Assembly: GCF_010500615.1 (NCBI RefSeq) | Contig: NZ_JAAGNX010000002.1 | Location: forward strand, 672,990-736,989 | Source: Oceanipulchritudo coccoides | GTDB taxonomy: Bacteria; Verrucomicrobiota; Verrucomicrobiia; Opitutales; Oceanipulchritudinaceae | Direction: 5' to 3' | DNA length: 64,000 nt | In this document: piece by piece, positions 1-64,000 of the stretch | Position numbering within the stretch: the first letter of the stretch is position 1 | How the letters are laid out: every line of letters begins with the position of its first letter | The notes under the pieces: generated by a model | What the model was told of the DNA's origin: nothing | The model's database searches: none | What the model saw: only the letters and a program-made list of their open reading frames with translations | Translations under genes and position numbers: made by a program

Positions 1-332
1 AGTTCCTCAACCGGCTCGATGATACCATCCTTTTCAAACCCCTGACCCTTGAGAATATCGAGGCCATCATCGAAATCCTGCTGAAGGACCTCAATAAGCG
101 CCTCAAGGACCGGAAAATTGAGATTTGTCTCGATGAAAAGGCCCGTCACTGGTTTGCCGAGAAGGGTTATGATCCTGTCTATGGAGCCCGGCCGCTTCGA
201 CGCCTTCTCCAGAAACGCGTTGAAAACGCCCTTGCCAGGGGAATTATCAGCGGCGAGATCCGCGAAGGGTCACTTGTCCAGTTCTCTATTGAGGAGGACC
301 AGCCGGTCTGGGCGGAAATTACCAGTTCCTGA
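1..332 (+). CDS. clpB: ClpB disaggregase, C-terminal end (partial)
   Basis: The reading frame enters from the left edge (first full codon at base 3) and runs to a TGA at 330-332. It begins FLNRLDD and contains GYDPVYGARPLRR, the hallmark of the C-terminal D2-small domain of ClpB/Hsp100 ATPases. ClpB is a hexameric AAA+ unfoldase that works with DnaK to rescue aggregated proteins in the cytoplasm. Only about 109 residues are present, so the two Walker modules and the middle coiled coil lie outside the window. ClpC or ClpA are alternatives. The VYGARPLRRLLQK pattern and the short tail after it fit ClpB best. Confidence 0.85.
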   Translation, partial: FLNRLDDTILFKPLTLENIEAIIEILLKDLNKRLKDRKIEICLDEKARHWFAEKGYDPVYGARPLRRLLQKRVENALARGIISGEIREGSLVQFSIEEDQPVWAEITSS

Positions 333-407
333 CTTAAAGCGGGATTTTTTGTTGACGCACCGGGTCGGGCTGGTTTGCTGGCTCCTTTTCCCTAATACAA
401 ATTTATT

Positions 408-608
408 ATGTCCGTAGAAATTAAGATTCGCAAAGGAGAACCGATTGAGCGCGCGCTGCGTCGCCTGAAGAAGCGGCTTGACCGCGAAGGCGTCATCCGT
501 GACGTCCGTGCCAAACGGTATTTTGAAAAGCCCTGTGAAGTACGCCGCCGCAAGAAGAAGGTCGCTGCTTTCTCGGCTATGTTGCGTGCCCGTTACGAAA
601 ATCAGTAA
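408..608 (+). CDS. rpsU: 30S ribosomal protein S21
   Basis: This 66-residue, strongly basic protein starts MSVEIKIRKGEPIERALRRL and carries the S21 core FEKPCEVRRRKKK. S21 is a small late-assembling protein of the 30S subunit near the anti-Shine-Dalgarno helix. Its length and sequence are typical of the family. It stands alone, 75 bp after clpB, and is closed by its own hairpin terminator, so it is probably transcribed as a single gene or from clpB read-through. Confidence 0.96.
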   Translation: MSVEIKIRKGEPIERALRRLKKRLDREGVIRDVRAKRYFEKPCEVRRRKKKVAAFSAMLRARYENQ

Positions 609-633
609 TTGAGCGGAAATTGACCCTTTTCCT

Positions 634-666
634 TCCCCTCCGGATCTCCCGGTGGGGATTTTTTTT
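634..666 (+). terminator. Intrinsic terminator after rpsU
   Basis: A GC-rich stem (TCCCC-T-CCGG pairing with CCGG-T-GGGGA, one T-T mismatch, short loop) is followed directly by a run of eight T. It lies 26 bp after the rpsU stop, as expected for a Rho-independent terminator. Confidence 0.8.
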
Positions 667-732
667 GCCGTTTTTTGATGGGAGGGTTGCCCTTTTGGCA
701 GGGATGCCGTTCTTCTAGAAGCGCCTTATCAA

Positions 733-1671
733 ATGAAATTTTCTGTCTCCAGTTGTTGGAATTCACATCGCCATGACGACGGTTACCCGATGCTCGTCGA
801 ATTGGCCGAGCTTGGATTTGACTATGTCGAGTTGTCGCACGGGACGCGCCTAAGCCTTGTCCCGGGAATTCTCAAGGCACTCGAGGAGGGCATTATCAAG
901 GTGTCTTCGGTTCATAACTTCTGTCCTTTGCCGGTTGGCGTGATGGGCGCAGCGCCTAATTTGTTCGAGCCGAGCTCACCGAGCCGCCGTGAGCGAATTC
1001 TCTGGTTGAACAACACCCTGAGGACGCTGGAATTTGCCCAGCGCGTGGAATGCGAACGGGTTGTTCTCCATTCCGGGAGGACGCTCTTTGTCTGGCGTAA
1101 TCCGGAGCCGGTGTTTGAGGCCGCCTATGAGGTGGATGAAGGGAAAAACAGCGAAACATTTCAACTGGCCCGGGAGAAGGGTCTCAAGCGGCTGCGTAAA
1201 AAGCAGGGGTCGTTCATGAAGCAGCTGAAGAAAAACTACGACCTGCTGGCTGAGAAAGCGAAGGACAAGGGCGTTCTTTTCGGGATTGAAAACCGCGAGG
1301 GATTTACCGAGCTGCCCATGGACGAGGAAATGCCAAACCTTATCGACAGCCTGAAGGAACACGGCGTTTTTGGTTACTGGCATGATTCTGGCCATGCCCA
1401 GCTCAAGGAGCGCATGGGCTTGCTTGAGCATAAAGGCTTTCTTGAATCCCTCCGGCCCAACTTGGTAGGGTTCCATTTGCATGACGTGAGCACGGAGGAC
1501 CGGGATCACCAGGTTCCCGGAACGGGAGTCATTGACTGGGACATGCTGGCCAAGTTTGTCCGATCCGACGATGTGGTCGTGATGGAGATGAGTCCGCGCC
1601 TGTCTTCTGAGCAGATGCGGGAAGGCCGTGAATTTCTCCTCCGGACAATTCCCGCCCTGAGCGCATCATGA
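733..1671 (+). CDS. Sugar phosphate isomerase/epimerase family TIM-barrel protein
   Basis: This 312-residue protein looks like the AP-endonuclease-2 / xylose-isomerase-like TIM barrel family. Likely metal ligands sit where the family places them: Glu186 in GIENREG, Asp218 and His221 in WHDSGH, His250 in HLHD, and Glu285 in VVMEMSPR. The family includes sugar epimerases, hydroxypyruvate isomerases and endonuclease IV. The substrate cannot be read from sequence. The N-terminus (MKFSVSSCWNSHRH) is a normal first strand. The last codon overlaps the start of maf by 4 bp (ATGA), so the two are co-transcribed. A sugar isomerase is more likely than a DNA repair enzyme, because the DNA-binding loops of endonuclease IV are not evident. 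Confidence 0.75.
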   Translation: MKFSVSSCWNSHRHDDGYPMLVELAELGFDYVELSHGTRLSLVPGILKALEEGIIKVSSVHNFCPLPVGVMGAAPNLFEPSSPSRRERILWLNNTLRTLEFAQRVECERVVLHSGRTLFVWRNPEPVFEAAYEVDEGKNSETFQLAREKGLKRLRKKQGSFMKQLKKNYDLLAEKAKDKGVLFGIENREGFTELPMDEEMPNLIDSLKEHGVFGYWHDSGHAQLKERMGLLEHKGFLESLRPNLVGFHLHDVSTEDRDHQVPGTGVIDWDMLAKFVRSDDVVVMEMSPRLSSEQMREGREFLLRTIPALSAS

Positions 1672-2261
1672 AGGCCCCCGTGGAGTGGATTCTCGCCTCG
1701 GGATCCCCGCGGCGCCGTGAGTTGCTATCGCAACTAAAGGCTGATTTCCGGGTCGTCACCGCGGATGTGGAGGAATGGGAGCCGGATCACGCGGACCCGG
1801 TGGAGCAGGTCGAGGAGAACGCTCGTCGAAAAGGTGAAGCAGTTGCTGCCCGCCACGCTGACGCCCTTGTCATTGCGGCAGATACGACCGTTGCCCTCGG
1901 CAAGCGCCTTTTTGCGAAGCCGAAGAATCCGGATCACGCAGTCTCAATGCTGACTGAACTAAGCGGCCGGACCCATCAGGTTCTCACCGGGGTGGCACTC
2001 TTTTTCAACGGACAGTCGCATGTTTTCCACGAGAGCAGTTCAGTCGAATTCCGTCCTCTTGACCCGGAGCAAATCAGCATCTACATGGAGCGCGTGCACG
2101 TTTTCGACAAGGCGGGAGCCTACGCCATTCAGGAGCACGGGGACCTGGTGATTGAGCGTTATTCTGGCTCCTTTGAAAATATCATGGGTCTTCCTGTTCA
2201 ACGTTTGCGCGATGAATTAGTCTCAAGAGGGTGGGAGCTTCTTCCCGAATTGGATGATTGA
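1668..2261 (+). CDS. maf: Maf-family nucleoside triphosphate pyrophosphatase
   Basis: This 197-residue protein has the Maf signature near the N-terminus (ILASGSPRRRELL, residues 8-20) and the AADTTV motif near residue 72, with the catalytic Asp. Maf proteins hydrolyse non-canonical or modified NTPs (dTTP/UTP or m7GTP) to monophosphates. The size is normal. The start overlaps the upstream isomerase (ATGA), and the stop overlaps the start of the TonB-like gene (TGATG), so the three genes form one transcript. Confidence 0.92.
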   Translation: MKAPVEWILASGSPRRRELLSQLKADFRVVTADVEEWEPDHADPVEQVEENARRKGEAVAARHADALVIAADTTVALGKRLFAKPKNPDHAVSMLTELSGRTHQVLTGVALFFNGQSHVFHESSSVEFRPLDPEQISIYMERVHVFDKAGAYAIQEHGDLVIERYSGSFENIMGLPVQRLRDELVSRGWELLPELDD

Positions 2262-3385
2262 TGCGATTGCAAACGACAGACAAGCCCGGTACTGAACCGC
2301 GGGATGCTTCCCAAAGGCTTCTCGATGAGCCGTCCCGGGGAAACCGCGACAGCCTTTTTGCGGCGGTTCTCCTGGCGTTTTTTCTTCACCTGCTCCTCTT
2401 CTGGGCGACCCCATCCTCCCTTTTTGAAAAGCCCGCACAAAGTGAGCTGGTTCCGCAATCCATGGAGATTATGCTGGAGCCATTACCTGAGGAACCTGAG
2501 CTGGAAGAGCGCTATGTGCGCGCCGCCCCCAATATTACCGAAGCCAAGCCGGAGGAAACAATGAATATCTCCGACCGCGATCAACGCGCCGCGCAGGAGG
2601 AGCAGGTGCCACTTGATCCGGAGAATACGCCTTATGTCGAGGGAGACGAGGAGGAGTCCAACCGCCTTGTGCAGGGAAATCCTTTTCAGGAACCGACGCC
2701 GCAGACACCGCCTGCGGCAAGTCAGTCTGCCGGAGCAAGCCCGATGGTGCAACAGGAGGCCGCCCCCGAAAAACTTCCTGCTGAAACGGTGCAGGACCTT
2801 CTCGAGGAAATCCCCGAAGAGGAAGAGGGTCTGGCCAGTATTGAAAAGCCCGATGAGGCTGTTGATGAGCCTGAAGACCCGACCGAAATGCGCGATCCGG
2901 TGGCCGTGACAAGCCCGCAGGACCGGCAGGGTGAGGCACAGTTGACAACTCCCCCTCAAGCCCAGCAGGAACAGGCTCCAACGCCGCGTCCACGTCCGCG
3001 CGTGGAGCGGGACACGTCATTTGGCCCGATCAAGGACAACCGCCAGGGCGCCATTCAGGTGGGCCGCCTCGCCTTTGACGCGCAGTACTCGGAATTTGGC
3101 GAATATTGGCGGCGGGTGGCTGAGATTATTGAAGCCCGCTGGCGTAATCTAGTCTACAATACCAAGTCGATCCCATTCGGTGGATACAAGGTCGTGGTTG
3201 AGTTTTCCATTACCCGGGACGGTTCCGTGCAGGATGTGAATGTCAGCCACTCCACCGCTGGCAAGCTCGCCGAGACCATATCCGTTGACTCGATAGTCGG
3301 GGAGGCGCCTTTCTTCGACTGGACTCCGGAGATGATTGTCAAGATGGGTGAGAAGGCGGGATGCGCCATTCATTTTTACTACTGA
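2261..3385 (+). CDS. TonB-like inner-membrane protein with long Pro/Glu-rich linker
   Basis: The 374 residues are arranged as in TonB/TolA. There is a short cytoplasmic N-terminus and one membrane helix at about residues 31-50, which includes a His (FFLHLLLFW), as TonB has a functional His in its helix. A periplasmic stretch of about 200 residues rich in Pro, Glu and Gln follows, then a globular C-terminal domain of about 100 residues (from FGEYWRRVAEII). The likely role is transfer of proton-motive energy, or a tether, from inner to outer membrane. No exbB/exbD genes are in the window. The ATG at 2261 overlaps the maf stop, and I prefer it to a TTG one codon earlier. Confidence 0.65.
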   Translation: MRLQTTDKPGTEPRDASQRLLDEPSRGNRDSLFAAVLLAFFLHLLLFWATPSSLFEKPAQSELVPQSMEIMLEPLPEEPELEERYVRAAPNITEAKPEETMNISDRDQRAAQEEQVPLDPENTPYVEGDEEESNRLVQGNPFQEPTPQTPPAASQSAGASPMVQQEAAPEKLPAETVQDLLEEIPEEEEGLASIEKPDEAVDEPEDPTEMRDPVAVTSPQDRQGEAQLTTPPQAQQEQAPTPRPRPRVERDTSFGPIKDNRQGAIQVGRLAFDAQYSEFGEYWRRVAEIIEARWRNLVYNTKSIPFGGYKVVVEFSITRDGSVQDVNVSHSTAGKLAETISVDSIVGEAPFFDWTPEMIVKMGEKAGCAIHFYY

Positions 3386-3389
3386 TGTC

Positions 3390-4112
3390 ATGAAAATCCC
3401 GCTACATCCAGCTTGTTCATTATTGAAGGCGGACCCCTCCGGCCTCCTTGCCGTCGAAAAGGCGACAGGTGTGCTGTCCCACCCCAACAAAAAGGATGAC
3501 CGGGCCTCATCCCTGCTGGCCGTTTCATATGATCAGGACAGCGAGGCCTACATCGATGGCGGGAAGCGCTGGTATCTTCTCAACCGGCTGGATGGGCCCA
3601 CATCGGGTGTCGTCCTTCTTGCTGAAGATCCAGAGCTGGCTGGTCTGGTGAAAGAGGCCTTTGCACAACACCGAATTGAAAAGGCCTACGTTGCGATCGT
3701 AAAAGGGATTCCGGCCCGCAAGCACGACACGTGGCGGGATTATCTTGTGACGCGGAAGCGGGGGTCGGCACTCCGGACGGAAACAGCGCGTGGCAAACCC
3801 AACGCAATGCTTGAGATGGAGCTTCAACAGCGTGGCGCAGGCCCGCCAGCACGGGCAATGGTCCTGCTCAAGCCATCCACGGGTAAAACCCATCAGTTGC
3901 GGGTGCAGTGTGCCAGCCGGCACCTGCCGATCATTGGAGACGCCACCTACGGCGATTTTCGATTCAACCGCGAATTCAAGCATCGGACTGGAGAAAACCG
4001 GCTCTTTCTGCACAGCTGGAAAACCCGCTTGCAAGTGGACTTCCGGGGACACACCCTGAAGTTCTCGGTCGAAAGCCCGATCCCGAAGGCTTTTCCCCTT
4101 GCCCTCCAATGA
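3390..4112 (+). CDS. RluA-type RNA pseudouridine synthase
   Basis: This 240-residue protein has the RluA/TruC catalytic block LLNRLDGPTSGVVLLA, where the Asp is the catalytic nucleophile, and the downstream motifs KAYVAIVKG and GKTHQLRVQ. The enzyme isomerises uridine to pseudouridine in rRNA or tRNA. There is no N-terminal S4 domain, as in single-domain members. The family usually has HRLD and here it is NRLD. An in-frame start at 3336 exists, but it lies inside the upstream gene, and the ATG at 3390 gives the expected length. The target uridine cannot be assigned. Confidence 0.85.
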   Translation: MKIPLHPACSLLKADPSGLLAVEKATGVLSHPNKKDDRASSLLAVSYDQDSEAYIDGGKRWYLLNRLDGPTSGVVLLAEDPELAGLVKEAFAQHRIEKAYVAIVKGIPARKHDTWRDYLVTRKRGSALRTETARGKPNAMLEMELQQRGAGPPARAMVLLKPSTGKTHQLRVQCASRHLPIIGDATYGDFRFNREFKHRTGENRLFLHSWKTRLQVDFRGHTLKFSVESPIPKAFPLALQ

Positions 4113-4138
4113 TTCAATTTCCTTAACAAATTCAACTT

Positions 4139-5170
4139 ATGATTATTTCAAAAGCACCTACCTTGACGAACAGCCAGCTCGCTGAAGTCGAAGCAATCGT
4201 TGGCGGATTTGGCTGTAAGATCCAGGTGATCTACGGGGCACACCGGAATATCTACGCGATTATCGGGGACGAGCGCAGCGAGACCATGGTCAATCGCCTG
4301 CTCGGTCTTGAGTACATTGATCGCGTCGACCGGATGGAGTCGGTCTATAAGCTCATGGACAAGCGCTCTGACCTTGCCAACCACAAGACCGTTATCGGTG
4401 GAGTGGAGCTGGGCAAGGAACCGCTCTTCATCGCCGGGCACTGCACAATTGATCCTGATAATGGCTCAGCATTCCTTGAAACAGCTGAGGCGGTGAAGGA
4501 GGCGGGTGCGCATGTTATCCGCGGTGGTGTCTGGAAACCCCGCACTTCTCCGCATAGTTTCCAGGGAACCGCAAAATCGATGGATTTCCTGCTTGAGGCA
4601 CGACAGCGCACAGGTTTGCCGGTGATTGCCGAGGTGATGGATGAGGCCCAGTTGAAGTATGCGGTCGAGGCAAAGGTCGACATGCTCCAGATCGGGACAC
4701 GGAACGCCTTGAATTATACCCTGCTGGCCGAAATCGGTCGACAGACAGCTGAGGTGGGAATACCGGTGCTCTTGAAACGAGGCCGTCACATGGGACCGGT
4801 TGACGAATTCATTTCCGCAGCGGAATACATTGTCGCCAACGGCAATCCCAATGTCATTTTTTGTCCGCGTGGGACGATGCCGGCACTCGACGGGTTCCGG
4901 AACCATCCCGATGAGAGCGTGACGCCTCTCCTGAAGGAGAAGTCCTGGGTTCCCGTGATTGCTGATCCGTCCCACTCCGTCGGGCGGGCCAAGTATGTTC
5001 CCGCGTGTTCCCTTGCCTCGATTGCTTATGGAGCCGACGGGCTGGTCATTGAATCCCACGTTAATCCAATAACCGGAATCGGGGATGACCCGAAGCAGAG
5101 TATCACTCCGGATGTACTGAAAAAACTGATACAAGACGCAAGGATCCTGTGGGATCTTGTCCATTCCTGA
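4139..5170 (+). CDS. aroF: 3-deoxy-7-phosphoheptulonate (DAHP) synthase, ferredoxin-domain type
   Basis: This enzyme would condense phosphoenolpyruvate and erythrose 4-phosphate, the first step of the shikimate pathway. The N-terminal 75 or so residues resemble the ACT/ferredoxin-like regulatory domain of the AroAI-beta class. The catalytic barrel carries KPRTSPHSFQG, VIAEVMDEAQ, QIGTRNALN, VLLKRG and IADPSHSVGR. The metal-binding segment is FIAGHCTIDP, where most family members have GPCSVES. The Cys is kept but the neighbouring residues differ. Length (343) is normal. No other aromatic-pathway gene is nearby. Confidence 0.9.
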   Translation: MIISKAPTLTNSQLAEVEAIVGGFGCKIQVIYGAHRNIYAIIGDERSETMVNRLLGLEYIDRVDRMESVYKLMDKRSDLANHKTVIGGVELGKEPLFIAGHCTIDPDNGSAFLETAEAVKEAGAHVIRGGVWKPRTSPHSFQGTAKSMDFLLEARQRTGLPVIAEVMDEAQLKYAVEAKVDMLQIGTRNALNYTLLAEIGRQTAEVGIPVLLKRGRHMGPVDEFISAAEYIVANGNPNVIFCPRGTMPALDGFRNHPDESVTPLLKEKSWVPVIADPSHSVGRAKYVPACSLASIAYGADGLVIESHVNPITGIGDDPKQSITPDVLKKLIQDARILWDLVHS

Positions 5171-5192
5171 GACAGGCGGCCCGGTTTCAAAG

Positions 5193-6047
5193 ATGCGCTA
5201 TCTCCTTGTGGACAACGGAAGCTTGCGTGCCTCCAGCGTGTTGAATTTGCGCAGGGTGGCCCGTGACCTCAGCGAGGCCACTGGTTTGGAAATCCTGCCC
5301 TCCTCACTTCTGCATTCCAGCAAGGTACCCGTCGGGGATTTGGAGGGTGAAGCGGCTGTCAATCTGGAGCGTCGCATCAGGTTGTTTCTCGAAGCCGGTG
5401 AGCGCGACTTCACGATCATTCCCTTTTTCTTTGGAAAGAGTGGGGCAATTACCGGTTACCTCCCGGAAAGGCTGGCCTATCGCCGTGAAAAACATGGAGA
5501 TTTCAATGTCTGGCGGACGCCCTTCCTCGCTCATGGACTGGAGGAAAAATCCCAAAACTCCATTGATCTGGATGTGAACCACAAGCTTGTCGATATTCTA
5601 GCTGACCGCGTGAGGGAGGTAATTCGCGACAAGAAGCTTTCCCGGCCCAAGGTTGCTGTTGTCGATCATGGGTCTCCCAAGCCGGAGGTTGCGATGCTTA
5701 GGAATGAAGTATCCTGCGCTCTTGCAGGCGCTCTGGGCAACGAGGTTTGTGCGCTTTTCCAATCCTCAATGGAGCGCCGTGAAGGCGATGAATTTGCGTT
5801 CAACGAACCGCTTCTCGAAAAGCTCCTGCGCCATCCTGAATGGAACCACGGGGACGTGGTCATTTCCATGCTTTTTCTATCGCCGGGCAGGCATGCCGGC
5901 CAAGGCGGCGATATTGACGGGATATGCAAGGCGGCCGAGGCTGAGTCACCTGGCTTGCGCACGCACATGACGGGCCTCGTCGGCGATCACCCGGGAATGA
6001 TTCCGCTTCTCCAGCAAAGGCTGGAAATGGAACGGATCCCGATGTGA
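5193..6047 (+). CDS. CbiX/SirB-like chelatase-fold protein
   Basis: About 284 residues. The second half holds VAVVDHGSPKPEV, which resembles the metal-binding HGS segment of CbiX/SirB sirohydrochlorin chelatases, and MLFLSPGRHAGQGGDI, which resembles their second conserved block. The first half looks like a weaker repeat of the same fold (FTIIPFFFGKSGAI). Known members insert Co or Fe into sirohydrochlorin. The cobA gene near 43.6 kb makes the precursor of that substrate, but it is far away, so this function is inference. An earlier ATG at 5157 would overlap aroF by 14 bp. I prefer 5193. Confidence 0.6.
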   Translation: MRYLLVDNGSLRASSVLNLRRVARDLSEATGLEILPSSLLHSSKVPVGDLEGEAAVNLERRIRLFLEAGERDFTIIPFFFGKSGAITGYLPERLAYRREKHGDFNVWRTPFLAHGLEEKSQNSIDLDVNHKLVDILADRVREVIRDKKLSRPKVAVVDHGSPKPEVAMLRNEVSCALAGALGNEVCALFQSSMERREGDEFAFNEPLLEKLLRHPEWNHGDVVISMLFLSPGRHAGQGGDIDGICKAAEAESPGLRTHMTGLVGDHPGMIPLLQQRLEMERIPM

Positions 6048-6054
6048 CAAAGGT

Positions 6055-7425
6055 CTACTTGTCGGCAACGGCGAGCAGGATGGCCTTTGAGACGGCGATC
6101 CCCTTTTCGAGGCTGGCGACATTGAAGGATTCATTTGGCGAGTGGAGATTATTTTCCTCCGTGCCCATTCCGAGCATGATGCAATCCAGACCGAGGACCT
6201 TGTTGATTTCGCCAATAATTGGAATCGATCCTCCTCCGCGGAGGTAAAGTGGCGGTAATCCAAATTCCTTCTCAACCGCCTCTTCGCAAGCCTTGAAAGC
6301 CTTGGCCAGATGGGGATTCTGGTCGGCGGGCGTATTTGATCTGCCCGGGGGAACAACAGAGTACGGCATGCCATCGTGGCCTTCCTTGATGTTCAGCCGA
6401 ACTTCCTTCGGGCAGCGCTCGCGGATGGCGGCAAAGACTTTCTTCTGGATGTCGTCCGGATCTTGATTTGCCACCAGCCGGCAGGTGATCTTGGCGAATG
6501 CCTTTGAAGGGATGATTGTCTTGTCTCCCTCGCCCTGGTAGCCGCCACCAATCCCATTTATTTCAAGCGTGGGTTCATAGCGGATGGCTTCCATGCCGGT
6601 ACGGTTGTTCGCCGTGAACAAACCGGGAACCCCTGTTGATTCCCTGAGCTCCTCATCTCCCGATGGCAACTTGGCAATTTCTTCTTTCTCCCAATCAGCT
6701 GGAAGGATCACATCATCATAAAAGCCGGGTACATTGATGCGGCCATCTGGATGGTGCAGGCTGGCACAGATTTCCGTGAGGGCCTGTAGTGGATTGTAGA
6801 TTGCCCCGCCAAAGCCACCGGAATGAAGGTCACGTGAGGGTCCGCTGACTTCGATTTCGAGGGAAACAATTCCGCGCAGGCCCATATTGATGGCTACCTG
6901 GTCCTCGGAAGGATTCAGGGTATCCGAGAGCAGGACGAAATCTCCCCGCAAACTCTCCCCATGGCTCTCCAGGACCATCGGAAGGCTTGGGCTGCCGATT
7001 TCCTCCTCTCCCTCGATGAGGAAAGTGATACGCAAGGGAAGATCGGGCTTTTCCTCAAGTAACCGGGCCACCGCAGTGACATGCACCATCATCGGGCCTT
7101 TGTTGTCCGCCACGCCACGCCCGTACAGGCGGGTGCCGCGCATCGTGGGTTCAAAGGCCGGGGAGTCCCAGAGATCAAGGGGATCCGGTGGTTGCACATC
7201 GTAGTGTCCGTAAATGATGACATGGGGCCAGCTATCTGGGCCGTTGCGCCGGGCGAGGACAACTGGATGGCGCGGGGTATCCACGACTTCCACTTCCAAG
7301 CTCATTTTTGAAAACAATTTGGTCAGGACGTCTCGCGTCCCCTGCATCCCATCTGCGTAGGCCGAGTCCGTCGAGACACTCGGATTACTGACCAATTCCT
7401 TAATGACTTCAATCGGGTCAAACAT
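6055..7425 (-). CDS. M20-family metallopeptidase (dipeptidase-like)
   Basis: This 456-residue protein has the di-zinc site of the M20/ArgE/DapE/carboxypeptidase G2 family: IIYGHYDVQPP (first metal His and nearby Asp), GRGVADNKGP (bridging Asp) and LIEGEEEIGSPS (catalytic Glu pair). The DLHSGGFGG segment belongs to the dimerisation/lid domain. It probably cleaves dipeptides or N-acylated amino acids. The length and the PPDPLDLW motif fit the CPG2/carnosine-dipeptidase branch better than DapE or ArgE. It converges on the preceding gene with a 7-bp gap and stands alone. Confidence 0.88.
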   Translation of the reverse strand: MFDPIEVIKELVSNPSVSTDSAYADGMQGTRDVLTKLFSKMSLEVEVVDTPRHPVVLARRNGPDSWPHVIIYGHYDVQPPDPLDLWDSPAFEPTMRGTRLYGRGVADNKGPMMVHVTAVARLLEEKPDLPLRITFLIEGEEEIGSPSLPMVLESHGESLRGDFVLLSDTLNPSEDQVAINMGLRGIVSLEIEVSGPSRDLHSGGFGGAIYNPLQALTEICASLHHPDGRINVPGFYDDVILPADWEKEEIAKLPSGDEELRESTGVPGLFTANNRTGMEAIRYEPTLEINGIGGGYQGEGDKTIIPSKAFAKITCRLVANQDPDDIQKKVFAAIRERCPKEVRLNIKEGHDGMPYSVVPPGRSNTPADQNPHLAKAFKACEEAVEKEFGLPPLYLRGGGSIPIIGEINKVLGLDCIMLGMGTEENNLHSPNESFNVASLEKGIAVSKAILLAVADK

Positions 7426-7592
7426 GGAAGGAAGGTGGACCGGGAAGCCCGAAAATGCAAGTTTGCCAACGCATGCTGGAGTGTAATTGTTGGTCGATGC
7501 TTTCGAGGATGTTCAGTCGGGTTGGGGTGAATAACGAAATTGATCTCAATGTTGATAATCTTGAGCGGATGTTGGAGAGTTAAGCTGTTGTT

Positions 7593-7964
7593 ATGAAGAT
7601 GCAGGATCGTAGGCCGCGGGAGACGCGTTTTGAATCGGGCAATCCGGAGGCCCGGTTGGCGCTCCTGCGTGAGCAGGCACCGACGCTTGGAACCAACAGA
7701 AAACTCCGTGCCTACGCTATTCTGGGGTCCCTGTTAATGGTTCTCACGGTGGCCGCCTTTTACTTTGCCATCCAGATTTACAAGGCGGCAGCAGAGGACG
7801 AATCAAACGAGAATTTGATTGAAGTCGACCAGGCACCGGAAATTACCGAGACCGAGACCCAAAAGGCCGTGGCCCGGATTGAGGCTGAGGAAGCAGCCCT
7901 TGAAGAAGAGCTCAAACAACAGCTTGAGGAGCTCAAGACGGTCGATCTGCTCGGAAATGACTGA
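7593..7964 (+). CDS. Hypothetical single-pass membrane protein
   Basis: 123 residues: a polar N-terminus of about 45 residues, one hydrophobic helix at about residues 48-66 (ILGSLLMVLTVAAFYFAI), then a Glu-rich, probably coiled-coil tail (EAEEAALEEELKQQLEELK). I recognise no family. The start ATG follows 167 bp of non-coding sequence, and the gene is flanked by opposing genes, so it is probably transcribed alone. Confidence 0.55.
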   Translation: MKMQDRRPRETRFESGNPEARLALLREQAPTLGTNRKLRAYAILGSLLMVLTVAAFYFAIQIYKAAAEDESNENLIEVDQAPEITETETQKAVARIEAEEAALEEELKQQLEELKTVDLLGND

Positions 7965-8022
7965 GCCCCGCGGCTTCCCGTGCAATTCTTGGACGTAGTG
8001 AGCGGGTTTATCCAGTACGGGT

Positions 8023-8646
8023 TCAGATCACAAGGACCAGCCCAGCCTGCACCAGGCCAATGAGAAAGCCGATCACCCCGCCGAGGATTTCAATGCTCCG
8101 AAATTCCTTCTGGGCGAGCTTCCGGACAATGGATTCCAGTTGGTCGAGATCGAAGGCGTGAATTTTTTCCTCTACGATCTTCCGCACGGCAATTTTCCGT
8201 TCAACCTCCGTTGAGACCTTTTCGAGAAGCGGTTCAGTTTCTGCCGAGAGACTTTCCAAGGCGACTTTGGTGAGGTTGTAGAGTAGTTTGTCGTTCACGA
8301 AATTTCCCAGCAGGGGGATTTGCCGCAACTTTGGGGCAAGGCGGTCCCAGACAATGTTGGTCGCCAGCTCATCAAGGTACGGTTGTAGATCAATCTTGTG
8401 AATCTCGTTCCGGATAAGGTGTTGGTTGAATAATTCACTTTCGACAATTTCCCCGACCCGTTTGGCCAGCTCCGACTGGCGCTTCGGAATGAGTCCCTGA
8501 ACCCTTAGGCCCAAAAAGTTGATGGGTTCGCGGGGGCGAAAGAGCATCTGGATGGCCAAACGGTTTGTTAGCCAGCCGATGCAGGCCCCGATCAAGGGGA
8601 AGACCGTGAGGTAAATAATAATCTGTGAGCTTTCCGGTAAATCCAT
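8023..8646 (-). CDS. DUF445 family membrane protein
   Basis: About 207 residues. The N-terminal membrane segment is followed by GWLTNRLAIQMLFRP and GLIPKRQSELAKRVGEIV, the recognisable core of DUF445 (YheB-like) proteins, and a second hydrophobic segment lies at the C-terminus (IGFLIGLVQAGLVLVI). The function of the family is unknown. A TTG 27 bp upstream would extend it to 8673, touching the divergent gene. The ATG at 8646 is preferred and leaves a 26-bp gap between the two start codons. Confidence 0.85.
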   Translation of the reverse strand: MDLPESSQIIIYLTVFPLIGACIGWLTNRLAIQMLFRPREPINFLGLRVQGLIPKRQSELAKRVGEIVESELFNQHLIRNEIHKIDLQPYLDELATNIVWDRLAPKLRQIPLLGNFVNDKLLYNLTKVALESLSAETEPLLEKVSTEVERKIAVRKIVEEKIHAFDLDQLESIVRKLAQKEFRSIEILGGVIGFLIGLVQAGLVLVI

Positions 8647-8672
8647 TTGAGATGTAGCTTGAATAGGATTCA

Positions 8673-9692
8673 ATGACGAGAGTGGGGTTTAAACAATCCG
8701 ATATTTTGCAGCTCTCAAGCGCCGGGCTGTATTGTCCGGCGGGGGAATTCCATATTGATCCATGGAAGAAGGTCCCGTTGGCGGTTGTTACGCACGCTCA
8801 TTCCGACCATGCCCGTTCGGGAATGGGCCGGTATATTGGTTCCGCGTCCGGAGAGGCCCTTTTGCGCAAGCGCGTGGGGCAGGGCATCGATTTGACAGCG
8901 CTTCCATTTGGCAAATCGCTGAAAGTCGGGGACGTGTCCCTTTCCCTGCATCCTGCCGGGCATGTCCTCGGCTCGGCCCAAGTGCGGATTGAACACAAGG
9001 GAGAGGTCGTTGTCGTGACAGGTGACCATAATGCCACACACTCCCATTCCGCAGCCGAGGCATTTGAACCGGTTCGCTGCGACCTGCTCATTACAGAGTC
9101 GACTTTCGGATTGCCGGTCTACCAATGGCCTTCCCAGGAATCGGTCATTGAGGAAATACACGGTTGGTGGAAGCGGAATCAAGAAGTTGGCCGCACATCA
9201 ATTTTGCCCTGTTATCCGCTTGGAAAGACCCAGCGTATTCTTGCCGCTTTGGATGCGAATATCGGACCAATTGCCCTTGTGGGTCCGGGACGGGCCTTTT
9301 TGCCCCATTACAAGGAGGCAGGGGTAGAGCTCCCGACGTGCCTGGACTTGACTGAAAAGACGGTTCCGGAACTGAAAGGGCAGGGCCTTGTCCTCGTTTC
9401 CTTTGCCGGCCAGGAGCCAGCCCTCCTGAAGCGGTTGCAACCGCTTTCCCATGGAGCAGCCAGCGGATGGTTACAGGTGCGGGGAGTTCGGCGCAGCCGG
9501 GATTTTGACCGCGGGTTTGTCTTGTCCGATCACTCCGACTGGCAGGGCCTGCTTCGATGTGTCCGAGAGTCCGGAGCCACTCGTGTGGGAGTGACTCATG
9601 GGCAGACTGAAGTGTTTGCCCGGTACCTGCGTGAGGTGGTGGGGGTGGATAGCTTTCCGGTCCCCACACATTTTGAAAGCAGCGGGGATTGA
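8673..9692 (+). CDS. Metallo-beta-lactamase-fold exonuclease (ligase-associated type)
   Basis: 339 residues. The metal-binding block THAHSDHARSG covers residues 40-50 (His41, His43, Asp45, His46). Downstream are HPAGHVLGSAQV and VVTGDHN, and a C-terminal SDHSDWQGL/THGQTE pair as in beta-CASP RNA/DNA-processing enzymes. The pattern matches the so-called DNA-ligase-associated exonuclease family, which usually sits beside an ATP-dependent ligase and a helicase. Neither partner is here, and the only ligase in the window is NAD-dependent LigA at 40.7 kb. An mRNA 3'-end-processing-like nuclease is the alternative reading. Confidence 0.75.
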   Translation: MTRVGFKQSDILQLSSAGLYCPAGEFHIDPWKKVPLAVVTHAHSDHARSGMGRYIGSASGEALLRKRVGQGIDLTALPFGKSLKVGDVSLSLHPAGHVLGSAQVRIEHKGEVVVVTGDHNATHSHSAAEAFEPVRCDLLITESTFGLPVYQWPSQESVIEEIHGWWKRNQEVGRTSILPCYPLGKTQRILAALDANIGPIALVGPGRAFLPHYKEAGVELPTCLDLTEKTVPELKGQGLVLVSFAGQEPALLKRLQPLSHGAASGWLQVRGVRRSRDFDRGFVLSDHSDWQGLLRCVRESGATRVGVTHGQTEVFARYLREVVGVDSFPVPTHFESSGD

Positions 9693-9775
9693 TCATTCAA
9701 TTCGGGTATTCCTGGTAGTGAAATTTAACTACTTTCAAATATTGTCCTCGTTTTTTCCCATGAAAACATCAATTC

Positions 9776-10459
9776 ATGCAGACACGAAAAAACGGATTCA
9801 GCCTTGTCGAATTACTGATGGTGCTTGGGGTGATGAGCCTTCTCATGGGCATGTTGATTCCCTCCGTGGGTGTTGTCCGGGCAAAGGCCCAGCGCATGGC
9901 CACGGGACACAAATTGCGGCAGATCAGCCTTGCCGTAGCCACTTACCAGAGCGTGACCGGGCGGGCGCTTGCCGGGAACAACCTGGCCGATTGCCTGAGC
10001 CGCCTTGCCGAGCAGACAGGCGTCAGCGAAGGGCCGCTTTTCATCTTTGAAGAAGATCCATTGGTGGCGGCCATCCCGGATTCGGTTCCCCCGGTCCTTA
10101 TTGAGCAGGACCAACCGGGAGTGTGGGCCGCCGTGGAAGGCTTTGCCGACTGGCCTCTCGGAATAGTCATCGCGAGCGGCATCAGCCCGCTGGCCAATCC
10201 ATCCACTACACCGGTGGTGTGGACACGCGGATTGACCGCAGAGGGTGTCTGGCAGGATTTTGGCCAGAATCGGGCGGGGATTTACGGGTCTGAAGGCGGC
10301 TTTATCGCCTTCCTCGATGGGCATGTGGAATTCTATCGTGACCTCGCTGAGGACGGCGGTCAGTTGGTCACATCGATCAATGGTCAACGCACGGCTGATA
10401 TACGGGATGCGCTTGGCCCCGGGGCGATGGCCTACGATTACCTTGGACGCGTCTTTTGA
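9776..10459 (+). CDS. Prepilin-type pseudopilin with C-terminal DG-H signature
   Basis: 227 residues. A short basic leader (MQTRKNG) precedes FSLVELLMVLGVMSLLMG, a class III prepilin helix with cleavage expected between Gly7 and Phe8 and Glu at mature position 5. Near the C-terminus GGFIAFLDGHVEFY matches the DGHV ending typical of the many pseudopilin-like proteins of Verrucomicrobiota and Planctomycetota. It is probably exported through or assembled by the type II secretion machinery encoded at 25.9-36.7 kb. It is isolated from that operon. Confidence 0.75.
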   Translation: MQTRKNGFSLVELLMVLGVMSLLMGMLIPSVGVVRAKAQRMATGHKLRQISLAVATYQSVTGRALAGNNLADCLSRLAEQTGVSEGPLFIFEEDPLVAAIPDSVPPVLIEQDQPGVWAAVEGFADWPLGIVIASGISPLANPSTTPVVWTRGLTAEGVWQDFGQNRAGIYGSEGGFIAFLDGHVEFYRDLAEDGGQLVTSINGQRTADIRDALGPGAMAYDYLGRVF

Positions 10460-10478
10460 TTAACCGTCGCAAAACTTT

Positions 10479-11453
10479 TCATGATTGAGAAGTTGGTGCT
10501 GGCAATCCATCCGTGAGGGCCCGCACATGTTCAGCGACCGACTCGGCGAGCGCGTCCAGATGGTAGCCTCCCTCGAGAATTGAGACAACGCGTCCTTTCG
10601 CGAATATTTCTGCCTGCTGCAGAATCCACTGCGTGAGCAGATGATAATGATGGGATTCAAGCTCGATGTCGGCCAGCGGATCATGCCGATGGGCATCAAA
10701 GCCTGCGGAGATTAGAAACAGCTCGGGCTTGAACTCGCGCAGTTTTGGGAGGATATCCTCCTCAAGGACCTCCATGTAGTGTTCAATTGTGGATCCATTC
10801 GGAAACGGGCAATTAACGGTGAGGCCCGCGCCGGCCCGGGTGCCCGTTTCGTGAAATTCCCCACTGTGTGGATAGAGGGGTAGCTGGTGCAGGCTGCAGA
10901 ATAAAACAGACGGACTGCCAAAGAAGATGTCCTGGGTCCCATTGCCGTGATGAACATCCCAATCGATGATACAAATGCGTTCCAATCCAAAGGTTTCTTC
11001 AGCGTATTGGGCGGCAATCGCCACGTTGTTGAAGAGGCAGAATCCCATGGCTTTTTCCGTGCTGGCGTGATGCCCCGGGGGACGGGTCAGGCTAAAGGCG
11101 GCGGAGTAACCCTCATTGAAAACGGCATCAATGGCACCGATCGCGCCGCCGGCCGAGAGCAAGGCGGCCCGATAGGATTCTGAGCAAATGGCCGTCTCGC
11201 CCGAGTCGGCGAAGCTGCGCCCCTGCAGGCATGCCTCCTCGATGTAGTGCCGGTATTCAGGCGAATGGATTTTTTCAATCCATTTGGCCTTCACGGGCTC
11301 GGGTGTGTGCCAATGCAGTAATTTAGCGAAGGGGGCCTCTTCAAGAGCCGCCTTTGCTGAGATCAGCCGTTCCGGACGTTCCGGGTGATGAGCACCGGTA
11401 TCGTGAAGCAGGCAATCCGGATGATAGAAAATGGCAACTGGCCGTGGCATCAA
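10479..11453 (-). CDS. Histone deacetylase / AcuC family hydrolase
   Basis: 324 residues with the class II HDAC-like core: HHPERPERL near the N-terminus, RPPGHHAS, GFCLFNNVAIAA, IIDWDVHHGNGTQ (zinc-binding Asp/His) and LISAGFDAHRHDPL (second zinc Asp). Bacterial members deacetylate acetyl-lysine on proteins such as acetyl-CoA synthetase, or small amides such as acetylpolyamines. It lies just after a pseudopilin on the opposite strand and 57 bp from nrdJ on the same strand, so it may be read from nrdJ. The natural substrate is unknown. Confidence 0.9.
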   Translation of the reverse strand: MMPRPVAIFYHPDCLLHDTGAHHPERPERLISAKAALEEAPFAKLLHWHTPEPVKAKWIEKIHSPEYRHYIEEACLQGRSFADSGETAICSESYRAALLSAGGAIGAIDAVFNEGYSAAFSLTRPPGHHASTEKAMGFCLFNNVAIAAQYAEETFGLERICIIDWDVHHGNGTQDIFFGSPSVLFCSLHQLPLYPHSGEFHETGTRAGAGLTVNCPFPNGSTIEHYMEVLEEDILPKLREFKPELFLISAGFDAHRHDPLADIELESHHYHLLTQWILQQAEIFAKGRVVSILEGGYHLDALAESVAEHVRALTDGLPAPTSQS

Positions 11454-11510
11454 GTTCTATTGATGCACATCAGCCGCCAATTTCCAAGGCGGATTCGAGG
11501 AGCGCCGCGC

Positions 11511-14450
11511 TCAACTGCAGCCAAGGGAGGTACCGCAGTTGAGACAGCAGGCGCAAGTCCCCGTCACTTTCACCTTTGAGCTACCGCATTCGGAGCAGGT
11601 GAGGTGTCCTTCGGACTGGACGAGGAGCTCCATTTGTTCCTGGGAGAGCTGTCGCTCTGACCCTTCTTCTTCGCGCTCAATGGCCACGGAATCCGGAGCT
11701 TGATCCTCGAGGCCCTTTTCAGCCTGGGCCGCCGGGGACATTTGTTCCCGGTAGCCTTGAATATATTCCATTCCCAGCCAGCGGGCCAGGTAATCCATGA
11801 CGCTCTTGGCCATCGGAATGTCCGGATTGCGCGTCATGCCTTCCGGTTCAAAACGGATATGGGCAAATTTCTTAACAATTGTTTCCAGGGGAACACCATA
11901 CTGAAGGCACATGGAGAGGAGTGTGCCGATCGTGTCCATGAGGCCGTTGATCGTGCTGCCCGCTTTTGCCATCTGGATAAAAACTTCTCCGGGGGCACCG
12001 TCCTCGAAATTACCGACTGTCAGGTATCCCTTTGTTCCGGCCAGGTTAAACTTGTGCGTCAGGGATGCGCGCGTGTCAGGCAGACGACGGCGATAGGGTT
12101 CGGTAACCATCTGCACCTCGCGGCTCGCCTTGACCTCCTCCTGGACGTCCTTCTTGGTGCGCACAGGGGCGCTTCGCTTGGAACCGTCACGGTAAATTGC
12201 CACCCCCTTGATGCCTTTGCGCCATGCATGGAAATAGGTCTCGCGGATATCCTGGACAGTGGCCTCCTGAGGCATGTTGACGGTTTTGGAAATGCCGCCG
12301 GAAAGGAAGGGCTGGACAGCTGACATCATTTCGATGTGAGCCAGATGCGTCAGGACCCGTTTTCCTGAACCTGAGCGGAAGGCCGTGTCGAATACCTTGA
12401 AATGTTCCTCCTTCAAGCCACTTGTAATGGTTTCACCATTACTTTTAACCGGCTCAATTGTACCGTATTCCTTGATGTGGTTCAATATCCGTTCCCGCTC
12501 GGATAACTTGTAACCCAGGTTTTCCAGGGCGTGCGGAATCGACTTGATCGGAAGTTGCAGCATGCCACCTCCGGCGAGGGACTTGTAGGCAACCAGGCCG
12601 ATGGCCGGTTCAATACCTGTCGTGTCGCAATCCATCAGGAAGCCGATTGTTCCCGTGGGAGCCAGGACAGTGACTTGGGCATTGCGGAAACCGTGTTGCT
12701 TGCCTTGCTGCAGGGCTTGCTTCCACGTTGAGCGGGCGTAATTCAGCATTTCCGGATCGATAGACTCATCAATCTGCTCAAGCGCCTTGAGGTGCTTTTC
12801 AATGACGGCCAGCATCGAGTCGACGTTATCCTTGCCGGGAGGGTTGTCGCAACCGGCGTAGCGGGCATCCTTGTAGCCGGCAAAGGGTCCCTTGTGGCGG
12901 GCCAGTTCAGCGGATGTCCGGTAGGCGGTGCCAGTCATGACTGCGGTAATCAAGGCAGCCAGGGAGCGACCTTCGTCGGAGTCGTAGGAATGGCCGTACG
13001 ACATCAGGAGTGCCCCAAGGTTGGCGTATCCCAATCCCAGGGTACGGAACCAGTGGGAATTGTAGGTAATGGCTTCCGTCGGGTAGGAGGAACGGTCGAC
13101 AATGATTTCCTGGGCTATGATGAAAATCCGGCAGGCCCGGGCAAAGCGCTCGAAGTCAAATCCCTGCTCGGTGCGGAACTTGAGGAGGTTGATGCTGGCA
13201 AGGTTGCAGGCGGAATTGTCGAGAAAAAGGTATTCGCTGCAGGGGTTTGTACAGTTCTGGCGTCCTGATCCCTTACAGGTGTGCCACTCATGGATGGTAT
13301 CATCAAACTGCATGCCGGGATCACCACACATGTGCGTTCCTTCAGCAATCTGGGTCAGCAGGGCACCGGCGTTTTTCTTCTCACAGGGCTGACCATCTGT
13401 TACGCGCTTTGTCCACCAGTCGCCATTCTGTGATGCTGCATCCATGAATGCATCGGAGGCCCGGATGCTCAGGTTCTCATTCTGGAACTTGATCGAGCCA
13501 TAGGCATCGCCGTTGAATGACGGATCATAGCCCTCTTCAATCAGGGCCCATGCCTTGCGCTCCTCGACTTTCTTGGCCTCGATGAATTCCTCAATGTCCG
13601 GATGCCAGTCCTTCAAGGTGTTCATCTTGGCGGCCCGACGGGTCTTGCCACCGCTCTTGACGACGCCGGCCACCGAGTCGTAGACCGCCAGGAAGCTCAA
13701 GGGGCCACTCGGACGGCCACCACCGGAAAGTTTCTCACGGGTTGAGCGGATTGAGGAGAGGTCCGTCCCGCTTCCCGAACCAAACTTGAACAGCATGGCC
13801 TCAGCCTTTGCCAGGTGCATGATGGATTCGAGATCATCCTCCACATGCTGGATAAAACAGGCTGAACACTGAGGGTATTGGTATTGGTTTGGTGCGCGTT
13901 TGACGGCCCCCGCTTCCTGGTCCCAGAAGAAGTTGCCCTTGGCGGAGTCCTTCCCGACTTCATATTCATGGTACAAGCCAAGGTTGAACCATACGGGAGA
14001 ATTGAAGGCACCGGTCTGGTTGATGAGGAGCCACATCAGGTCTTCCTCGAAAATCTTAGCTTCGGTATCCGTCTTGAAATATCCGTCGGCGAGGCCCCAA
14101 TCCTTCAGCGTTTTCGCAACGCGTGTGACAACCTCCTTGAAGGAAGATTCGCGGCCACCTGTTTTGGGATCCTTTCCGCGGTCGATATCGCCGTAGAAAT
14201 ACTTTGAGGCAAGGATCTTGGTGGCCAGCTCGGAAAAGGGTTTCGGGACTTCAATCTCATCCTGTTCAAAGATGGCCTTCCCGTTCTCGTCCAGAATGCT
14301 TGCCGCGCGCTTTTCCCACTCGATTTCATCGAATGGATGGACCTCCGGCCTCGCAAAACTATGCTCTTTCAGCAGGACACTGGCCTCCTTTTCGGGCGTA
14401 ACTGGGTCGCTGGAGGTGGGTTTTGCGCTGGTGGAGGTGGCACTTTTCAT
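11511..14450 (-). CDS. nrdJ: Adenosylcobalamin-dependent (class II) ribonucleotide reductase
   Basis: 979 residues. It reduces ribonucleotides to deoxyribonucleotides independently of oxygen, using adenosylcobalamin. Visible motifs are CSACFIQHVEDD, FGSGSGTDLSSIRS, the active-site stretch NPCSEYLFLDNSACNLAS and ATGTIGFLMDCDTTGIEP. The C-terminus holds a redox Cys/zinc ribbon (CSECGSS and CACCLNCG) ending in GCS. The DTTGIEP and GGGMLQ segments match the long NrdJ form. It has no small subunit gene beside it, as expected for class II. Control by NrdR is suggested by boxes 59-111 bp upstream. Confidence 0.96.
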   Translation of the reverse strand: MKSATSTSAKPTSSDPVTPEKEASVLLKEHSFARPEVHPFDEIEWEKRAASILDENGKAIFEQDEIEVPKPFSELATKILASKYFYGDIDRGKDPKTGGRESSFKEVVTRVAKTLKDWGLADGYFKTDTEAKIFEEDLMWLLINQTGAFNSPVWFNLGLYHEYEVGKDSAKGNFFWDQEAGAVKRAPNQYQYPQCSACFIQHVEDDLESIMHLAKAEAMLFKFGSGSGTDLSSIRSTREKLSGGGRPSGPLSFLAVYDSVAGVVKSGGKTRRAAKMNTLKDWHPDIEEFIEAKKVEERKAWALIEEGYDPSFNGDAYGSIKFQNENLSIRASDAFMDAASQNGDWWTKRVTDGQPCEKKNAGALLTQIAEGTHMCGDPGMQFDDTIHEWHTCKGSGRQNCTNPCSEYLFLDNSACNLASINLLKFRTEQGFDFERFARACRIFIIAQEIIVDRSSYPTEAITYNSHWFRTLGLGYANLGALLMSYGHSYDSDEGRSLAALITAVMTGTAYRTSAELARHKGPFAGYKDARYAGCDNPPGKDNVDSMLAVIEKHLKALEQIDESIDPEMLNYARSTWKQALQQGKQHGFRNAQVTVLAPTGTIGFLMDCDTTGIEPAIGLVAYKSLAGGGMLQLPIKSIPHALENLGYKLSERERILNHIKEYGTIEPVKSNGETITSGLKEEHFKVFDTAFRSGSGKRVLTHLAHIEMMSAVQPFLSGGISKTVNMPQEATVQDIRETYFHAWRKGIKGVAIYRDGSKRSAPVRTKKDVQEEVKASREVQMVTEPYRRRLPDTRASLTHKFNLAGTKGYLTVGNFEDGAPGEVFIQMAKAGSTINGLMDTIGTLLSMCLQYGVPLETIVKKFAHIRFEPEGMTRNPDIPMAKSVMDYLARWLGMEYIQGYREQMSPAAQAEKGLEDQAPDSVAIEREEEGSERQLSQEQMELLVQSEGHLTCSECGSSKVKVTGTCACCLNCGTSLGCS

Positions 14451-14505
14451 AGTCGGTTCGTCTGGTAGTTCGGGGTTTTCGGTAAAAGCGTGTTAAGAAC
14501 TTTGT

Positions 14506-14564
14506 GAACAACATGTTAGCAACATATAGGGGTTGCTGCCCCTTCTGTCCCCAACATGTTGTGT
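14506..14564. promoter_or_regulatory. Array of NrdR-like boxes upstream of nrdJ
   Basis: Two ten-base cores fit the published NrdR consensus CwAtATaTwG: CAACATATAG at 14520-14529 (9 of 10) and CAACATGTTG at 14552-14561 (8 of 10). They start exactly 32 bp apart, about three helical turns, the usual NrdR box-pair spacing. A third, weaker copy, CAACATGTTA, lies at 14509-14518, one turn (11 bp) from the first. The array is 59-111 bp upstream of the nrdJ start. The nrdR gene is not in the window. Confidence 0.7.
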
Positions 14565-14702
14565 CGTCCGATCCAAAAGATAAGCTGTTCAGCTGAAAAG
14601 ACGAAAATGATTCCATGCCCCGTAATTACCTGAACTAAGCAGGATAATTACATTTGTTAATAACCGGACGGGTGAAAGGCAGGGTTACCCCGAAAAAAGG
14701 GG

Positions 14703-15719
14703 TTACCGTGCAACGTCTTTTCGCAGCAGCTCCTTGATCCAGCGCTTGTGGGGCGCGGAGAGGGAAATTGTGTCGAGATCTGCAAGTGAGATAAAGCGGC
14801 TTTGGTTTCGGGACAGGCACTTATTCGAAAGAGGATGATCAGCGGGCAAGGCATGAATATGCTCGCGGATCTGTTCCGAACTGATCCCGCGGGAGCGTGA
14901 AAGGAGGGGCTTGTCCGTCAAGGCCTTGTCCAGTTGAGGAAGTTCGGCGAGCCCGGCAAGGCGCGGGGCTGACTCCGGGTAGAAATGAAGGAGGAGACAT
15001 TCGTCCTTGAGTAGCCAAAGGCGGTGGACTTCCCGCTTGGTGGCGGATTTGCGGACAATGACTGGAACCGATTCCTGTGTGCCATTGGCTTTGGCACAAC
15101 AATGTTCCTGAACAGGGCAGAGCAGGCATGCTGGGCGGGCCTTGCGACAGGTGGTCGCCCCGAGTTCCATCAGGGCCTCATTATAGTCGCCGGGGCGCTG
15201 GGGATCGATCAGCTGGCTGGCGAAAGGCCGGAAGCGTTTTTGCGCCTCGCTGGAAGACTGGACAGGTCGGGCATCATCCTCGAGGCGGGCCAGAACCCGG
15301 ATCACATTGCCGTCAATGACTGGTTCGGGCTGGTTTTGTGCAATGCTGGAGATGGCCGCAGCGGTGTAGGGCCCGATTCCAGGGCGTTTCCGCCAGTCAT
15401 CCGGGGTTTGCGGAATCCCTTCCTCCACGATGGATTTGGCCAGTTTATGCAGGTTACGGGCCCGGGAATAATAGCCGAGGCCCTCCCAGTGTTTGAGGAC
15501 CTGAGCTTCCGGAGCCGCTGCCAGAACCTCAAAGTGAGGGAATGCTGCCAGCCATCGCTCGAAGTAGGGGATGACCGTTTCCACCTGTGTTTGCTGGAGC
15601 ATGAACTCAGAAACCGCCGTCTTGTAGAGGCTTGATTCAGTGCGCCAAGGGAGGGTTCGCTTGTGCGAATCGAACCATTCGAGCAATTGTCGGCGAAAAA
15701 TTGAGAAATCCCCTCGCAT
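14703..15719 (-). CDS. mutY: A/G-specific adenine DNA glycosylase MutY
   Basis: 338 residues. It removes adenine mispaired with 8-oxoguanine. The N-terminal HhH-GPD domain shows SEFMLQQTQVETVIPYF, GLGYYSRARNL, the helix-hairpin-helix RPGIGPYTAAAI and the catalytic Asp in VIDGNVIRVLARL. The [4Fe-4S] loop follows the family spacing C-x6-C-x2-C-x5-C (CRKARPACLLCPVQEHC). The C-terminal NUDIX-like 8-oxoG recognition domain is present but short. It diverges from rnhC with a 47-bp gap. Confidence 0.95.
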   Translation of the reverse strand: MRGDFSIFRRQLLEWFDSHKRTLPWRTESSLYKTAVSEFMLQQTQVETVIPYFERWLAAFPHFEVLAAAPEAQVLKHWEGLGYYSRARNLHKLAKSIVEEGIPQTPDDWRKRPGIGPYTAAAISSIAQNQPEPVIDGNVIRVLARLEDDARPVQSSSEAQKRFRPFASQLIDPQRPGDYNEALMELGATTCRKARPACLLCPVQEHCCAKANGTQESVPVIVRKSATKREVHRLWLLKDECLLLHFYPESAPRLAGLAELPQLDKALTDKPLLSRSRGISSEQIREHIHALPADHPLSNKCLSRNQSRFISLADLDTISLSAPHKRWIKELLRKDVAR

Positions 15720-15766
15720 GAAATAGGGAAAAACCTAGATTTCTTGATCATTCGATACAAATCCTG

Positions 15767-16747
15767 ATGAAAAAGAAAAAAAGTGGCGACGGGGACGAAC
15801 CGGCCAAGAAGACAATTTACACCATTACGCTGGATGCGGACCAGTTGGAGAAACTCGAATCCATCTGCGATAAGCGCCTGTACGGCTATTACCATGTGGA
15901 CCACAGTTTGTTCGCCTTCAAGGCACCTTTCGAGCAGGTGAACATTGTCGCCTACAAGAGCGGCAAGGTGGTGATCCAGGGAAAAGGGACTGAATCGTTT
16001 GTGCAGAACATCCTCGAAGCGGAAGTCACAGGCCAACCGCTGATGGGGTACGAGGAATTCCATAATCCGGAGTGGTTTGAGCCGCATGCGGGAGTGGATG
16101 AGGCCGGCAAGGGTGACTTGTTCGGCCCGTTGGTATCCTGCTGTGTTATTGCAGACGGTGATATGGTCCGTCATTGGCAGTCCGAGGGGGTGAAGGATTC
16201 AAAAAGCCTGACCGATGGAAGCATCCTCCGATTGGAGAAGATTATCCTCCGGACCAAGGGCGTTGTCGTAAAGAAGACCTTCGCCAACATGAACCGCTAC
16301 AACGAGTTGATGAGCAAGCCCGGTGCAAACCTGAACAAGTTGCTGGCGTGGTATCATGCGCGCTCGGTTGCCGCGGCACTTGAAAAGCGCACCGTGGAGT
16401 GGGGGCTTCTGGACCAATTCAGCAAGGCTCCCCTGACCCAACAGCAACTGAAAAAAGACGGGGTCGACTTCGACTTGAAAATGCGGACCAAGGCGGAATC
16501 AGATCCCGTAGTGGCAGCTGCCTCCATCTGCGCCAGGGCCGAATTTGTGAAGCAGTTGCGCAAACTCAGCACGGAATTTGGCGAGGAATTGAAAAAGGGA
16601 TCCGGGGCCCCGGCCAAGAAGCAGGGCGAAGAGCTCGTGGCAAAGCTTGGCGGGCACCGCCTGAAGGACTTTGCCAAAGTGCATTTCAAGACAGCCTACG
16701 AAATCCTCGGCCTCCCAGTCCCTAAAAAGCCGTCGTACTTCAAATAA
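15767..16747 (+). CDS. rnhC: Ribonuclease HIII
   Basis: 326 residues. It cleaves the RNA strand of RNA-DNA hybrids. An N-terminal TBP-like substrate-binding domain (residues about 15-90, YTITLDADQLEKLESI) precedes the catalytic domain with HAGVDEAGKGDLFGPLV (Asp111, Glu112) and the conserved VKDSKSL. This two-domain layout separates HIII from HII. It begins with a run of Lys codons and overlaps the next gene, an RNase HII, by one base (TAATG). Carrying both enzymes in one operon is uncommon. Confidence 0.93.
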   Translation: MKKKKSGDGDEPAKKTIYTITLDADQLEKLESICDKRLYGYYHVDHSLFAFKAPFEQVNIVAYKSGKVVIQGKGTESFVQNILEAEVTGQPLMGYEEFHNPEWFEPHAGVDEAGKGDLFGPLVSCCVIADGDMVRHWQSEGVKDSKSLTDGSILRLEKIILRTKGVVVKKTFANMNRYNELMSKPGANLNKLLAWYHARSVAAALEKRTVEWGLLDQFSKAPLTQQQLKKDGVDFDLKMRTKAESDPVVAAASICARAEFVKQLRKLSTEFGEELKKGSGAPAKKQGEELVAKLGGHRLKDFAKVHFKTAYEILGLPVPKKPSYFK

Positions 16748-17490
16748 TGGCACGCGGGCTCATTCCGTTCGACAAGCGATTCCTGGGCGAGGCCACCTGT
16801 CTCGTGGGAATTGACGAAGCGGGACGGGGTTGTCTTGCCGGTCCGGTAGTTGCGGCTGCGGTCTGTTGTGACCGGGCTTTCTATAAATCCTCGCGTTGCG
16901 CATCCCTGTGCCGTGGAGTGGATGACTCCAAACGCCTGTCGGCGGAGAAGCGGGCCGCCATTGTCGAGCGTTTCAGGGGGGAGTGTCATGAAAACTGGAT
17001 ACAGGTGGGAATTGGACTGGCCTCTGTCGAGGAGATCGAGGAGCACAACATTTTCCAGGCCAATGTGTTGGCGATGCGCCGAGCTTGTGCCCGTTTGAAA
17101 GGAGTGTTGCAGGGTGGAGATGTGTTCCTTCCCGCAGAAACGCCGCCCATCCTGATAGATGGACGCCCTATCAAGACTTTTCCGTTTCCGCATCGGGGCG
17201 TGGTGAAGGGCGACCGGCAGTCGTTTGCAATCGCCCTGGCGGGAATCCATGCCAAGGAATGGCGCGATGCTCACATGCGTGAACTGGCCGGGGAATGTCC
17301 TGAATACGGGTTTGAGCAGCACAAGGGCTATGGAACAAAGACACACTTGGAGGCGATCCGAAGGCATGGGGAGACCGTCCATCATCGTTCGTTGTTTCTG
17401 CGGAAATTCCGAACGCAGCCAGCCTCTGCTGAAAGAGTAAGGCAAGACTCGCTTTTTGAGCCCTCTTCCCATAAAGTATTTCAATCATGA
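16747..17490 (+). CDS. rnhB: Ribonuclease HII
   Basis: 247 residues with the HII signature LVGIDEAGRGCLAGPVVAAAV (catalytic Asp23 and Glu24), VDDSKRLSAEKR, ILIDGRP and the C-terminal YGFEQHKGYGTKTHLEAI. It nicks 5' of single ribonucleotides embedded in DNA and starts ribonucleotide excision repair. It has a modest insertion around residues 45-55 compared with short forms. It is translationally coupled on both sides (rnhC upstream, pdxJ downstream with a 4-bp ATGA overlap). Confidence 0.95.
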   Translation: MARGLIPFDKRFLGEATCLVGIDEAGRGCLAGPVVAAAVCCDRAFYKSSRCASLCRGVDDSKRLSAEKRAAIVERFRGECHENWIQVGIGLASVEEIEEHNIFQANVLAMRRACARLKGVLQGGDVFLPAETPPILIDGRPIKTFPFPHRGVVKGDRQSFAIALAGIHAKEWRDAHMRELAGECPEYGFEQHKGYGTKTHLEAIRRHGETVHHRSLFLRKFRTQPASAERVRQDSLFEPSSHKVFQS

Positions 17491-18257
17491 GTGCCGAGAA
17501 AAGGATCCGACTGGGTGTGAATATCGACCATGCTGCGACACTGCGGCAGGCACGGTACCGCGGCTATGAGCGTTTGCGCGGAGAGATGGTGGAACCCGAT
17601 CCGGTCGCCCTTGCGATCGAGGCGGAAAAAGCCGGGGCCGATGGAATCACGGTGCACCCACGGGAAGACGGACGCCACATCCAAAGAGGAGATGTCCTGC
17701 TTTTGAAGGAGGTCCTTCAGGTGCCGCTGAACATGGAGATGGCTTGCACCGATGAAATGTTTGAATTTGCCGTGGAGGTCTGTCCCCGGACGGTTTGTCT
17801 TGTCCCGGAGAAGCGTGAGGAAATTTCGACAGAGGGCGGTTTGGATGTACTGGCGCGGGAGGCATGGATCACAAAACATGTTGGGCTGCTCCTCGAGAAG
17901 GGAATCCGCACAAGCCTGTTCATCGATCCGGACACTGTCCAGATCGAGGCCGCAAAGCGAACTGGCGCGGACTATATTGAACTGCATTCGGGCTCATTCG
18001 CCAATGCCTATTACGGAGATGAAGGTGAAGCCGAGGCAAAGCGCCTTGAAGCGGGAGTTCTCATGGGGCATCAGCTCGGATTGATCGTCAATATGGGACA
18101 CGGAATTAATTACACGAATATTGAGCGCGTGCGGGGAATCCCCGGTATCCATGAAATGAATATTGGCCACAGTATTATCTCCCGCGCCCTATTTACAGGA
18201 ATCCGCGAAGCTGTGCGGGAAATGAAGCACCTCATGAACGAGGAAGATCTGGCATGA
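17487..18257 (+). CDS. pdxJ: Pyridoxine 5'-phosphate synthase
   Basis: 256 residues. It closes the ring of pyridoxine 5'-phosphate from 3-amino-2-oxopropyl phosphate and deoxyxylulose 5-phosphate in the DXP-dependent vitamin B6 route. Diagnostic motifs are GVNIDHAATLRQAR, ADGITVHPREDGRHI, TVCLVPEKREE and the phosphate-binding VNMGHGINY and EMNIGHSIISRA. The length is normal. It overlaps acpS by 4 bp (ATGA). The pdxJ-acpS pairing is conserved in many Gram-negative bacteria. Confidence 0.97.
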   Translation: MSAEKRIRLGVNIDHAATLRQARYRGYERLRGEMVEPDPVALAIEAEKAGADGITVHPREDGRHIQRGDVLLLKEVLQVPLNMEMACTDEMFEFAVEVCPRTVCLVPEKREEISTEGGLDVLAREAWITKHVGLLLEKGIRTSLFIDPDTVQIEAAKRTGADYIELHSGSFANAYYGDEGEAEAKRLEAGVLMGHQLGLIVNMGHGINYTNIERVRGIPGIHEMNIGHSIISRALFTGIREAVREMKHLMNEEDLA

Positions 18258-18661
18258 ACATTTCACTACCGGATGGCGGCATTGTCCGCAGTGTGGGCAC
18301 TGACCTGATTGAATGCACCCGCATACAGCGTGTCCTGGAACGGCAGAAGGAGCGTTTTCTGGAACGTGTCTACACGGAGGGCGAGCGCGACTACTGCATG
18401 AAGATGAAGAATCCGGTTCCACATCTCGCTGCCCGCTTTGCCGCCAAGGAGGCTGTCTCGAAATGCTTCACCACGGGCATTGGCGGGTCCATCGGTTGGA
18501 AATCCATCGAGGTCATCAAGGGCGAGCGTGAAGAACCGTATATCAAATTGGATGAGCAAGGACTTGCCTTGCTTTCCAAACTTGGCGGAAATGAAATTCT
18601 CATTTCCCTCTCCCATACGGAAAACTATGGACTGGCCGTCGCGGTCCTGGTTTCCGATTAA
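18254..18661 (+). CDS. acpS: Holo-[acyl-carrier-protein] synthase
   Basis: 135 residues. It transfers 4'-phosphopantetheine from CoA to the serine of acyl carrier proteins. The signature SVGTDLIECTRIQ (metal-binding Asp17) and the second block AARFAAKEAVSKCF (catalytic Glu) are both present, and ISLSHTENYGLAVAV ends the domain. Its partners in this window include the ACP domain fused to a dehydratase at 39.2-40.0 kb. It sits between pdxJ and nnr in one operon. Confidence 0.96.
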   Translation: MNISLPDGGIVRSVGTDLIECTRIQRVLERQKERFLERVYTEGERDYCMKMKNPVPHLAARFAAKEAVSKCFTTGIGGSIGWKSIEVIKGEREEPYIKLDEQGLALLSKLGGNEILISLSHTENYGLAVAVLVSD

Positions 18662-18678
18662 CAATTTCAAATCTTATC

Positions 18679-20235
18679 ATGAACCCACTTTACCCCCAGT
18701 TTTCCATCGAGGCGGCGCGCGCCTATGAATCCTCTGTATTGAAAGGCGATTCCAGCCGCACCGAAGCCGCCATGGAAAGTGCTGGAACGGCCATCGGGAT
18801 GGCCTTGCTTGAGGATTATCTGGAGCTCAATGAATGGTCTGAGTCAGCAAGTATCCTGATTCTTGGTGGAAAGGGACTGAACACGGGAGACGCCCTGGTT
18901 GCCTGTGAAGCCCTGCTCAATTACCTTCCAAGGATGCAGCTGAGTCTGGTTTCCACCGTGGAGGAGAGCGAAATGAAGCCGCTGGTCAGGGAGGTTCTTT
19001 CGCGGTTGAAGAGTTCTCTGGGCGAAGCCTTTCAAATTATTTCCGTTGCCGATTATCTTGCCGGCCCTTCTACCAGCTTCGATGTTGTGATCGATGGCAT
19101 TTATGGCCTCGGTTTTCACCCGCCCCTGAGCGAGGAAGTTGCATCCCTGCTCAGGCAAGTGAATGGACGGAGCGATGTGGGTCTTCGTCTATCGATTGAT
19201 CTGCCCAGTGGATTGACGGAAGGCAGCTCTGAGCCGGATACTTTTGTCGCGGATTTTACCTACATTCCCGGGGTTGCCAAAAAGCCTTGTTTTGAAAAGG
19301 AGAACGCAGGCCTTGTCGGACGGGTACGCTTCCTCGAGCTGGAGGTTTTTGCCGGGCAACCCGAACAGGATTGCACGGATTTTGTTTCTTCCCCCAACGC
19401 CCACAGGGCAATCAACCGCCTTCGCCCGTCGGCCAGCGACAAGCGAACCTATGGGCACGGATTGATCCTCGCGGGATCCGCCCATATGCCGGGAGCGGCA
19501 ATCATGGCCACCCAAGGAGCCCTGCACGCGGGGATCGGGCTTGCCACCGTGTTTACCCCGGGTCGATTTTATCATTATATCGCCGGATCGGTGCCGGAGG
19601 CTATGTGGTGTCCCGTCCCGCTGAAAGTGGACGGCACACTTGATCCTGATGCGGTTCGTATTATTTCCCAATCCACGGACAAGGCCACCTCGCTTCTCAT
19701 TGGTCCGGGTTTGCAGATGGACCGGTCGACGTCCTTTACAGTTTGCCGGATTGTGCGGGAAAATCCACTTCCACTGGTCCTGGATGCGTCGGCCCTGACG
19801 CAGGATGTGATGGCGGCCATTCTCGGGCGGTCGCTCGAGGCGGGTCCGGTCATCCTGACGCCGCATCCGGGCGAGTATGCCCGCATTCTCGGTCCCAAGG
19901 AGGACACCACCGATCCTGCCATCTTGATGTCATTCTGTCGCAAGTACCGCGTCATCCTTGTCCTCAAGGGCCATCCCACAACTATTTGCGACGGGCATAA
20001 GATAATTTCCGTTTGTACAGGCGGCCCGGTTCTCGCACGAGGTGGATCGGGAGACATCCTGGCTGGAATGCTGATGGCCCAGCTTGGTCAGAATCATGAA
20101 TCCCCGCTCGAGACTGTCATTTCGACAGTTACCTGGCATGGCGCAGCAGGGGATTCCTTGGCACGGCAACGCGGGAGTGTGGCCGTCACCACAACCGACC
20201 TCTTACCTCACCTTTCAGTCGCCCTGCGTTCTTAG
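18679..20235 (+). CDS. nnr: Bifunctional NAD(P)H-hydrate epimerase / ADP-dependent dehydratase
   Basis: 518 residues. It repairs hydrated NADH and NADPH: the N-terminal YjeF_N domain (about residues 1-225) epimerises, and the C-terminal carbohydrate-kinase-like domain (about 230-510) dehydrates with ADP. The dehydratase half is well conserved (YGHGLILAGSAHMPGAA, VILTPHPGEYARIL, GGSGDILAGML). The epimerase half is divergent: the usual GNNGGDG loop reads GKGLNTGDA, keeping the Asp but losing the double-Asn/Gly pattern. The gene follows acpS by 17 bp. Confidence 0.88.
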   Translation: MNPLYPQFSIEAARAYESSVLKGDSSRTEAAMESAGTAIGMALLEDYLELNEWSESASILILGGKGLNTGDALVACEALLNYLPRMQLSLVSTVEESEMKPLVREVLSRLKSSLGEAFQIISVADYLAGPSTSFDVVIDGIYGLGFHPPLSEEVASLLRQVNGRSDVGLRLSIDLPSGLTEGSSEPDTFVADFTYIPGVAKKPCFEKENAGLVGRVRFLELEVFAGQPEQDCTDFVSSPNAHRAINRLRPSASDKRTYGHGLILAGSAHMPGAAIMATQGALHAGIGLATVFTPGRFYHYIAGSVPEAMWCPVPLKVDGTLDPDAVRIISQSTDKATSLLIGPGLQMDRSTSFTVCRIVRENPLPLVLDASALTQDVMAAILGRSLEAGPVILTPHPGEYARILGPKEDTTDPAILMSFCRKYRVILVLKGHPTTICDGHKIISVCTGGPVLARGGSGDILAGMLMAQLGQNHESPLETVISTVTWHGAAGDSLARQRGSVAVTTTDLLPHLSVALRS

Positions 20236-20282
20236 GTAAAAACCAGACTTGATTTTAGCGCCGGATTAATAACGGTCGTTAA

Positions 20283-21407
20283 ATGATCCTTGAGCGACGA
20301 TTTGCGTTGATGGCATTGGCGGCCCTGCCGGGTCTTGGCCCGGTGAACATCCGCCGACTGGATAATGCGCTAGGGGGCAAGGTGGAGCACCTGCTGGAGA
20401 TGACAGAGGCCGAGCGGAGTGTGCTTTGTGCAAGGAACGTGGTGGATCAGCTGGGCGAGTGGCAAAAGTACTTCCATCCGGAACGGGTGGGGAATGAGCT
20501 AAAGCGCTTGAAGGCCGATTTCATCACCTCTGAGGAGTCAGACTACCCACGTCGCCTGGGGCCTTATTCGGACCGTCCAATCGGGTTATATCGTTGCCGG
20601 GAGGGAAGGACCTTTGGGGAGCGCTGTGTGGCAATTGTCGGGACACGCCAGCCGAGTGCATACGGGCGCAAGGTTGCCCGTGAATTTGCGGTGGAATTGA
20701 GCTGTGCGGGTTTCACGGTTGTGAGTGGCATGGCTGAAGGAATCGACACGGAGGCGCATCGTGCGGCTCTTGAATCAGGAGGGCGAACAGCAGCGGTGCT
20801 GGGTGGTGGATTGAACCGGTGCTACCCGTCAAGCAATCGTGAACTGATGGAAGAGATTGTCCAAAGTGCGGGCGTCTGGTCGGAATTTCCCCTTTGGCGG
20901 AGCGCGGACCGTCGAAGTTTTCCCCAACGCAACCGCATTGTCTCGGGTGTCAGCGAGGCGGTCCTGGTCGTCGAGTCGGGATTGAAAGGGGGAAGTCTGA
21001 TCACTGCGCGGATGGCTTCCGAACAAGGGAAGCCGGTCTACATCATTCCCGGCCGAATTGATGCCCCCGAATCTGCAGGATGTCACAGTTTGATTCGCGA
21101 CGGTGCACAGTTGGTCACAAGTGTGGAGGAAATTCTTGAGGATTTGAGTTACCTGCCCGAGGGACTGAAAAACCCGGGGTGGGGCCAGATTCCAGAGCTT
21201 CAGGGACGGAAGCCCAAACCGGAGCCACAACTTTCAGGCCTTGAGGCGTCTGTGTGGAAGGTTCTTGGAGACAAGTCCCATGCCCATGCGGATTCGCTGG
21301 CCAACGAGTTGGGCGTGTCGGTGAGCGAGATTTCCCGGACGGTCACGGAGATGGAAATTGCCGGCCATCTGGCCAGGCGGCTGGATGGCTGCTATGAGCG
21401 AAACTAG
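20283..21407 (+). CDS. dprA: DNA-processing protein DprA (Smf)
   Basis: 374 residues. DprA protects incoming single-stranded DNA and loads RecA during natural transformation. The Rossmann-like core shows CVAIVGTRQPSAYGR, VVSGMAEGIDTEAH, AVLGGGLNRCYPSSN, RNRIVSGVSEAVLVVE and KGGSLITARMA. A short N-terminal HhH-like region (LPGLGPVNIRRLD) and a C-terminal winged-helix-like domain (about 310-374) are present. The ATG at 20283 follows a TAA directly. No other competence gene is in the window. Confidence 0.95.
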   Translation: MILERRFALMALAALPGLGPVNIRRLDNALGGKVEHLLEMTEAERSVLCARNVVDQLGEWQKYFHPERVGNELKRLKADFITSEESDYPRRLGPYSDRPIGLYRCREGRTFGERCVAIVGTRQPSAYGRKVAREFAVELSCAGFTVVSGMAEGIDTEAHRAALESGGRTAAVLGGGLNRCYPSSNRELMEEIVQSAGVWSEFPLWRSADRRSFPQRNRIVSGVSEAVLVVESGLKGGSLITARMASEQGKPVYIIPGRIDAPESAGCHSLIRDGAQLVTSVEEILEDLSYLPEGLKNPGWGQIPELQGRKPKPEPQLSGLEASVWKVLGDKSHAHADSLANELGVSVSEISRTVTEMEIAGHLARRLDGCYERN

Positions 21408-21415
21408 GCGCCGGA

Positions 21416-23157
<1,742 letters not shown>

Positions 23158-23257
23158 GTCGGTTAAGGAAAGTCGTTAGGGTTGAGTGGTTAGCCAACTT
23201 AAAGTCCTAGTATGGAAGCTGCTGTCCTCCTTTGTAAAGGCCTGAATCTCAGCGCTA

Positions 23258-23286
23258 TTGACAGATTCTCTGTGGAATGGTGAAAC
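23258..23286 (+). promoter_or_regulatory. Possible sigma-70 promoter of efp
   Basis: A perfect -35 hexamer TTGACA (23258-23263) is followed after 17 bp by TGAAAC, a weak -10 (3 of 6). It ends 24 bp before the efp start, so the leader would be short. Only the -35 is convincing. Confidence 0.35.
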
Positions 23287-23310
23287 CATTGATCAATTCA
23301 ATTACCCATT

Positions 23311-23868
23311 ATGGCTTCACCAACTGATATTCGCAAAGGCAAGGTTATCCTCTACAATGGTGCTCCCCACCTTGTTCTCGATATGCTCCACCGCACCCAG
23401 GGCCGTCAGGCAGGCTTTGTCCAAGTCACCCTCCGCAACCTGAGTAGTGGCTCAAGCACGACGACAAAGCTTCGTTCCACGGATTCCGTGGAAATCCTCA
23501 TCACGGATACGCGCAAGATGGAGCTCAGCTATGTCGACCAGGAAGGCTGGCATTTCATGGATCCCGAGACCTTCGAGGACGTGGTCCTCGCGGAAAGCCT
23601 GCTCGAAGATGCCAAAGGCTTTCTTTCCGAGGGAAATGCGGTTGACGTGCTTCTTGTCAATGATGAGCCGGTCCAGATCCAATTGCCTGCTTCCGTTGAG
23701 CTGGAAGTGACGGAAGCACCGGATGCTGTCCGGGGAGACACCTCCGGGGCAGCGATGAAACCGGTCACCGTCTCAACCGGCCTCGTCATCCAGACACCGC
23801 TATTTGTCAAAACTGGCGACACGATCAAAGTTTCCACAGCGGACAAAGGTTACCTCGGCCGCGTCTGA
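23311..23868 (+). CDS. efp: Translation elongation factor P
   Basis: 185 residues in three beta-barrel domains. It relieves ribosome stalling at polyproline stretches. The C-terminal signature VRGDTSGAAMKPVTVSTGLVIQ region is well conserved. The tip of domain I, which reaches the peptidyl-transferase centre, reads TQGRQAGF, placing Arg32 where most bacteria have a Lys. Pseudomonas-type EF-P has Arg32 here and is rhamnosylated by EarP. No epmA, epmB, ymfI or earP gene is visible in the window. It is followed by lpxA after 14 bp. Confidence 0.95.
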   Translation: MASPTDIRKGKVILYNGAPHLVLDMLHRTQGRQAGFVQVTLRNLSSGSSTTTKLRSTDSVEILITDTRKMELSYVDQEGWHFMDPETFEDVVLAESLLEDAKGFLSEGNAVDVLLVNDEPVQIQLPASVELEVTEAPDAVRGDTSGAAMKPVTVSTGLVIQTPLFVKTGDTIKVSTADKGYLGRV

Positions 23869-23882
23869 GCGCGGATGCCCTG

Positions 23883-24662
23883 ATGTCAGCAACATCCATT
23901 CACCCCACGGCAGTCATCGAAGACGGAGCTGAACTGGCTCCGGATGTGATTGTGGGGGCGTTTGCTTACGTCGGGCCAATGGTGAAACTGGGTCCCGGGT
24001 GTCGCCTGCATCACCATGCGTCGGTCGAGGGAAATACGTTCATGGGCGAGCGTAATGAAGTCTTTCCATACGCCCTCATCGGCGGGCGTACCCAGGACAA
24101 GAAGTGGACCGGTGATGAGGCTCCTGTAATAATAGGTGACGATAATATCTTCCGCGAATATTGTAGTGTCCATCCCGCTACCTTTAAGGACAAGGCCACC
24201 GCTATCGGTTCACGAAACCTTTTCTGCGCCTACAGCCACATCGGGCATGAATGTCGGGTCGGGAATGACTGTATTTTCAGCAATAATGCCACGCTCGGTG
24301 GGCATGTATGTATCGGTGATCACGTCATCATTGGCGGCCTTACGGCGGTGCATCAGTTCTGCCAGGTGGGCGGCGGTGCCATGATCGGGGGCTGTTGCAA
24401 AGTCCTTCAGGATGTCTTGCCCCATGCCCTTGCGGAAGGCTACCCGGCCACGCACCGGACCATCAACAAGGTCGGGATGCAGCGTTGCGGGTTTGATGAG
24501 GAAGCAATCCAGATTGCTGCCCGTATCCATAAGCTGTTTTTCCGCAAAGGGCTCAACAAGGCCCAGGCCATCAAGGCCTTGGAGGCGGGTGAGTTGGGAA
24601 CGCATGCCCTTGTCGAGGAGGCGCTTGCCTTCGCCCGTCGCAGCGAGCGCGGGCTCGCTTGA
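23883..24662 (+). CDS. lpxA: UDP-N-acetylglucosamine O-acyltransferase
   Basis: 259 residues. It transfers a 3-hydroxyacyl chain from ACP to UDP-GlcNAc, the first step of lipid A synthesis. The left-handed beta-helix of hexapeptide repeats fills residues about 5-190, with the catalytic His in AYSHIGHECRVG, followed by the helical C-terminal domain (KVGMQRCGFDEEAIQ). Next to lpxC-fabZ and efp it forms a lipid A locus, though on the opposite strand from lpxC. The 14-bp gap from efp suggests co-transcription. Confidence 0.95.
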   Translation: MSATSIHPTAVIEDGAELAPDVIVGAFAYVGPMVKLGPGCRLHHHASVEGNTFMGERNEVFPYALIGGRTQDKKWTGDEAPVIIGDDNIFREYCSVHPATFKDKATAIGSRNLFCAYSHIGHECRVGNDCIFSNNATLGGHVCIGDHVIIGGLTAVHQFCQVGGGAMIGGCCKVLQDVLPHALAEGYPATHRTINKVGMQRCGFDEEAIQIAARIHKLFFRKGLNKAQAIKALEAGELGTHALVEEALAFARRSERGLA

Positions 24663-24663
24663 A

Positions 24664-25731
24664 TCAGATTGAGGAGAACCGGTACTCCGTGAAAGAAGTG
24701 AAGGTCTGCCCCTTCTTGAGGACGGTCGAGGGAAACTCCTCAAAATTCGGGGAATCCGGGAAATGTTGCGTTTCGAGGCAGAAGCCGGCGTGTTTCGGGT
24801 AGAAGAAGCCGTTTTTGCCAGCCAGCGAACCGTCAAGGGCATTTGCCGTGTAGAACTGGACACCCGGTTCAGAAGTATAGACTTCCATTTTACGACCGGA
24901 GGCTTCCTCAGTAACGGTGGCCACCGGATCGGAGAAATCACGGTTTTCCCGTAGAACAAAAGTGTGGTCAAACCCACCACATTTTTCCACCTGTGGATTG
25001 GGTGAGTCCAGGCGATGATCCAGGGATTCTGCTTCGCGAAAATCGAAAGGACCGTCATTAACCGATTCAAAGGCACCGGTTGGAGTGCTGGTGTCATCGG
25101 TGATGGGAAGGAATTTGTCTGCCTCAATCTGGACGAGGTGCTGGCGGATGCTCCCGGATTCCTGACCGGCGAGATTAAAGTAAGGATGCATCGTCAGATT
25201 GACGACTGTTGTGGCATCCGTTGTAGCGGTGAATTCATACCGCAGTCCATTTTCCGGAGTGAGGGAAATCTCCACCTTCAGGTCAAGATTGCCGGGATAC
25301 CCCATTTCGCCGTCGGGACTCGTGTACTCAAGCAGCAATACCTGTCCGTACTTGCCCTCCTTGACGCTTCCTTTGAAGAGTTTGTGGGAGAACCCTTCCG
25401 GGCCGCCGTGCAGGTGGCCATGTTCCTCATTCAAGGGAAGGGTGATGGTCTTGCGTCCGAGCTTGAATTTACCGTGGGCAATGCGGTTGGCGTAGCGGCC
25501 GACCAGTGCTCCAAAGTAATTCTGGTTATTCTCGACGTAATCCTCCACGGCATCGAGCCCAAGCGTGACATCATCTGGCATGCCGATACTGTCCGGGACC
25601 TCCAACTCGACCAGGATTCCCCCATAGTTCAGGAAAGTGGCCCGCAAGCCACTTTCGTTTTCCAGCGTGTAGGCACGGATGGCCTTGCGCTTCAGTTTTC
25701 CTATCGTTTCTTCGTGGATGATCTTGGTCAT
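24664..25731 (-). CDS. galM: Aldose 1-epimerase (mutarotase)
   Basis: 355 residues. It interconverts alpha and beta anomers of glucose or galactose. Family motifs seen are NYGGILVELEVPD, VGRYANRIAHGKF, LHGGPEGFSHKLF, TMHPYFNLAG (catalytic His) and FCLETQHFPDSPN with the catalytic Glu. It has no signal peptide. It converges on lpxA with a one-base gap. No galactose operon genes are near, so it is probably a housekeeping mutarotase. Confidence 0.93.
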   Translation of the reverse strand: MTKIIHEETIGKLKRKAIRAYTLENESGLRATFLNYGGILVELEVPDSIGMPDDVTLGLDAVEDYVENNQNYFGALVGRYANRIAHGKFKLGRKTITLPLNEEHGHLHGGPEGFSHKLFKGSVKEGKYGQVLLLEYTSPDGEMGYPGNLDLKVEISLTPENGLRYEFTATTDATTVVNLTMHPYFNLAGQESGSIRQHLVQIEADKFLPITDDTSTPTGAFESVNDGPFDFREAESLDHRLDSPNPQVEKCGGFDHTFVLRENRDFSDPVATVTEEASGRKMEVYTSEPGVQFYTANALDGSLAGKNGFFYPKHAGFCLETQHFPDSPNFEEFPSTVLKKGQTFTSFTEYRFSSI

Positions 25732-25759
25732 TGCTCGAACAGTTTACCCATCCCCAATA

Positions 25760-25774
25760 GCCCGTTAGGCGGGC
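25760..25774. other. Short GC hairpin between gspF and galM
   Basis: GCCCG and CGGGC flank a five-base loop. This lies about 29-43 bp upstream of the galM start, and downstream of the secretion operon on the same strand. No T-run follows on the minus strand, so it is not a clear terminator. It may be a leader hairpin of galM. Confidence 0.3.
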
Positions 25775-25865
25775 CTTACGGCATGGATGTTGCTACGCTA
25801 ATCGCAATTTCCTAATCTGCAAAGCAAAAAGCTAGCCCGGCGTCCTTCGGGGGCCAACAAATCGG

Positions 25866-27125
25866 CTACAGCTGGAGGGACTGTCCGACGCTGAGGACGC
25901 TAAATACAACGCTTATCGCGATAATAGCGACGAGGAGGATGGCACCCCCAAGGGCGACCGCGACGGTGGCCGTTGTGAGAATATTGAGGGATTTGGTCAG
26001 CTCTTCCCGGTAAACCTTGTTGATATCATTCAGGCTATTGACGATATTGCCGGTGTTTTCACCCACCGTGAGGATGTCCATGGCCAGATCCGGCATATAG
26101 TGGACCCGTTGGATCGCGGTCGCCATTGAGACACCTTCCTGGATTTGCTTCCGTGCCAGGGAAAACTTTCCTCGAAGGATGACATTGGCAATCGTCCGTT
26201 CCACAAGGCGGAGGGTTTCCGTTGTGTTGACCCCGCTCCCGAGCAGCGTCGACATGAGGTTGGTCGTTCCGTAAATATTGGAATACAGGTAAATGCGGCC
26301 GATAATGGGCGTGCGCAGGAGCCAGTAATCTGTTCTCCGGGCACCTGAGGCGGTGCGCCGCCATTGTCGCAGTCCGATGACAAGTGCGATGATTGTTGCG
26401 AGGACAAACGGTCCAAAGGTGATTGTTGCTTCCGAGCCACCAATGAGGATTTGTGTAATGAGAGGAAGGTCTCCTCCGAGCTGGTCGAGCATGTCCTGGA
26501 TCTTCGGGAGGAGAAACGTCAGAAGGATGATCACGACGCCAACCGCCGTCGAGAGAACGAAGGCGGGGTAGGTCAAATTACTGACCAGTTTTTTCCGGAC
26601 ATCACGGGATTCCTCAAGGTAGGCGACAATTCGCTCAAGGACGGCGATCAGGTTTCCGCTGGCTTCACCCGCTTCCACCAGATGGATGGTCGAGAGGGCA
26701 AAGACATTCGTGTGTGCCCGCATGGAGGAAGCAAGGGTTTGTCCCTCGCTGAGCCGTTTCCAGATCGCCTCGCAGAGGTCCTTCATCTGTGGATCGGACA
26801 GCCGGCGGCTGAGCAGGCTAACCGCATCTCCGAGCGACATGCCGGAGGATAGAAGGACCAGCAAGCGCTTGAGAAATTCAAGCGAGATAGAACTCTTGGA
26901 ACGCTTGACGGTGAGGAAGCGGGAGCGCTTACCGGAGTTTTTAAAAAAGTCGCTTGTCTCGATGCTTTCGTCGGTCGAAACCTTTTCTCCGAGTGATTCC
27001 ACCGAGACGGGGCGCAGGCCCTTTTGGGAGAGTTGCTGCAGAAGCCGCTTCCGGTCCGAGGACTCGGCTTCACCCGTGACTTGTCGTCCGGTTCCATCGA
27101 TGGCTTTGTATGAGAAACGAGGCAT
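25866..27125 (-). CDS. gspF: Type II secretion inner-membrane platform protein GspF
   Basis: 419 residues. It is the polytopic platform that couples the GspE motor to pseudopilus assembly. Two repeated T2SSF domains (about 90-215 and 295-415) are visible, with LLSSGMSLGDAVSLLS and LLGSGVNTTETLRLVE as the paired motifs. Three membrane helices lie at about 185-210, 235-260 and 385-410. The N-terminal PRFSYKAIDGTGRQVTGE segment is the classical GspF/PilC start. It is the last gene of the operon, 6 bp after gspE. PilC of type IV pili is the alternative, but no pilT/pilB is here. Confidence 0.9.
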   Translation of the reverse strand: MPRFSYKAIDGTGRQVTGEAESSDRKRLLQQLSQKGLRPVSVESLGEKVSTDESIETSDFFKNSGKRSRFLTVKRSKSSISLEFLKRLLVLLSSGMSLGDAVSLLSRRLSDPQMKDLCEAIWKRLSEGQTLASSMRAHTNVFALSTIHLVEAGEASGNLIAVLERIVAYLEESRDVRKKLVSNLTYPAFVLSTAVGVVIILLTFLLPKIQDMLDQLGGDLPLITQILIGGSEATITFGPFVLATIIALVIGLRQWRRTASGARRTDYWLLRTPIIGRIYLYSNIYGTTNLMSTLLGSGVNTTETLRLVERTIANVILRGKFSLARKQIQEGVSMATAIQRVHYMPDLAMDILTVGENTGNIVNSLNDINKVYREELTKSLNILTTATVAVALGGAILLVAIIAISVVFSVLSVGQSLQL

Positions 27126-27131
27126 ATCGGA

Positions 27132-28823
27132 TTACTCGGTGTCTTCCTCGCCCGTGCTGTAGCGCATGATCTCGTTGAGGGAGGTCCGTCCGAGGGCGAG
27201 CTGGTCCCAGCCGCTCATCTGGAGGGTTGTCATCCCGTGCTTGAGGGCCTCCTGCCGGATTTCACCGGCGGAGAGCTTTTGGACAATCAGTTCGTGGATT
27301 GTATCGTCCACACGCAATATCTCAAAGATGCCGACACGGCCCCGATAGCCAAGTCCCCGGCAAGCCTCACAGCCGATGGGCTCGAGGATCTTGGCGGCAA
27401 GCCGCTCCGGGGTAGGCTCGAGATTGAGGGCGTCGAGACATTCACGCAAATAGTGCTCCGTATAATTCCCCTGTTGTGCGCATTTCGCGCAGAGTCGCCG
27501 AACGAGCCGCTGGGCCAGAATCATTTCCACGGCTGAGGCGATGAGGAACGGCTCGATCTCCATGTCGATGAGGCGTGTCAGCGCGCCGGGGGCGTCATTC
27601 GTGTGGAGCGTACTGAGGACAAGGTGACCCGTCAGGGCTGCTCGGATGGCGATGTCCGCGGTTTCCGAATCCCGGACTTCCCCGACCATGATGACATCCG
27701 GATCCTGACGCAGGATATGCCGCAGCGCGCTGGCAAAGGTGAAGCCAATTTCGCTGTGTACCTGGGTCTGGTTAACCCCTTCAACCTCATATTCCACCGG
27801 ATCCTCGACTGTGATGATGCGCCGGCCGGGCGAATTAATCTGCCGGATAAAGGCCGTGAGTGAGGTGGACTTACCGGAACCTGTCGGACCGGTGACAAGG
27901 ATGATGCCGTAGGGCAGGTCAAGGACCCGCTTGATGCGGTTCTGGTCGTTCTTGAGCATGCCCAGCTCTTCCATCGAAAGGGGCTGGTTCTTCTGGTTGA
28001 GAAGACGCAATGAAACGCTCTCGCCATACATGGTCGGCATTGTGGAGATACGGATGTCCAGCTCGGTATTCTTGGCCTTGTAGACAATACGTCCATCCTG
28101 CGGGCGGCGCTTCTCGGAAATGTTGAGTTTCGCCATGATCTTGAGACGAGAGATGATCGCCCCCTGGTATCGGATCAAATTATCCGGCACGCGGATCGGG
28201 ACCAGTTCACCATCAATCCTGTAGCGAATTTGTAATGACTCCTTGAGGGGCTCAAAATGAATATCCGTTGCCCGGTCGTCAACAGCCTTGGCGATGACCT
28301 CGTTCACAAAGCGGATCAAGGCGGCGTTTTCATCTTCCTCGGCTTCTTCCAGTCGGCCGGAATCCTCGGTGGCGATATCCGATTCACTAAGTGAATCCGC
28401 ACCGACCCCGTAGCGTTGTGTAATGGTATCACTGATACGATTTGCCGGCCCCAGATGCCATTTGGGTTCCTTGCCGCTGACCGCAAGGATCCATTCAGTC
28501 ATTTCTTCCGAGGGGGGCCAGACCGTGACCAGTTCCAGGAAAAGAGGATCCTCATGTTCGCCCAGAAGCGGGAGGCATTGATATTCATGCATCACGCGGA
28601 GGGGAAGAATCTCCGCAGCATCATCCGGAACCTCAAAGTCTTCCAGGACGGCCAAGTCGCAATCCTTGGCCAGATCCACAAGGACCTCCATCTCGGATTT
28701 GCGCTTGAGCTGGGCAAGGAGGGGAATGCGGTTCTGGCGCGGTGCCTCCTCAAGCATTTGCCGTTGATCGGGTTCGAGAAATCCGAGGAAAGAGAGGGAA
28801 CTGTCGGTGCTTTGGGAGGACAT
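27132..28823 (-). CDS. gspE: Type II secretion ATPase GspE
   Basis: 563 residues. This hexameric cytoplasmic ATPase drives the pseudopilus. The N-terminal MshEN-like domain (about 10-150) precedes the motor domain with Walker [10 protein letters not shown], the Asp box TVEDPVEYE, Walker B with [12 protein letters not shown], and the His box [10 protein letters not shown] zinc-binding insertion has CAKC and CEAC. A TTG four codons upstream is in frame, and the ATG at 28823 is preferred. The zinc finger supports GspE/PilB over retraction ATPases. Confidence 0.93.
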
Positions 28824-28839
28824 GTTTAAAATCAATTTG

Positions 28840-29394
28840 TCATTGGGGAGGGCGGATTACCCGCCGTCTCGCAGTGTTGGGGGAGCTAGAGCGACTGGCC
28901 CGCGAAGTGGGCCGAATTACACGACGGCGAACGGGTTGCTTGGTGGTCGGCGTTGTAGCAGCCTTTGCTGCAGGCTGAGCGGTGGCCTGGGCAGTTTGCA
29001 CCGGCAGTGTGCGGTCAGAGGTTTCAACGAGGGCCAGACTCAAGGTTTTCCCGGCAACGTCGATAGCGAGTTCATTCGACTCGCGATCAAATGACAGGAT
29101 ACGCATATCCTTTTCATTGGCATCCTGCTTGGTGACCCATGAGCCCTTGCGTTCGCGCACATCGTACAGGTTGTAATAATACGTTCCGCTCAATTGGTAT
29201 ACACCGCGGAATTCATACTGGTTGGATGTGGCTGGCGGAGTGGCCGGCTGACCGGGTGTGCCCGGTGGCTGGAACCCCGGCGGCAGGAAGGGCGAATTGG
29301 ACACCAGCGACAAGGTATTCTCCGTCTCCGCCATGACCGGAATGGAGAGCAGGAGTGTCATCAAAGTGAAACCAACTGGAAATTGAAAACGCAT
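28840..29394 (-). CDS. Putative GspC/PilP-like periplasmic linker of the secretion system
   Basis: 184 residues. A signal peptide or anchor ([14 protein letters not shown]) is followed by a Pro-rich linker, a small beta-rich domain ([20 protein letters not shown], then [20 protein letters not shown]) and an Arg/Ser-rich tail. The beta domain resembles the HR domain of GspC and the core of PilP, which contact the secretin. No overall similarity is certain. The position between gspD and gspE (6 bp after gspD, 16 bp before gspE), with no other gspC in the operon, is the main support. Confidence 0.55.
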
Positions 29395-29400
29395 GAATGA

Positions 29401-31641
29401 TCACGGCTTGTTGCGGCGTGGGACCTCGTGCCCTTCGGGAGTATCCTCGTCCGGTTCACGGAAGGTGCCTTCCTTCAAGTAGTCACGCACTTCCTTGTGG
29501 CCCTCGATACCATCGATCAGCCTGTTGGCATCCTCGTCGGCATCCTCAGCGTTGCGAATGATTGTCGGGCGAATAAAGATGAGCAGCTCGGTACGTTCGC
29601 TTTCGGTTTGGGTCCGGCTGAACAAGTCGCCCAGGAGAGGCAACTTCCCGAGGATCGCCATGCGGGAATTGGTTTCGCGGCTGGTCAGCGATTGCAACCC
29701 ACCCAGTGCGATCAGCCCCTGATCTTTTACGCTGACATAGGAGTTGGCTGTCCTTGTCCCAATGATTGGCTGTGGGTTGCCGTTGACGAGCACCGTTCCG
29801 GTAATGCTTTGGTTCTGCTGTTCAATCTCAAGCTGGACAATCCCGTCTGAGCCAATCAACGGAGTCACTTTCAACTCAAGTTTGATATCACGATATTGAA
29901 CCTGCTCACGTGTGCTGAGTCCGGATGATAAATCACTGGTGGTGGTTCCGGTAATGACCGGTTGTTCCTGCCCGACAGAGACTGTTGCTTCCTTGTTATG
30001 CGTCGTGACAATGGTCGGTGCCGAGAGGACCTTTGCATTACCATTTTCAGCAATCGAGTTAAGGATCACTTCAAAGGAAAAGGCCTCATCCGGTCCCCAT
30101 GAAATACCGTCTCCAAAGGTCACTCCATAAAAGTTACCCGGAATGAATTGAGATTCTGAAGTCGGGTCATTCAAATCCACATCAAATCCTGTCCCGGAAT
30201 AACTGAATCCGAGGGAATCAATTCCGCGGGTATCGTCGTCACTCAGTGTGACCTCGGCAATGACGACCTCGATGCGTACCTGGGCGAGCAATGTATCGAT
30301 TTCACCAATCAGCTGTTCGAGATACTCGAGGTCGCTGTGGGTGCCGTTGGCGACAATCGTGTTGGCCCGCTCGTCCGGGACAATGGTCAGGAAACTGGAG
30401 AACTGCAGGTTTGAAGCGTCCGCCCGTACATTGGCGGCCGCCTGGTTGAGTTGCCGCAGTTGCGAGGCGCGTTCTCGTGCTGCCTGCGCGGCGCCATCGT
30501 TGCCGCTTCCGGTTTCCATCCGTACCTCCCGCTGGCCGCTGACAATCTGGTCGATAATACTGACGACCTCGGTCGCTTCCGCATAGCGAATGGAATACAC
30601 CTTTGTCGCGGTGTTCGGAGCCACGCTGATATCCAGCCGCTCAATGAGGCTGGTCACCAGTTCCTCATTTGAAGGATGCGTAAAGATGAGCAGCTGGTTG
30701 GTTCGTTCGTCCGCCTCGACGGAAGTATTATTCTCCAGTTGGCGCTTGAGTGGTCCGGCGATGATTGTCTGGAGCCGGCGGACAACATCCTGCGCCTCGA
30801 TGTTCTGCAATTCGAAGAAGAGCATCTTGGTCTTCAATTCGGCCGGCTTGTCGAGGACGGGGAGGAGCCGTTCAATCCGCTGGAGATTGATCAGGGCATC
30901 CGTAATCAGGATGAAGTTGCTCTTGGCAAAACTGATCGGGCTTCCCTGTGACATGAGCGGCTGGAGGATCGTGGAAGCTTCCTCAGGAGTCAGGAAATCC
31001 AGCTCGAAAATCTTCTCATAAATGGTCTGGCTGGGAATGGCATCGAGGGTCGATCCTTCCCAGACGCGGGGAACCTGCGCATTGACTATTGAGCTGGGGA
31101 CCGCCTTGAGAAAGGCCGTGCCGACATTGGTGATGGCGACGCCATTCAGGGAGAGCAAACTCTCAATCGCCGTGATGGCCTCACCGCGGGTCAGCGCCTC
31201 CTGGCTGTAGAATGTGATTTTGACTGCGGGAAGTGTCTGTTGGCGCAGGATGGGCTTGCCCGTGAAATTCTCCAGCATCTCCAAGACCTCGTTGGTGCCC
31301 ATTTCCGGAATGCGGATCAGGCCGACGACTTCCTTCATTCGCGGATCTTCCGTCTCGATGATTTGAGACGGTCGTTGCAGAAGGACATCCTCGGACAGTG
31401 CCTGTGCCGACGTCTGTACCTGTGCCTTCGGTGCCGGAGGGACCCGGCGTGTCGGGATGGTCGTCGGCGGAGGCGGCGGAGTGAAATTCGGCGGCGGTGG
31501 TGGCAGAAAGTCCGGATTGCTCAGGAGCGGAGACGGTTTAGGGCCCGCGTTTTCTTCCTGTGCCAATGCTGGAAGTGCGACCACAATCGCGAGGGTAGCC
31601 ACAGCTAAGCGTTTCATGCAGGAATGGGATAGGTTACTCAT
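29401..31641 (-). CDS. gspD: Type II secretion outer-membrane secretin GspD
   Basis: 746 residues. It forms the outer-membrane channel. A signal peptide (MKRLAVATLAIVVALPALA, after eight extra residues) and a Pro-rich linker precede N0-N3 periplasmic domains (about 100-440) and the C-terminal secretin domain with EVTLSDDDTRGIDSLG, VSVGQEQPVITGTT and IALGGLQSLTSRETNSR. N1-N3 carry KVYSIRYAEATEVVSIID. The ATG at 31641 is chosen because AAGAGG stands seven bases before it, while the internal ATG at 31617 has no Shine-Dalgarno. It overlaps gspM by 8 bp. Confidence 0.93.
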   Translation of the reverse strand: MSNLSHSCMKRLAVATLAIVVALPALAQEENAGPKPSPLLSNPDFLPPPPPNFTPPPPPTTIPTRRVPPAPKAQVQTSAQALSEDVLLQRPSQIIETEDPRMKEVVGLIRIPEMGTNEVLEMLENFTGKPILRQQTLPAVKITFYSQEALTRGEAITAIESLLSLNGVAITNVGTAFLKAVPSSIVNAQVPRVWEGSTLDAIPSQTIYEKIFELDFLTPEEASTILQPLMSQGSPISFAKSNFILITDALINLQRIERLLPVLDKPAELKTKMLFFELQNIEAQDVVRRLQTIIAGPLKRQLENNTSVEADERTNQLLIFTHPSNEELVTSLIERLDISVAPNTATKVYSIRYAEATEVVSIIDQIVSGQREVRMETGSGNDGAAQAARERASQLRQLNQAAANVRADASNLQFSSFLTIVPDERANTIVANGTHSDLEYLEQLIGEIDTLLAQVRIEVVIAEVTLSDDDTRGIDSLGFSYSGTGFDVDLNDPTSESQFIPGNFYGVTFGDGISWGPDEAFSFEVILNSIAENGNAKVLSAPTIVTTHNKEATVSVGQEQPVITGTTTSDLSSGLSTREQVQYRDIKLELKVTPLIGSDGIVQLEIEQQNQSITGTVLVNGNPQPIIGTRTANSYVSVKDQGLIALGGLQSLTSRETNSRMAILGKLPLLGDLFSRTQTESERTELLIFIRPTIIRNAEDADEDANRLIDGIEGHKEVRDYLKEGTFREPDEDTPEGHEVPRRNKP

Positions 31642-32179
31642 TTAAAGCCTCTTCTTTCAATTCAAAGGAAACCAGTTCGAAAACAGCATCGAGAAAGCGT
31701 GGATCACGCTTGTTGGCGGAGATCTGGAAATCCGACAGTGCAATGTAGGGAGAATGGGTCTTCACCGCCTGATCAAAGCGGATCAGCTCGGCGACCCGTC
31801 CGCGCTTGATGGTCAGGCGGACATTATGGAAACTGAACAGTTGTGACTCCTGCGTGGAAGGCGTGCTGATATCAAAGCTGGAGACTTCGTTCTCCCGGGC
31901 AATTGAGTCCAGCCGGCCGACCAGCTGGGCTGCGGAAAAGGTCTTGTTGCCGTCCAGTCCCTGCCGGGCTGCTTCCAGCAGCACCTGAGCTTCCTCAGAC
32001 TGGGCAAGGGTTTTTTCAAATGATTCCAGGAGTTGGCTGTTCAGGGAAAATGTGGTCCAGGTGGTTCGGAAGCTCTCGATAATACCAAGGAGCCAGACCA
32101 GGAGAACAACCCAGATGATCAGCGCGACAAGATAGCGCTCACGAATGGAGAGGGTGTTATATAATTGTCGAATCAACAT
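31634..32179 (-). CDS. gspM: GspM/PilO-like secretion platform protein
   Basis: 181 residues. A short cytoplasmic N-terminus is followed by one membrane helix (YLVALIIWVVLLVWLLGII, about 15-33), a coiled-coil-like stretch (about 40-75) and a ferredoxin-like periplasmic domain (about 90-170). This is the layout of GspM, which pairs with GspL in the inner membrane. Sequence similarity is weak and the assignment rests on layout and order (after gspL, before gspD). The start lies 3 bp after the gspL stop. Confidence 0.7.
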   Translation of the reverse strand: MLIRQLYNTLSIRERYLVALIIWVVLLVWLLGIIESFRTTWTTFSLNSQLLESFEKTLAQSEEAQVLLEAARQGLDGNKTFSAAQLVGRLDSIARENEVSSFDISTPSTQESQLFSFHNVRLTIKRGRVAELIRFDQAVKTHSPYIALSDFQISANKRDPRFLDAVFELVSFELKEEALNE

Positions 32180-32182
32180 GGC

Positions 32183-33433
32183 TTATTCCCCTCCTTCCTC
32201 AGTTTCCGGTGTTTCCTCGTCTTCATCTGGAATGATAAATCCGCCCTCTGGCTCCTCCGGGAGCGAGGAAAAGCTTATCGTCAGTTCAAAGCTCGTCTGG
32301 TTGTTGCGCGTTTGCGAATTATTCTCCACGGAATCAACAAAGGCGAGCTGATTGATCGAATCGGCAAACGCATTGACGGGCGTCACGCCCTCCGAGGACT
32401 TTCCTTCCACTTCGAGGCTGTCAAAGGCCCGCGAACGGACTTTCTCAAAATAGATCGAATCAGGCCGGAGCGGATTGATGGCCTCCATGAGCAGGAAAGG
32501 ATTTAAATCCTCCTCGGTGGACTGGGTGAGACGCTGCGCAAGGGTCAGTTTGTTTTCAACGCGGACAGCGCCCGGCTCCAGCTCGCGGAGTGTGCGCTCG
32601 CGGAAGATATTGAAAGTGGAGAGGCCAAAGTTGGCTACCTGAAGAAACAGGAGCACGATCGCCGTGACAGCCGCCACGCGGAGGCTTTTCCAGATAAAGG
32701 AGCTGCGACGGCGGACGATGCGCTCAGTGTTGGCAAAGGCTTCATCCCGGATGTCGGCCGCCCATAACTCAGCCTCAGACAATGGGAGCAGGCGCTCCTC
32801 GACCTTTCCCGGGTCTTCCGGCTGCAAGAACCGGTGCCGGAAGAGAAGGGAATCATCTGAAAGAATATCAAAGCCCTCGCCGAGCCAGAGGCCCTCCTCC
32901 AGCGAATAGCCTGAAGCATTAATGGACCCGGCCATCGTCTCCCGGGCTTCCAGCAGGCTGTCATCAGTCAGCAGGTCACCCATCACCTTTCGGGAAATGA
33001 CCTTTTCCGGAACGGGGTTGCCGGGAACCAGATAGAGGGCGGAAATGACTCCATTCTGGGAAAGAAAGCGGATTGTCGGGGACGAAACTGTTTCCCCGAA
33101 AAAGCTGATAAAGCCCGGAAAGAGCTGCAGATATTGCTCGATATCCTCGAATCCAAGCCGTTTCAGGCGCGCCTTTGCGGTCGCGTAAACAAACGCATGG
33201 GGAGAATTGACGGACTGGAAAAAGCCCCATGCCAACTGTTCCACCGGGAATGGGGCGTTGCCTTCCAGCGAGAGCTCAATGAAGGCCCGCTTATCTTCCC
33301 ATGAAAGCTCCCCGGGAAGATCCACTTTCCGGGTAAAGAAGGCGTCCGCGGGGACCAGGCCCACGCGTTTCTCGGGTAGCTTGTCCCTCAATTGGGAGAG
33401 CCACCGGGACGCTATGTTCGGAAGATTGCTCAT
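32183..33433 (-). CDS. gspL: GspL/PilM-like secretion platform protein
   Basis: 416 residues. A cytoplasmic actin-like domain (about 20-260, RVGLVPADAFFTRKVDLPGE and FISFFGETVSS) is followed by a membrane helix at about 267-288 (VAAVTAIVLLFLQVANFGLS) and a periplasmic domain with an acidic C-terminus (DEDEETPETEEGGE). In E. coli-type systems GspL recruits GspE through its cytoplasmic domain and binds GspM. The call rests on this layout and the K-L-M order. The acidic tail is unusual. Confidence 0.75.
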   Translation of the reverse strand: MSNLPNIASRWLSQLRDKLPEKRVGLVPADAFFTRKVDLPGELSWEDKRAFIELSLEGNAPFPVEQLAWGFFQSVNSPHAFVYATAKARLKRLGFEDIEQYLQLFPGFISFFGETVSSPTIRFLSQNGVISALYLVPGNPVPEKVISRKVMGDLLTDDSLLEARETMAGSINASGYSLEEGLWLGEGFDILSDDSLLFRHRFLQPEDPGKVEERLLPLSEAELWAADIRDEAFANTERIVRRRSSFIWKSLRVAAVTAIVLLFLQVANFGLSTFNIFRERTLRELEPGAVRVENKLTLAQRLTQSTEEDLNPFLLMEAINPLRPDSIYFEKVRSRAFDSLEVEGKSSEGVTPVNAFADSINQLAFVDSVENNSQTRNNQTSFELTISFSSLPEEPEGGFIIPDEDEETPETEEGGE

Positions 33434-33480
33434 GTTGGACCTAAAGGCTTATTAAACGGGTTGGTGAAAAAGGGTGTCGA

Positions 33481-34611
33481 TCAAAATTTACGATTCTCGA
33501 CGATACGAATAAAGCGAAACGGATAGCCCAGCTCCGCTGAGATAGCTGGCGCTGTGCGCGCAGATCCGCGGGACCGGTTTCTCTGGGCCGCGGACGAGTC
33601 TGGTGCGGCGTCTTCTTCGGGGGAATTGGTTTCCGCTTGATTCCGGTTTTGTGATGAATCAGCGGCCCCGGCATCTGAGCCGGACCAGGAAACAAGGGCT
33701 TCCAGGTCAAATCGGGCATCGCCCCGGCTTGCCCTCACCTTGACGCGGAGTAGTTCAATCCCGGTTGATACGTCGCTGGTCTCGCCGAGGGCTGCCTCCT
33801 CGAGGTTCCGTATCAGCCGGTCGTCCTCAGTCCCGGAAATCCCGTCTATGCCATTTTTGTAGTCGGCGAGGGAATAGGGGTCGAGGAAGCCGCTTTCAGC
33901 CAGAAAATCCAAGACGAGTCCCGAGGCCTGGTTGATATTCGTCTTGCCGCTGTGATAAAGGGAGACCGCATTTTTGAATGAGGCCCAGTCGCTTGTGGGG
34001 CTCCCCGCTTCATCGAAAAAGAGCTCATTAAAGGGTTGGATCAGGCGAAATTCATCCCATGAGACGATAGCGGAGTTGGCTGGCTTGTATGGCGGGTCCA
34101 TGTCCTCGTAATCTTCGCCGTCAAAGCCGTTCAGTCGCCGGGCATCGTCCTCGTCGGTCCAGTCAATCAGTCCATCGGCCAATGCCTGCGCTTCCGGGAG
34201 GTCAAAGCCCATGACATCGAAGAGGATGATCAGGTCGTCGTATTCAAGGCTTTCGAGGCCCAGTTTGGCGCTCTCATCCTCAAAGGAGACCGAGACGGAG
34301 GAGGCGTGCGCGGGAGTGAAGCCAACCTGCTGGAGCGGGTTGGACCAACCTTGGGCAGGGCCCCAGAGGGCACCCTCGATCTCGCGGTACTGGTTGATCA
34401 CGGCGAGGGAAATTTCCAGGGCGGAATAGGCATCCACGCGAAGATCGTCTCGGTTATGAAAGAGCCCGTAGTATTTGATCTTGCTCGTTGCTTCCTCGAG
34501 AAAGGCGACAACGATAAACGTCAGAAGAACCACAAATACCAGAACCAGAACGGTGATGGATCCGTTCTTTGGAGCGCCTTTTTGGCCAAATTGTGTGGGA
34601 TGAAAAGCCAT
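33481..34611 (-). CDS. gspK: Minor pseudopilin GspK
   Basis: About 376 residues, much longer than the other pseudopilins, as GspK is. The leader ends in KNG, followed by SITVLVLVFVVLLTFIVVAF. The mature position 5 is Leu, not Glu, as in GspK proteins that cap the pseudopilus tip. The SAM-like domain (EYDDLIILFDVMGFDLPEAQAL) and GLIDWTDEDDARRLNG are family features. The ATG at 34611 follows the gspJ stop by one base. A longer start at 34677 would overlap gspJ. Confidence 0.85.
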   Translation of the reverse strand: MAFHPTQFGQKGAPKNGSITVLVLVFVVLLTFIVVAFLEEATSKIKYYGLFHNRDDLRVDAYSALEISLAVINQYREIEGALWGPAQGWSNPLQQVGFTPAHASSVSVSFEDESAKLGLESLEYDDLIILFDVMGFDLPEAQALADGLIDWTDEDDARRLNGFDGEDYEDMDPPYKPANSAIVSWDEFRLIQPFNELFFDEAGSPTSDWASFKNAVSLYHSGKTNINQASGLVLDFLAESGFLDPYSLADYKNGIDGISGTEDDRLIRNLEEAALGETSDVSTGIELLRVKVRASRGDARFDLEALVSWSGSDAGAADSSQNRNQAETNSPEEDAAPDSSAAQRNRSRGSARTAPAISAELGYPFRFIRIVENRKF

Positions 34612-34612
34612 T

Positions 34613-35287
34613 TTAGAAAAGGGGGAGCTCGAGGGATTTCTGGGGAACGAAAATGGACCGGATACGGTCGTCTTCATCCGGATAACTGAAGGTCAGGCGA
34701 AGGTAATTCGGTAGAAGGAAAATGTCGTCATCTTCCTCAATGGGTTGCTCGGTAATCTCCCATTCATCGTCCTCCAATTCATAATAAGCGTACTCAATTT
34801 TGGATACAAAGCTGGAGACAGGTGTTCGTTTCAAATCCCGTACTTCCTCGATTTCCTCCGCATCGAAGGCAGAGTACCAGAGGATGGAAAGGCCGGTGTC
34901 CTCCTCAAAGTGAATGTAGGCCATGATGGCCGGCAGCGGCCTGCCTTCCCGCACAAAGAGGGCAGGGGCCTCGGCCTGACGGAAATGAAGAAGCGGATCA
35001 TCGAATTCCGACCAGCCCGGTGGCCGTGCCCATTCAACCGGCATTTGTTGCTCCTGGTCGCCTGAAGCGGGTGTGCTTTCAGATGCCTCAAAGGCGTTGT
35101 TGAGGAAGAGCACCACACCGTCAACATGCTGGTCGAAGAAATCGTCATCGGTGCGGTTAAGCCAGAGGTTGCTGAGGGCAAACAAGTGAAAGGAGAGGAG
35201 CGTCATGAAAGTGGCGATGATCCCTATCGTCACGATCATCTCGATCAAGGTGAGTCCCGACTGGTTACTGCGGTGTAGTGTTTTCAT
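34613..35287 (-). CDS. gspJ: Minor pseudopilin GspJ
   Basis: 224 residues. The leader MKTLHRSNQSG precedes LTLIEMIVTIGIIATFM with Glu at mature position 5. The globular part is beta-rich and acidic near the C-terminus. GspI, J and K form the tip complex of the pseudopilus. It is assigned by its place between gspI and gspK and by length (GspJ is typically about 200 residues). Two bases separate it from gspI. Confidence 0.8.
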   Translation of the reverse strand: MKTLHRSNQSGLTLIEMIVTIGIIATFMTLLSFHLFALSNLWLNRTDDDFFDQHVDGVVLFLNNAFEASESTPASGDQEQQMPVEWARPPGWSEFDDPLLHFRQAEAPALFVREGRPLPAIMAYIHFEEDTGLSILWYSAFDAEEIEEVRDLKRTPVSSFVSKIEYAYYELEDDEWEITEQPIEEDDDIFLLPNYLRLTFSYPDEDDRIRSIFVPQKSLELPLF

Positions 35288-35289
35288 GG

Positions 35290-35763
35290 CTACCAGTCCC
35301 TCCCAAACGCTTCGTCCTCGATATTCCTACGGATATCGTCGAGCAAGGCGCTTCGCTCGAAGGAGTCTCCCCAGGTCGGTCGAAGCAGGTAAAGCCGCTC
35401 GGAATAGGGAATCGGTTCCCCGTCGGGATTTTCAAATTCAATCTCAAGCAGGAGCTGGAAAAGATCGACCGTTTCGGTGGGTTCAATCTCGGCCGACCAT
35501 TCAGCTTCACCAAGATTCAGGGTGGAAATTTCCCCGCCATCCTCAACTTCATCAGGATCGGCAATCTGAATGATCTGGCTGCGGACAAAACGGACATCCT
35601 TCTGGTAATCCGATTCCGACTCCAGCTTTTCCAGTGTGAGAAGGACGTTGAAGAACGTCTCCGTGAGCATAAAAAACGCAATGCCCGCGATGGCAATCGC
35701 GATGACTGCCTCGATCAGGGAAAACCCGGAATGGGAAGATTCTTTATGGATTGCGTGAGTCAT
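35290..35763 (-). CDS. gspI: Minor pseudopilin GspI
   Basis: 157 residues. The leader MTHAIHKESSHSG precedes FSLIEAVIAIAIAGIAFFML, with Glu at mature position 5. This is the I-type helix rich in Ala and Ile. The ATG at 35763 overlaps the end of gspH by 20 bp. A longer in-frame start at 35823 would add a hydrophobic segment before the prepilin helix and is unlikely. Confidence 0.8.
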   Translation of the reverse strand: MTHAIHKESSHSGFSLIEAVIAIAIAGIAFFMLTETFFNVLLTLEKLESESDYQKDVRFVRSQIIQIADPDEVEDGGEISTLNLGEAEWSAEIEPTETVDLFQLLLEIEFENPDGEPIPYSERLYLLRPTWGDSFERSALLDDIRRNIEDEAFGRDW

Positions 35764-36280
35764 CGATGACGATGTCTGAAAAAGGATCAAAACGTAGGGT
35801 GTAGGGCCGCCCATCCTGATCAATTATGACCTGAAAAGGGGTTGAAGAACGGTCGGGCCGAAAAGTCACGGTTTCGATCTCCACTGTATCGGGGGAAGCA
35901 TTACGGTTAAGTCCCTCCTCAGGCAGCAGTTGTTCAAATTCAACATCAAGCTCATTGGCAGAACTTTCCAGACCGGTTGAAAAGTCCTTGAGGGTTTGCC
36001 CGCTCTCGCCGGTCAGTAGAAATGCGACCGACTCTTCGTCGAAGCGCAACTGCACGGGCTCCTTCAGATAAGCCGCCTGAAAGCGGGCCTCCCTGACGGC
36101 CTTGCGCAGGATCCGGTCAACCGGTTCTTCGCCGAGTCCGCGGAAGATGGCTTCCGCATTCACCACGACCAGGCCACCCACGAGGGCGACAAGGGCGATG
36201 ACAATTATCAACTCAATGAGCGTGAACCCGTGCCTCACGGGCTTACCAGTTGCCAATATTGTCCGCTTCAGATTGTGCAT
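35744..36280 (-). CDS. gspH: Minor pseudopilin GspH
   Basis: About 178 residues from the ATG at 36280. The prepilin motif RHG-FTLIELIIVIALVALVGG has the cleavage site after Gly and Glu at mature position 5. The C-terminal domain is beta-rich, as in GspH/FimT. The start is uncertain. The ATG at 36280 overlaps gspG by 38 bp, while a GTG at 36238, five bases after the gspG stop, would give the short family-like leader VRHG. ATGs further upstream overlap gspG more. Confidence 0.8.
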   Translation of the reverse strand: MHNLKRTILATGKPVRHGFTLIELIIVIALVALVGGLVVVNAEAIFRGLGEEPVDRILRKAVREARFQAAYLKEPVQLRFDEESVAFLLTGESGQTLKDFSTGLESSANELDVEFEQLLPEEGLNRNASPDTVEIETVTFRPDRSSTPFQVIIDQDGRPYTLRFDPFSDIVIDDSRNP

Positions 36281-36695
36281 CCGGACCGAGGGACCATAAA
36301 TCGTAGCCATCGGTATTTTTTGTTCCGGGGTACTTGTACTGGTAAGCGTTGCCCCATGGATCTTCAGGAAGTTTTTCAATGTAGGGACCTTTCCATTTGC
36401 CCTGTTTCGAAGAGGGCTGATTGAGCAAGGCCATCAGGCCGCCGTCTTCATTCGTCGGATAGGAACCCGTGTCGATGCGATATTTGAGAAGAGGGGCCTT
36501 GAGGGCATTGTCGACAAACTGCTTGGCGACATCCTCTTGTGCCCCGCCGAACAAGTTTCCGATCCGTCCGATCAGAAGGGTTCCGACAATCGCAATGAGC
36601 GCGATCACAATAAGCATCTCCACAAGGGAAAAACCGGCTTTCAATTTCTTGAGGGAAGTAGGGTTATTGGGAACAAACTTCATATTTCCGTGCAT
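36243..36695 (-). CDS. gspG: Major pseudopilin GspG
   Basis: About 150 residues. The leader (…TSLKKLKAG) is followed by FSLVEMLIVIALIAIVGTLL. The C-terminal half contains KYRIDTGSYPTNEDGGL, LPEDPWGNAYQYKYPG and YDLWSLGPDAQ, the calcium-binding loop signature of GspG. It polymerises into the pseudopilus. It is the first gene of the secretion operon. ATGs at 36695 and 36683 are both possible, and neither has a clear Shine-Dalgarno. Confidence 0.93.
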   Translation of the reverse strand: MHGNMKFVPNNPTSLKKLKAGFSLVEMLIVIALIAIVGTLLIGRIGNLFGGAQEDVAKQFVDNALKAPLLKYRIDTGSYPTNEDGGLMALLNQPSSKQGKWKGPYIEKLPEDPWGNAYQYKYPGTKNTDGYDLWSLGPDAQSEADNIGNW

Positions 36696-36757
36696 AGGTT
36701 TAACCAATAGATGGTTGGTAAAGTTGCAAACCCGAATGGCAGCCTTTGGAAAAGGTC

Positions 36758-37900
36758 TTATCCATCCTCCAGAATAAGGCGGATCAGATCTCTTGGATCC
36801 TCTTCCTTGTGCAGCCCTTGTAGCCGCTCACGAATTTTCCGGTAAGAGTCCTTGGAGCGCATCCATTCGAGAAGGATATTGCCCAGGTCTTCCGGGCGCC
36901 GGAGCATCCGTGCGGCCTCCTTTTCTAGAAAATAGCGGACTGTGCAACGCTCCTGCGGCATCAGACCACCCAGCGAATCATAAATAACCGGGCAACCAAA
37001 GTGCAGGGCCTCCATGGTCGTGTTGGCTCCGCCCCGTGTAATCACGGTATCTGAAATTTGGAGGAACTGTGACATTCGTGAACTGTAGCCTTCAATGTGC
37101 ATCTTCAGCTGGGGGTTCGACTTGGCCCAGTTCCTGACCCGGTCCAAAATCTTCCTGTTGCGGCCGCAGACCGCTATGACCTGGACCCGGTCAGCTTGTT
37201 TCAGGAGTTCCTTGAGAAAGCGCAGGTGATGGTTGGCACCGTATCCACCGGTGGCCAGGAAGACGGTGAACCGGTCCTGTTCCAGACCCAGCTGCTGGCG
37301 TAGTGAGATCCTTTCACCGGCGGAGAGACGCTTCTCAAATGCCTCCGGGGGAAGCAGTTTGTGGAAGATGCTTGTCCGCTCCTCCGGCATGCCGAGCTTC
37401 ACAGCGGTTTGCTGGGCATCCTGAGTGCGGGCGATAAAGTGATCCGCGCGCGGGTTCACCCAGTTGCGGCTGTATCCATAACCGCCCGAAAATTCACCGC
37501 AGTAGGTCACACAGCGGACCGAATTACCGAGAACATTCCTGGCATCCTCGAAGTAGCCACGGTTTGTTGAATCGTGTACACTGAGGACAAGGTCCGGGTG
37601 GTAGGATTCCAACAAGCTCCGGTAGTATTTTCCGCCAAATGAAACGGTCCGGCTGTTGGAAAAGATGAACAGCTCAACAATGAAGAAATAGATGTTGTGG
37701 AGGAATGGGCAGTACTTGTGGATCAGGTTGTAGAACCAGACCCCGAATCGCCCCAGCAGGGAGGCGTTTTCAATGATCTGCTCAATGCGGACAGTAACAG
37801 CCTCGCCGTACAGTTGCTTGACCCAATTCTCAAAGGCCTTGGCCCGCATGTCGTGGCCGCTGCCAGTACTCGAGGAGAGGACAAGGACCCGCGTTCTCAT
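36758..37900 (-). CDS. MGDG-synthase/MurG-like glycosyltransferase (GT28)
   Basis: 380 residues with a GT-B fold. The N-terminal domain begins RVLVLSSSTGSGHDMRAKAF, like the MGDG synthase N-domain, whose GxGH loop binds the acceptor. The C-terminal domain has VITRGGANTTMEALHFGCPVI, the GT28 nucleotide-sugar site. It probably adds a sugar to a diacylglycerol or other lipid at the inner face of the membrane. It overlaps the ketoacyl synthase by 4 bp and closes a three-gene cassette with it and the ACP-dehydratase fusion. MurG itself is less likely because of the MGDG-type N-domain. Confidence 0.8.
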   Translation of the reverse strand: MRTRVLVLSSSTGSGHDMRAKAFENWVKQLYGEAVTVRIEQIIENASLLGRFGVWFYNLIHKYCPFLHNIYFFIVELFIFSNSRTVSFGGKYYRSLLESYHPDLVLSVHDSTNRGYFEDARNVLGNSVRCVTYCGEFSGGYGYSRNWVNPRADHFIARTQDAQQTAVKLGMPEERTSIFHKLLPPEAFEKRLSAGERISLRQQLGLEQDRFTVFLATGGYGANHHLRFLKELLKQADRVQVIAVCGRNRKILDRVRNWAKSNPQLKMHIEGYSSRMSQFLQISDTVITRGGANTTMEALHFGCPVIYDSLGGLMPQERCTVRYFLEKEAARMLRRPEDLGNILLEWMRSKDSYRKIRERLQGLHKEEDPRDLIRLILEDG

Positions 37901-39156
37901 GGTTGCTCAATCGCGAGGACCACATTCACACCACCAAAGCCACTGCTATTGGAAAGCAGCCGTTTAGGTGCGGAATCCAGTGATTCCCTAAGGATATTCA
38001 ATCCCTGAGCTTCCGGATCCAGACTCGTGATATGTGCGCTTCCTGGAGTGAAGCCTTGTTGCATTGCAAGCAGGCAGAAGCTCGCTTCCATGATGCTTGA
38101 AAGCGAGAGTGCGTGACCTGTGAGTGCTTTGGTACTGCTGATCGCCGGCCCCCCAGAGCTCCCGAAGACCGATTTCAAGGCGCGACATTCGGAGATGTCA
38201 CCGGCCAGGGTGGAGGTGGCATGGGCATTGATGTAATCGACAGTTTCCTTGTCCCAGCCGGCCTGACCAAGGGCAAGACGGATAGCGTTGGCCAGGCCTT
38301 CCCCGTCGGGATGGGAAGCGGCAACGTGATAACCATCGGTTGCTTGTCCCCAACCGGCGAAGCGCCCCAGAATTGGTGCTCCCCGGCGAAGGGCGATGGA
38401 TTCCTCTTCAAGGATGAGGGCAACCGCACCCCCTGTCCCAACAAAGCCATCCCTGTTCTTGTCGAATGGCCGGGAGGCCGTATCCGGATCGGGATTCACG
38501 GACAAGACACGCATTCCGGCAAAGGGAACGATGGTGTCCAGGGTAAAGTCTTCCGCCCCGACCACGACCATGCGGTCCTGTCGGTTGAGGGCTATTTCAT
38601 CATGGGCAAAGCCCAATGCGTGACCGCTGGAGGCGCAGGCAGAGACAAAACCACACGTCGATCCGCGAATCTTGTAGGCCGCCGCCAAGTTGAAATTCAG
38701 GGTTCCGGCAATTGAGGCGACAATCCCCAGGGGAGAGCAGCGGAGTGGACCAAACCGTTTCATGCGGTCCAGATGAAAGTGCGTCATGGCCGCCGAACCG
38801 GATGAAGCGGTGTAGAGGCCAGTCCGTTCATTGGATAAATCACCCTTTTCGAGCCCGGCATCCCCGATCGCCCGCTTCAGGGCAAAGTGGGCATACAGGG
38901 CGTTCGGCGAGAGTCCTTTCAACTGCTCCAGCCTGAAGTGAATGTCATCCGGAAAGGTCCAGTCCTCCGGATCTGTTGAGGCTGTGTCAAAACCCGGCAC
39001 CGGGGCCGCGACATGAATCGGGATTTTCTCGTCTGCCTCAAACGGCTGATAGGCGACGCACCCGTGCTTCAGTTCCTTGAGCCGTTTGCCCACGGCTTCC
39101 TTGTCGTGACCGAGACAGGTAACAAGACCTAAACCGGTGACAACAACATTTCGCAT
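37897..39156 (-). CDS. Beta-ketoacyl-ACP synthase (FabF/FabB-like)
   Basis: 419 residues with a thiolase fold. The active-site Cys is in VSACASSGHALGFA, and the two His are in NAHATSTLAGD and KALTGHALSLSS. The N-terminus RNVVVTGLGLVTCLGHD and C-terminal SNSSGFGGVNVVLAI are typical of KAS I/II. It elongates an acyl chain on ACP by decarboxylative Claisen condensation. It sits between an ACP-dehydratase fusion and a glycosyltransferase, which suggests a specialised fatty-acid or polyene lipid rather than bulk synthesis. Confidence 0.9.
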   Translation of the reverse strand: MRNVVVTGLGLVTCLGHDKEAVGKRLKELKHGCVAYQPFEADEKIPIHVAAPVPGFDTASTDPEDWTFPDDIHFRLEQLKGLSPNALYAHFALKRAIGDAGLEKGDLSNERTGLYTASSGSAAMTHFHLDRMKRFGPLRCSPLGIVASIAGTLNFNLAAAYKIRGSTCGFVSACASSGHALGFAHDEIALNRQDRMVVVGAEDFTLDTIVPFAGMRVLSVNPDPDTASRPFDKNRDGFVGTGGAVALILEEESIALRRGAPILGRFAGWGQATDGYHVAASHPDGEGLANAIRLALGQAGWDKETVDYINAHATSTLAGDISECRALKSVFGSSGGPAISSTKALTGHALSLSSIMEASFCLLAMQQGFTPGSAHITSLDPEAQGLNILRESLDSAPKRLLSNSSGFGGVNVVLAIEQP

Positions 39157-39180
39157 GACAAAGCGGCCCCCAGGCCGTTT

Positions 39181-40026
39181 TTACTGCTCGACCCCAGCTT
39201 CGTTGGAAGACTCCAACTCGAAGGTCAGGGAAATTTCCTCAGCTTTGGCCACACGGGCTCCCTGACAGAGAATTGTGCCTTCAAACTGGGCCAATGGTGC
39301 ATGCACTTTCTTGAGGGCGACTTTCATCTGCATGGTGTCCTGCGGCTTGCACATCTTGTGACAGCGTACGCCATCGCAGGAGACAAAATAGATTGATTCC
39401 GGTTTGATCCGGCCACCAAAGGCATCGCTGTCGGTCTTCAGCATGAAGAGGACCGCCAACTGGCCGAGGGCCTCCAGCATAAGCGAGGCCGGGAAGACCG
39501 GATTCCCCTTGAAATGGCCTTCCAGAAAAACTTCTTCGCCGGAAATGTGGTAACTTCCATCAGCTTCCGTCCCATTTATCCGTGCCTCCTGCAGGAAGAG
39601 GAAAGGGGCTTGGTGCGGCATGGTTGCCACCACTTGCTCGAAATTGAAGATATTCTTGTTCGTCGGAACGGGCAGGCCTTTGATCTTGGCATCCAGATAG
39701 CCTTTAATGTCGCCCAAGGTCCGCAGATTGCGCAGTTCCTCGTTTTCAATCTGGATACTCAGGGTCTCCTCAACAAGAATGACAATCTCGACCATGAGGA
39801 GAGAATCAATACCCAGGTCCTCCAACAGACGGGTCTGGTCCTTGCCCTCCCGGATGACCGGCCTGACGTCGGGCTCAACGAATCTTTCGATAATACCGAG
39901 GACAATTGCCGGAAGTAGATCTGGATTGCGGGTTTCGTTAAATTCCAGTGCTGCTTCAATCGCACTTTCAGGACAGCGTTTGAGGGACTCGCGCAGTTCC
40001 TCTTGATTTAGCTTGGTTGTCGCCAT
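39181..40026 (-). CDS. Acyl carrier protein fused to a FabZ/FabA-like hotdog dehydratase
   Basis: 281 residues. After about 30 helical residues, an ACP domain (about 38-113) carries LGIDSLLMVEI with the phosphopantetheine Ser75. A linker (IKGLPVPTNKN) leads to a hotdog domain (about 123-270) with PHQAPFLFLQEA and GHFKGNPVFPASLMLEALGQ, keeping the FabZ-type active-site His and the helix Glu. It would carry its own substrate for dehydration, in step with the ketoacyl synthase encoded 24 bp downstream. Known fusions of ACP and hotdog domains occur in polyketide and polyunsaturated fatty acid synthases. A stand-alone ACP-FabZ is uncommon. Confidence 0.8.
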   Translation of the reverse strand: MATTKLNQEELRESLKRCPESAIEAALEFNETRNPDLLPAIVLGIIERFVEPDVRPVIREGKDQTRLLEDLGIDSLLMVEIVILVEETLSIQIENEELRNLRTLGDIKGYLDAKIKGLPVPTNKNIFNFEQVVATMPHQAPFLFLQEARINGTEADGSYHISGEEVFLEGHFKGNPVFPASLMLEALGQLAVLFMLKTDSDAFGGRIKPESIYFVSCDGVRCHKMCKPQDTMQMKVALKKVHAPLAQFEGTILCQGARVAKAEEISLTFELESSNEAGVEQ

Positions 40027-40050
40027 TTTATTTGGATTGAATCGATAGGC

Positions 40051-40095
40051 TTTTATCCAACTGGATTATGCCTCTTTAGTCTAATTGGGATAAAA
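40051..40095. promoter_or_regulatory. Interrupted inverted repeat in the leader of the lipid cassette
   Basis: TTTTATCCAA (40051-40060) and TTGGGATAAAA (40085-40095) are inverted copies with one extra G, separated by 24 bases. They lie 25-69 bp upstream of the ACP-dehydratase start. A third copy of the core, TTATCCAA, is at 40210-40217 on the VanZ side. It could be an operator shared by the divergent genes. No regulator can be named. Confidence 0.3.
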
Positions 40096-40287
40096 CCCTC
40101 TTTATGATCTGTAAACAATGAATTTGTGTGGGAGGAATGGCCTTCGTAATCGGAACAATACCCTAATTTATCAGTTTAACAGCCAGATTGGGAATTTTGT
40201 TTCCTTTATTTATCCAATCGTGGAACAGTTTTGCCCCTGACCAAGCCAACAACAGCCTTTTCCGAGAGCCTTCTTGCCCATGCCATT

Positions 40288-42725
<2,438 letters not shown>

Positions 42726-42745
42726 CCCGTCCAATCAGCCCGACC

Positions 42746-43468
42746 TTAAATTTGCCAGTCCTGCTGGTCGCTTTTCTCGTGAAGCCCGCACTCGCGCTTC
42801 AAGCCTCCAAAACGGGTCGATTCAGCATCCATGCCAGCTCCCAGCGGAGCCGTGCTGTGCCAATCGCCCACGCTGACATAACCTTGCTCCCACAATGGAT
42901 GAAAGGGTAGCTCGTTGGCCTTCATGTATTCGTAAACTTGTTTTTCGGACCAATCGATAATCGGATGGATTTTCGTTGTTCGCTTCTGTTTCTGGACGAC
43001 CTGAAGTTGTGCCCGCGTGCTGGATTGGACCCGCCTCAGCCCGCTGATCCACGCCTCCGCCCCCAGGTCTTTCAGCGCCCGGTTCATTGGCTCGACCTTG
43101 TTGTCACGGTTGTACGCTTCCAGCTCTTCCAAACCCTTCTCCCAGCGCTTGCCGTGGATCGCTTCCTGCCGGGCCGCCGTCCAGAGCGGAGCATACACTT
43201 TCAGGTTCAATTGCATCCGCTCCACTAACTCCTCCACAAATTGATACGTTTCTGGAAATAAATATCCCGTGTCCACGAATATGACCGGTATTTCCGGCCG
43301 GATTTGCGTCACGAGATGTAGCATCACCGCCGATTGGATCCCAAAACTCGTCGAGAGGACCACTTTCTCCCCAAATTGCTCCAGCGCCCAGCCGACCCGC
43401 TCCTCTGCCGTCGCGGCCTCCAACCAGGCGCTTTCTTCGCCTTTCAGACTTGCTTCCGTCTTAATCAT
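42746..43468 (-). CDS. cysH: Phosphoadenosine phosphosulfate reductase
   Basis: 240 residues. It reduces PAPS (or APS) to sulfite in assimilatory sulfur metabolism. The PP-loop-like [18 protein letters not shown] and the C-terminal catalytic ECGLHE are both present. The Cys-Cys pairs that bind a [4Fe-4S] cluster in APS reductases are absent (the site reads [10 protein letters not shown]), so it should be the thioredoxin-dependent PAPS type. It diverges from cobA across about 107 bp, a common pairing because sulfite reductase needs siroheme. An in-frame start at 43582 would overlap cobA. Confidence 0.93.
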
Positions 43469-43575
43469 AGATTTGTTGGGCAAAATACTTATGATAAATG
43501 TCGGCTTGGCAAGCGGATTTCTTGCAAAACGGGTTGTGAAGCGGCATGAAGCTCGGGTATGAAGGGCTGAGGAGA

Positions 43576-44334
<759 letters not shown>

Positions 44335-44352
44335 GTCGCTGTTTACGGGCAC

Positions 44353-44388
44353 AAAAAAGCCCCGGTCTGCCTGGGCAAATCGGGGCTT
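44353..44388 (-). terminator. Intrinsic terminator of rpmB
   Basis: On the minus strand AAGCCCCG pairs with CGGGGCTT across a 16-base loop and is followed by TTTTTT. It lies about 22 bp after the rpmB stop and between the convergent cobA and rpmB. On the plus strand the T-run is short, so it mainly serves rpmB. Confidence 0.75.
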
Positions 44389-44409
44389 GGAAATTGATTA
44401 ATTAAGAGC

Positions 44410-44640
44410 TTAGGCCTTCTCGACCTTGCCGGCCTTGAGTGCCTTGGCGGAAACCCAAACCCGCTTCACCTGGCCATTTGGCATCCGGACGCGGACGCGC
44501 TGGACATTTGGCTTGAAGGTACGCTTGGTGACCGAGGCAACGTGCGTGCCGATGCCGCCGCTTTTCTTGGTGAGACCCTTGCGGTGGATTTTACTTCCGC
44601 TGACGCGGCGTTTGCCGGTGACTGAACAAATTCGTGACAT
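44410..44640 (-). CDS. rpmB: 50S ribosomal protein L28
   Basis: 76 residues, strongly basic, starting MSRICSVTGKRRVSGSKI. The family pattern (CSVTGKR, then GGIGTHVASVTKRTFKPNVQ, ending KALKAGKVEK) is complete. A good Shine-Dalgarno (AGGAG, seven bases before ATG) is present. It has its own terminator and stands alone. Confidence 0.97.
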   Translation of the reverse strand: MSRICSVTGKRRVSGSKIHRKGLTKKSGGIGTHVASVTKRTFKPNVQRVRVRMPNGQVKRVWVSAKALKAGKVEKA

Positions 44641-44703
44641 GATTGATTCTCCTGTAGAAAAACGGCTGAAGGTAGGTCGCCCCTGCCTGATGGCAAGTTT
44701 TTT

Positions 44704-45702
44704 TTAAATTTTGCCCCGTCGGGCGTGTAGGGCCTGAAACTTATGCCCCATGTTATCGGGATGGAGCAGTTGCATAAGGGTCTGTTTTTCGCGTGAAAAC
44801 CCTGGCGGGGAAGCGGCAACAATCTGGGTGATGAGGCGCTCTGAGTGATGCATGAAAAAGGCCTCCTGCTTTTGAAGCTGGATTTCCTCGAATTCCCAAT
44901 GGCGAAGAATGTCGGTCATTTCATCCCAGACGAGGTGGCAAGTGATATCCTGCCTCCCGGGGTCGCAGAGGAGGTCATTTCCCATCCGGTGGCGGGAGTA
45001 GGAGCGGGCGGTCCCATCCGGGCGTTCGGCAAGAATGGTGGAGCGGTCCAGCCCGTAGTCGAGAGCGAGAAACAGCCCTTTCCATGGGCTTTGACAAATT
45101 TTCTCCATCAAGGCATGGGCGGCAGAGGGCCAATCAATGGTGTATCCGTCGGGGGCCTTTGTTGGCAGGTCGGGTGGGGTGTGAAACGGTTCGGACAAGA
45201 TCAATTCAAACTGACCTTCCTGGATCTTCACGCCAGCTTCCTTCCATGACTTGCCCTTGCGGACAAAGCGGCGAAATGGCTGGGCATCGAACAGTTCATT
45301 GGAATAGACGACGCAGGGGGATTCGAACTCCAATGGATCCTCCTTGCGAATCTGCATGCACTGCTTGAACGGAGGATTCTCAATGCTGCCAAGGAGGCCG
45401 CCCTTGCTTTCGGGACCAATCTCAATGAATTGCAGATTCGAGAGTTCCATATCCACAAGGTCCTTAATTGCCGCGATGATCAGCTTGGCGAAGAGCGGGC
45501 CCATGCTGGTGGAGGTGTAGAAGTCGGTCTCCCCGCTCATGCCGACACGTTTACGGTCGCTGGTGTAGTAGCCTTCATGAGGAAGATAAAGGGCGCACTC
45601 GATAAAGCTTTCCAGTGGGATAATGCCTCCTCCGGCATCAGCTCTTTCCTGCAAGGCACCAAGCATTGCCGGAGAGATTGAATTGCTGGGTGGGGGATCC
45701 AT
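44704..45702 (-). CDS. MidA/DUF185-family SAM-dependent methyltransferase
   Basis: 332 residues. YLPHEGYYTS and FYTSTSMGPLFAKLIIAAI match the N-terminal signature of the MidA/NDUFAF7 family. QFIEIGPESKGGLLG is the SAM-binding motif I, and YSNELFDAQPFRRF follows as in the family. The mitochondrial homologue dimethylates an Arg of respiratory complex I, and bacterial roles are not settled. The motif I region has GPESKGG where many members have GAGxG. Confidence 0.75.
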   Translation of the reverse strand: MDPPPSNSISPAMLGALQERADAGGGIIPLESFIECALYLPHEGYYTSDRKRVGMSGETDFYTSTSMGPLFAKLIIAAIKDLVDMELSNLQFIEIGPESKGGLLGSIENPPFKQCMQIRKEDPLEFESPCVVYSNELFDAQPFRRFVRKGKSWKEAGVKIQEGQFELILSEPFHTPPDLPTKAPDGYTIDWPSAAHALMEKICQSPWKGLFLALDYGLDRSTILAERPDGTARSYSRHRMGNDLLCDPGRQDITCHLVWDEMTDILRHWEFEEIQLQKQEAFFMHHSERLITQIVAASPPGFSREKQTLMQLLHPDNMGHKFQALHARRGKI

Positions 45703-45832
45703 ACCGGGGATTATTGCGCCTTTCCCTTAAATGATCAAGACTGGCCTGCAATCAGGGCCTTGTATTACGGCTTCGGTAAACGGGTTGAAAAAAGCGTGCA
45801 TGCCTTGAATTGAGTGCCCATAGTGCCGGCTT

Positions 45833-46318
45833 ATGATCAAAGATGTCTTGAAATTACTGCTCGAGGGGGAAGCTGTGCGCACGGAAGCCATGGCTTCTGT
45901 TCTCGGTGTTTCCGAAGCAGAGATTGAAGCAACTCTGGCCAAGCTGGAGGAGGAACGCATGTTGCTTGGCTGGCGTCCGGTGATCAATCCAAAGGCGATT
46001 GCCGAGAATGAAGTGCAGGCATTGATCGAAGTCTCCATTGTTCCCGAGAGGGACGGAGGGTTCAACCGGATCGCGGAGCGCATTGCCCGTTTTGACCAAG
46101 TCGTCACTTGTTACCTGATGAGTGGAGGCTACGACTTGATGGTCATCGTGCGCGGAAAAAACCTTCTCTCCGTGGCGACTTTTGTCTCTGAAAAACTGGC
46201 GACCCTCGGTGTTGTACAATCCACTGCCACACGCTTCATGTTGCGTTGCTACAAGGTGGATGGATTCCTCATCGACACGGAACAGGACGAGCAGGAGAAA
46301 CCGGCGATCAGCCCGTAG
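45833..46318 (+). CDS. Lrp/AsnC family transcriptional regulator
   Basis: 161 residues. A winged helix (about 5-55; TEAMASVLGVSEAEIEATLAKLEEE) is followed by the ligand-binding RAM domain (about 70-145), with SGGYDLMVIVRG, the family core. The downstream aminotransferase begins 33 bp after the stop. This pairing resembles AlaR-AlaT of Bacillus subtilis, where the regulator senses an amino acid and controls the aminotransferase. Confidence 0.88.
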   Translation: MIKDVLKLLLEGEAVRTEAMASVLGVSEAEIEATLAKLEEERMLLGWRPVINPKAIAENEVQALIEVSIVPERDGGFNRIAERIARFDQVVTCYLMSGGYDLMVIVRGKNLLSVATFVSEKLATLGVVQSTATRFMLRCYKVDGFLIDTEQDEQEKPAISP

Positions 46319-46351
46319 GCGATTTACCTGTTCAATCGTTAAATTAATCAA

Positions 46352-47515
46352 ATGAATTACGAGACTGTCATAGCTCACCATGTCCAGGGATTGAACCGTT
46401 CCGGAATCCGCGACTTCTTTGCCCTTGTGCAGCAGATGCCGAATGCCATCTCACTCGGGATTGGTGAGCCGGATTTTGTGACGCCATGGAACATCCGTGA
46501 GGCCGCCATTTATTCGCTCGAAAAAGGGAAGACCAGTTACACCGATAATCTCGGACTGTATGCGTTTCGTCGGGAAGTTGCCCGGTATGTGGAGCGGAAG
46601 TTTGGCCTTAGCTACGACGGGCAAACCGAGTGCCTAATCGGTATCGGCGTCTCGGAAACGATGGACACGGCAATTCGGGCCTTGGTGAATCCAGGGGACA
46701 AGGTGCTTTATCATGAGCCTTGTTATGTGAGTTACTCTCCGAGTGTTCAGTTGGCCGGTGGCATACCCATCGCCATCCCCACCCATGCAAAGGACAACTT
46801 TGCCCTGCGGCGGGCCGATCTGGATGCGAAATGGGAACCAGGTTGCAAGTTGCTTATCCTGAATTTCCCGACTAATCCCACTGGTGGCGTTGTTGAGCGT
46901 GAGCAGCTCGAAGAAATTGCCGCTTTCGCAATTGAGAAGGACCTCATTGTCCTCAGTGACGAGATTTATGCCGAGCTGACCTATGACGGTGAGCATGTCA
47001 GCATTGCTTCCTTTCCCGGCATGCGGGAGCGGACGGTCTTTCTCCACGGTGTCTCAAAGGCTTTTGCGATGACCGGTTTCCGTATCGGATACGCCTGTGC
47101 CCCGCATCCGATCATCGAGGCCATGATGAAAGTCCACCAATACGCCATCATGAGCGTTCCGATCTTTATCCAGGAGGCAGGCATCGAGGCCTTGCGGAAC
47201 TCCGATGACGCCGTTGCTTCAATGCGCGAGTCCTACCAGCGTCGTCGCGACTTGCTGGTGCGTCGCTTTCGCGAGATGGGCCTGAAGTGCCATCTCCCGC
47301 AGGCGACTTTCTACACCTTTCCAGACGTTACACCGACCGGTCTGGACGGGAAAACTTTTGCCACTCGTCTTCTTCAGCAGGGCGAGGTGGCGGTTGTCCC
47401 GGGCACTGCCTTTGGCACTGACGGGCACGATTTTGTCCGGGCAAGCTTCTCGACGCAATACGCGAAGATCGAGAAGGCCTGCGACCGCATGCAGCGATTT
47501 GTTGAAAGCCTTTAA
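46352..47515 (+). CDS. Class I/II pyridoxal-phosphate aminotransferase
   Basis: 387 residues of fold type I. The PLP Lys is in FLHGVSKAFAMTGFRIGY, and ISLGIGEPDFVTP, LNFPTNPTGGVV and VLSDEIYAELTYDG match the AAT-I gamma subgroup. It probably transfers amino groups between alanine or aromatic amino acids and 2-oxo acids. The Lrp-type gene before it points to alanine or branched-chain substrates, as inference. It is 6 bp upstream of der. Confidence 0.9.
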   Translation: MNYETVIAHHVQGLNRSGIRDFFALVQQMPNAISLGIGEPDFVTPWNIREAAIYSLEKGKTSYTDNLGLYAFRREVARYVERKFGLSYDGQTECLIGIGVSETMDTAIRALVNPGDKVLYHEPCYVSYSPSVQLAGGIPIAIPTHAKDNFALRRADLDAKWEPGCKLLILNFPTNPTGGVVEREQLEEIAAFAIEKDLIVLSDEIYAELTYDGEHVSIASFPGMRERTVFLHGVSKAFAMTGFRIGYACAPHPIIEAMMKVHQYAIMSVPIFIQEAGIEALRNSDDAVASMRESYQRRRDLLVRRFREMGLKCHLPQATFYTFPDVTPTGLDGKTFATRLLQQGEVAVVPGTAFGTDGHDFVRASFSTQYAKIEKACDRMQRFVESL

Positions 47516-47521
47516 AATATA

Positions 47522-48934
47522 ATGCGAAAAATGGAAACAGTAGCCCTTGTCGGGCGTCCCAATGTGGGAAAAAGCCGGTTATTCAACCGGCTGGCCAGCA
47601 GGCGTCTGGCTATCGTACATGATCAAGCCGGGGTGACCCGGGATGTTAATTCAACTGTCGTGAAAAACCACTACACGCTGCTCGACACGGGCGGGATCGG
47701 CCTTGTTGTCGATATGGATCATGAAAAGTTAATCGAGGCAGCAGAGGCGCAAGTGTGGCTCGCTATCGAGGCGGCGGACTTGATCTGCTTTGTTGTCGAT
47801 GGCCGGGAGGGGCTGACGGCACTGGACGAGACCATCGCTGAAAAGCTCAGGGAGAGCGGAAAGCGCGTGATCCTTGCCGTGAACAAGATTGACCATGAGG
47901 GCATGGAGGACCAGGTGGATGAGTTTACCGGTCTTGGATTTGAAACGTATTTTCCCGTTTCGGCGGAACATGGCTACAACAGCAGCCAGTTGGAAAGGGA
48001 GATTGAGGTCGTCGTGGGTCCCGCACCCGAGGAGACTGATGAGCCTGAAGAGTACCGAATCCATATTGCGTTTGCAGGTCGCCCCAACGTGGGCAAGTCC
48101 AGCCTTTGCAATCACCTGCTTGCCGACGAACGCCTTGTTGTCAGTGAAGTCCCGGGAACGACACGGGACAGCGTCATGCTGGATCTTGATTTCCAGACCA
48201 AGGATGAAAAATCCATCCCCTTCCGTCTTGTCGATACCGCCGGCCTGCGAAAGCGCAAACGGGTCAGCCATTCCATCGAATACTTCAGTACGCTTCGCAC
48301 CCGTCAGTCGATCGAGCGTTCCGACATTGTCTTTCTTGTTGTGGATGCTGAGAGTGGGGTAACGCGTCAGGACAAGGCCCTGGCCGGTGAAATCATGGAC
48401 GCGGGCAAGTGCGTGGCCCTTCTGGTTAACAAGTGGGATCTGGCAATTGACAGGTTTCGTGGAAACCACCCCGACGGCTACGAGAATATGGAAGAATTCA
48501 AGCGGGCCTATGCCGCTTCCGCCTTGAGTGAGCTCTTTTTTCTTCCAGACAGTCCGGTGCTCTTTGTTTCCGCCTTGCGAGGTTTCTCGATGGACAAGGT
48601 CCTGAACCAGGCGCGCGCTCTTTGGGAAACTTCCGGCAGGACATTGTCGACCCCGAAGGTCAACGCCGTTGTTCATGGTTTGATCGAAAAGAAACAACCG
48701 CGCTATATCGATAACAAGCGATTCAAGGCTTATTACGCAGTGCAGACCGGCAATCGGCCCTTCCGTTTCAAGCTGTTCTGCAATCGCGCGACCAAACTTG
48801 ATGACGGCTACCGCCGATACCTGCAAAAGGGATTTATCAAGAACTTCAAGTTACAGGGTTGCCCGGTTCAATTTGAATTGAGAGGGAAGGAAAAGCGTTA
48901 CGCGGACATGGGTAAGAAAGGGTCTCGCCGATGA
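47522..48934 (+). CDS. der: Ribosome-associated GTPase Der (EngA)
   Basis: 470 residues. Two tandem GTPase domains are seen: G1 motifs GRPNVGKSRLFNRL (residues about 11-24) and GRPNVGKSSLCNHL (about 184-197), each followed by T-R-D switch motifs, DTGG/DTAG, and NKID/NKWD. A KH-like domain ends the protein. It helps mature the 50S subunit. It overlaps fmt by 4 bp (ATGA). Confidence 0.97.
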   Translation: MRKMETVALVGRPNVGKSRLFNRLASRRLAIVHDQAGVTRDVNSTVVKNHYTLLDTGGIGLVVDMDHEKLIEAAEAQVWLAIEAADLICFVVDGREGLTALDETIAEKLRESGKRVILAVNKIDHEGMEDQVDEFTGLGFETYFPVSAEHGYNSSQLEREIEVVVGPAPEETDEPEEYRIHIAFAGRPNVGKSSLCNHLLADERLVVSEVPGTTRDSVMLDLDFQTKDEKSIPFRLVDTAGLRKRKRVSHSIEYFSTLRTRQSIERSDIVFLVVDAESGVTRQDKALAGEIMDAGKCVALLVNKWDLAIDRFRGNHPDGYENMEEFKRAYAASALSELFFLPDSPVLFVSALRGFSMDKVLNQARALWETSGRTLSTPKVNAVVHGLIEKKQPRYIDNKRFKAYYAVQTGNRPFRFKLFCNRATKLDDGYRRYLQKGFIKNFKLQGCPVQFELRGKEKRYADMGKKGSRR

Positions 48935-49944
48935 AGGTGGTTTTCATGGGGTCCGACCCGATTGCCCTGCCTGTCCTGAAACACCTGCTGGGGCTGAAAA
49001 AGGCCACTTTCGAATTAAGCGCTGTTTACACCCAACCGGATCGCAAATCCGGCCGCGGGATGAAATTGCGGGCCAACGAAATCAAGACATGGGCCCTTGA
49101 GGAAGGCCTGCCTGTGCACCAACCGCTGAAGTGTGGTGCGGAGGATGCCGAGCGAATGAAACAGGAGGGGGTCGATCTTCTTCTCGTGATGGCTTACGGT
49201 CAGCTACTTCCTTCCAGTATTCTGAAGGTGGCACCGCTCGGTATACTGAATCTGCATGCTTCAATCCTGCCTCGTTTGCGGGGCGCATCGCCAATCCACA
49301 CGTCAGTCGCCCTTGGTTTGCCGGAAACGGGTGTCAGTTTGATGCGGATCACTCCCAAGATGGATGCCGGTCCGGTCGCGGATGTTGAGCGTGTGGCCAT
49401 TGGGCCGTCAGACACCTCCGGTGATGTGCATGCCAAGCTAGGCCAGGCATGCATTCCCTTGATGGATCGTTGCCTGGATGCCATCGCAGCTGGAAACCTT
49501 ACTTTTCACGAGCAGGACTTATCAAAGGTCACCTATTGCCGGATTATTGAAAAGAGCGATGCCGATCTCGATTTCAATCAGCCGGCAGAAGTGCTTGCGA
49601 GCCGTGTGCGTGCATTCACTCCATGGCCGGGTAGCCGTTTTCCCTACCACGGGAAGGAAATTCATATTCTCGAGGCAGAAGCCTCGCTCGATGAAACCTC
49701 GGCTGAGCCTGGCAGCTTGGAAATGGATCCCCCAGGCACCCTCCGCATCGCCTGTGGATCGGGATCGCTAGTGGTCAAAAAACTCCAGCGTCCGGGGGGC
49801 AATCCGCTTGCCGTGGAAACTTTTTTGAGGGGATTTCACATGGAATCCGGGGAAGTTCTCCAATCGAGGGAAATGCGTGCCTTGGAATCCGCCACTCCCT
49901 TTCCTCATCGACGCCGTGGAAATTCCGCGAAGGGGAATACTTAG
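48931..49944 (+). CDS. fmt: Methionyl-tRNA formyltransferase
   Basis: 337 residues. It formylates initiator Met-tRNA from 10-formyl-THF. The catalytic block LNLHASILPRLRGASPIHTSV (Asn and His of the formyl-transfer site, with an SILPRLRG loop) and MDAGPVADVERV match the family. The C-terminal OB-like tRNA domain (FTPWPGSRFPYHGKEIHI) is present. The usual def (peptide deformylase) neighbour is absent. Confidence 0.95.
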   Translation: MKVVFMGSDPIALPVLKHLLGLKKATFELSAVYTQPDRKSGRGMKLRANEIKTWALEEGLPVHQPLKCGAEDAERMKQEGVDLLLVMAYGQLLPSSILKVAPLGILNLHASILPRLRGASPIHTSVALGLPETGVSLMRITPKMDAGPVADVERVAIGPSDTSGDVHAKLGQACIPLMDRCLDAIAAGNLTFHEQDLSKVTYCRIIEKSDADLDFNQPAEVLASRVRAFTPWPGSRFPYHGKEIHILEAEASLDETSAEPGSLEMDPPGTLRIACGSGSLVVKKLQRPGGNPLAVETFLRGFHMESGEVLQSREMRALESATPFPHRRRGNSAKGNT

Positions 49945-49983
49945 GTCGTTGACCGTGATGGATTTTATGACAATACCTTGTTC

Positions 49984-50595
49984 ATGATGAGCAGGCAGTT
50001 TGCAAAAGTTTTATTCCTTGTCGGTTTATTTGGTCTTTTGCCCCTGACCGGGTGGACACAGGTCAATTCCGTCAATGTCCAGTTGGCCAATTTGCGCAGT
50101 GACATCAACCGTCTGGATCAGGTTGTGCGGAGCCTTCGTCTGGAAGTGGAGTCCCTTCAACGGGAAAACCGCCAGATGCAGGAATGGGTCAAGGGACAGT
50201 TGCAGACTACTTCCCCGGATGCCGTCAGCTCGGAGCAGTTGAATGCCGTGCTTCGGCAATTTGAACAGAAAATCCAGTCAGTTAACCAGGTGAGCAGGCA
50301 AACGCTGGTGAATGAAGTCTCCAAGGAGATTGAAACCCTTGCTGAACAGACCCAGAAGGCCATCAATGCCTTGGCAAAAGCTGTTGAAGGACAGCCCCAG
50401 CTTGAGCAGGTGATCGTCTTCAATGACAATTATCCGCGCTCGGGGACATCCTACACCGTCAAGGGCGGCGACTCGCTCGCCCGGATCGCGCGTGAACTGG
50501 GCTCCAAGGTGGATTGGATCCGCAATGCAAACCGCTTGTCTTCCGATATTATTTATCCCGGACAGGAATTATTCATCCCTTTGAAAAACGATTGA
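49984..50595 (+). CDS. LysM-domain periplasmic or cell-wall protein with coiled coil
   Basis: About 203 residues. A signal peptide (VLFLVGLFGLLPLTGWTQ) is followed by a long coiled coil (about 25-130; QLANLRSDINRLDQVVRSL) and a C-terminal LysM domain (YTVKGGDSLARIARELG through IIYPGQELFIPL). It would bind peptidoglycan. A TTG two codons upstream is possible. It is one base from parB and may be co-transcribed. Confidence 0.75.
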   Translation: MMSRQFAKVLFLVGLFGLLPLTGWTQVNSVNVQLANLRSDINRLDQVVRSLRLEVESLQRENRQMQEWVKGQLQTTSPDAVSSEQLNAVLRQFEQKIQSVNQVSRQTLVNEVSKEIETLAEQTQKAINALAKAVEGQPQLEQVIVFNDNYPRSGTSYTVKGGDSLARIARELGSKVDWIRNANRLSSDIIYPGQELFIPLKND

Positions 50596-50596
50596 T

Positions 50597-51646
50597 ATGG
50601 CGAAAAGAACTGGACTCGGCCGTGGACTCGGCTCCCTCATCAGTGGTGGCGTAGCTGCGAAGAAAGCTGCCCCTGAAAAGGCAAAAGCAAAAAAGACCGT
50701 CAAGAAGAAGGCGGCCAAACCTCAGCGGAAGCAGAAGAAGGCTCCCTCTAAAAAGAAAAAGGCGCCAACACAGGTAAAGCCGGAAAAGGCACCTGTTCTA
50801 GAGGGCACCAAGCGCATGCCTTCTCGGAAACCTGTCGAACCAGTCAGTGAGAACCTGATTGGACTTCATGAACTCCCAATCACACGGATCATTCCAAATC
50901 CGCACCAGCCACGTCGTGAATTCCATGAGGAAAGTCTACTCGAGCTTGCCGAAAGCATTCGCTCAGAAGGCTTGCTGCAACCGGTGGTTGTCCGTCTGCA
51001 GGGCGAGAAGTACGAGCTGATCGCTGGCGAACGTCGTTGGCGGGCCTGCCAGAAACTCAAGATGAAGCTCGTCCCGGCGCGAGTCATTGAGGCTTCGGAA
51101 TCATCCAGTGCGATTCTCTCTTTAATTGAAAACCTTCAACGCGAGGACCTGAATCCCATTGAAGAGGCAATGGGTTACGCGAGCCTGATGAAGGATTTCG
51201 ACCTGACACAAGAGCAGGTGGCCGAGCGGGTAGGGCGCAATCGCGCTTCAGTGGCAAATTCCCTCAGGTTGCTCCAGCTTGCCCGGGAGATCCAAGGCTA
51301 CATCATCAAGGGGCATCTTTCCGTCGGACATGCCAAGGTCCTTCTTGGCGTTGAGGATTCTGAGAACCGGCTCCTTCTTGCCCGCCAATCGATTGAGCGT
51401 GGCTGGAGTGTGCGCGAGCTTGAACGGCGGGTTGAGTCTTTCCGCAAGCCCGGGGATCGCCCGCAGAAATCACGCTCTGTCACAACAGCTGAGCTGAGTG
51501 CGATTGAGGACCTGCAGAAACAGCTCTCGGGGGCCTTCAGTACCCGGGTCACCCTCAAGCACACGCCGAAAAAAGGAAAAATCATCATCGAGTACTATGG
51601 AAACGATGATCTTCAGCGAATCATGGAGGAAATGGGCCTTCATTGA
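50597..51646 (+). CDS. parB: Chromosome-partitioning protein ParB with Lys/Ala-rich insert
   Basis: 349 residues. The N-terminal GLGRGLGSLIS motif, the CTP-binding GERRWRACQ and ENLQREDLNPIEEA, and the HTH (LTQEQVAERVGRNRASVANSLR) define ParB/Noc proteins, which load at parS and slide as clamps. Unusually, a stretch of about 40 residues (about 21-60) is almost only Lys, Ala and Pro, placed between the ParA-interaction motif and the CTPase domain. No parA is adjacent. No consensus parS was seen in the window. Confidence 0.92.
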   Translation: MAKRTGLGRGLGSLISGGVAAKKAAPEKAKAKKTVKKKAAKPQRKQKKAPSKKKKAPTQVKPEKAPVLEGTKRMPSRKPVEPVSENLIGLHELPITRIIPNPHQPRREFHEESLLELAESIRSEGLLQPVVVRLQGEKYELIAGERRWRACQKLKMKLVPARVIEASESSSAILSLIENLQREDLNPIEEAMGYASLMKDFDLTQEQVAERVGRNRASVANSLRLLQLAREIQGYIIKGHLSVGHAKVLLGVEDSENRLLLARQSIERGWSVRELERRVESFRKPGDRPQKSRSVTTAELSAIEDLQKQLSGAFSTRVTLKHTPKKGKIIIEYYGNDDLQRIMEEMGLH

Positions 51647-51732
51647 GGATGGATTCCCCTTTCTAGATTTTACTTGAAACTTGGCCCAGCGCGGTCCAGC
51701 GTTCTCGGTTTTTCCAAATTTAGCCACACGTC

Positions 51733-52206
51733 ATGGTCAATATCATCATTTCCTTCCTTACTTTCGTCCTGATTCTCACCAGTCTCTTTCTGGTGCTGGT
51801 CATTCTCATGCAGCGCGCCAACTCGAACGCTGGTATGGGCTCTGCTTTCGGCGGCGGGGTTACGGAGTCCGCCTTCGGCGCTGAGACGACGAACATCCTT
51901 ACACGTGCCACGAAGTGGTCAGCAATTGCCTTCTTCGTGATCGCCCTTGTGCTATACCTCCTTTACATGAGCCGTGAAGGGCGCCTCGCTCAAACAACTG
52001 AGGTTGATTTGCCTGACATTCCGGTGGTCGTTGAAACTGCCCCGGCAGAGGAAATGCCAGTCATCGCTGATGAAGAGGCAATGGCGGGTATGCAGGCAAC
52101 GGCTGAAGAAGCAACCCAGACGGTCGCTGAGGAGGCCGAGAGTCTTTCGCAGGAGGCCGCAGAGCTTCCTCCAGTCGAGGAGCCTGTATCCACCCCGGCG
52201 CCTTGA
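51733..52206 (+). CDS. secG: Protein translocase subunit SecG
   Basis: 157 residues. Two hydrophobic helices (about 3-26 and 57-76), with the conserved LVILMQRANSNAGMGSAFGGG between them, identify SecG of the SecYEG channel. The C-terminus extends about 70 residues past the second helix with an acidic Ala/Glu-rich tail, while SecG is usually about 75-110 residues. A strong intrinsic terminator 48 bp after its stop lies inside the next gene. Confidence 0.9.
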   Translation: MVNIIISFLTFVLILTSLFLVLVILMQRANSNAGMGSAFGGGVTESAFGAETTNILTRATKWSAIAFFVIALVLYLLYMSREGRLAQTTEVDLPDIPVVVETAPAEEMPVIADEEAMAGMQATAEEATQTVAEEAESLSQEAAELPPVEEPVSTPAP

Positions 52207-52238
52207 CGGATTTTCCGTGAGGGCATAGGGTTTTCCTT

Positions 52239-53024
52239 ATGAATTTATCTCCAAAGCCGTTCCGTATAATTCGGAGCGGCTTTTTTTATCTTGTCCTTGT
52301 CCTTGTTCTCTCGCCTGCACTGAAGGGCCAGTTCAAGTTCAGGGAACCTCCAAACCGGCAACTCCCTGACAGCCTCAACGAGTCGGTCGGACAAGACTTC
52401 TGGGAATGGTTTTTATATAACCGGGCAGCCGGTGTCTTTGAAATTGGCGGCATCTTGACGCATCGCCCGGCAGGCGCCTCCTCTGTTACTTACAATTTCC
52501 TGATGCAGGGTGACTGGCAGACTGATTTGCAGGACACCTCCATCACCCTAACGGATGAATCGGGTGAAACCACTTCGCGTCATGTGATCAAGGAAGGGTT
52601 ACAGACTCGCATGATCAACTCTGATAAGGAAATCTTCCTTGATGAAGGTAATTGGCGTGAACCGGTTATTCACGGCTTCCCCATAACCTGGATGGACCTG
52701 TTGATGCCATACTACGATTGGGAAGATGTTGTTTACCTCGGGCCGGACCGTTATCTCGGACGACCCGCTCATCGATACTCCCTCGCCAATCCAGATCCGG
52801 AAGCCTTGCCTGCCAAAGTTATTGTCACTCTTGATGCCGACTATGCCGCTGTCTTGAAGGCCGAGCTGCTTGATGGCAAAGACTCAATCATTAAGCGCAT
52901 GCGAGTTGGAGGGATCAAAAAGTTTGAAGACAACTGGATGTTCAGTGAGTTGAACTGGGAAAACAGACGCCAGCGTTCAAGCATTCGTCTAAAGGTTTAC
53001 TCGTATAAAACCTCCTCACGCTGA
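52239..53024 (+). CDS. LolA-like / outer-membrane lipoprotein-sorting-type secreted protein
   Basis: 261 residues with a signal-like N-terminus (FFYLVLVLVLSPALKG) and a beta-rich body. Segments GILTHRPAGASSVTYNFLMQG, NWREPVIHGFPITWMDLLMPYY and YLGPDRYLGRPAHRYSL resemble the LolA-like fold of outer-membrane lipoprotein-sorting proteins. This is a fold-level impression. Codons 6-17 overlap a strong intrinsic terminator. There is no later start codon before the signal h-region, so the overlap appears real. Confidence 0.55.
   Translation: MNLSPKPFRIIRSGFFYLVLVLVLSPALKGQFKFREPPNRQLPDSLNESVGQDFWEWFLYNRAAGVFEIGGILTHRPAGASSVTYNFLMQGDWQTDLQDTSITLTDESGETTSRHVIKEGLQTRMINSDKEIFLDEGNWREPVIHGFPITWMDLLMPYYDWEDVVYLGPDRYLGRPAHRYSLANPDPEALPAKVIVTLDADYAAVLKAELLDGKDSIIKRMRVGGIKKFEDNWMFSELNWENRRQRSSIRLKVYSYKTSSR
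52254..52287 (+). terminator. Strong intrinsic terminator inside the following gene's start
   Basis: An 11-bp stem with one G-T wobble (AAGCCGTTCCG and CGGAGCGGCTT), a seven-base loop (TATAATT) and seven T follow secG. It sits within codons 6-17 of the LolA-like gene. It should end most secG transcription. It may also act as an attenuator for the downstream gene. Confidence 0.8.
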
Positions 53025-53234
53025 CTCGTTTCAAAATGCTTACTGCCCCATTCACACAAGCACACTTTTGCGTGTAGTGAATATTCATTATCCCGGTTCT
53101 TGGAATCTTCTTTCCGGTACTTCGATCGGCAAGTGCATGCTGGCCGTGAAGGCAATACTTTTTTGTTGTATTTTTTTTTAATGTTTGTAAATCATTGAAG
53201 CCGAGTATTCTGAATCCAATACAAGGGAGAACAG
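53025..53234. other. AT-rich intergenic region before the H1-like gene
   Basis: About 210 bp with AT-rich tracts (two long T runs near 53159-53181) and no ORF of note. A clear Shine-Dalgarno (GGGAG) stands before the ATG at 53235. I see no confident -35/-10 pair. It probably carries the promoter of the H1-like gene. Confidence 0.4.
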
Positions 53235-54143
53235 ATGACAATAAAAACAACACCATTGAGTTTTGAGATTGATGCCGATCTCGCATCACAACTCGAAAAG
53301 CTCCGCAAGGAGTTGGGAGGAGCTTCCTTCTCGAAACTCATCGACTACGCAATCGACAAGTTCGATTACAAAAAAGTTGCCCGCAAGGCGGGTGGCAAAC
53401 GCCGTCAATTATCTGTCCGCCTGGCGGACGATAAACGCGGCTCACTGGAAGGGATTTCCAAGTCAGAAAAAGTAAGTATGGCTTATCTGATTAGGATGGC
53501 TCTGGAATCCCTAATGGAATCCGCAAACAAAAAAACCGTACATAAGGAACTGAAAATGGCGTTAGCTTCCAAAAAATCAAAACCCGCTAAGAAGGCCGCT
53601 AAAAAGCGCGTCCGTAAGGTGGTAAAGAAAGTGGCCAAGAAGGCCGCCAAGAAAAAAGCAGTAAGAAAACCGGCTAAAAAGAAAGTCGTGAAGAAAGCTG
53701 CCAAGAAAAAGGTGGTCAAGAAAGCCGCTAAGAAGAAAGTAGCGAGAAAACCTGCTAAGAAGAAGGTCGTGAAGAAAAAAGCCGCTAAAAAGCCGGCCAA
53801 AAAAGCCGCGAAGAAGAAAGTGGTGAAAAAGGCTGCCAAGAAAAAAGTGGCCAAGAAACCAGTCCGTAAAGCTGCGAAGAAGAAAGTAGCCCGGAAACCG
53901 GCCAAAAAGAAGGTCGCGAAGAAAAAAGCCGCTAAAAAGCCGGCCAAGAAAGTCGCGAAGAAGAAAGTGGTGAAAAAGGCTGCCAAGAAAAAAGTGGCCA
54001 AGAAACCAGTCCGTAAAGCTGCGAAGAAGAAAGTAGCCCGGAAACCAGCCAAGAAGAAGGTCGCGAAGAAAAAAGCCGCTAAAAAGCCGGCCAAGAAAAA
54101 AGTCGCGAAGAAGAAGGCTGCTCCTCGCAAAAAGAAGAAGTAA
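53235..54143 (+). CDS. Ribbon-helix-helix/histone-H1-like DNA-binding protein
   Basis: 302 residues. The N-terminal 100 residues hold what look like two ribbon-helix-helix units (LSFEIDADLASQLEKLRKEL… and RQLSVRLADDKRGSLEGI…), each a strand followed by two helices. From about residue 105 the protein is nearly pure Lys, Ala, Val, Pro and Arg in KKxAKK-type repeats, like the C-terminal tail of eukaryotic histone H1 and bacterial Hc1/AlgP-type proteins. It probably binds and compacts DNA. The tail is encoded by tandem 147-bp repeats. I know of no family with two RHH units on such a tail. Confidence 0.7.
   Translation: MTIKTTPLSFEIDADLASQLEKLRKELGGASFSKLIDYAIDKFDYKKVARKAGGKRRQLSVRLADDKRGSLEGISKSEKVSMAYLIRMALESLMESANKKTVHKELKMALASKKSKPAKKAAKKRVRKVVKKVAKKAAKKKAVRKPAKKKVVKKAAKKKVVKKAAKKKVARKPAKKKVVKKKAAKKPAKKAAKKKVVKKAAKKKVAKKPVRKAAKKKVARKPAKKKVAKKKAAKKPAKKVAKKKVVKKAAKKKVAKKPVRKAAKKKVARKPAKKKVAKKKAAKKPAKKKVAKKKAAPRKKKK
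53751..54110 (+). repeat. 147-bp tandem repeats in the H1-like tail
   Basis: The segment at 53781-53927 is repeated almost unchanged at 53928-54074 and partly at 54075-54110, with the anchor bases GCCGCTAAAAAGCCGGCCAA starting at 53781, 53928 and 54075 (period 147 bp, 49 codons). Only a few bases differ between the two full units. A related partial copy precedes them from 53751. This looks like recent in-frame expansion and is prone to copy-number change. Confidence 0.85.
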
Positions 54144-54183
54144 GGTTACTCCAAAACTTGTAATTTTATTTACCGGTTTAAGC

Positions 54184-54212
54184 ATCCCCCTCAAACGAGG
54201 GGGATTTTTTTT
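54184..54212 (+). terminator. Intrinsic terminator after the H1-like gene
   Basis: A perfect nine-base stem (ATCCCCCTC and GAGGGGGAT) with an AAAC loop is followed by seven or eight T. It lies 40 bp after the H1-like stop and just before the MoxR gene. Confidence 0.9.
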
Positions 54213-54224
54213 GAAATAAGCAGA

Positions 54225-55265
54225 ATGTCGTTTGAAAAGCCTGCTGTGATGGATACCTCTATTAGACGGGAAGGCTTAATTTCCCCAAAACCAGATACGA
54301 TGACACCAAAACCAGCTGACCGGGACGGAATCCATTCTTCACTGCAGGCATTGAAGGATCGGATGGGAACAATTATCCGGGGTAAATCCGACGTTCTCGA
54401 CAGCGTCTTGATTTGCCTTCTCGGTGGCGGGCATATCCTGCTGGAGGATTTGCCGGGCATGGGAAAGACCACCTTGGCCTACGCCCTCGCCCGGGCCTTG
54501 TCAGGAAGCTTTCAGAGAATCCAGTTTACCAGCGACCTGTTGCCCGCTGATGTGCTTGGGGTGTCGGTCTTTAATGAGAAGGTACGAGACTTTGAGTTCA
54601 AGCCCGGCCCGGTCTTTGCGAACATTATTCTGGCTGATGAAATCAATCGGACAACTCCCAAGACGCAAAGCGCATTACTCGAGGTGATGGATCGCGGGCG
54701 CATCTCGATTGACGGGGAGACACATCTGGTGGGCCAGCCGTTCATGGTCTTTGCAACGCAAAATCCAGTAGACTTTGAAGGGACTTTCCCCCTTCCCGAC
54801 AGCCAGATGGACCGGTTTTTCATGCGTCTGGAGATGGGGTATCCTTCCTACCAGGACGAGATGAAGGTCCTTGAGGCAGGTTTTCGCCATTATGACCAGA
54901 TTGCAGACGATCCGATTGTGGATCTGGAATCCGTTCTCCTCTGGCAGTCCATGGTGGCCGGAATTTTTGTGGAAGAGAGTGTACTGGATTATATTTTGAA
55001 GTTGGTTGTCGCGACGCGTAGTGAAAGCACGTTTCAGGCGGGCTTGAGCCCTCGCGGGGCACTTTCCCTGAAAGCCGCTGCGCAGGCACGGGCCCTTTAT
55101 CTGGGACGGGAATTCGTTCTTCCTGAAGATGTTGAGAAAATGCTTTTGCCTGTCTGTGCCCACCGGCTCAAATCCACACCGCACGGGAGTAATCCCATGG
55201 AGGAACGACGCCGTGTCGAAGGCGTGCTCCGGCACATTCTGGAAACTGTTCCCTTACCGCGCTGA
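54225..55265 (+). CDS. MoxR family AAA+ ATPase
   Basis: 346 residues. An AAA+ core with Walker A (EDLPGMGKTT), Walker B (ILADEINRTTPKTQ) and sensor 1 (VFATQNPVDFEG) matches MoxR, which usually works as a chaperone for VWA-domain proteins. About 45 low-complexity residues precede it. The usual DUF58 and VWA neighbours are missing: the next gene is a sigma-54 regulator. Its start lies 12 bp after a terminator, so a promoter must lie close. Confidence 0.9.
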   Translation: MSFEKPAVMDTSIRREGLISPKPDTMTPKPADRDGIHSSLQALKDRMGTIIRGKSDVLDSVLICLLGGGHILLEDLPGMGKTTLAYALARALSGSFQRIQFTSDLLPADVLGVSVFNEKVRDFEFKPGPVFANIILADEINRTTPKTQSALLEVMDRGRISIDGETHLVGQPFMVFATQNPVDFEGTFPLPDSQMDRFFMRLEMGYPSYQDEMKVLEAGFRHYDQIADDPIVDLESVLLWQSMVAGIFVEESVLDYILKLVVATRSESTFQAGLSPRGALSLKAAAQARALYLGREFVLPEDVEKMLLPVCAHRLKSTPHGSNPMEERRRVEGVLRHILETVPLPR

Positions 55266-55334
55266 ATAACCATATCCTCCTGAATCGCTCGGACCTTGAC
55301 GGATTGCCGGGTAGGAATTGCACTGATCTTCGAA

Positions 55335-56837
55335 ATGACTGAGCATAAAAGTGACAGGATCCTGATTATCGATGACGATGATGAAATCCGATATTCCCTG
55401 AACCGGGTCCTTTCATCGCGCGGATATGAGGTTGAAGAAGCCTCAAGCGGTGAAGCAGGCATTGAGGCCGCGAAGGCCAGCATTTTCCAGGTGATCTTCC
55501 TCGATAACCGGATGGAAGGGATGAGCGGTCTGGAGACACTTCAACATCTTCGAACAGCTGCCTCTGAATCCATGGTTATTCTGATGACGGCCTTTGGAAC
55601 CACCCAGACGGCAATCGAGGCCATGAAATTCGGAGCCTTCGACTATATTATAAAGCCTTTTGACCTTAAGAAAGTCCTCGATCTTACGGAAAAGGCACTG
55701 CAATCCTTTGCCGACTTGCAAAAGTCCCGTTCGGGGACTGCGCCACTGGTTAACAGCGAGGACTACCAGGAAGGCATTGTGGGTTCCTCCGAACCCATGC
55801 AAGTCGTTTTCAAAGCCATTGGCCAGGTTGCGACGAGCAATGTCACGGTCATGGTCACCGGGGAGAGCGGTACCGGCAAAGAATTAGTGGCACGATGCAT
55901 TCACCAGCACAGTCTGCGGTCTTCGAAACCCTTTATGGCGGTGAACTGCGCGGCTATTCCCGACAACCTGATTGAGTCGGAGCTTTTCGGTCATGAAAAA
56001 GGATCCTTCACGGGAGCAACGCAGCAGCGAATAGGGAAATTTGAATTGTGCGATGGAGGGAGCCTGTTTCTGGATGAGATCGGAGATATGGCTTTGCCGA
56101 CCCAGACAAAAATTCTCCGGGCACTTCAGGAGGGTGAAATCCAACGCGTTGGTGGTGAAAAAACGATCAAGGTCGATGTCCGCTTGATCGCAGCGACCAA
56201 TCGCGATCTTGAGAAGATGGTCGAGGAGAAATCCTTTCGCGAGGATCTTTATTACCGGCTCAATGTGATGCGTATTCGTATCCCAAGTTTGAGGGATCGC
56301 CTTTCGGATGTGCCTTCATTGGTTGATTTCATGCTTCAACGTCTGCAAAAGGACAGGCGGATGACGGTGAAACGGGTTTCCGATGAAGCGCTCCGTGTGA
56401 TGATGCAATACAGTTGGCCCGGCAATGTGAGAGAGCTTGAGAACACGATACAGCGATGCGTGGTCATCGCACAGGGTGACACCGTGCTGAAAAAGGACCT
56501 GCCGCAAGAGATTCTGGAAGCGGTTCCTGATGCTCTCACCGAATCCTCCGGCAAAGAGGGCCTGAAAAGCCCACTCCAAAAAGAGGAAGTCAGAGAGGAG
56601 TTAATCGGGAACCAACCACAGCTTTCCACTCTTGGCCTCGACGCTCTCTGGGACGAGGTTTACCAACGCATGAGGGAGGGAACGGATCGTCAATTGCTTC
56701 AGGCCGCGGAAATGGAAATAACCCGGAGGGTCCTGAAGGAGACGGGAGGAAACCAAGTGAAGGCGAGCACCCTTCTGGGAATCACCCGGGCAACCCTGCG
56801 AAAGCGGATCGACAGCTACGGATTGGCAGATGCCTGA
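55335..56837 (+). CDS. Sigma-54-dependent response regulator (NtrC family)
   Basis: 500 residues from the ATG at 55335. The receiver domain has [13 protein letters not shown], phospho-acceptor Asp57 ([11 protein letters not shown]) and Lys of IIKPFD. The AAA+ domain carries GESGTGKEL, the sigma-54 contact loop GSFTGA (residues 223-228) and [10 protein letters not shown] Fis-type HTH ([17 protein letters not shown]) ends the protein. It should activate sigma-54 promoters, and rpoN lies about 4 kb downstream on the other strand. No histidine kinase is adjacent. A longer start at 55296 is less likely. Confidence 0.93.
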
Positions 56838-57193
56838 GTGTCCGCGGCGGAACTTCCTTTACTTCTGCCGATCCCTGGAGTGGCAGTCGCAAGGCTCATG
56901 AGCCGCATGCCGGACAAACGAAACCTCAAGGCATCTCTCCACAAGAAATTCACCACGTGTTTATGCTGGTAGAAGTCTATCTCGGATTGTATCTCCCGCA
57001 AAGTGGTTGCCATTCCAACTTTTTCCACAAGGCGGCGTTCATTGAAAAGATACTGCGGCTTGAAGAATTGGATAAAGGGGAGGAAAATGCGAACACGTTT
57101 GAAGAGAGAACGGGCAAGGACAAAGGAAACATAATCGTCCTCCCCGATATTATAATGGCGGCAAAGCGCTTGTTTGAAATTGAGATCACCCAC
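56816..57193 (-). CDS. Small hypothetical protein
   Basis: 125 residues from a GTG. Residues 5-85 ([53 protein letters not shown]) have the composition of a real helical protein, and codon use looks natural. It would otherwise leave a 390-bp gap. It overlaps the end of the NtrC-like gene by 22 bp, tail to tail. The frame is open upstream to a stop near 57260 but has no earlier start codon. I recognise no family. Confidence 0.45.
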
Positions 57194-57231
57194 AGAGATA
57201 GAATAAGATGCACTGAGTGCTTTTTTTGTAA

Positions 57232-58455
57232 ATGCCTGAATGTAGAAATAAAGTGATTATTGGGGCAGGCCTCAGTGGCCTTGTGGCTGCTTACTGGTGT
57301 AAAGAGCAAGATCCCAGCCAATCGGTTTGCCTGTATGAGAAGCAGCCGGAGACACTTTCCTGGATGAGGCGGGCCCGTCTGGGGCCTACCTGCCTTGGGC
57401 AGGTCTGGGATCAGCCCTGGCGTGAGGAAGACTTTCCGCGTGGCCTTCCTTGGATCCGGGCGGCCCTCGACAAATGGGCAGGCACTTCTTTGCGGGACTG
57501 GTTCCAGTCACACTCCCTGCCGGTGCAAACAACTGGTACTGGCACTCTTTTTGTGGAAAAGCCGAATGCCTTTGCAGAGTCGTTGCAGCAAGTCGTCAAA
57601 GAAACGGGGGTCAAAATCAAAACTGGCTATTCGCTCGAGTCCATTTCGAGGCAACCCGATGGCACTTTCCGGATATGGAGCCGTGATGGCCAGGCGGATG
57701 TCTGCCAGGGCCTGCTTATAGCCACTGGAGGCGAGCGCAATCATGGGATGGCGCTCGCCCGCGAGCTTGGAGCCACGGAAAACCCTTGCCTCCCGGCATA
57801 CCTGAGATTGCGGCTGGCAAGTTCCAGGCTGGCGGATTCACTTGGAGTCATTGAGCGCGAAGTCCGTGTCCGCTGTCCGCGTACCGGAACCGCCGTGACC
57901 GGGATGGCCCAGCTTTCGGCACGCGGTCTGGAAGGTCCTGCCATCTCGGATTTAAGCTCCCGTTTTTGCGAGGACTGGAAGCAGCGGGGCTATCGGATCA
58001 AACTTGAGCTGGACTGGATTCCTTCCCAATCCCCTTCCTCAATCCGAAGCGAACTGGATTCCCGTTGCCTGACTGGCCGTCGCAAGGGAATTGGTGAGAC
58101 AGCTCTTTTCGGTCTATCTGAGCGGCAATGGCATGGCTTCCTGCAACTTGCCCGGATCGATCCTGAAACCCCGTGGCTGCGCCTGAAAGGAAGGCAGCTG
58201 CAGACACTTGTCCAGCGTCTGAAGAGCCATTCCCTCAGCTTCAGCGGAATGGGATTGCCTTCACACGAGCGTGTGTGGGCGGGAGGGATCCTTGCGGAGG
58301 AAATCGACTGGGGAACCGGAGCCTCCCGTTCGGCGGATAGGGTTTATTACGCCGGTGAGATAATGGACGCTCTCGGGCGACCAGGCGGAGCGCACCTCAA
58401 TCTTATGTTTGCCAGCGCCTATCTGGCGGGAAGCGGCATGGCCCTTTCTTCCTGA
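57232..58455 (+). CDS. BaiN/HI0933-like FAD-dependent oxidoreductase
   Basis: 407 residues. The FAD-binding GAGLSGLVAAYWCKEQ lies at the N-terminus. The middle, with LLIATGGERNHGMALARELG, and the end, YYAGEIMDALGRPGGAHLNLMFASAYLAG, fit the HI0933/YhiN flavoprotein family. The best-known relative, BaiN, reduces bile-acid enones, and most members are uncharacterised. A GCAC-TGA-GTGC hairpin with seven T ends five bases before the ATG. Confidence 0.8.
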   Translation: MPECRNKVIIGAGLSGLVAAYWCKEQDPSQSVCLYEKQPETLSWMRRARLGPTCLGQVWDQPWREEDFPRGLPWIRAALDKWAGTSLRDWFQSHSLPVQTTGTGTLFVEKPNAFAESLQQVVKETGVKIKTGYSLESISRQPDGTFRIWSRDGQADVCQGLLIATGGERNHGMALARELGATENPCLPAYLRLRLASSRLADSLGVIEREVRVRCPRTGTAVTGMAQLSARGLEGPAISDLSSRFCEDWKQRGYRIKLELDWIPSQSPSSIRSELDSRCLTGRRKGIGETALFGLSERQWHGFLQLARIDPETPWLRLKGRQLQTLVQRLKSHSLSFSGMGLPSHERVWAGGILAEEIDWGTGASRSADRVYYAGEIMDALGRPGGAHLNLMFASAYLAGSGMALSS

Positions 58456-58468
58456 GAACCTGTCTGGC

Positions 58469-58924
58469 TCAATCGCCGAACTGGGCCGGCTCAGTTGGGA
58501 TCTGGTTGTTGGTTTTCAACATCAGGACCGGCTCTTTGGTCTTTACCCAGACCTGTTGCTCCTTGAAAATCCTCGCCGGGACAGATTCACATGCTTCACC
58601 AATGGTCTTGACCGGCATACGCCGCCCTTTCGGAGTCTGGTTGAAGTCGTAAGCCGCCTTGCAGATTTGTTCCTCAAGGATCGCAGGGCTATCTTCCTCC
58701 GGCATCTGCAGCACCCAGCCGGTAAGGTCAGTTTTTGGAAGAACACCTTCCGGATCGGAAATGAGGATCGCGAATTGTTTTGGCACGCGTGGGGCTGGAG
58801 GATTTTCCTCCTGGAGAACTTTCAGTTCTTGTTGGATATCCTCGATGATCGCATTGACTTGCCGAACATCCAGCTCGTTGCGGGTGAGAATATGTTTCAC
58901 TAAATCCAGATCTACTTTGGCCAT
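58469..58924 (-). CDS. Hypothetical soluble protein
   Basis: 151 residues with no signal peptide or membrane segment. The N-terminus is helical (VDLDLVKHILTRNELDVRQV, then IIEDIQQELKVLQEE), followed by a mixed domain with FAILISDPEGVLP and GWVLQMPEEDSP. I recognise no family. It follows alr by 57 bp and is probably the last gene of the kinase-rpoN-tsaB-alr operon. Confidence 0.6.
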   Translation of the reverse strand: MAKVDLDLVKHILTRNELDVRQVNAIIEDIQQELKVLQEENPPAPRVPKQFAILISDPEGVLPKTDLTGWVLQMPEEDSPAILEEQICKAAYDFNQTPKGRRMPVKTIGEACESVPARIFKEQQVWVKTKEPVLMLKTNNQIPTEPAQFGD

Positions 58925-58981
58925 GACAAAAAGGGGATAGGCTCATTCCGTGGCGTGGCAAATCTATTTCCCCGACTTTGC

Positions 58982-60130
58982 TCAGAGGGCTGAATCTGTC
59001 TGGTAAATCCGCTGTGTGCGGGCCGAAAGCGAGCAGAGGGATTCCCATTCAATCTGGTTGGACCAACCCGCGTATTGGCTCACGGAAATACTGTGTGATG
59101 GCGAACTTCCGATAAAAGTCGCCTTATTGCCAACGGCAGGGGAGGCGGGCATGTCAGTCACATCGACCATTGTCTGGTCCATTGTCACACGGCCAATGAT
59201 CGGGCAGAGGCAATCCCCGATGATGACTTGTCCGGTATTGCTCAAGGCTGTTGAAAGACCATCTGCATAGCCTGCCGTCAGCACGGCAATGCGGGAGTCA
59301 CGCTGGAGCCGATACATCTGTCCATACGAGACAGGAGTGCCTTTCGGCAATTCCTTGACCAGTCCGACGCGTGCATGAAAGGAGAGCACCGGTTCCGTGA
59401 TGGCTTTACCCAGAAGAGATTGCGGCGCAGGGCGGATGCCAAACTGGAGAAGTCCCACACGGGCCGCATTAAAGGGGCCGTCTTCCGGAAACGACTCAAT
59501 ACCGGCGCTGTTATCGGCATGAATAAGAAGATTCTCCGTCTCACCGGCGGGGACCTTTGCAAGACACTCGAGAAAGCGAGTCCGCTGGATTGTCGTAAAT
59601 TCAGGATCCTTGTCGGCCGATGAAAAGTGCGTACAAAGCCCTTCAAGTCGAAGGAGAGGGTGGGTAACAATGGCGCTCAGGAGCTCGGGAAAGCGTGGAA
59701 ACCAAATGCCCAGACGCCCCATGCCAGTATCAATTTTCAAGTGGACACCCACGCACTTTCCCTGTGCCTCCGCGGCACGACCAAGCTCTTCCACTTCGCG
59801 GACGGATGATAGCACGGGGCGCACATCCAGTCTGACGGCCTCGGGGTATTCACTTGGGAGGAGGACACTGAGGATGAGGATGGGCCATCCCACACCGACT
59901 TCCCTGAGCGCTGAGGCCTCTTCCAGGTTGGCCACGGCGAAGGCATCCGCGTTTGCCCGCATCAACCGGGAGACAACCGGTGCCAAGCCGTGTCCATATG
60001 CGTTAGCCTTCACCACGGAGATATAACTCAGGTAATCCGGCATGGCCTGGCGGATTGTCTTCAAGTTACGTTCAAGGGCACCCAGATCAATGGTCGCCCA
60101 CGCGCGTAGTTTATCGGGTGTTCGGCTCAT
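58982..60130 (-). CDS. alr: Alanine racemase
   Basis: 382 residues. It makes D-alanine for peptidoglycan. The PLP Lys lies in ISVVKANAYGHGL, and LKIDTGMGRLG, GRVTMDQTMVDVTD and the C-terminal catalytic Tyr region (PVSYGQMYRL) are conserved. The ATG at 60130 overlaps the tsaB stop (ATGA). A longer start at 60157 is possible. This pairing of alr with tsaB recalls the tsaE-alr neighbourhoods of other bacteria. Confidence 0.95.
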   Translation of the reverse strand: MSRTPDKLRAWATIDLGALERNLKTIRQAMPDYLSYISVVKANAYGHGLAPVVSRLMRANADAFAVANLEEASALREVGVGWPILILSVLLPSEYPEAVRLDVRPVLSSVREVEELGRAAEAQGKCVGVHLKIDTGMGRLGIWFPRFPELLSAIVTHPLLRLEGLCTHFSSADKDPEFTTIQRTRFLECLAKVPAGETENLLIHADNSAGIESFPEDGPFNAARVGLLQFGIRPAPQSLLGKAITEPVLSFHARVGLVKELPKGTPVSYGQMYRLQRDSRIAVLTAGYADGLSTALSNTGQVIIGDCLCPIIGRVTMDQTMVDVTDMPASPAVGNKATFIGSSPSHSISVSQYAGWSNQIEWESLCSLSARTQRIYQTDSAL

Positions 60131-60789
60131 TTTTGTGGATGCCGGGTGGAGGTCCACCTGGCAAACTCAGGCGTTTCGGCCGAGTAGAGTCCGGGTTTTT
60201 GGGTGGACGTGAGCAAGTCTGGCCAGGCTTTCAATATTTGCGGGATTTTTTCAGCAGGATAGGAAATTCTGTTGGCTCCCTCCGGCAACAAGGCAAGTCG
60301 GTTTCCCAGCTCAACCACCGGAAGTTCGGTAGCCTCTTCCACGGAAACACTTTCCAGCTCAAACTGTGCCGGGGGACCGGGGAGGAGGGTCGCCAGATGG
60401 AGACGATCCCGTCGCCATGGAGCCGCCACCCGGCACGCAGGTCCACCGGGTTTTGATAGACTGGCGCAGGTAAGCTCCAGATTGTTATAGGTTAAACACT
60501 TCCAGTTCTCCAAATCCGGTTGTTGCAGAAGTGTCCGGACAAACATTGCCGCCAACCTGAGACCGAGTGTCGAACCGGGTCCGCTTGAGCAAATGATCCC
60601 ACTCAGCGAACTCAGATCCAGGGAGGACTTTTCAAGAAGAGATTCCACACCCGGCTTAAGGTCTTCCAAAAAGCCGCTGGAAAAAGATTCCATGCACAGC
60701 CATTTGTCTTCTTCGAGTATTCCGACAATCAATGCCGGTCCTGCAGCATCAATCAGCAACCAGCGTCCATCCTGCCAGTGACTAGTCAT
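60127..60789 (-). CDS. tsaB: tRNA threonylcarbamoyladenosine protein TsaB
   Basis: 220 residues. TsaB is the inactive ASKHA-fold partner of TsaD in making t6A37 in ANN-reading tRNAs. The motif GIICSSGPGSTLGLRLAAMFVRTLL matches the conserved GPGSFTGLRIG region, though with SSGPGSTLG in place of the usual sequence. The start overlaps the rpoN end by 8 bp. Confidence 0.85.
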   Translation of the reverse strand: MTSHWQDGRWLLIDAAGPALIVGILEEDKWLCMESFSSGFLEDLKPGVESLLEKSSLDLSSLSGIICSSGPGSTLGLRLAAMFVRTLLQQPDLENWKCLTYNNLELTCASLSKPGGPACRVAAPWRRDRLHLATLLPGPPAQFELESVSVEEATELPVVELGNRLALLPEGANRISYPAEKIPQILKAWPDLLTSTQKPGLYSAETPEFARWTSTRHPQK

Positions 60790-62290
60790 ATTGCCGCCTT
60801 AAGTTTGTCGGCAGAATGCCCAGTTCCTCCCGGTATTTAGCCACGGTCCGCCGGGCGATTGTAATTCCCTCAGATTTCAGGATCTCGACAATCTTCTGGT
60901 CGCTCAGGGGTTTACTTGGGGTCTCCGATTCGATGATCCGGGCAATCCGGTCCTTGATGGATTTGTTCGATACTTCCCGTCCATCCTGTCCCTGGTATCC
61001 GGGCGTGAAAAAGAACTTCATATCGTGCAAGCCGATTGGGCTGCGGATATATTTTCCGGACACCGCGCGACTGACCGTGGTCTCATGAACCCCAACACTC
61101 TCGGCCACCTGATTCATTGTGAGCGGACGCAAATAGGCCCGGCCCTTTTCGAAGAATTCCGCCTGAAACTCGAGTAGCTTGCGCGTGATTTTTTCGATGG
61201 TTTGTTGGCGCTGCTCGATTGCCGAAATAAGGAATCGCCCGTTGCGAAACTGGTTTTGCAGGTAATCCCGGTCTTTGCCGATGAGTTTACCCCTTGCCAA
61301 TAATTGCTTGTACTCGGAACTGATTCTCAAACGGGGAACATATTCATTGTTCAGAATGATCTGCCATTCATCGTTTTCATCTTTTTGAACGGTCACATCC
61401 GCCTCGATCACCTGATTGACGTCCTCCGAAAAACGGCGGGCAGGTGCTGGATCAAGCAAGGCAATCTCGGCTATGGCATCCTCCACCTCTTTCACGCTTA
61501 CGCGAAAGCTCCTTGCAATCTCAGGGATTCGCCGTCGCAAGAGGAGGTTCCATTGCTTGCCGATGATTTTCGCCGCAAGCGAGTTCTCCAGCCCTTTCCG
61601 TTTCAACTGCAGGAGGAGACAATCGGCAATTGACTCGGCACCGATTCCCGGCGGATCGAGTCCCTGAAGCAACTTGATGGCATTCTGAATCGCCATCAGT
61701 GGAAGCTGCGCCATGAGGGCCAGGTCGGAGGCATTTGACGTCAGTATTCCATTGTCATCCAGACTGCCCAGAATGTATTCCAAGGCGGAAATAATTTCGG
61801 GATCTTCCTCAACCAGTCGCGCTTGCTCGAGCAGGTTTTCCTGAAATGACTGATCGGTGGTCAATGAATCGAAGAAATACTGGCGTCGCTGGGCATCCTC
61901 GCTCGTGTAAGGAATTTCACCAGCCGCTTCATTCATGTATCCCTGCCAATCCTCACCCATTCGTTCCAGTACTTCAAACTCGTTGGAAAAATCGAGATCC
62001 TCAGCCGACTCGTGGGCCGGTTGCTCGATCTCGGGCGGGCTTTCGCTTTCGAATTCGGTATCACCGGTATCATTTGACGAGACAGGCTCAGAACCATCCT
62101 GTTGCTCCTCGATGGAGATATCATCATAAGGCAGCTCTTCCAGAGTCGGGTTTGCTTCAAGCTCCGCCAGGATGGCGGTTCGTAGCTCCATTGCTGGTAC
62201 TTGAAGAATCTTAAGCGATTGCCTCAGTTGAGGCGCAAGCACCATCGACTGAGTCTGCTTCTGGGTCTGTTCAAATCCCTGGCGAGGCAT
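60782..62290 (-). CDS. rpoN: RNA polymerase sigma-54 factor
   Basis: 502 residues. Region I is Gln/Leu-rich (MVLAPQLRQSLKILQVPAMEL), followed by an acidic region II, the core-binding domain and the DNA-binding HTH (NQVAESVGVHETTVSRAVSGKYI). The RpoN box ARRTVAKYRE is at residues 479-488. It directs transcription from -24/-12 promoters with activators such as the one at 55.3 kb. It lies 5 bp after a Ser/Thr kinase gene in the same operon. Confidence 0.97.
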   Translation of the reverse strand: MPRQGFEQTQKQTQSMVLAPQLRQSLKILQVPAMELRTAILAELEANPTLEELPYDDISIEEQQDGSEPVSSNDTGDTEFESESPPEIEQPAHESAEDLDFSNEFEVLERMGEDWQGYMNEAAGEIPYTSEDAQRRQYFFDSLTTDQSFQENLLEQARLVEEDPEIISALEYILGSLDDNGILTSNASDLALMAQLPLMAIQNAIKLLQGLDPPGIGAESIADCLLLQLKRKGLENSLAAKIIGKQWNLLLRRRIPEIARSFRVSVKEVEDAIAEIALLDPAPARRFSEDVNQVIEADVTVQKDENDEWQIILNNEYVPRLRISSEYKQLLARGKLIGKDRDYLQNQFRNGRFLISAIEQRQQTIEKITRKLLEFQAEFFEKGRAYLRPLTMNQVAESVGVHETTVSRAVSGKYIRSPIGLHDMKFFFTPGYQGQDGREVSNKSIKDRIARIIESETPSKPLSDQKIVEILKSEGITIARRTVAKYREELGILPTNLRRQYD

Positions 62291-62295
62291 GGATC

Positions 62296-63297
62296 TTATT
62301 CGTCCTTGTCCGGGTTCAGTGCCATACTCACCGGCAGCTCGCTCATGTCATCCACATAAGCCTGCCCGTCCGCGTACAATTCTTTCAAGTAGAGGGCCAG
62401 TTTTTCATTGGTCGGGCCATAGCCCTTTGCGTAGAGCAGCTTTTCAAGATCCACCATCAGGTCCTTGGCACTCTGGTATCGCTTTTCCCGCTCCCTCTCG
62501 AGGCATTTGTACAAAATTGGTTTAAGCTTCGCCCCGTCCTTCGGGAGCAACTCCTCAAAATCTGACAGGGGCATGGAACAGATGTTATCCCTCGATTCCT
62601 CTGGTGTCGCCCCAACGAACGGATTGTATCCCGTCAGCATTTCGGCCAGCACGACACCACAGGAGAACAAGTCTGCGCGCGGATCCGTGACTTCCAGATG
62701 TGCCTGCTCGGGCGACAAGTAATCACTGCGTCCGGCAATGATCTCCCCTTCCTTGCTGTACATGAGATTGAAAGCCTTCGCTATGCCGAAATCCGTCAAC
62801 TTCACATCGCCGGACTCGCCCAGCATGATATTTTTCGGACTGACATCCCGATGGACAATGCCCAGATGTTTGCCGTTTGCGTCACAATGGTCGTGGGCAC
62901 AGGCAAGTGCTCGTGAAAGTCGCGAGATGACAAAGGCGGCTAGATCCCAGGGAAGGACCTTGTCGAGGGCCCGGTGCTGCAGCATGAATTGCTCAAGGTT
63001 AACCCCACGGACATACTCCATGACCATGTAATACTGGTTGTGGGCATGACCAAGGTGATAGGTCTGTACGATGTTGGCATGGATCAAGTCCGCCACCAGT
63101 TGGGCTTCCCCGATAAAGTTCTTCCTGAAGAGCGGAAGCTGGCTGTATTCCTGGCGAATGATCTTGATCGCCACACGCTTCCTGAAGCCGTCACTGCCCT
63201 CCTGGAGAGCTTCATAGACACAGCCCATCCCGCCCTGCGCGATAGGACGCAGCAACTGATACGGGACTTTGTCTGCAAATTTGCTCACCGGTCGCAT
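62296..63297 (-). CDS. Ser/Thr protein kinase (Hanks type)
   Basis: About 333 residues. The kinase domain has the Gly loop (PIAQGGMGCVYEAL), the Lys in VAIKIIRQEY, the catalytic HRDVSPKNIMLG, DFG in LTDFGIAK, and SPEQ in the activation segment. There is no membrane helix or sensor domain after it, so the protein is probably cytoplasmic. It starts the rpoN operon, so it may link phosphorylation to sigma-54 output, but that is inference. A TTG at 63333 is an alternative start. Confidence 0.92.
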   Translation of the reverse strand: MRPVSKFADKVPYQLLRPIAQGGMGCVYEALQEGSDGFRKRVAIKIIRQEYSQLPLFRKNFIGEAQLVADLIHANIVQTYHLGHAHNQYYMVMEYVRGVNLEQFMLQHRALDKVLPWDLAAFVISRLSRALACAHDHCDANGKHLGIVHRDVSPKNIMLGESGDVKLTDFGIAKAFNLMYSKEGEIIAGRSDYLSPEQAHLEVTDPRADLFSCGVVLAEMLTGYNPFVGATPEESRDNICSMPLSDFEELLPKDGAKLKPILYKCLEREREKRYQSAKDLMVDLEKLLYAKGYGPTNEKLALYLKELYADGQAYVDDMSELPVSMALNPDKDE

Positions 63298-63430
63298 GAG
63301 ACAGTTTTTTGCTGGAATCAGGCCCTCTTGCAAGCGAAGTTTTCAAACTAGCACGATTTCTGCTTTGTTGGGGCGCTGGGGACATCCTGCTGGTTGACAA
63401 TGGGCAGGATTGGACTACCCATACCGTAGA

Positions 63431-63748
63431 ATGATACGGCTAACAAAACGAGCAATTGCGGCAATCCAGGGGTTATCTGAGGAGCGTGCCGCGCCGGGAC
63501 AGCTGATGCGGGTCTCAATCAAATCCGGAGGGTGTTCCGGATTGGAGTATGCGATGGAGTTTACGCAACCCGAGGAGACCGATGAGAAACTTGAACAGGA
63601 CGGCATGGCCTTCCTTGTCGACAAAAAGAGTCTCAAGCGCCTTGAAGGCTCAGAGATTGATTTTGACGACGGACTCACTGGCAAGGGATTCCAAATCACC
63701 AATCCCAACGCTGAATCAACCTGCGGTTGCGGAAAATCCTTCAACTGA
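63431..63748 (+). CDS. IscA/ErpA-type iron-sulfur carrier (HesB family)
   Basis: 105 residues. The three metal-binding Cys are seen in KSGGCSGLEYAMEF and at the C-terminus in STCGCGKSFN. It carries Fe-S clusters to apo-proteins such as MutY. An in-frame TTG at 63410 could add seven residues. The ATG at 63431 fits the family. It diverges from the Ser/Thr kinase. Confidence 0.93.
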   Translation: MIRLTKRAIAAIQGLSEERAAPGQLMRVSIKSGGCSGLEYAMEFTQPEETDEKLEQDGMAFLVDKKSLKRLEGSEIDFDDGLTGKGFQITNPNAESTCGCGKSFN

Positions 63749-63792
63749 GGACAGGTTTCACTTCCGGGGACTAAAGACGGGAACACTTCACC

Positions 63793-64000
63793 ATGAGCCA
63801 CCCACGTCTTCTGTTCATTGTTGGTCCGACTGCATCCGGAAAGACTGAGATTGCCCTCCGTGAGGCTGAGCGAAACGGAGCCTCAATCCTGAGCTGTGAC
63901 AGCCTGTGCGTTTTCAAGGGAATGGATATAGGGACCGCTAAGCCCACTCCCGGTGAACAAAAGCGCGTGCCTCATTACGGGATTGATCTGGCTGAGCCGC
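63793..64000 (+). CDS. miaA: tRNA dimethylallyltransferase, N-terminal end (partial)
   Basis: The frame starts [22 protein letters not shown] (P-loop) and continues with ISCDS-like [20 protein letters not shown], the MiaA signature. It adds a dimethylallyl group to A37 of UNN-reading tRNAs. Only the first 69 codons are in the window, and the gene runs off the right edge. Confidence 0.92.

Follow-up and report, generated by a model that had tools for sequence, protein, structure and literature searches.

What do three closely packed genes for a fused ACP-dehydratase, a beta-ketoacyl-ACP synthase (KS) and a GT28-type lipid glycosyltransferase (GT28) make in Oceanipulchritudo coccoides, and do they work together? 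They lie in a stretch of 64,000 nucleotides of its genome, here called the window. An earlier interpretation of the window, the sequence-only reading, had suggested a functional unit that could make an unsaturated or hydroxylated acyl chain and join it to a sugar lipid or decorate it with one, and had likened the genes to aryl-polyene, polyunsaturated-lipid and glycolipid loci. Comparison with related genomes indicates that this reading had caught only a fragment of a larger conserved gene set.

The three open reading frames are all on the minus strand at the coordinates given by the sequence-only reading (Table 1), which had described them as same-strand genes with overlaps or short gaps. The TAA stop of the fusion is separated from the ATG of the KS by 24 bp, and the KS and GT28 frames share an ATGA, which suggests translational coupling of these two genes. 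The domain calls were also correct, as Pfam returned PP-binding and FabA-like domains for the fusion, the N and C ketoacyl-synt domains for the KS, and MGDG_synth with Glyco_tran_28_C for the glycosyltransferase. Upstream lies a divergent VanZ-like gene, whose cluster was met only in loci of the same family. Downstream, type II secretion pseudopilin genes follow on the strand of the cassette. A shared operon with them was rejected, since they adjoin the cassette only in loci of its own genus (L050, L052), and they are regarded as neighbourhood only because elsewhere in the family it is usually a GT4 gene that comes after the cassette.

Table 1. Positions of the cassette genes, their domains and the SPT-clade partner gene (window positions unless marked C2)
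Feature	Position	Strand	Remarks
ACP-dehydratase fusion	39181..40026	-	281 aa
N-terminal helical extension of fusion			about residues 8-34
ACP domain of fusion	39676..39924	-	about residues 35-117, phosphopantetheine Ser75; model helices 35-116
FabZ-type hot-dog dehydratase domain of fusion	39223..39645	-	about residues 128-268, His171/Glu185
Beta-ketoacyl-ACP synthase, FabB/KAS I-like	37897..39156	-	419 aa; Cys174-His312-His348 with Lys343
KS/GT28 stop/start overlap	37897..37900	-	4 bp, ATGA
GT28-type lipid glycosyltransferase	36758..37900	-	380 aa; MGDG synthase N-domain and GT28 C-domain
SPT-clade alpha-oxoamine synthase, source genome	C2:369127-370278

In the fusion protein, Pfam scores 30 bits for PF00550 (PP-binding, residues 64-111) and 71 bits for PF07977 (FabA-like). 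The dehydratase is of the FabZ type, not the FabA type, by sequence and predicted fold: the NCBIfam FabZ model reaches 74 bits (residues 129-263) against 23-25 bits for FabA-type models, and in an AlphaFold2 model of the fusion (pLDDT 85) the top Foldseek matches of this domain are FabZ without exception, at a target-normalised TM-score of about 0.9. The hot-dog fold retains its catalytic His and Glu, and both residues, as well as D74-S75-L76 of the ACP, are invariant in an alignment of 15 proteins. Arg-Cys at R17-C18 in the conserved N-terminal helical extension is likewise invariant in 15/15 aligned proteins. Membership of the ACP in the AcpR group was rejected, as it is closer to the housekeeping AcpP of its own genome (38% identity) than to AcpR of E. 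coli BL21 (21%). If an ACP tethered permanently to its dehydratase serves a single lipid pathway, it would offer a simple model of acyl-pool separation.

Among solved structures the KS matches KAS I best (260 bits), with KAS II behind it at 206 bits, and C174, H312, K343 and H348, corresponding to the Cys-His-His triad and Lys of KAS I/II, are invariant among 12 aligned proteins. The GT28 enzyme passes the Pfam MGDG_synth cut-off of 25 bits barely, at 26.8 bits, and among its relatives in the PDB it scores 69.6 bits with processive diacylglycerol beta-glucosyltransferase and 68.9 bits with MGD1. Elsewhere in the source genome (3.52 Mb, 52 contigs, 99% complete) there are a housekeeping ACP-FabF, a FabA-FabB pair and further FabZ domains, which marks the cassette as an additional dedicated set and not the main fatty-acid synthase.

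The sequence-only reading would have failed, as chance adjacency, had homologues been scattered in related genomes. Strong matches to the ACP-dehydratase occur in 56/89 relatives, mostly fused and in several as adjacent separate ACP and dehydratase genes, and in a 288-genome sample of the phylum they are confined to the same class (33 genomes). A scan of named genomes gave 80 loci, with titles of Opitutia type (Opitutales, Opitutaceae, Opitutae etc.) or unresolved Verrucomicrobia/bacterium. No scattering was found among them: the KS directly follows the ACP-dehydratase in 69/77 readable loci, GT28 follows in 51/58, and a gene for an SDR reductase is present in 34/58. Marking of loci with HMMs revealed the larger cluster, in which the recurrent order at many Opitutia loci is (GT4<) ACP-DH> KS> SDR> GT28> GT4> GT> with SPT<. 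In an Ereboglobus strain the order is ACP-DH>KS>SDR>GT28 (L120). Within 8.5 kb, 21 of 44 named loci also have an SPT-like gene, invariably on the opposite strand. A compact form, GT28< / ACP> KS> SDR> GT4> / SPT<, is found at L109, L205 and L206, whose three genomes belong to two families. In five further families (f2, f3, f4, f19 and f22) the ACP-dehydratase is usually beside TrpS, followed by GT4 and often SPT, with the KS elsewhere; the KS adjoins the SDR in the four f22 genomes. The earlier statement that there was no reductase or acyltransferase holds within the cassette, but in many relatives an SDR reductase is encoded between KS and GT28.

The genes also co-occur. Counts are given as both/first only/second only/neither, and the Fisher p-values count every genome or family as an independent case, ignoring kinship. 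Over 89 genomes, the counts were 53/3/4/29 for ACP-dehydratase and KS (p 7e-16), 43/5/4/37 for GT28 and SPT (p 4e-15) and 32/4/15/38 for SDR and SPT (p 9e-9); by family, GT28 and SPT gave 13/0/2/13 over 28 families (p 3e-6). Synteny and co-occurrence together led us to reject chance adjacency, and the proposal of a functional unit is borne out among relatives.

In the source genome this gene set is split over three loci, the partners of the cassette being found at two others, and SPT and SDR are physically unlinked to the cassette in its own genus. GT4 and an SPT-like gene are adjacent at C2:367.85-370.30 kb (L190), and the SDR counterpart, the single match at E<=1e-15 with 38% identity, is at C2:396.2-397.1 kb. 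In a phylogenetic tree, the Opitutia SPT-like clade (UFBoot 100) joins, at UFBoot 99, the SPTs of E. coli BL21, S. wittichii and Sphingobacterium and is separate from Kbl, ThAOS and BioF, while the node uniting it with the proteobacterial SPTs has a support of only 81. The SPT motif G[SA]RxxNG is present in the clade, including the C2 enzyme of the source genome, whose second alpha-oxoamine synthase groups with Kbl. The best solved relative of the SPT-like enzyme is the Sphingobacterium SPT (304 bits), followed by Kbl (229), BioF (200) and cysteate acyltransferase (187). Against the NCBIfam SPT model it scores 390 of 640 bits, under the equivalog cut-off. For the SDR, 3-ketodihydrosphingosine reductase (KDSR) is the second-best NCBIfam model, at 112 bits against a cut-off of 400 bits and with other SDR models comparable. 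As a reference for ceramide synthase (CerS) we took YghO, since this acyltransferase gene lies near spt in E. coli BL21. A YghO-type enzyme was found in only 2/89 genomes and was undetected in the other 87 and in the source genome, and a canonical ceramide is therefore not supported.

These results are consistent with a split pathway of sphingoid or glycosphingolipid type in the class Opitutia, of which the cassette would provide the acyl supply and the first glycosylation. The direct basis of this reading is which genes are present, their conserved order and intact active sites, the placement in the SPT clade and co-occurrence, from which we infer every catalytic step, the substrates and the product. 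First, the dedicated ACP would bear a growing acyl chain, which the KS would extend and the ACP-tethered FabZ-type dehydratase would dehydrate at the 3-hydroxyacyl stage, with keto- and enoyl-reduction presumably left to housekeeping fatty-acid synthase enzymes. Second, the acyl-ACP would be passed to the SPT-clade enzyme, whose condensation partner would be an amino acid (most likely serine) and whose product would be a 3-keto long-chain base. Third, the KDSR-like SDR would reduce the ketone, and sugars would be added by GT28 and by the GT4 encoded beside SPT. We put the probability of this sphingoid-type reading at about 0.5, because a YghO-type CerS was undetected in 87 of the 89 genomes, because f17, f23 and part of f21 have the ACP-dehydratase-KS set but neither SPT nor GT28, and because some MAGs lack SPT alone of the whole set. 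More tentatively, the private type II module of Opitutia, consisting of a self-docked ACP-dehydratase and a KAS I-like KS, might replace the supply by acyl-CoA or acyl-ACP synthetase and feed a distinct SPT clade, and a GT28 of the diacylglycerol-glycosyltransferase kind might glycosylate the base without a ceramide synthase of the proteobacterial type. Such a route is not described in the papers searched, and none of that literature links Opitutia to sphingolipids or describes the cluster of the cassette.

A less likely but serious rival is that ACP, dehydratase and KS form instead a dedicated elongation module for a long or special chain of lipid A or another LPS-type lipid, with SPT and the glycosyltransferases as later additions nearby. 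Rhizobial AcpXL, FabZXL and FabFXL, which have the same three activities and make a very long lipid A chain from acpXL-fabZXL-fabFXL, are a real precedent (PMC5613085). Lipid A is likely made in the source genome, since it has a fused gene of LpxC-FabZ type (459-aa frame) with a FabZ domain. ACP, dehydratase and KS are retained with neither SPT nor GT28 in f17, in f23 and in three of the four f21 genomes sampled, GT9 heptosyltransferase-like genes come next in some families, and in f17 DH-KS immediately precedes waaA (Kdo transferase). This waaA link is, however, seen in one family only. An LpxXL/LpxL-type acyltransferase was unrecognised among the inspected conserved neighbours of the cluster; neighbour genes were obtained by ORF picking and clustering, so that an absent neighbour means one unrecognised at that locus. 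The lipid A explanation also leaves unexplained why GT28, from diacylglycerol-glycosyltransferase-like families, tracks SPT (p 4e-15, kinship ignored).

That same kinship of GT28, whose best characterised relatives use diacylglycerol, could point to a glycosyl-diacylglycerol or other glycerol-based glycolipid, with a special acyl chain glycosylated by GT28 and GT4 and with SPT as a separate neighbouring pathway. Four genomes agree with it, as G004, G005, G011 and G015 (L060, L053, L089, L054) have ACP-dehydratase, KS, GT28 and GT4 with SPT undetected, each in an assembly of many contigs. This explanation, also a serious rival, is nonetheless rather improbable: GT28 and SPT occur together in 13 families and GT28 alone in none, a glycerol acyltransferase was unrecognised in the cluster, and a keto-base accounts better for the SDR. 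An aryl-polyene-like or polyunsaturated product of KS/dehydratase iteration is very improbable, for although ACP, KS and dehydratase (with SDR) amount to minimal polyene chemistry and genome mining found two aryl-polyene clusters in ant-gut Opitutales (PMC8277422) that may or may not be the cluster of the cassette, there is only one KS, which is FabB-like, the conserved SPT and lipid glycosyltransferases would be left unexplained, and none of the defining partners (second KS/chain-length factor, AMP-ligase, ammonia-lyase, LolA and exporter) was recognised among the inspected conserved neighbours. In the product guess of the sequence-only reading, the link to a sugar lipid stands, but the polyene and polyunsaturated-lipid comparison is not supported, and the conserved neighbours point to sphingolipid-type chemistry instead.

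Spt-like genes have been reported in many phyla, often without partner genes beside them, and Spt-like proteins in 22 Verrucomicrobiota MAGs from the Black Sea (PMC11334938). If the conserved set ties the Opitutia SPT clade to its own acyl supply and lipid glycosyltransferases, it would name the enzymes and give markers for producers. The set makes the question of sphingolipids in Verrucomicrobiota directly testable in cultured Opitutaceae.

Among known systems, aryl-polyene clusters have an ACP, a KS and a FabZ-like dehydratase in common with the cassette, whereas most of their defining genes are unseen in its inspected neighbours. The rhizobial acpXL-fabZXL-fabF1XL-fabF2XL-lpxXL set is likewise a module of dedicated ACP, FabZ and KS outside the housekeeping fatty-acid synthase (PMC5613085). 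In the cassette, by contrast, ACP and dehydratase are fused, the KS is FabB-like, LpxXL is unrecognised among the inspected neighbours, and the linkage is to SPT and GT28, not to a lipid A acyltransferase. With MGDG synthase and the UgtP-type processive diacylglycerol glucosyltransferases, the cassette enzyme shares the GT28 fold and the MGDG_synth N-domain, but it reaches only about 100 of the 500 bits of the NCBIfam diglucosyl-DAG synthase model, and its acceptor is predicted from this family score. Proteobacterial SPTs favour a dedicated, specialised ACP (PMC9386255), and the sphingolipid set of Caulobacter comprises aasR, cerR, acpR, spt and cerS (PMC11324152). The Opitutia set shares an SPT-clade enzyme and a specialised ACP with this operon of Rhodobacteria (aasR-cerR-acpR-spt with cerS, in Caulobacter and E. 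coli BL21). It differs in that its ACP is adjoined by a KS and a tethered dehydratase where Proteobacteria use an acyl-ACP synthetase, in that its SDR is KDSR-like where CerR is of the epimerase type, and in the YghO-type CerS, not found in the source genome or in 87 of the 89 genomes. Glycosylated sphingolipids, the predicted product in Opitutia, exist in Caulobacter. In Pseudomonas, C24-C28 sphinganines arise from a PKS and an alpha-oxoamine synthase (PMC12134224). SgaAB of Pseudomonas fluorescens MYb115 has the kind of ketosynthase-based chain supply, captured by an alpha-oxoamine synthase, that is proposed for Opitutia (PMC12134224), but SgaA is a type I PKS, whereas the Opitutia ACP-dehydratase and KS are small separate proteins accompanied by lipid glycosyltransferases.

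In the window, the cassette is immediately followed downstream by a type II secretion/pseudopilin operon that encodes GspG, more pseudopilins, a secretin and a GspE-like ATPase, and relatives of the same genus (loci L050 and L052) retain this operon in the same place. Family f17, which keeps ACP, dehydratase and ketosynthase (KS) without SPT or GT28, has waaA (Kdo transferase) immediately after the dehydratase and KS genes (L097, L101, L103 and L106); its ACP gene is found at a separate site, adjoining an ABC transporter operon (L098, L102, L104 and L107). Several genomes harbor a paralogous ACP-KS pair without dehydratase (L207, L208 and L209), the ACP of which has an N-terminal extension of the same kind, and an AMP-ligase-like gene lies close to the pair in L208.

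Features in and outside the window
Feature	Location	Strand
Type II secretion/pseudopilin operon	Window 27132-36707	minus
Further KS-ACP set	L018 (G000:C3:743000-762000) 6529-10292	minus
Stf0-type sulfotransferase gene	L190 (G000:C2) 11045-12544	plus
PKS-like/alpha-oxoamine synthase fusion protein, 1349 aa	L219 (G064:C1:1568000-1580000) 5942-9991	minus

The window's genome (G000) also carries a further KS-ACP set, followed by FAD-dependent oxidoreductase-like and methyltransferase-like genes, and a 3387-aa open frame (G000:C1:1092376-1098744) with three NRPS/PKS-like carrier-protein domains. Two genes downstream of its own SPT lies an Stf0-type sulfotransferase gene, and a sulfated lipid would be conceivable.

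In the Opitutia genome G064, a single protein has an alpha-oxoamine synthase at its C-terminus and also contains a KS region like that of type I PKSs and a stretch resembling an ACP; its gene adjoins a YghO-like (ceramide-synthase-type) gene. This arrangement resembles an SgaAB-type sphinganine system in fused form.
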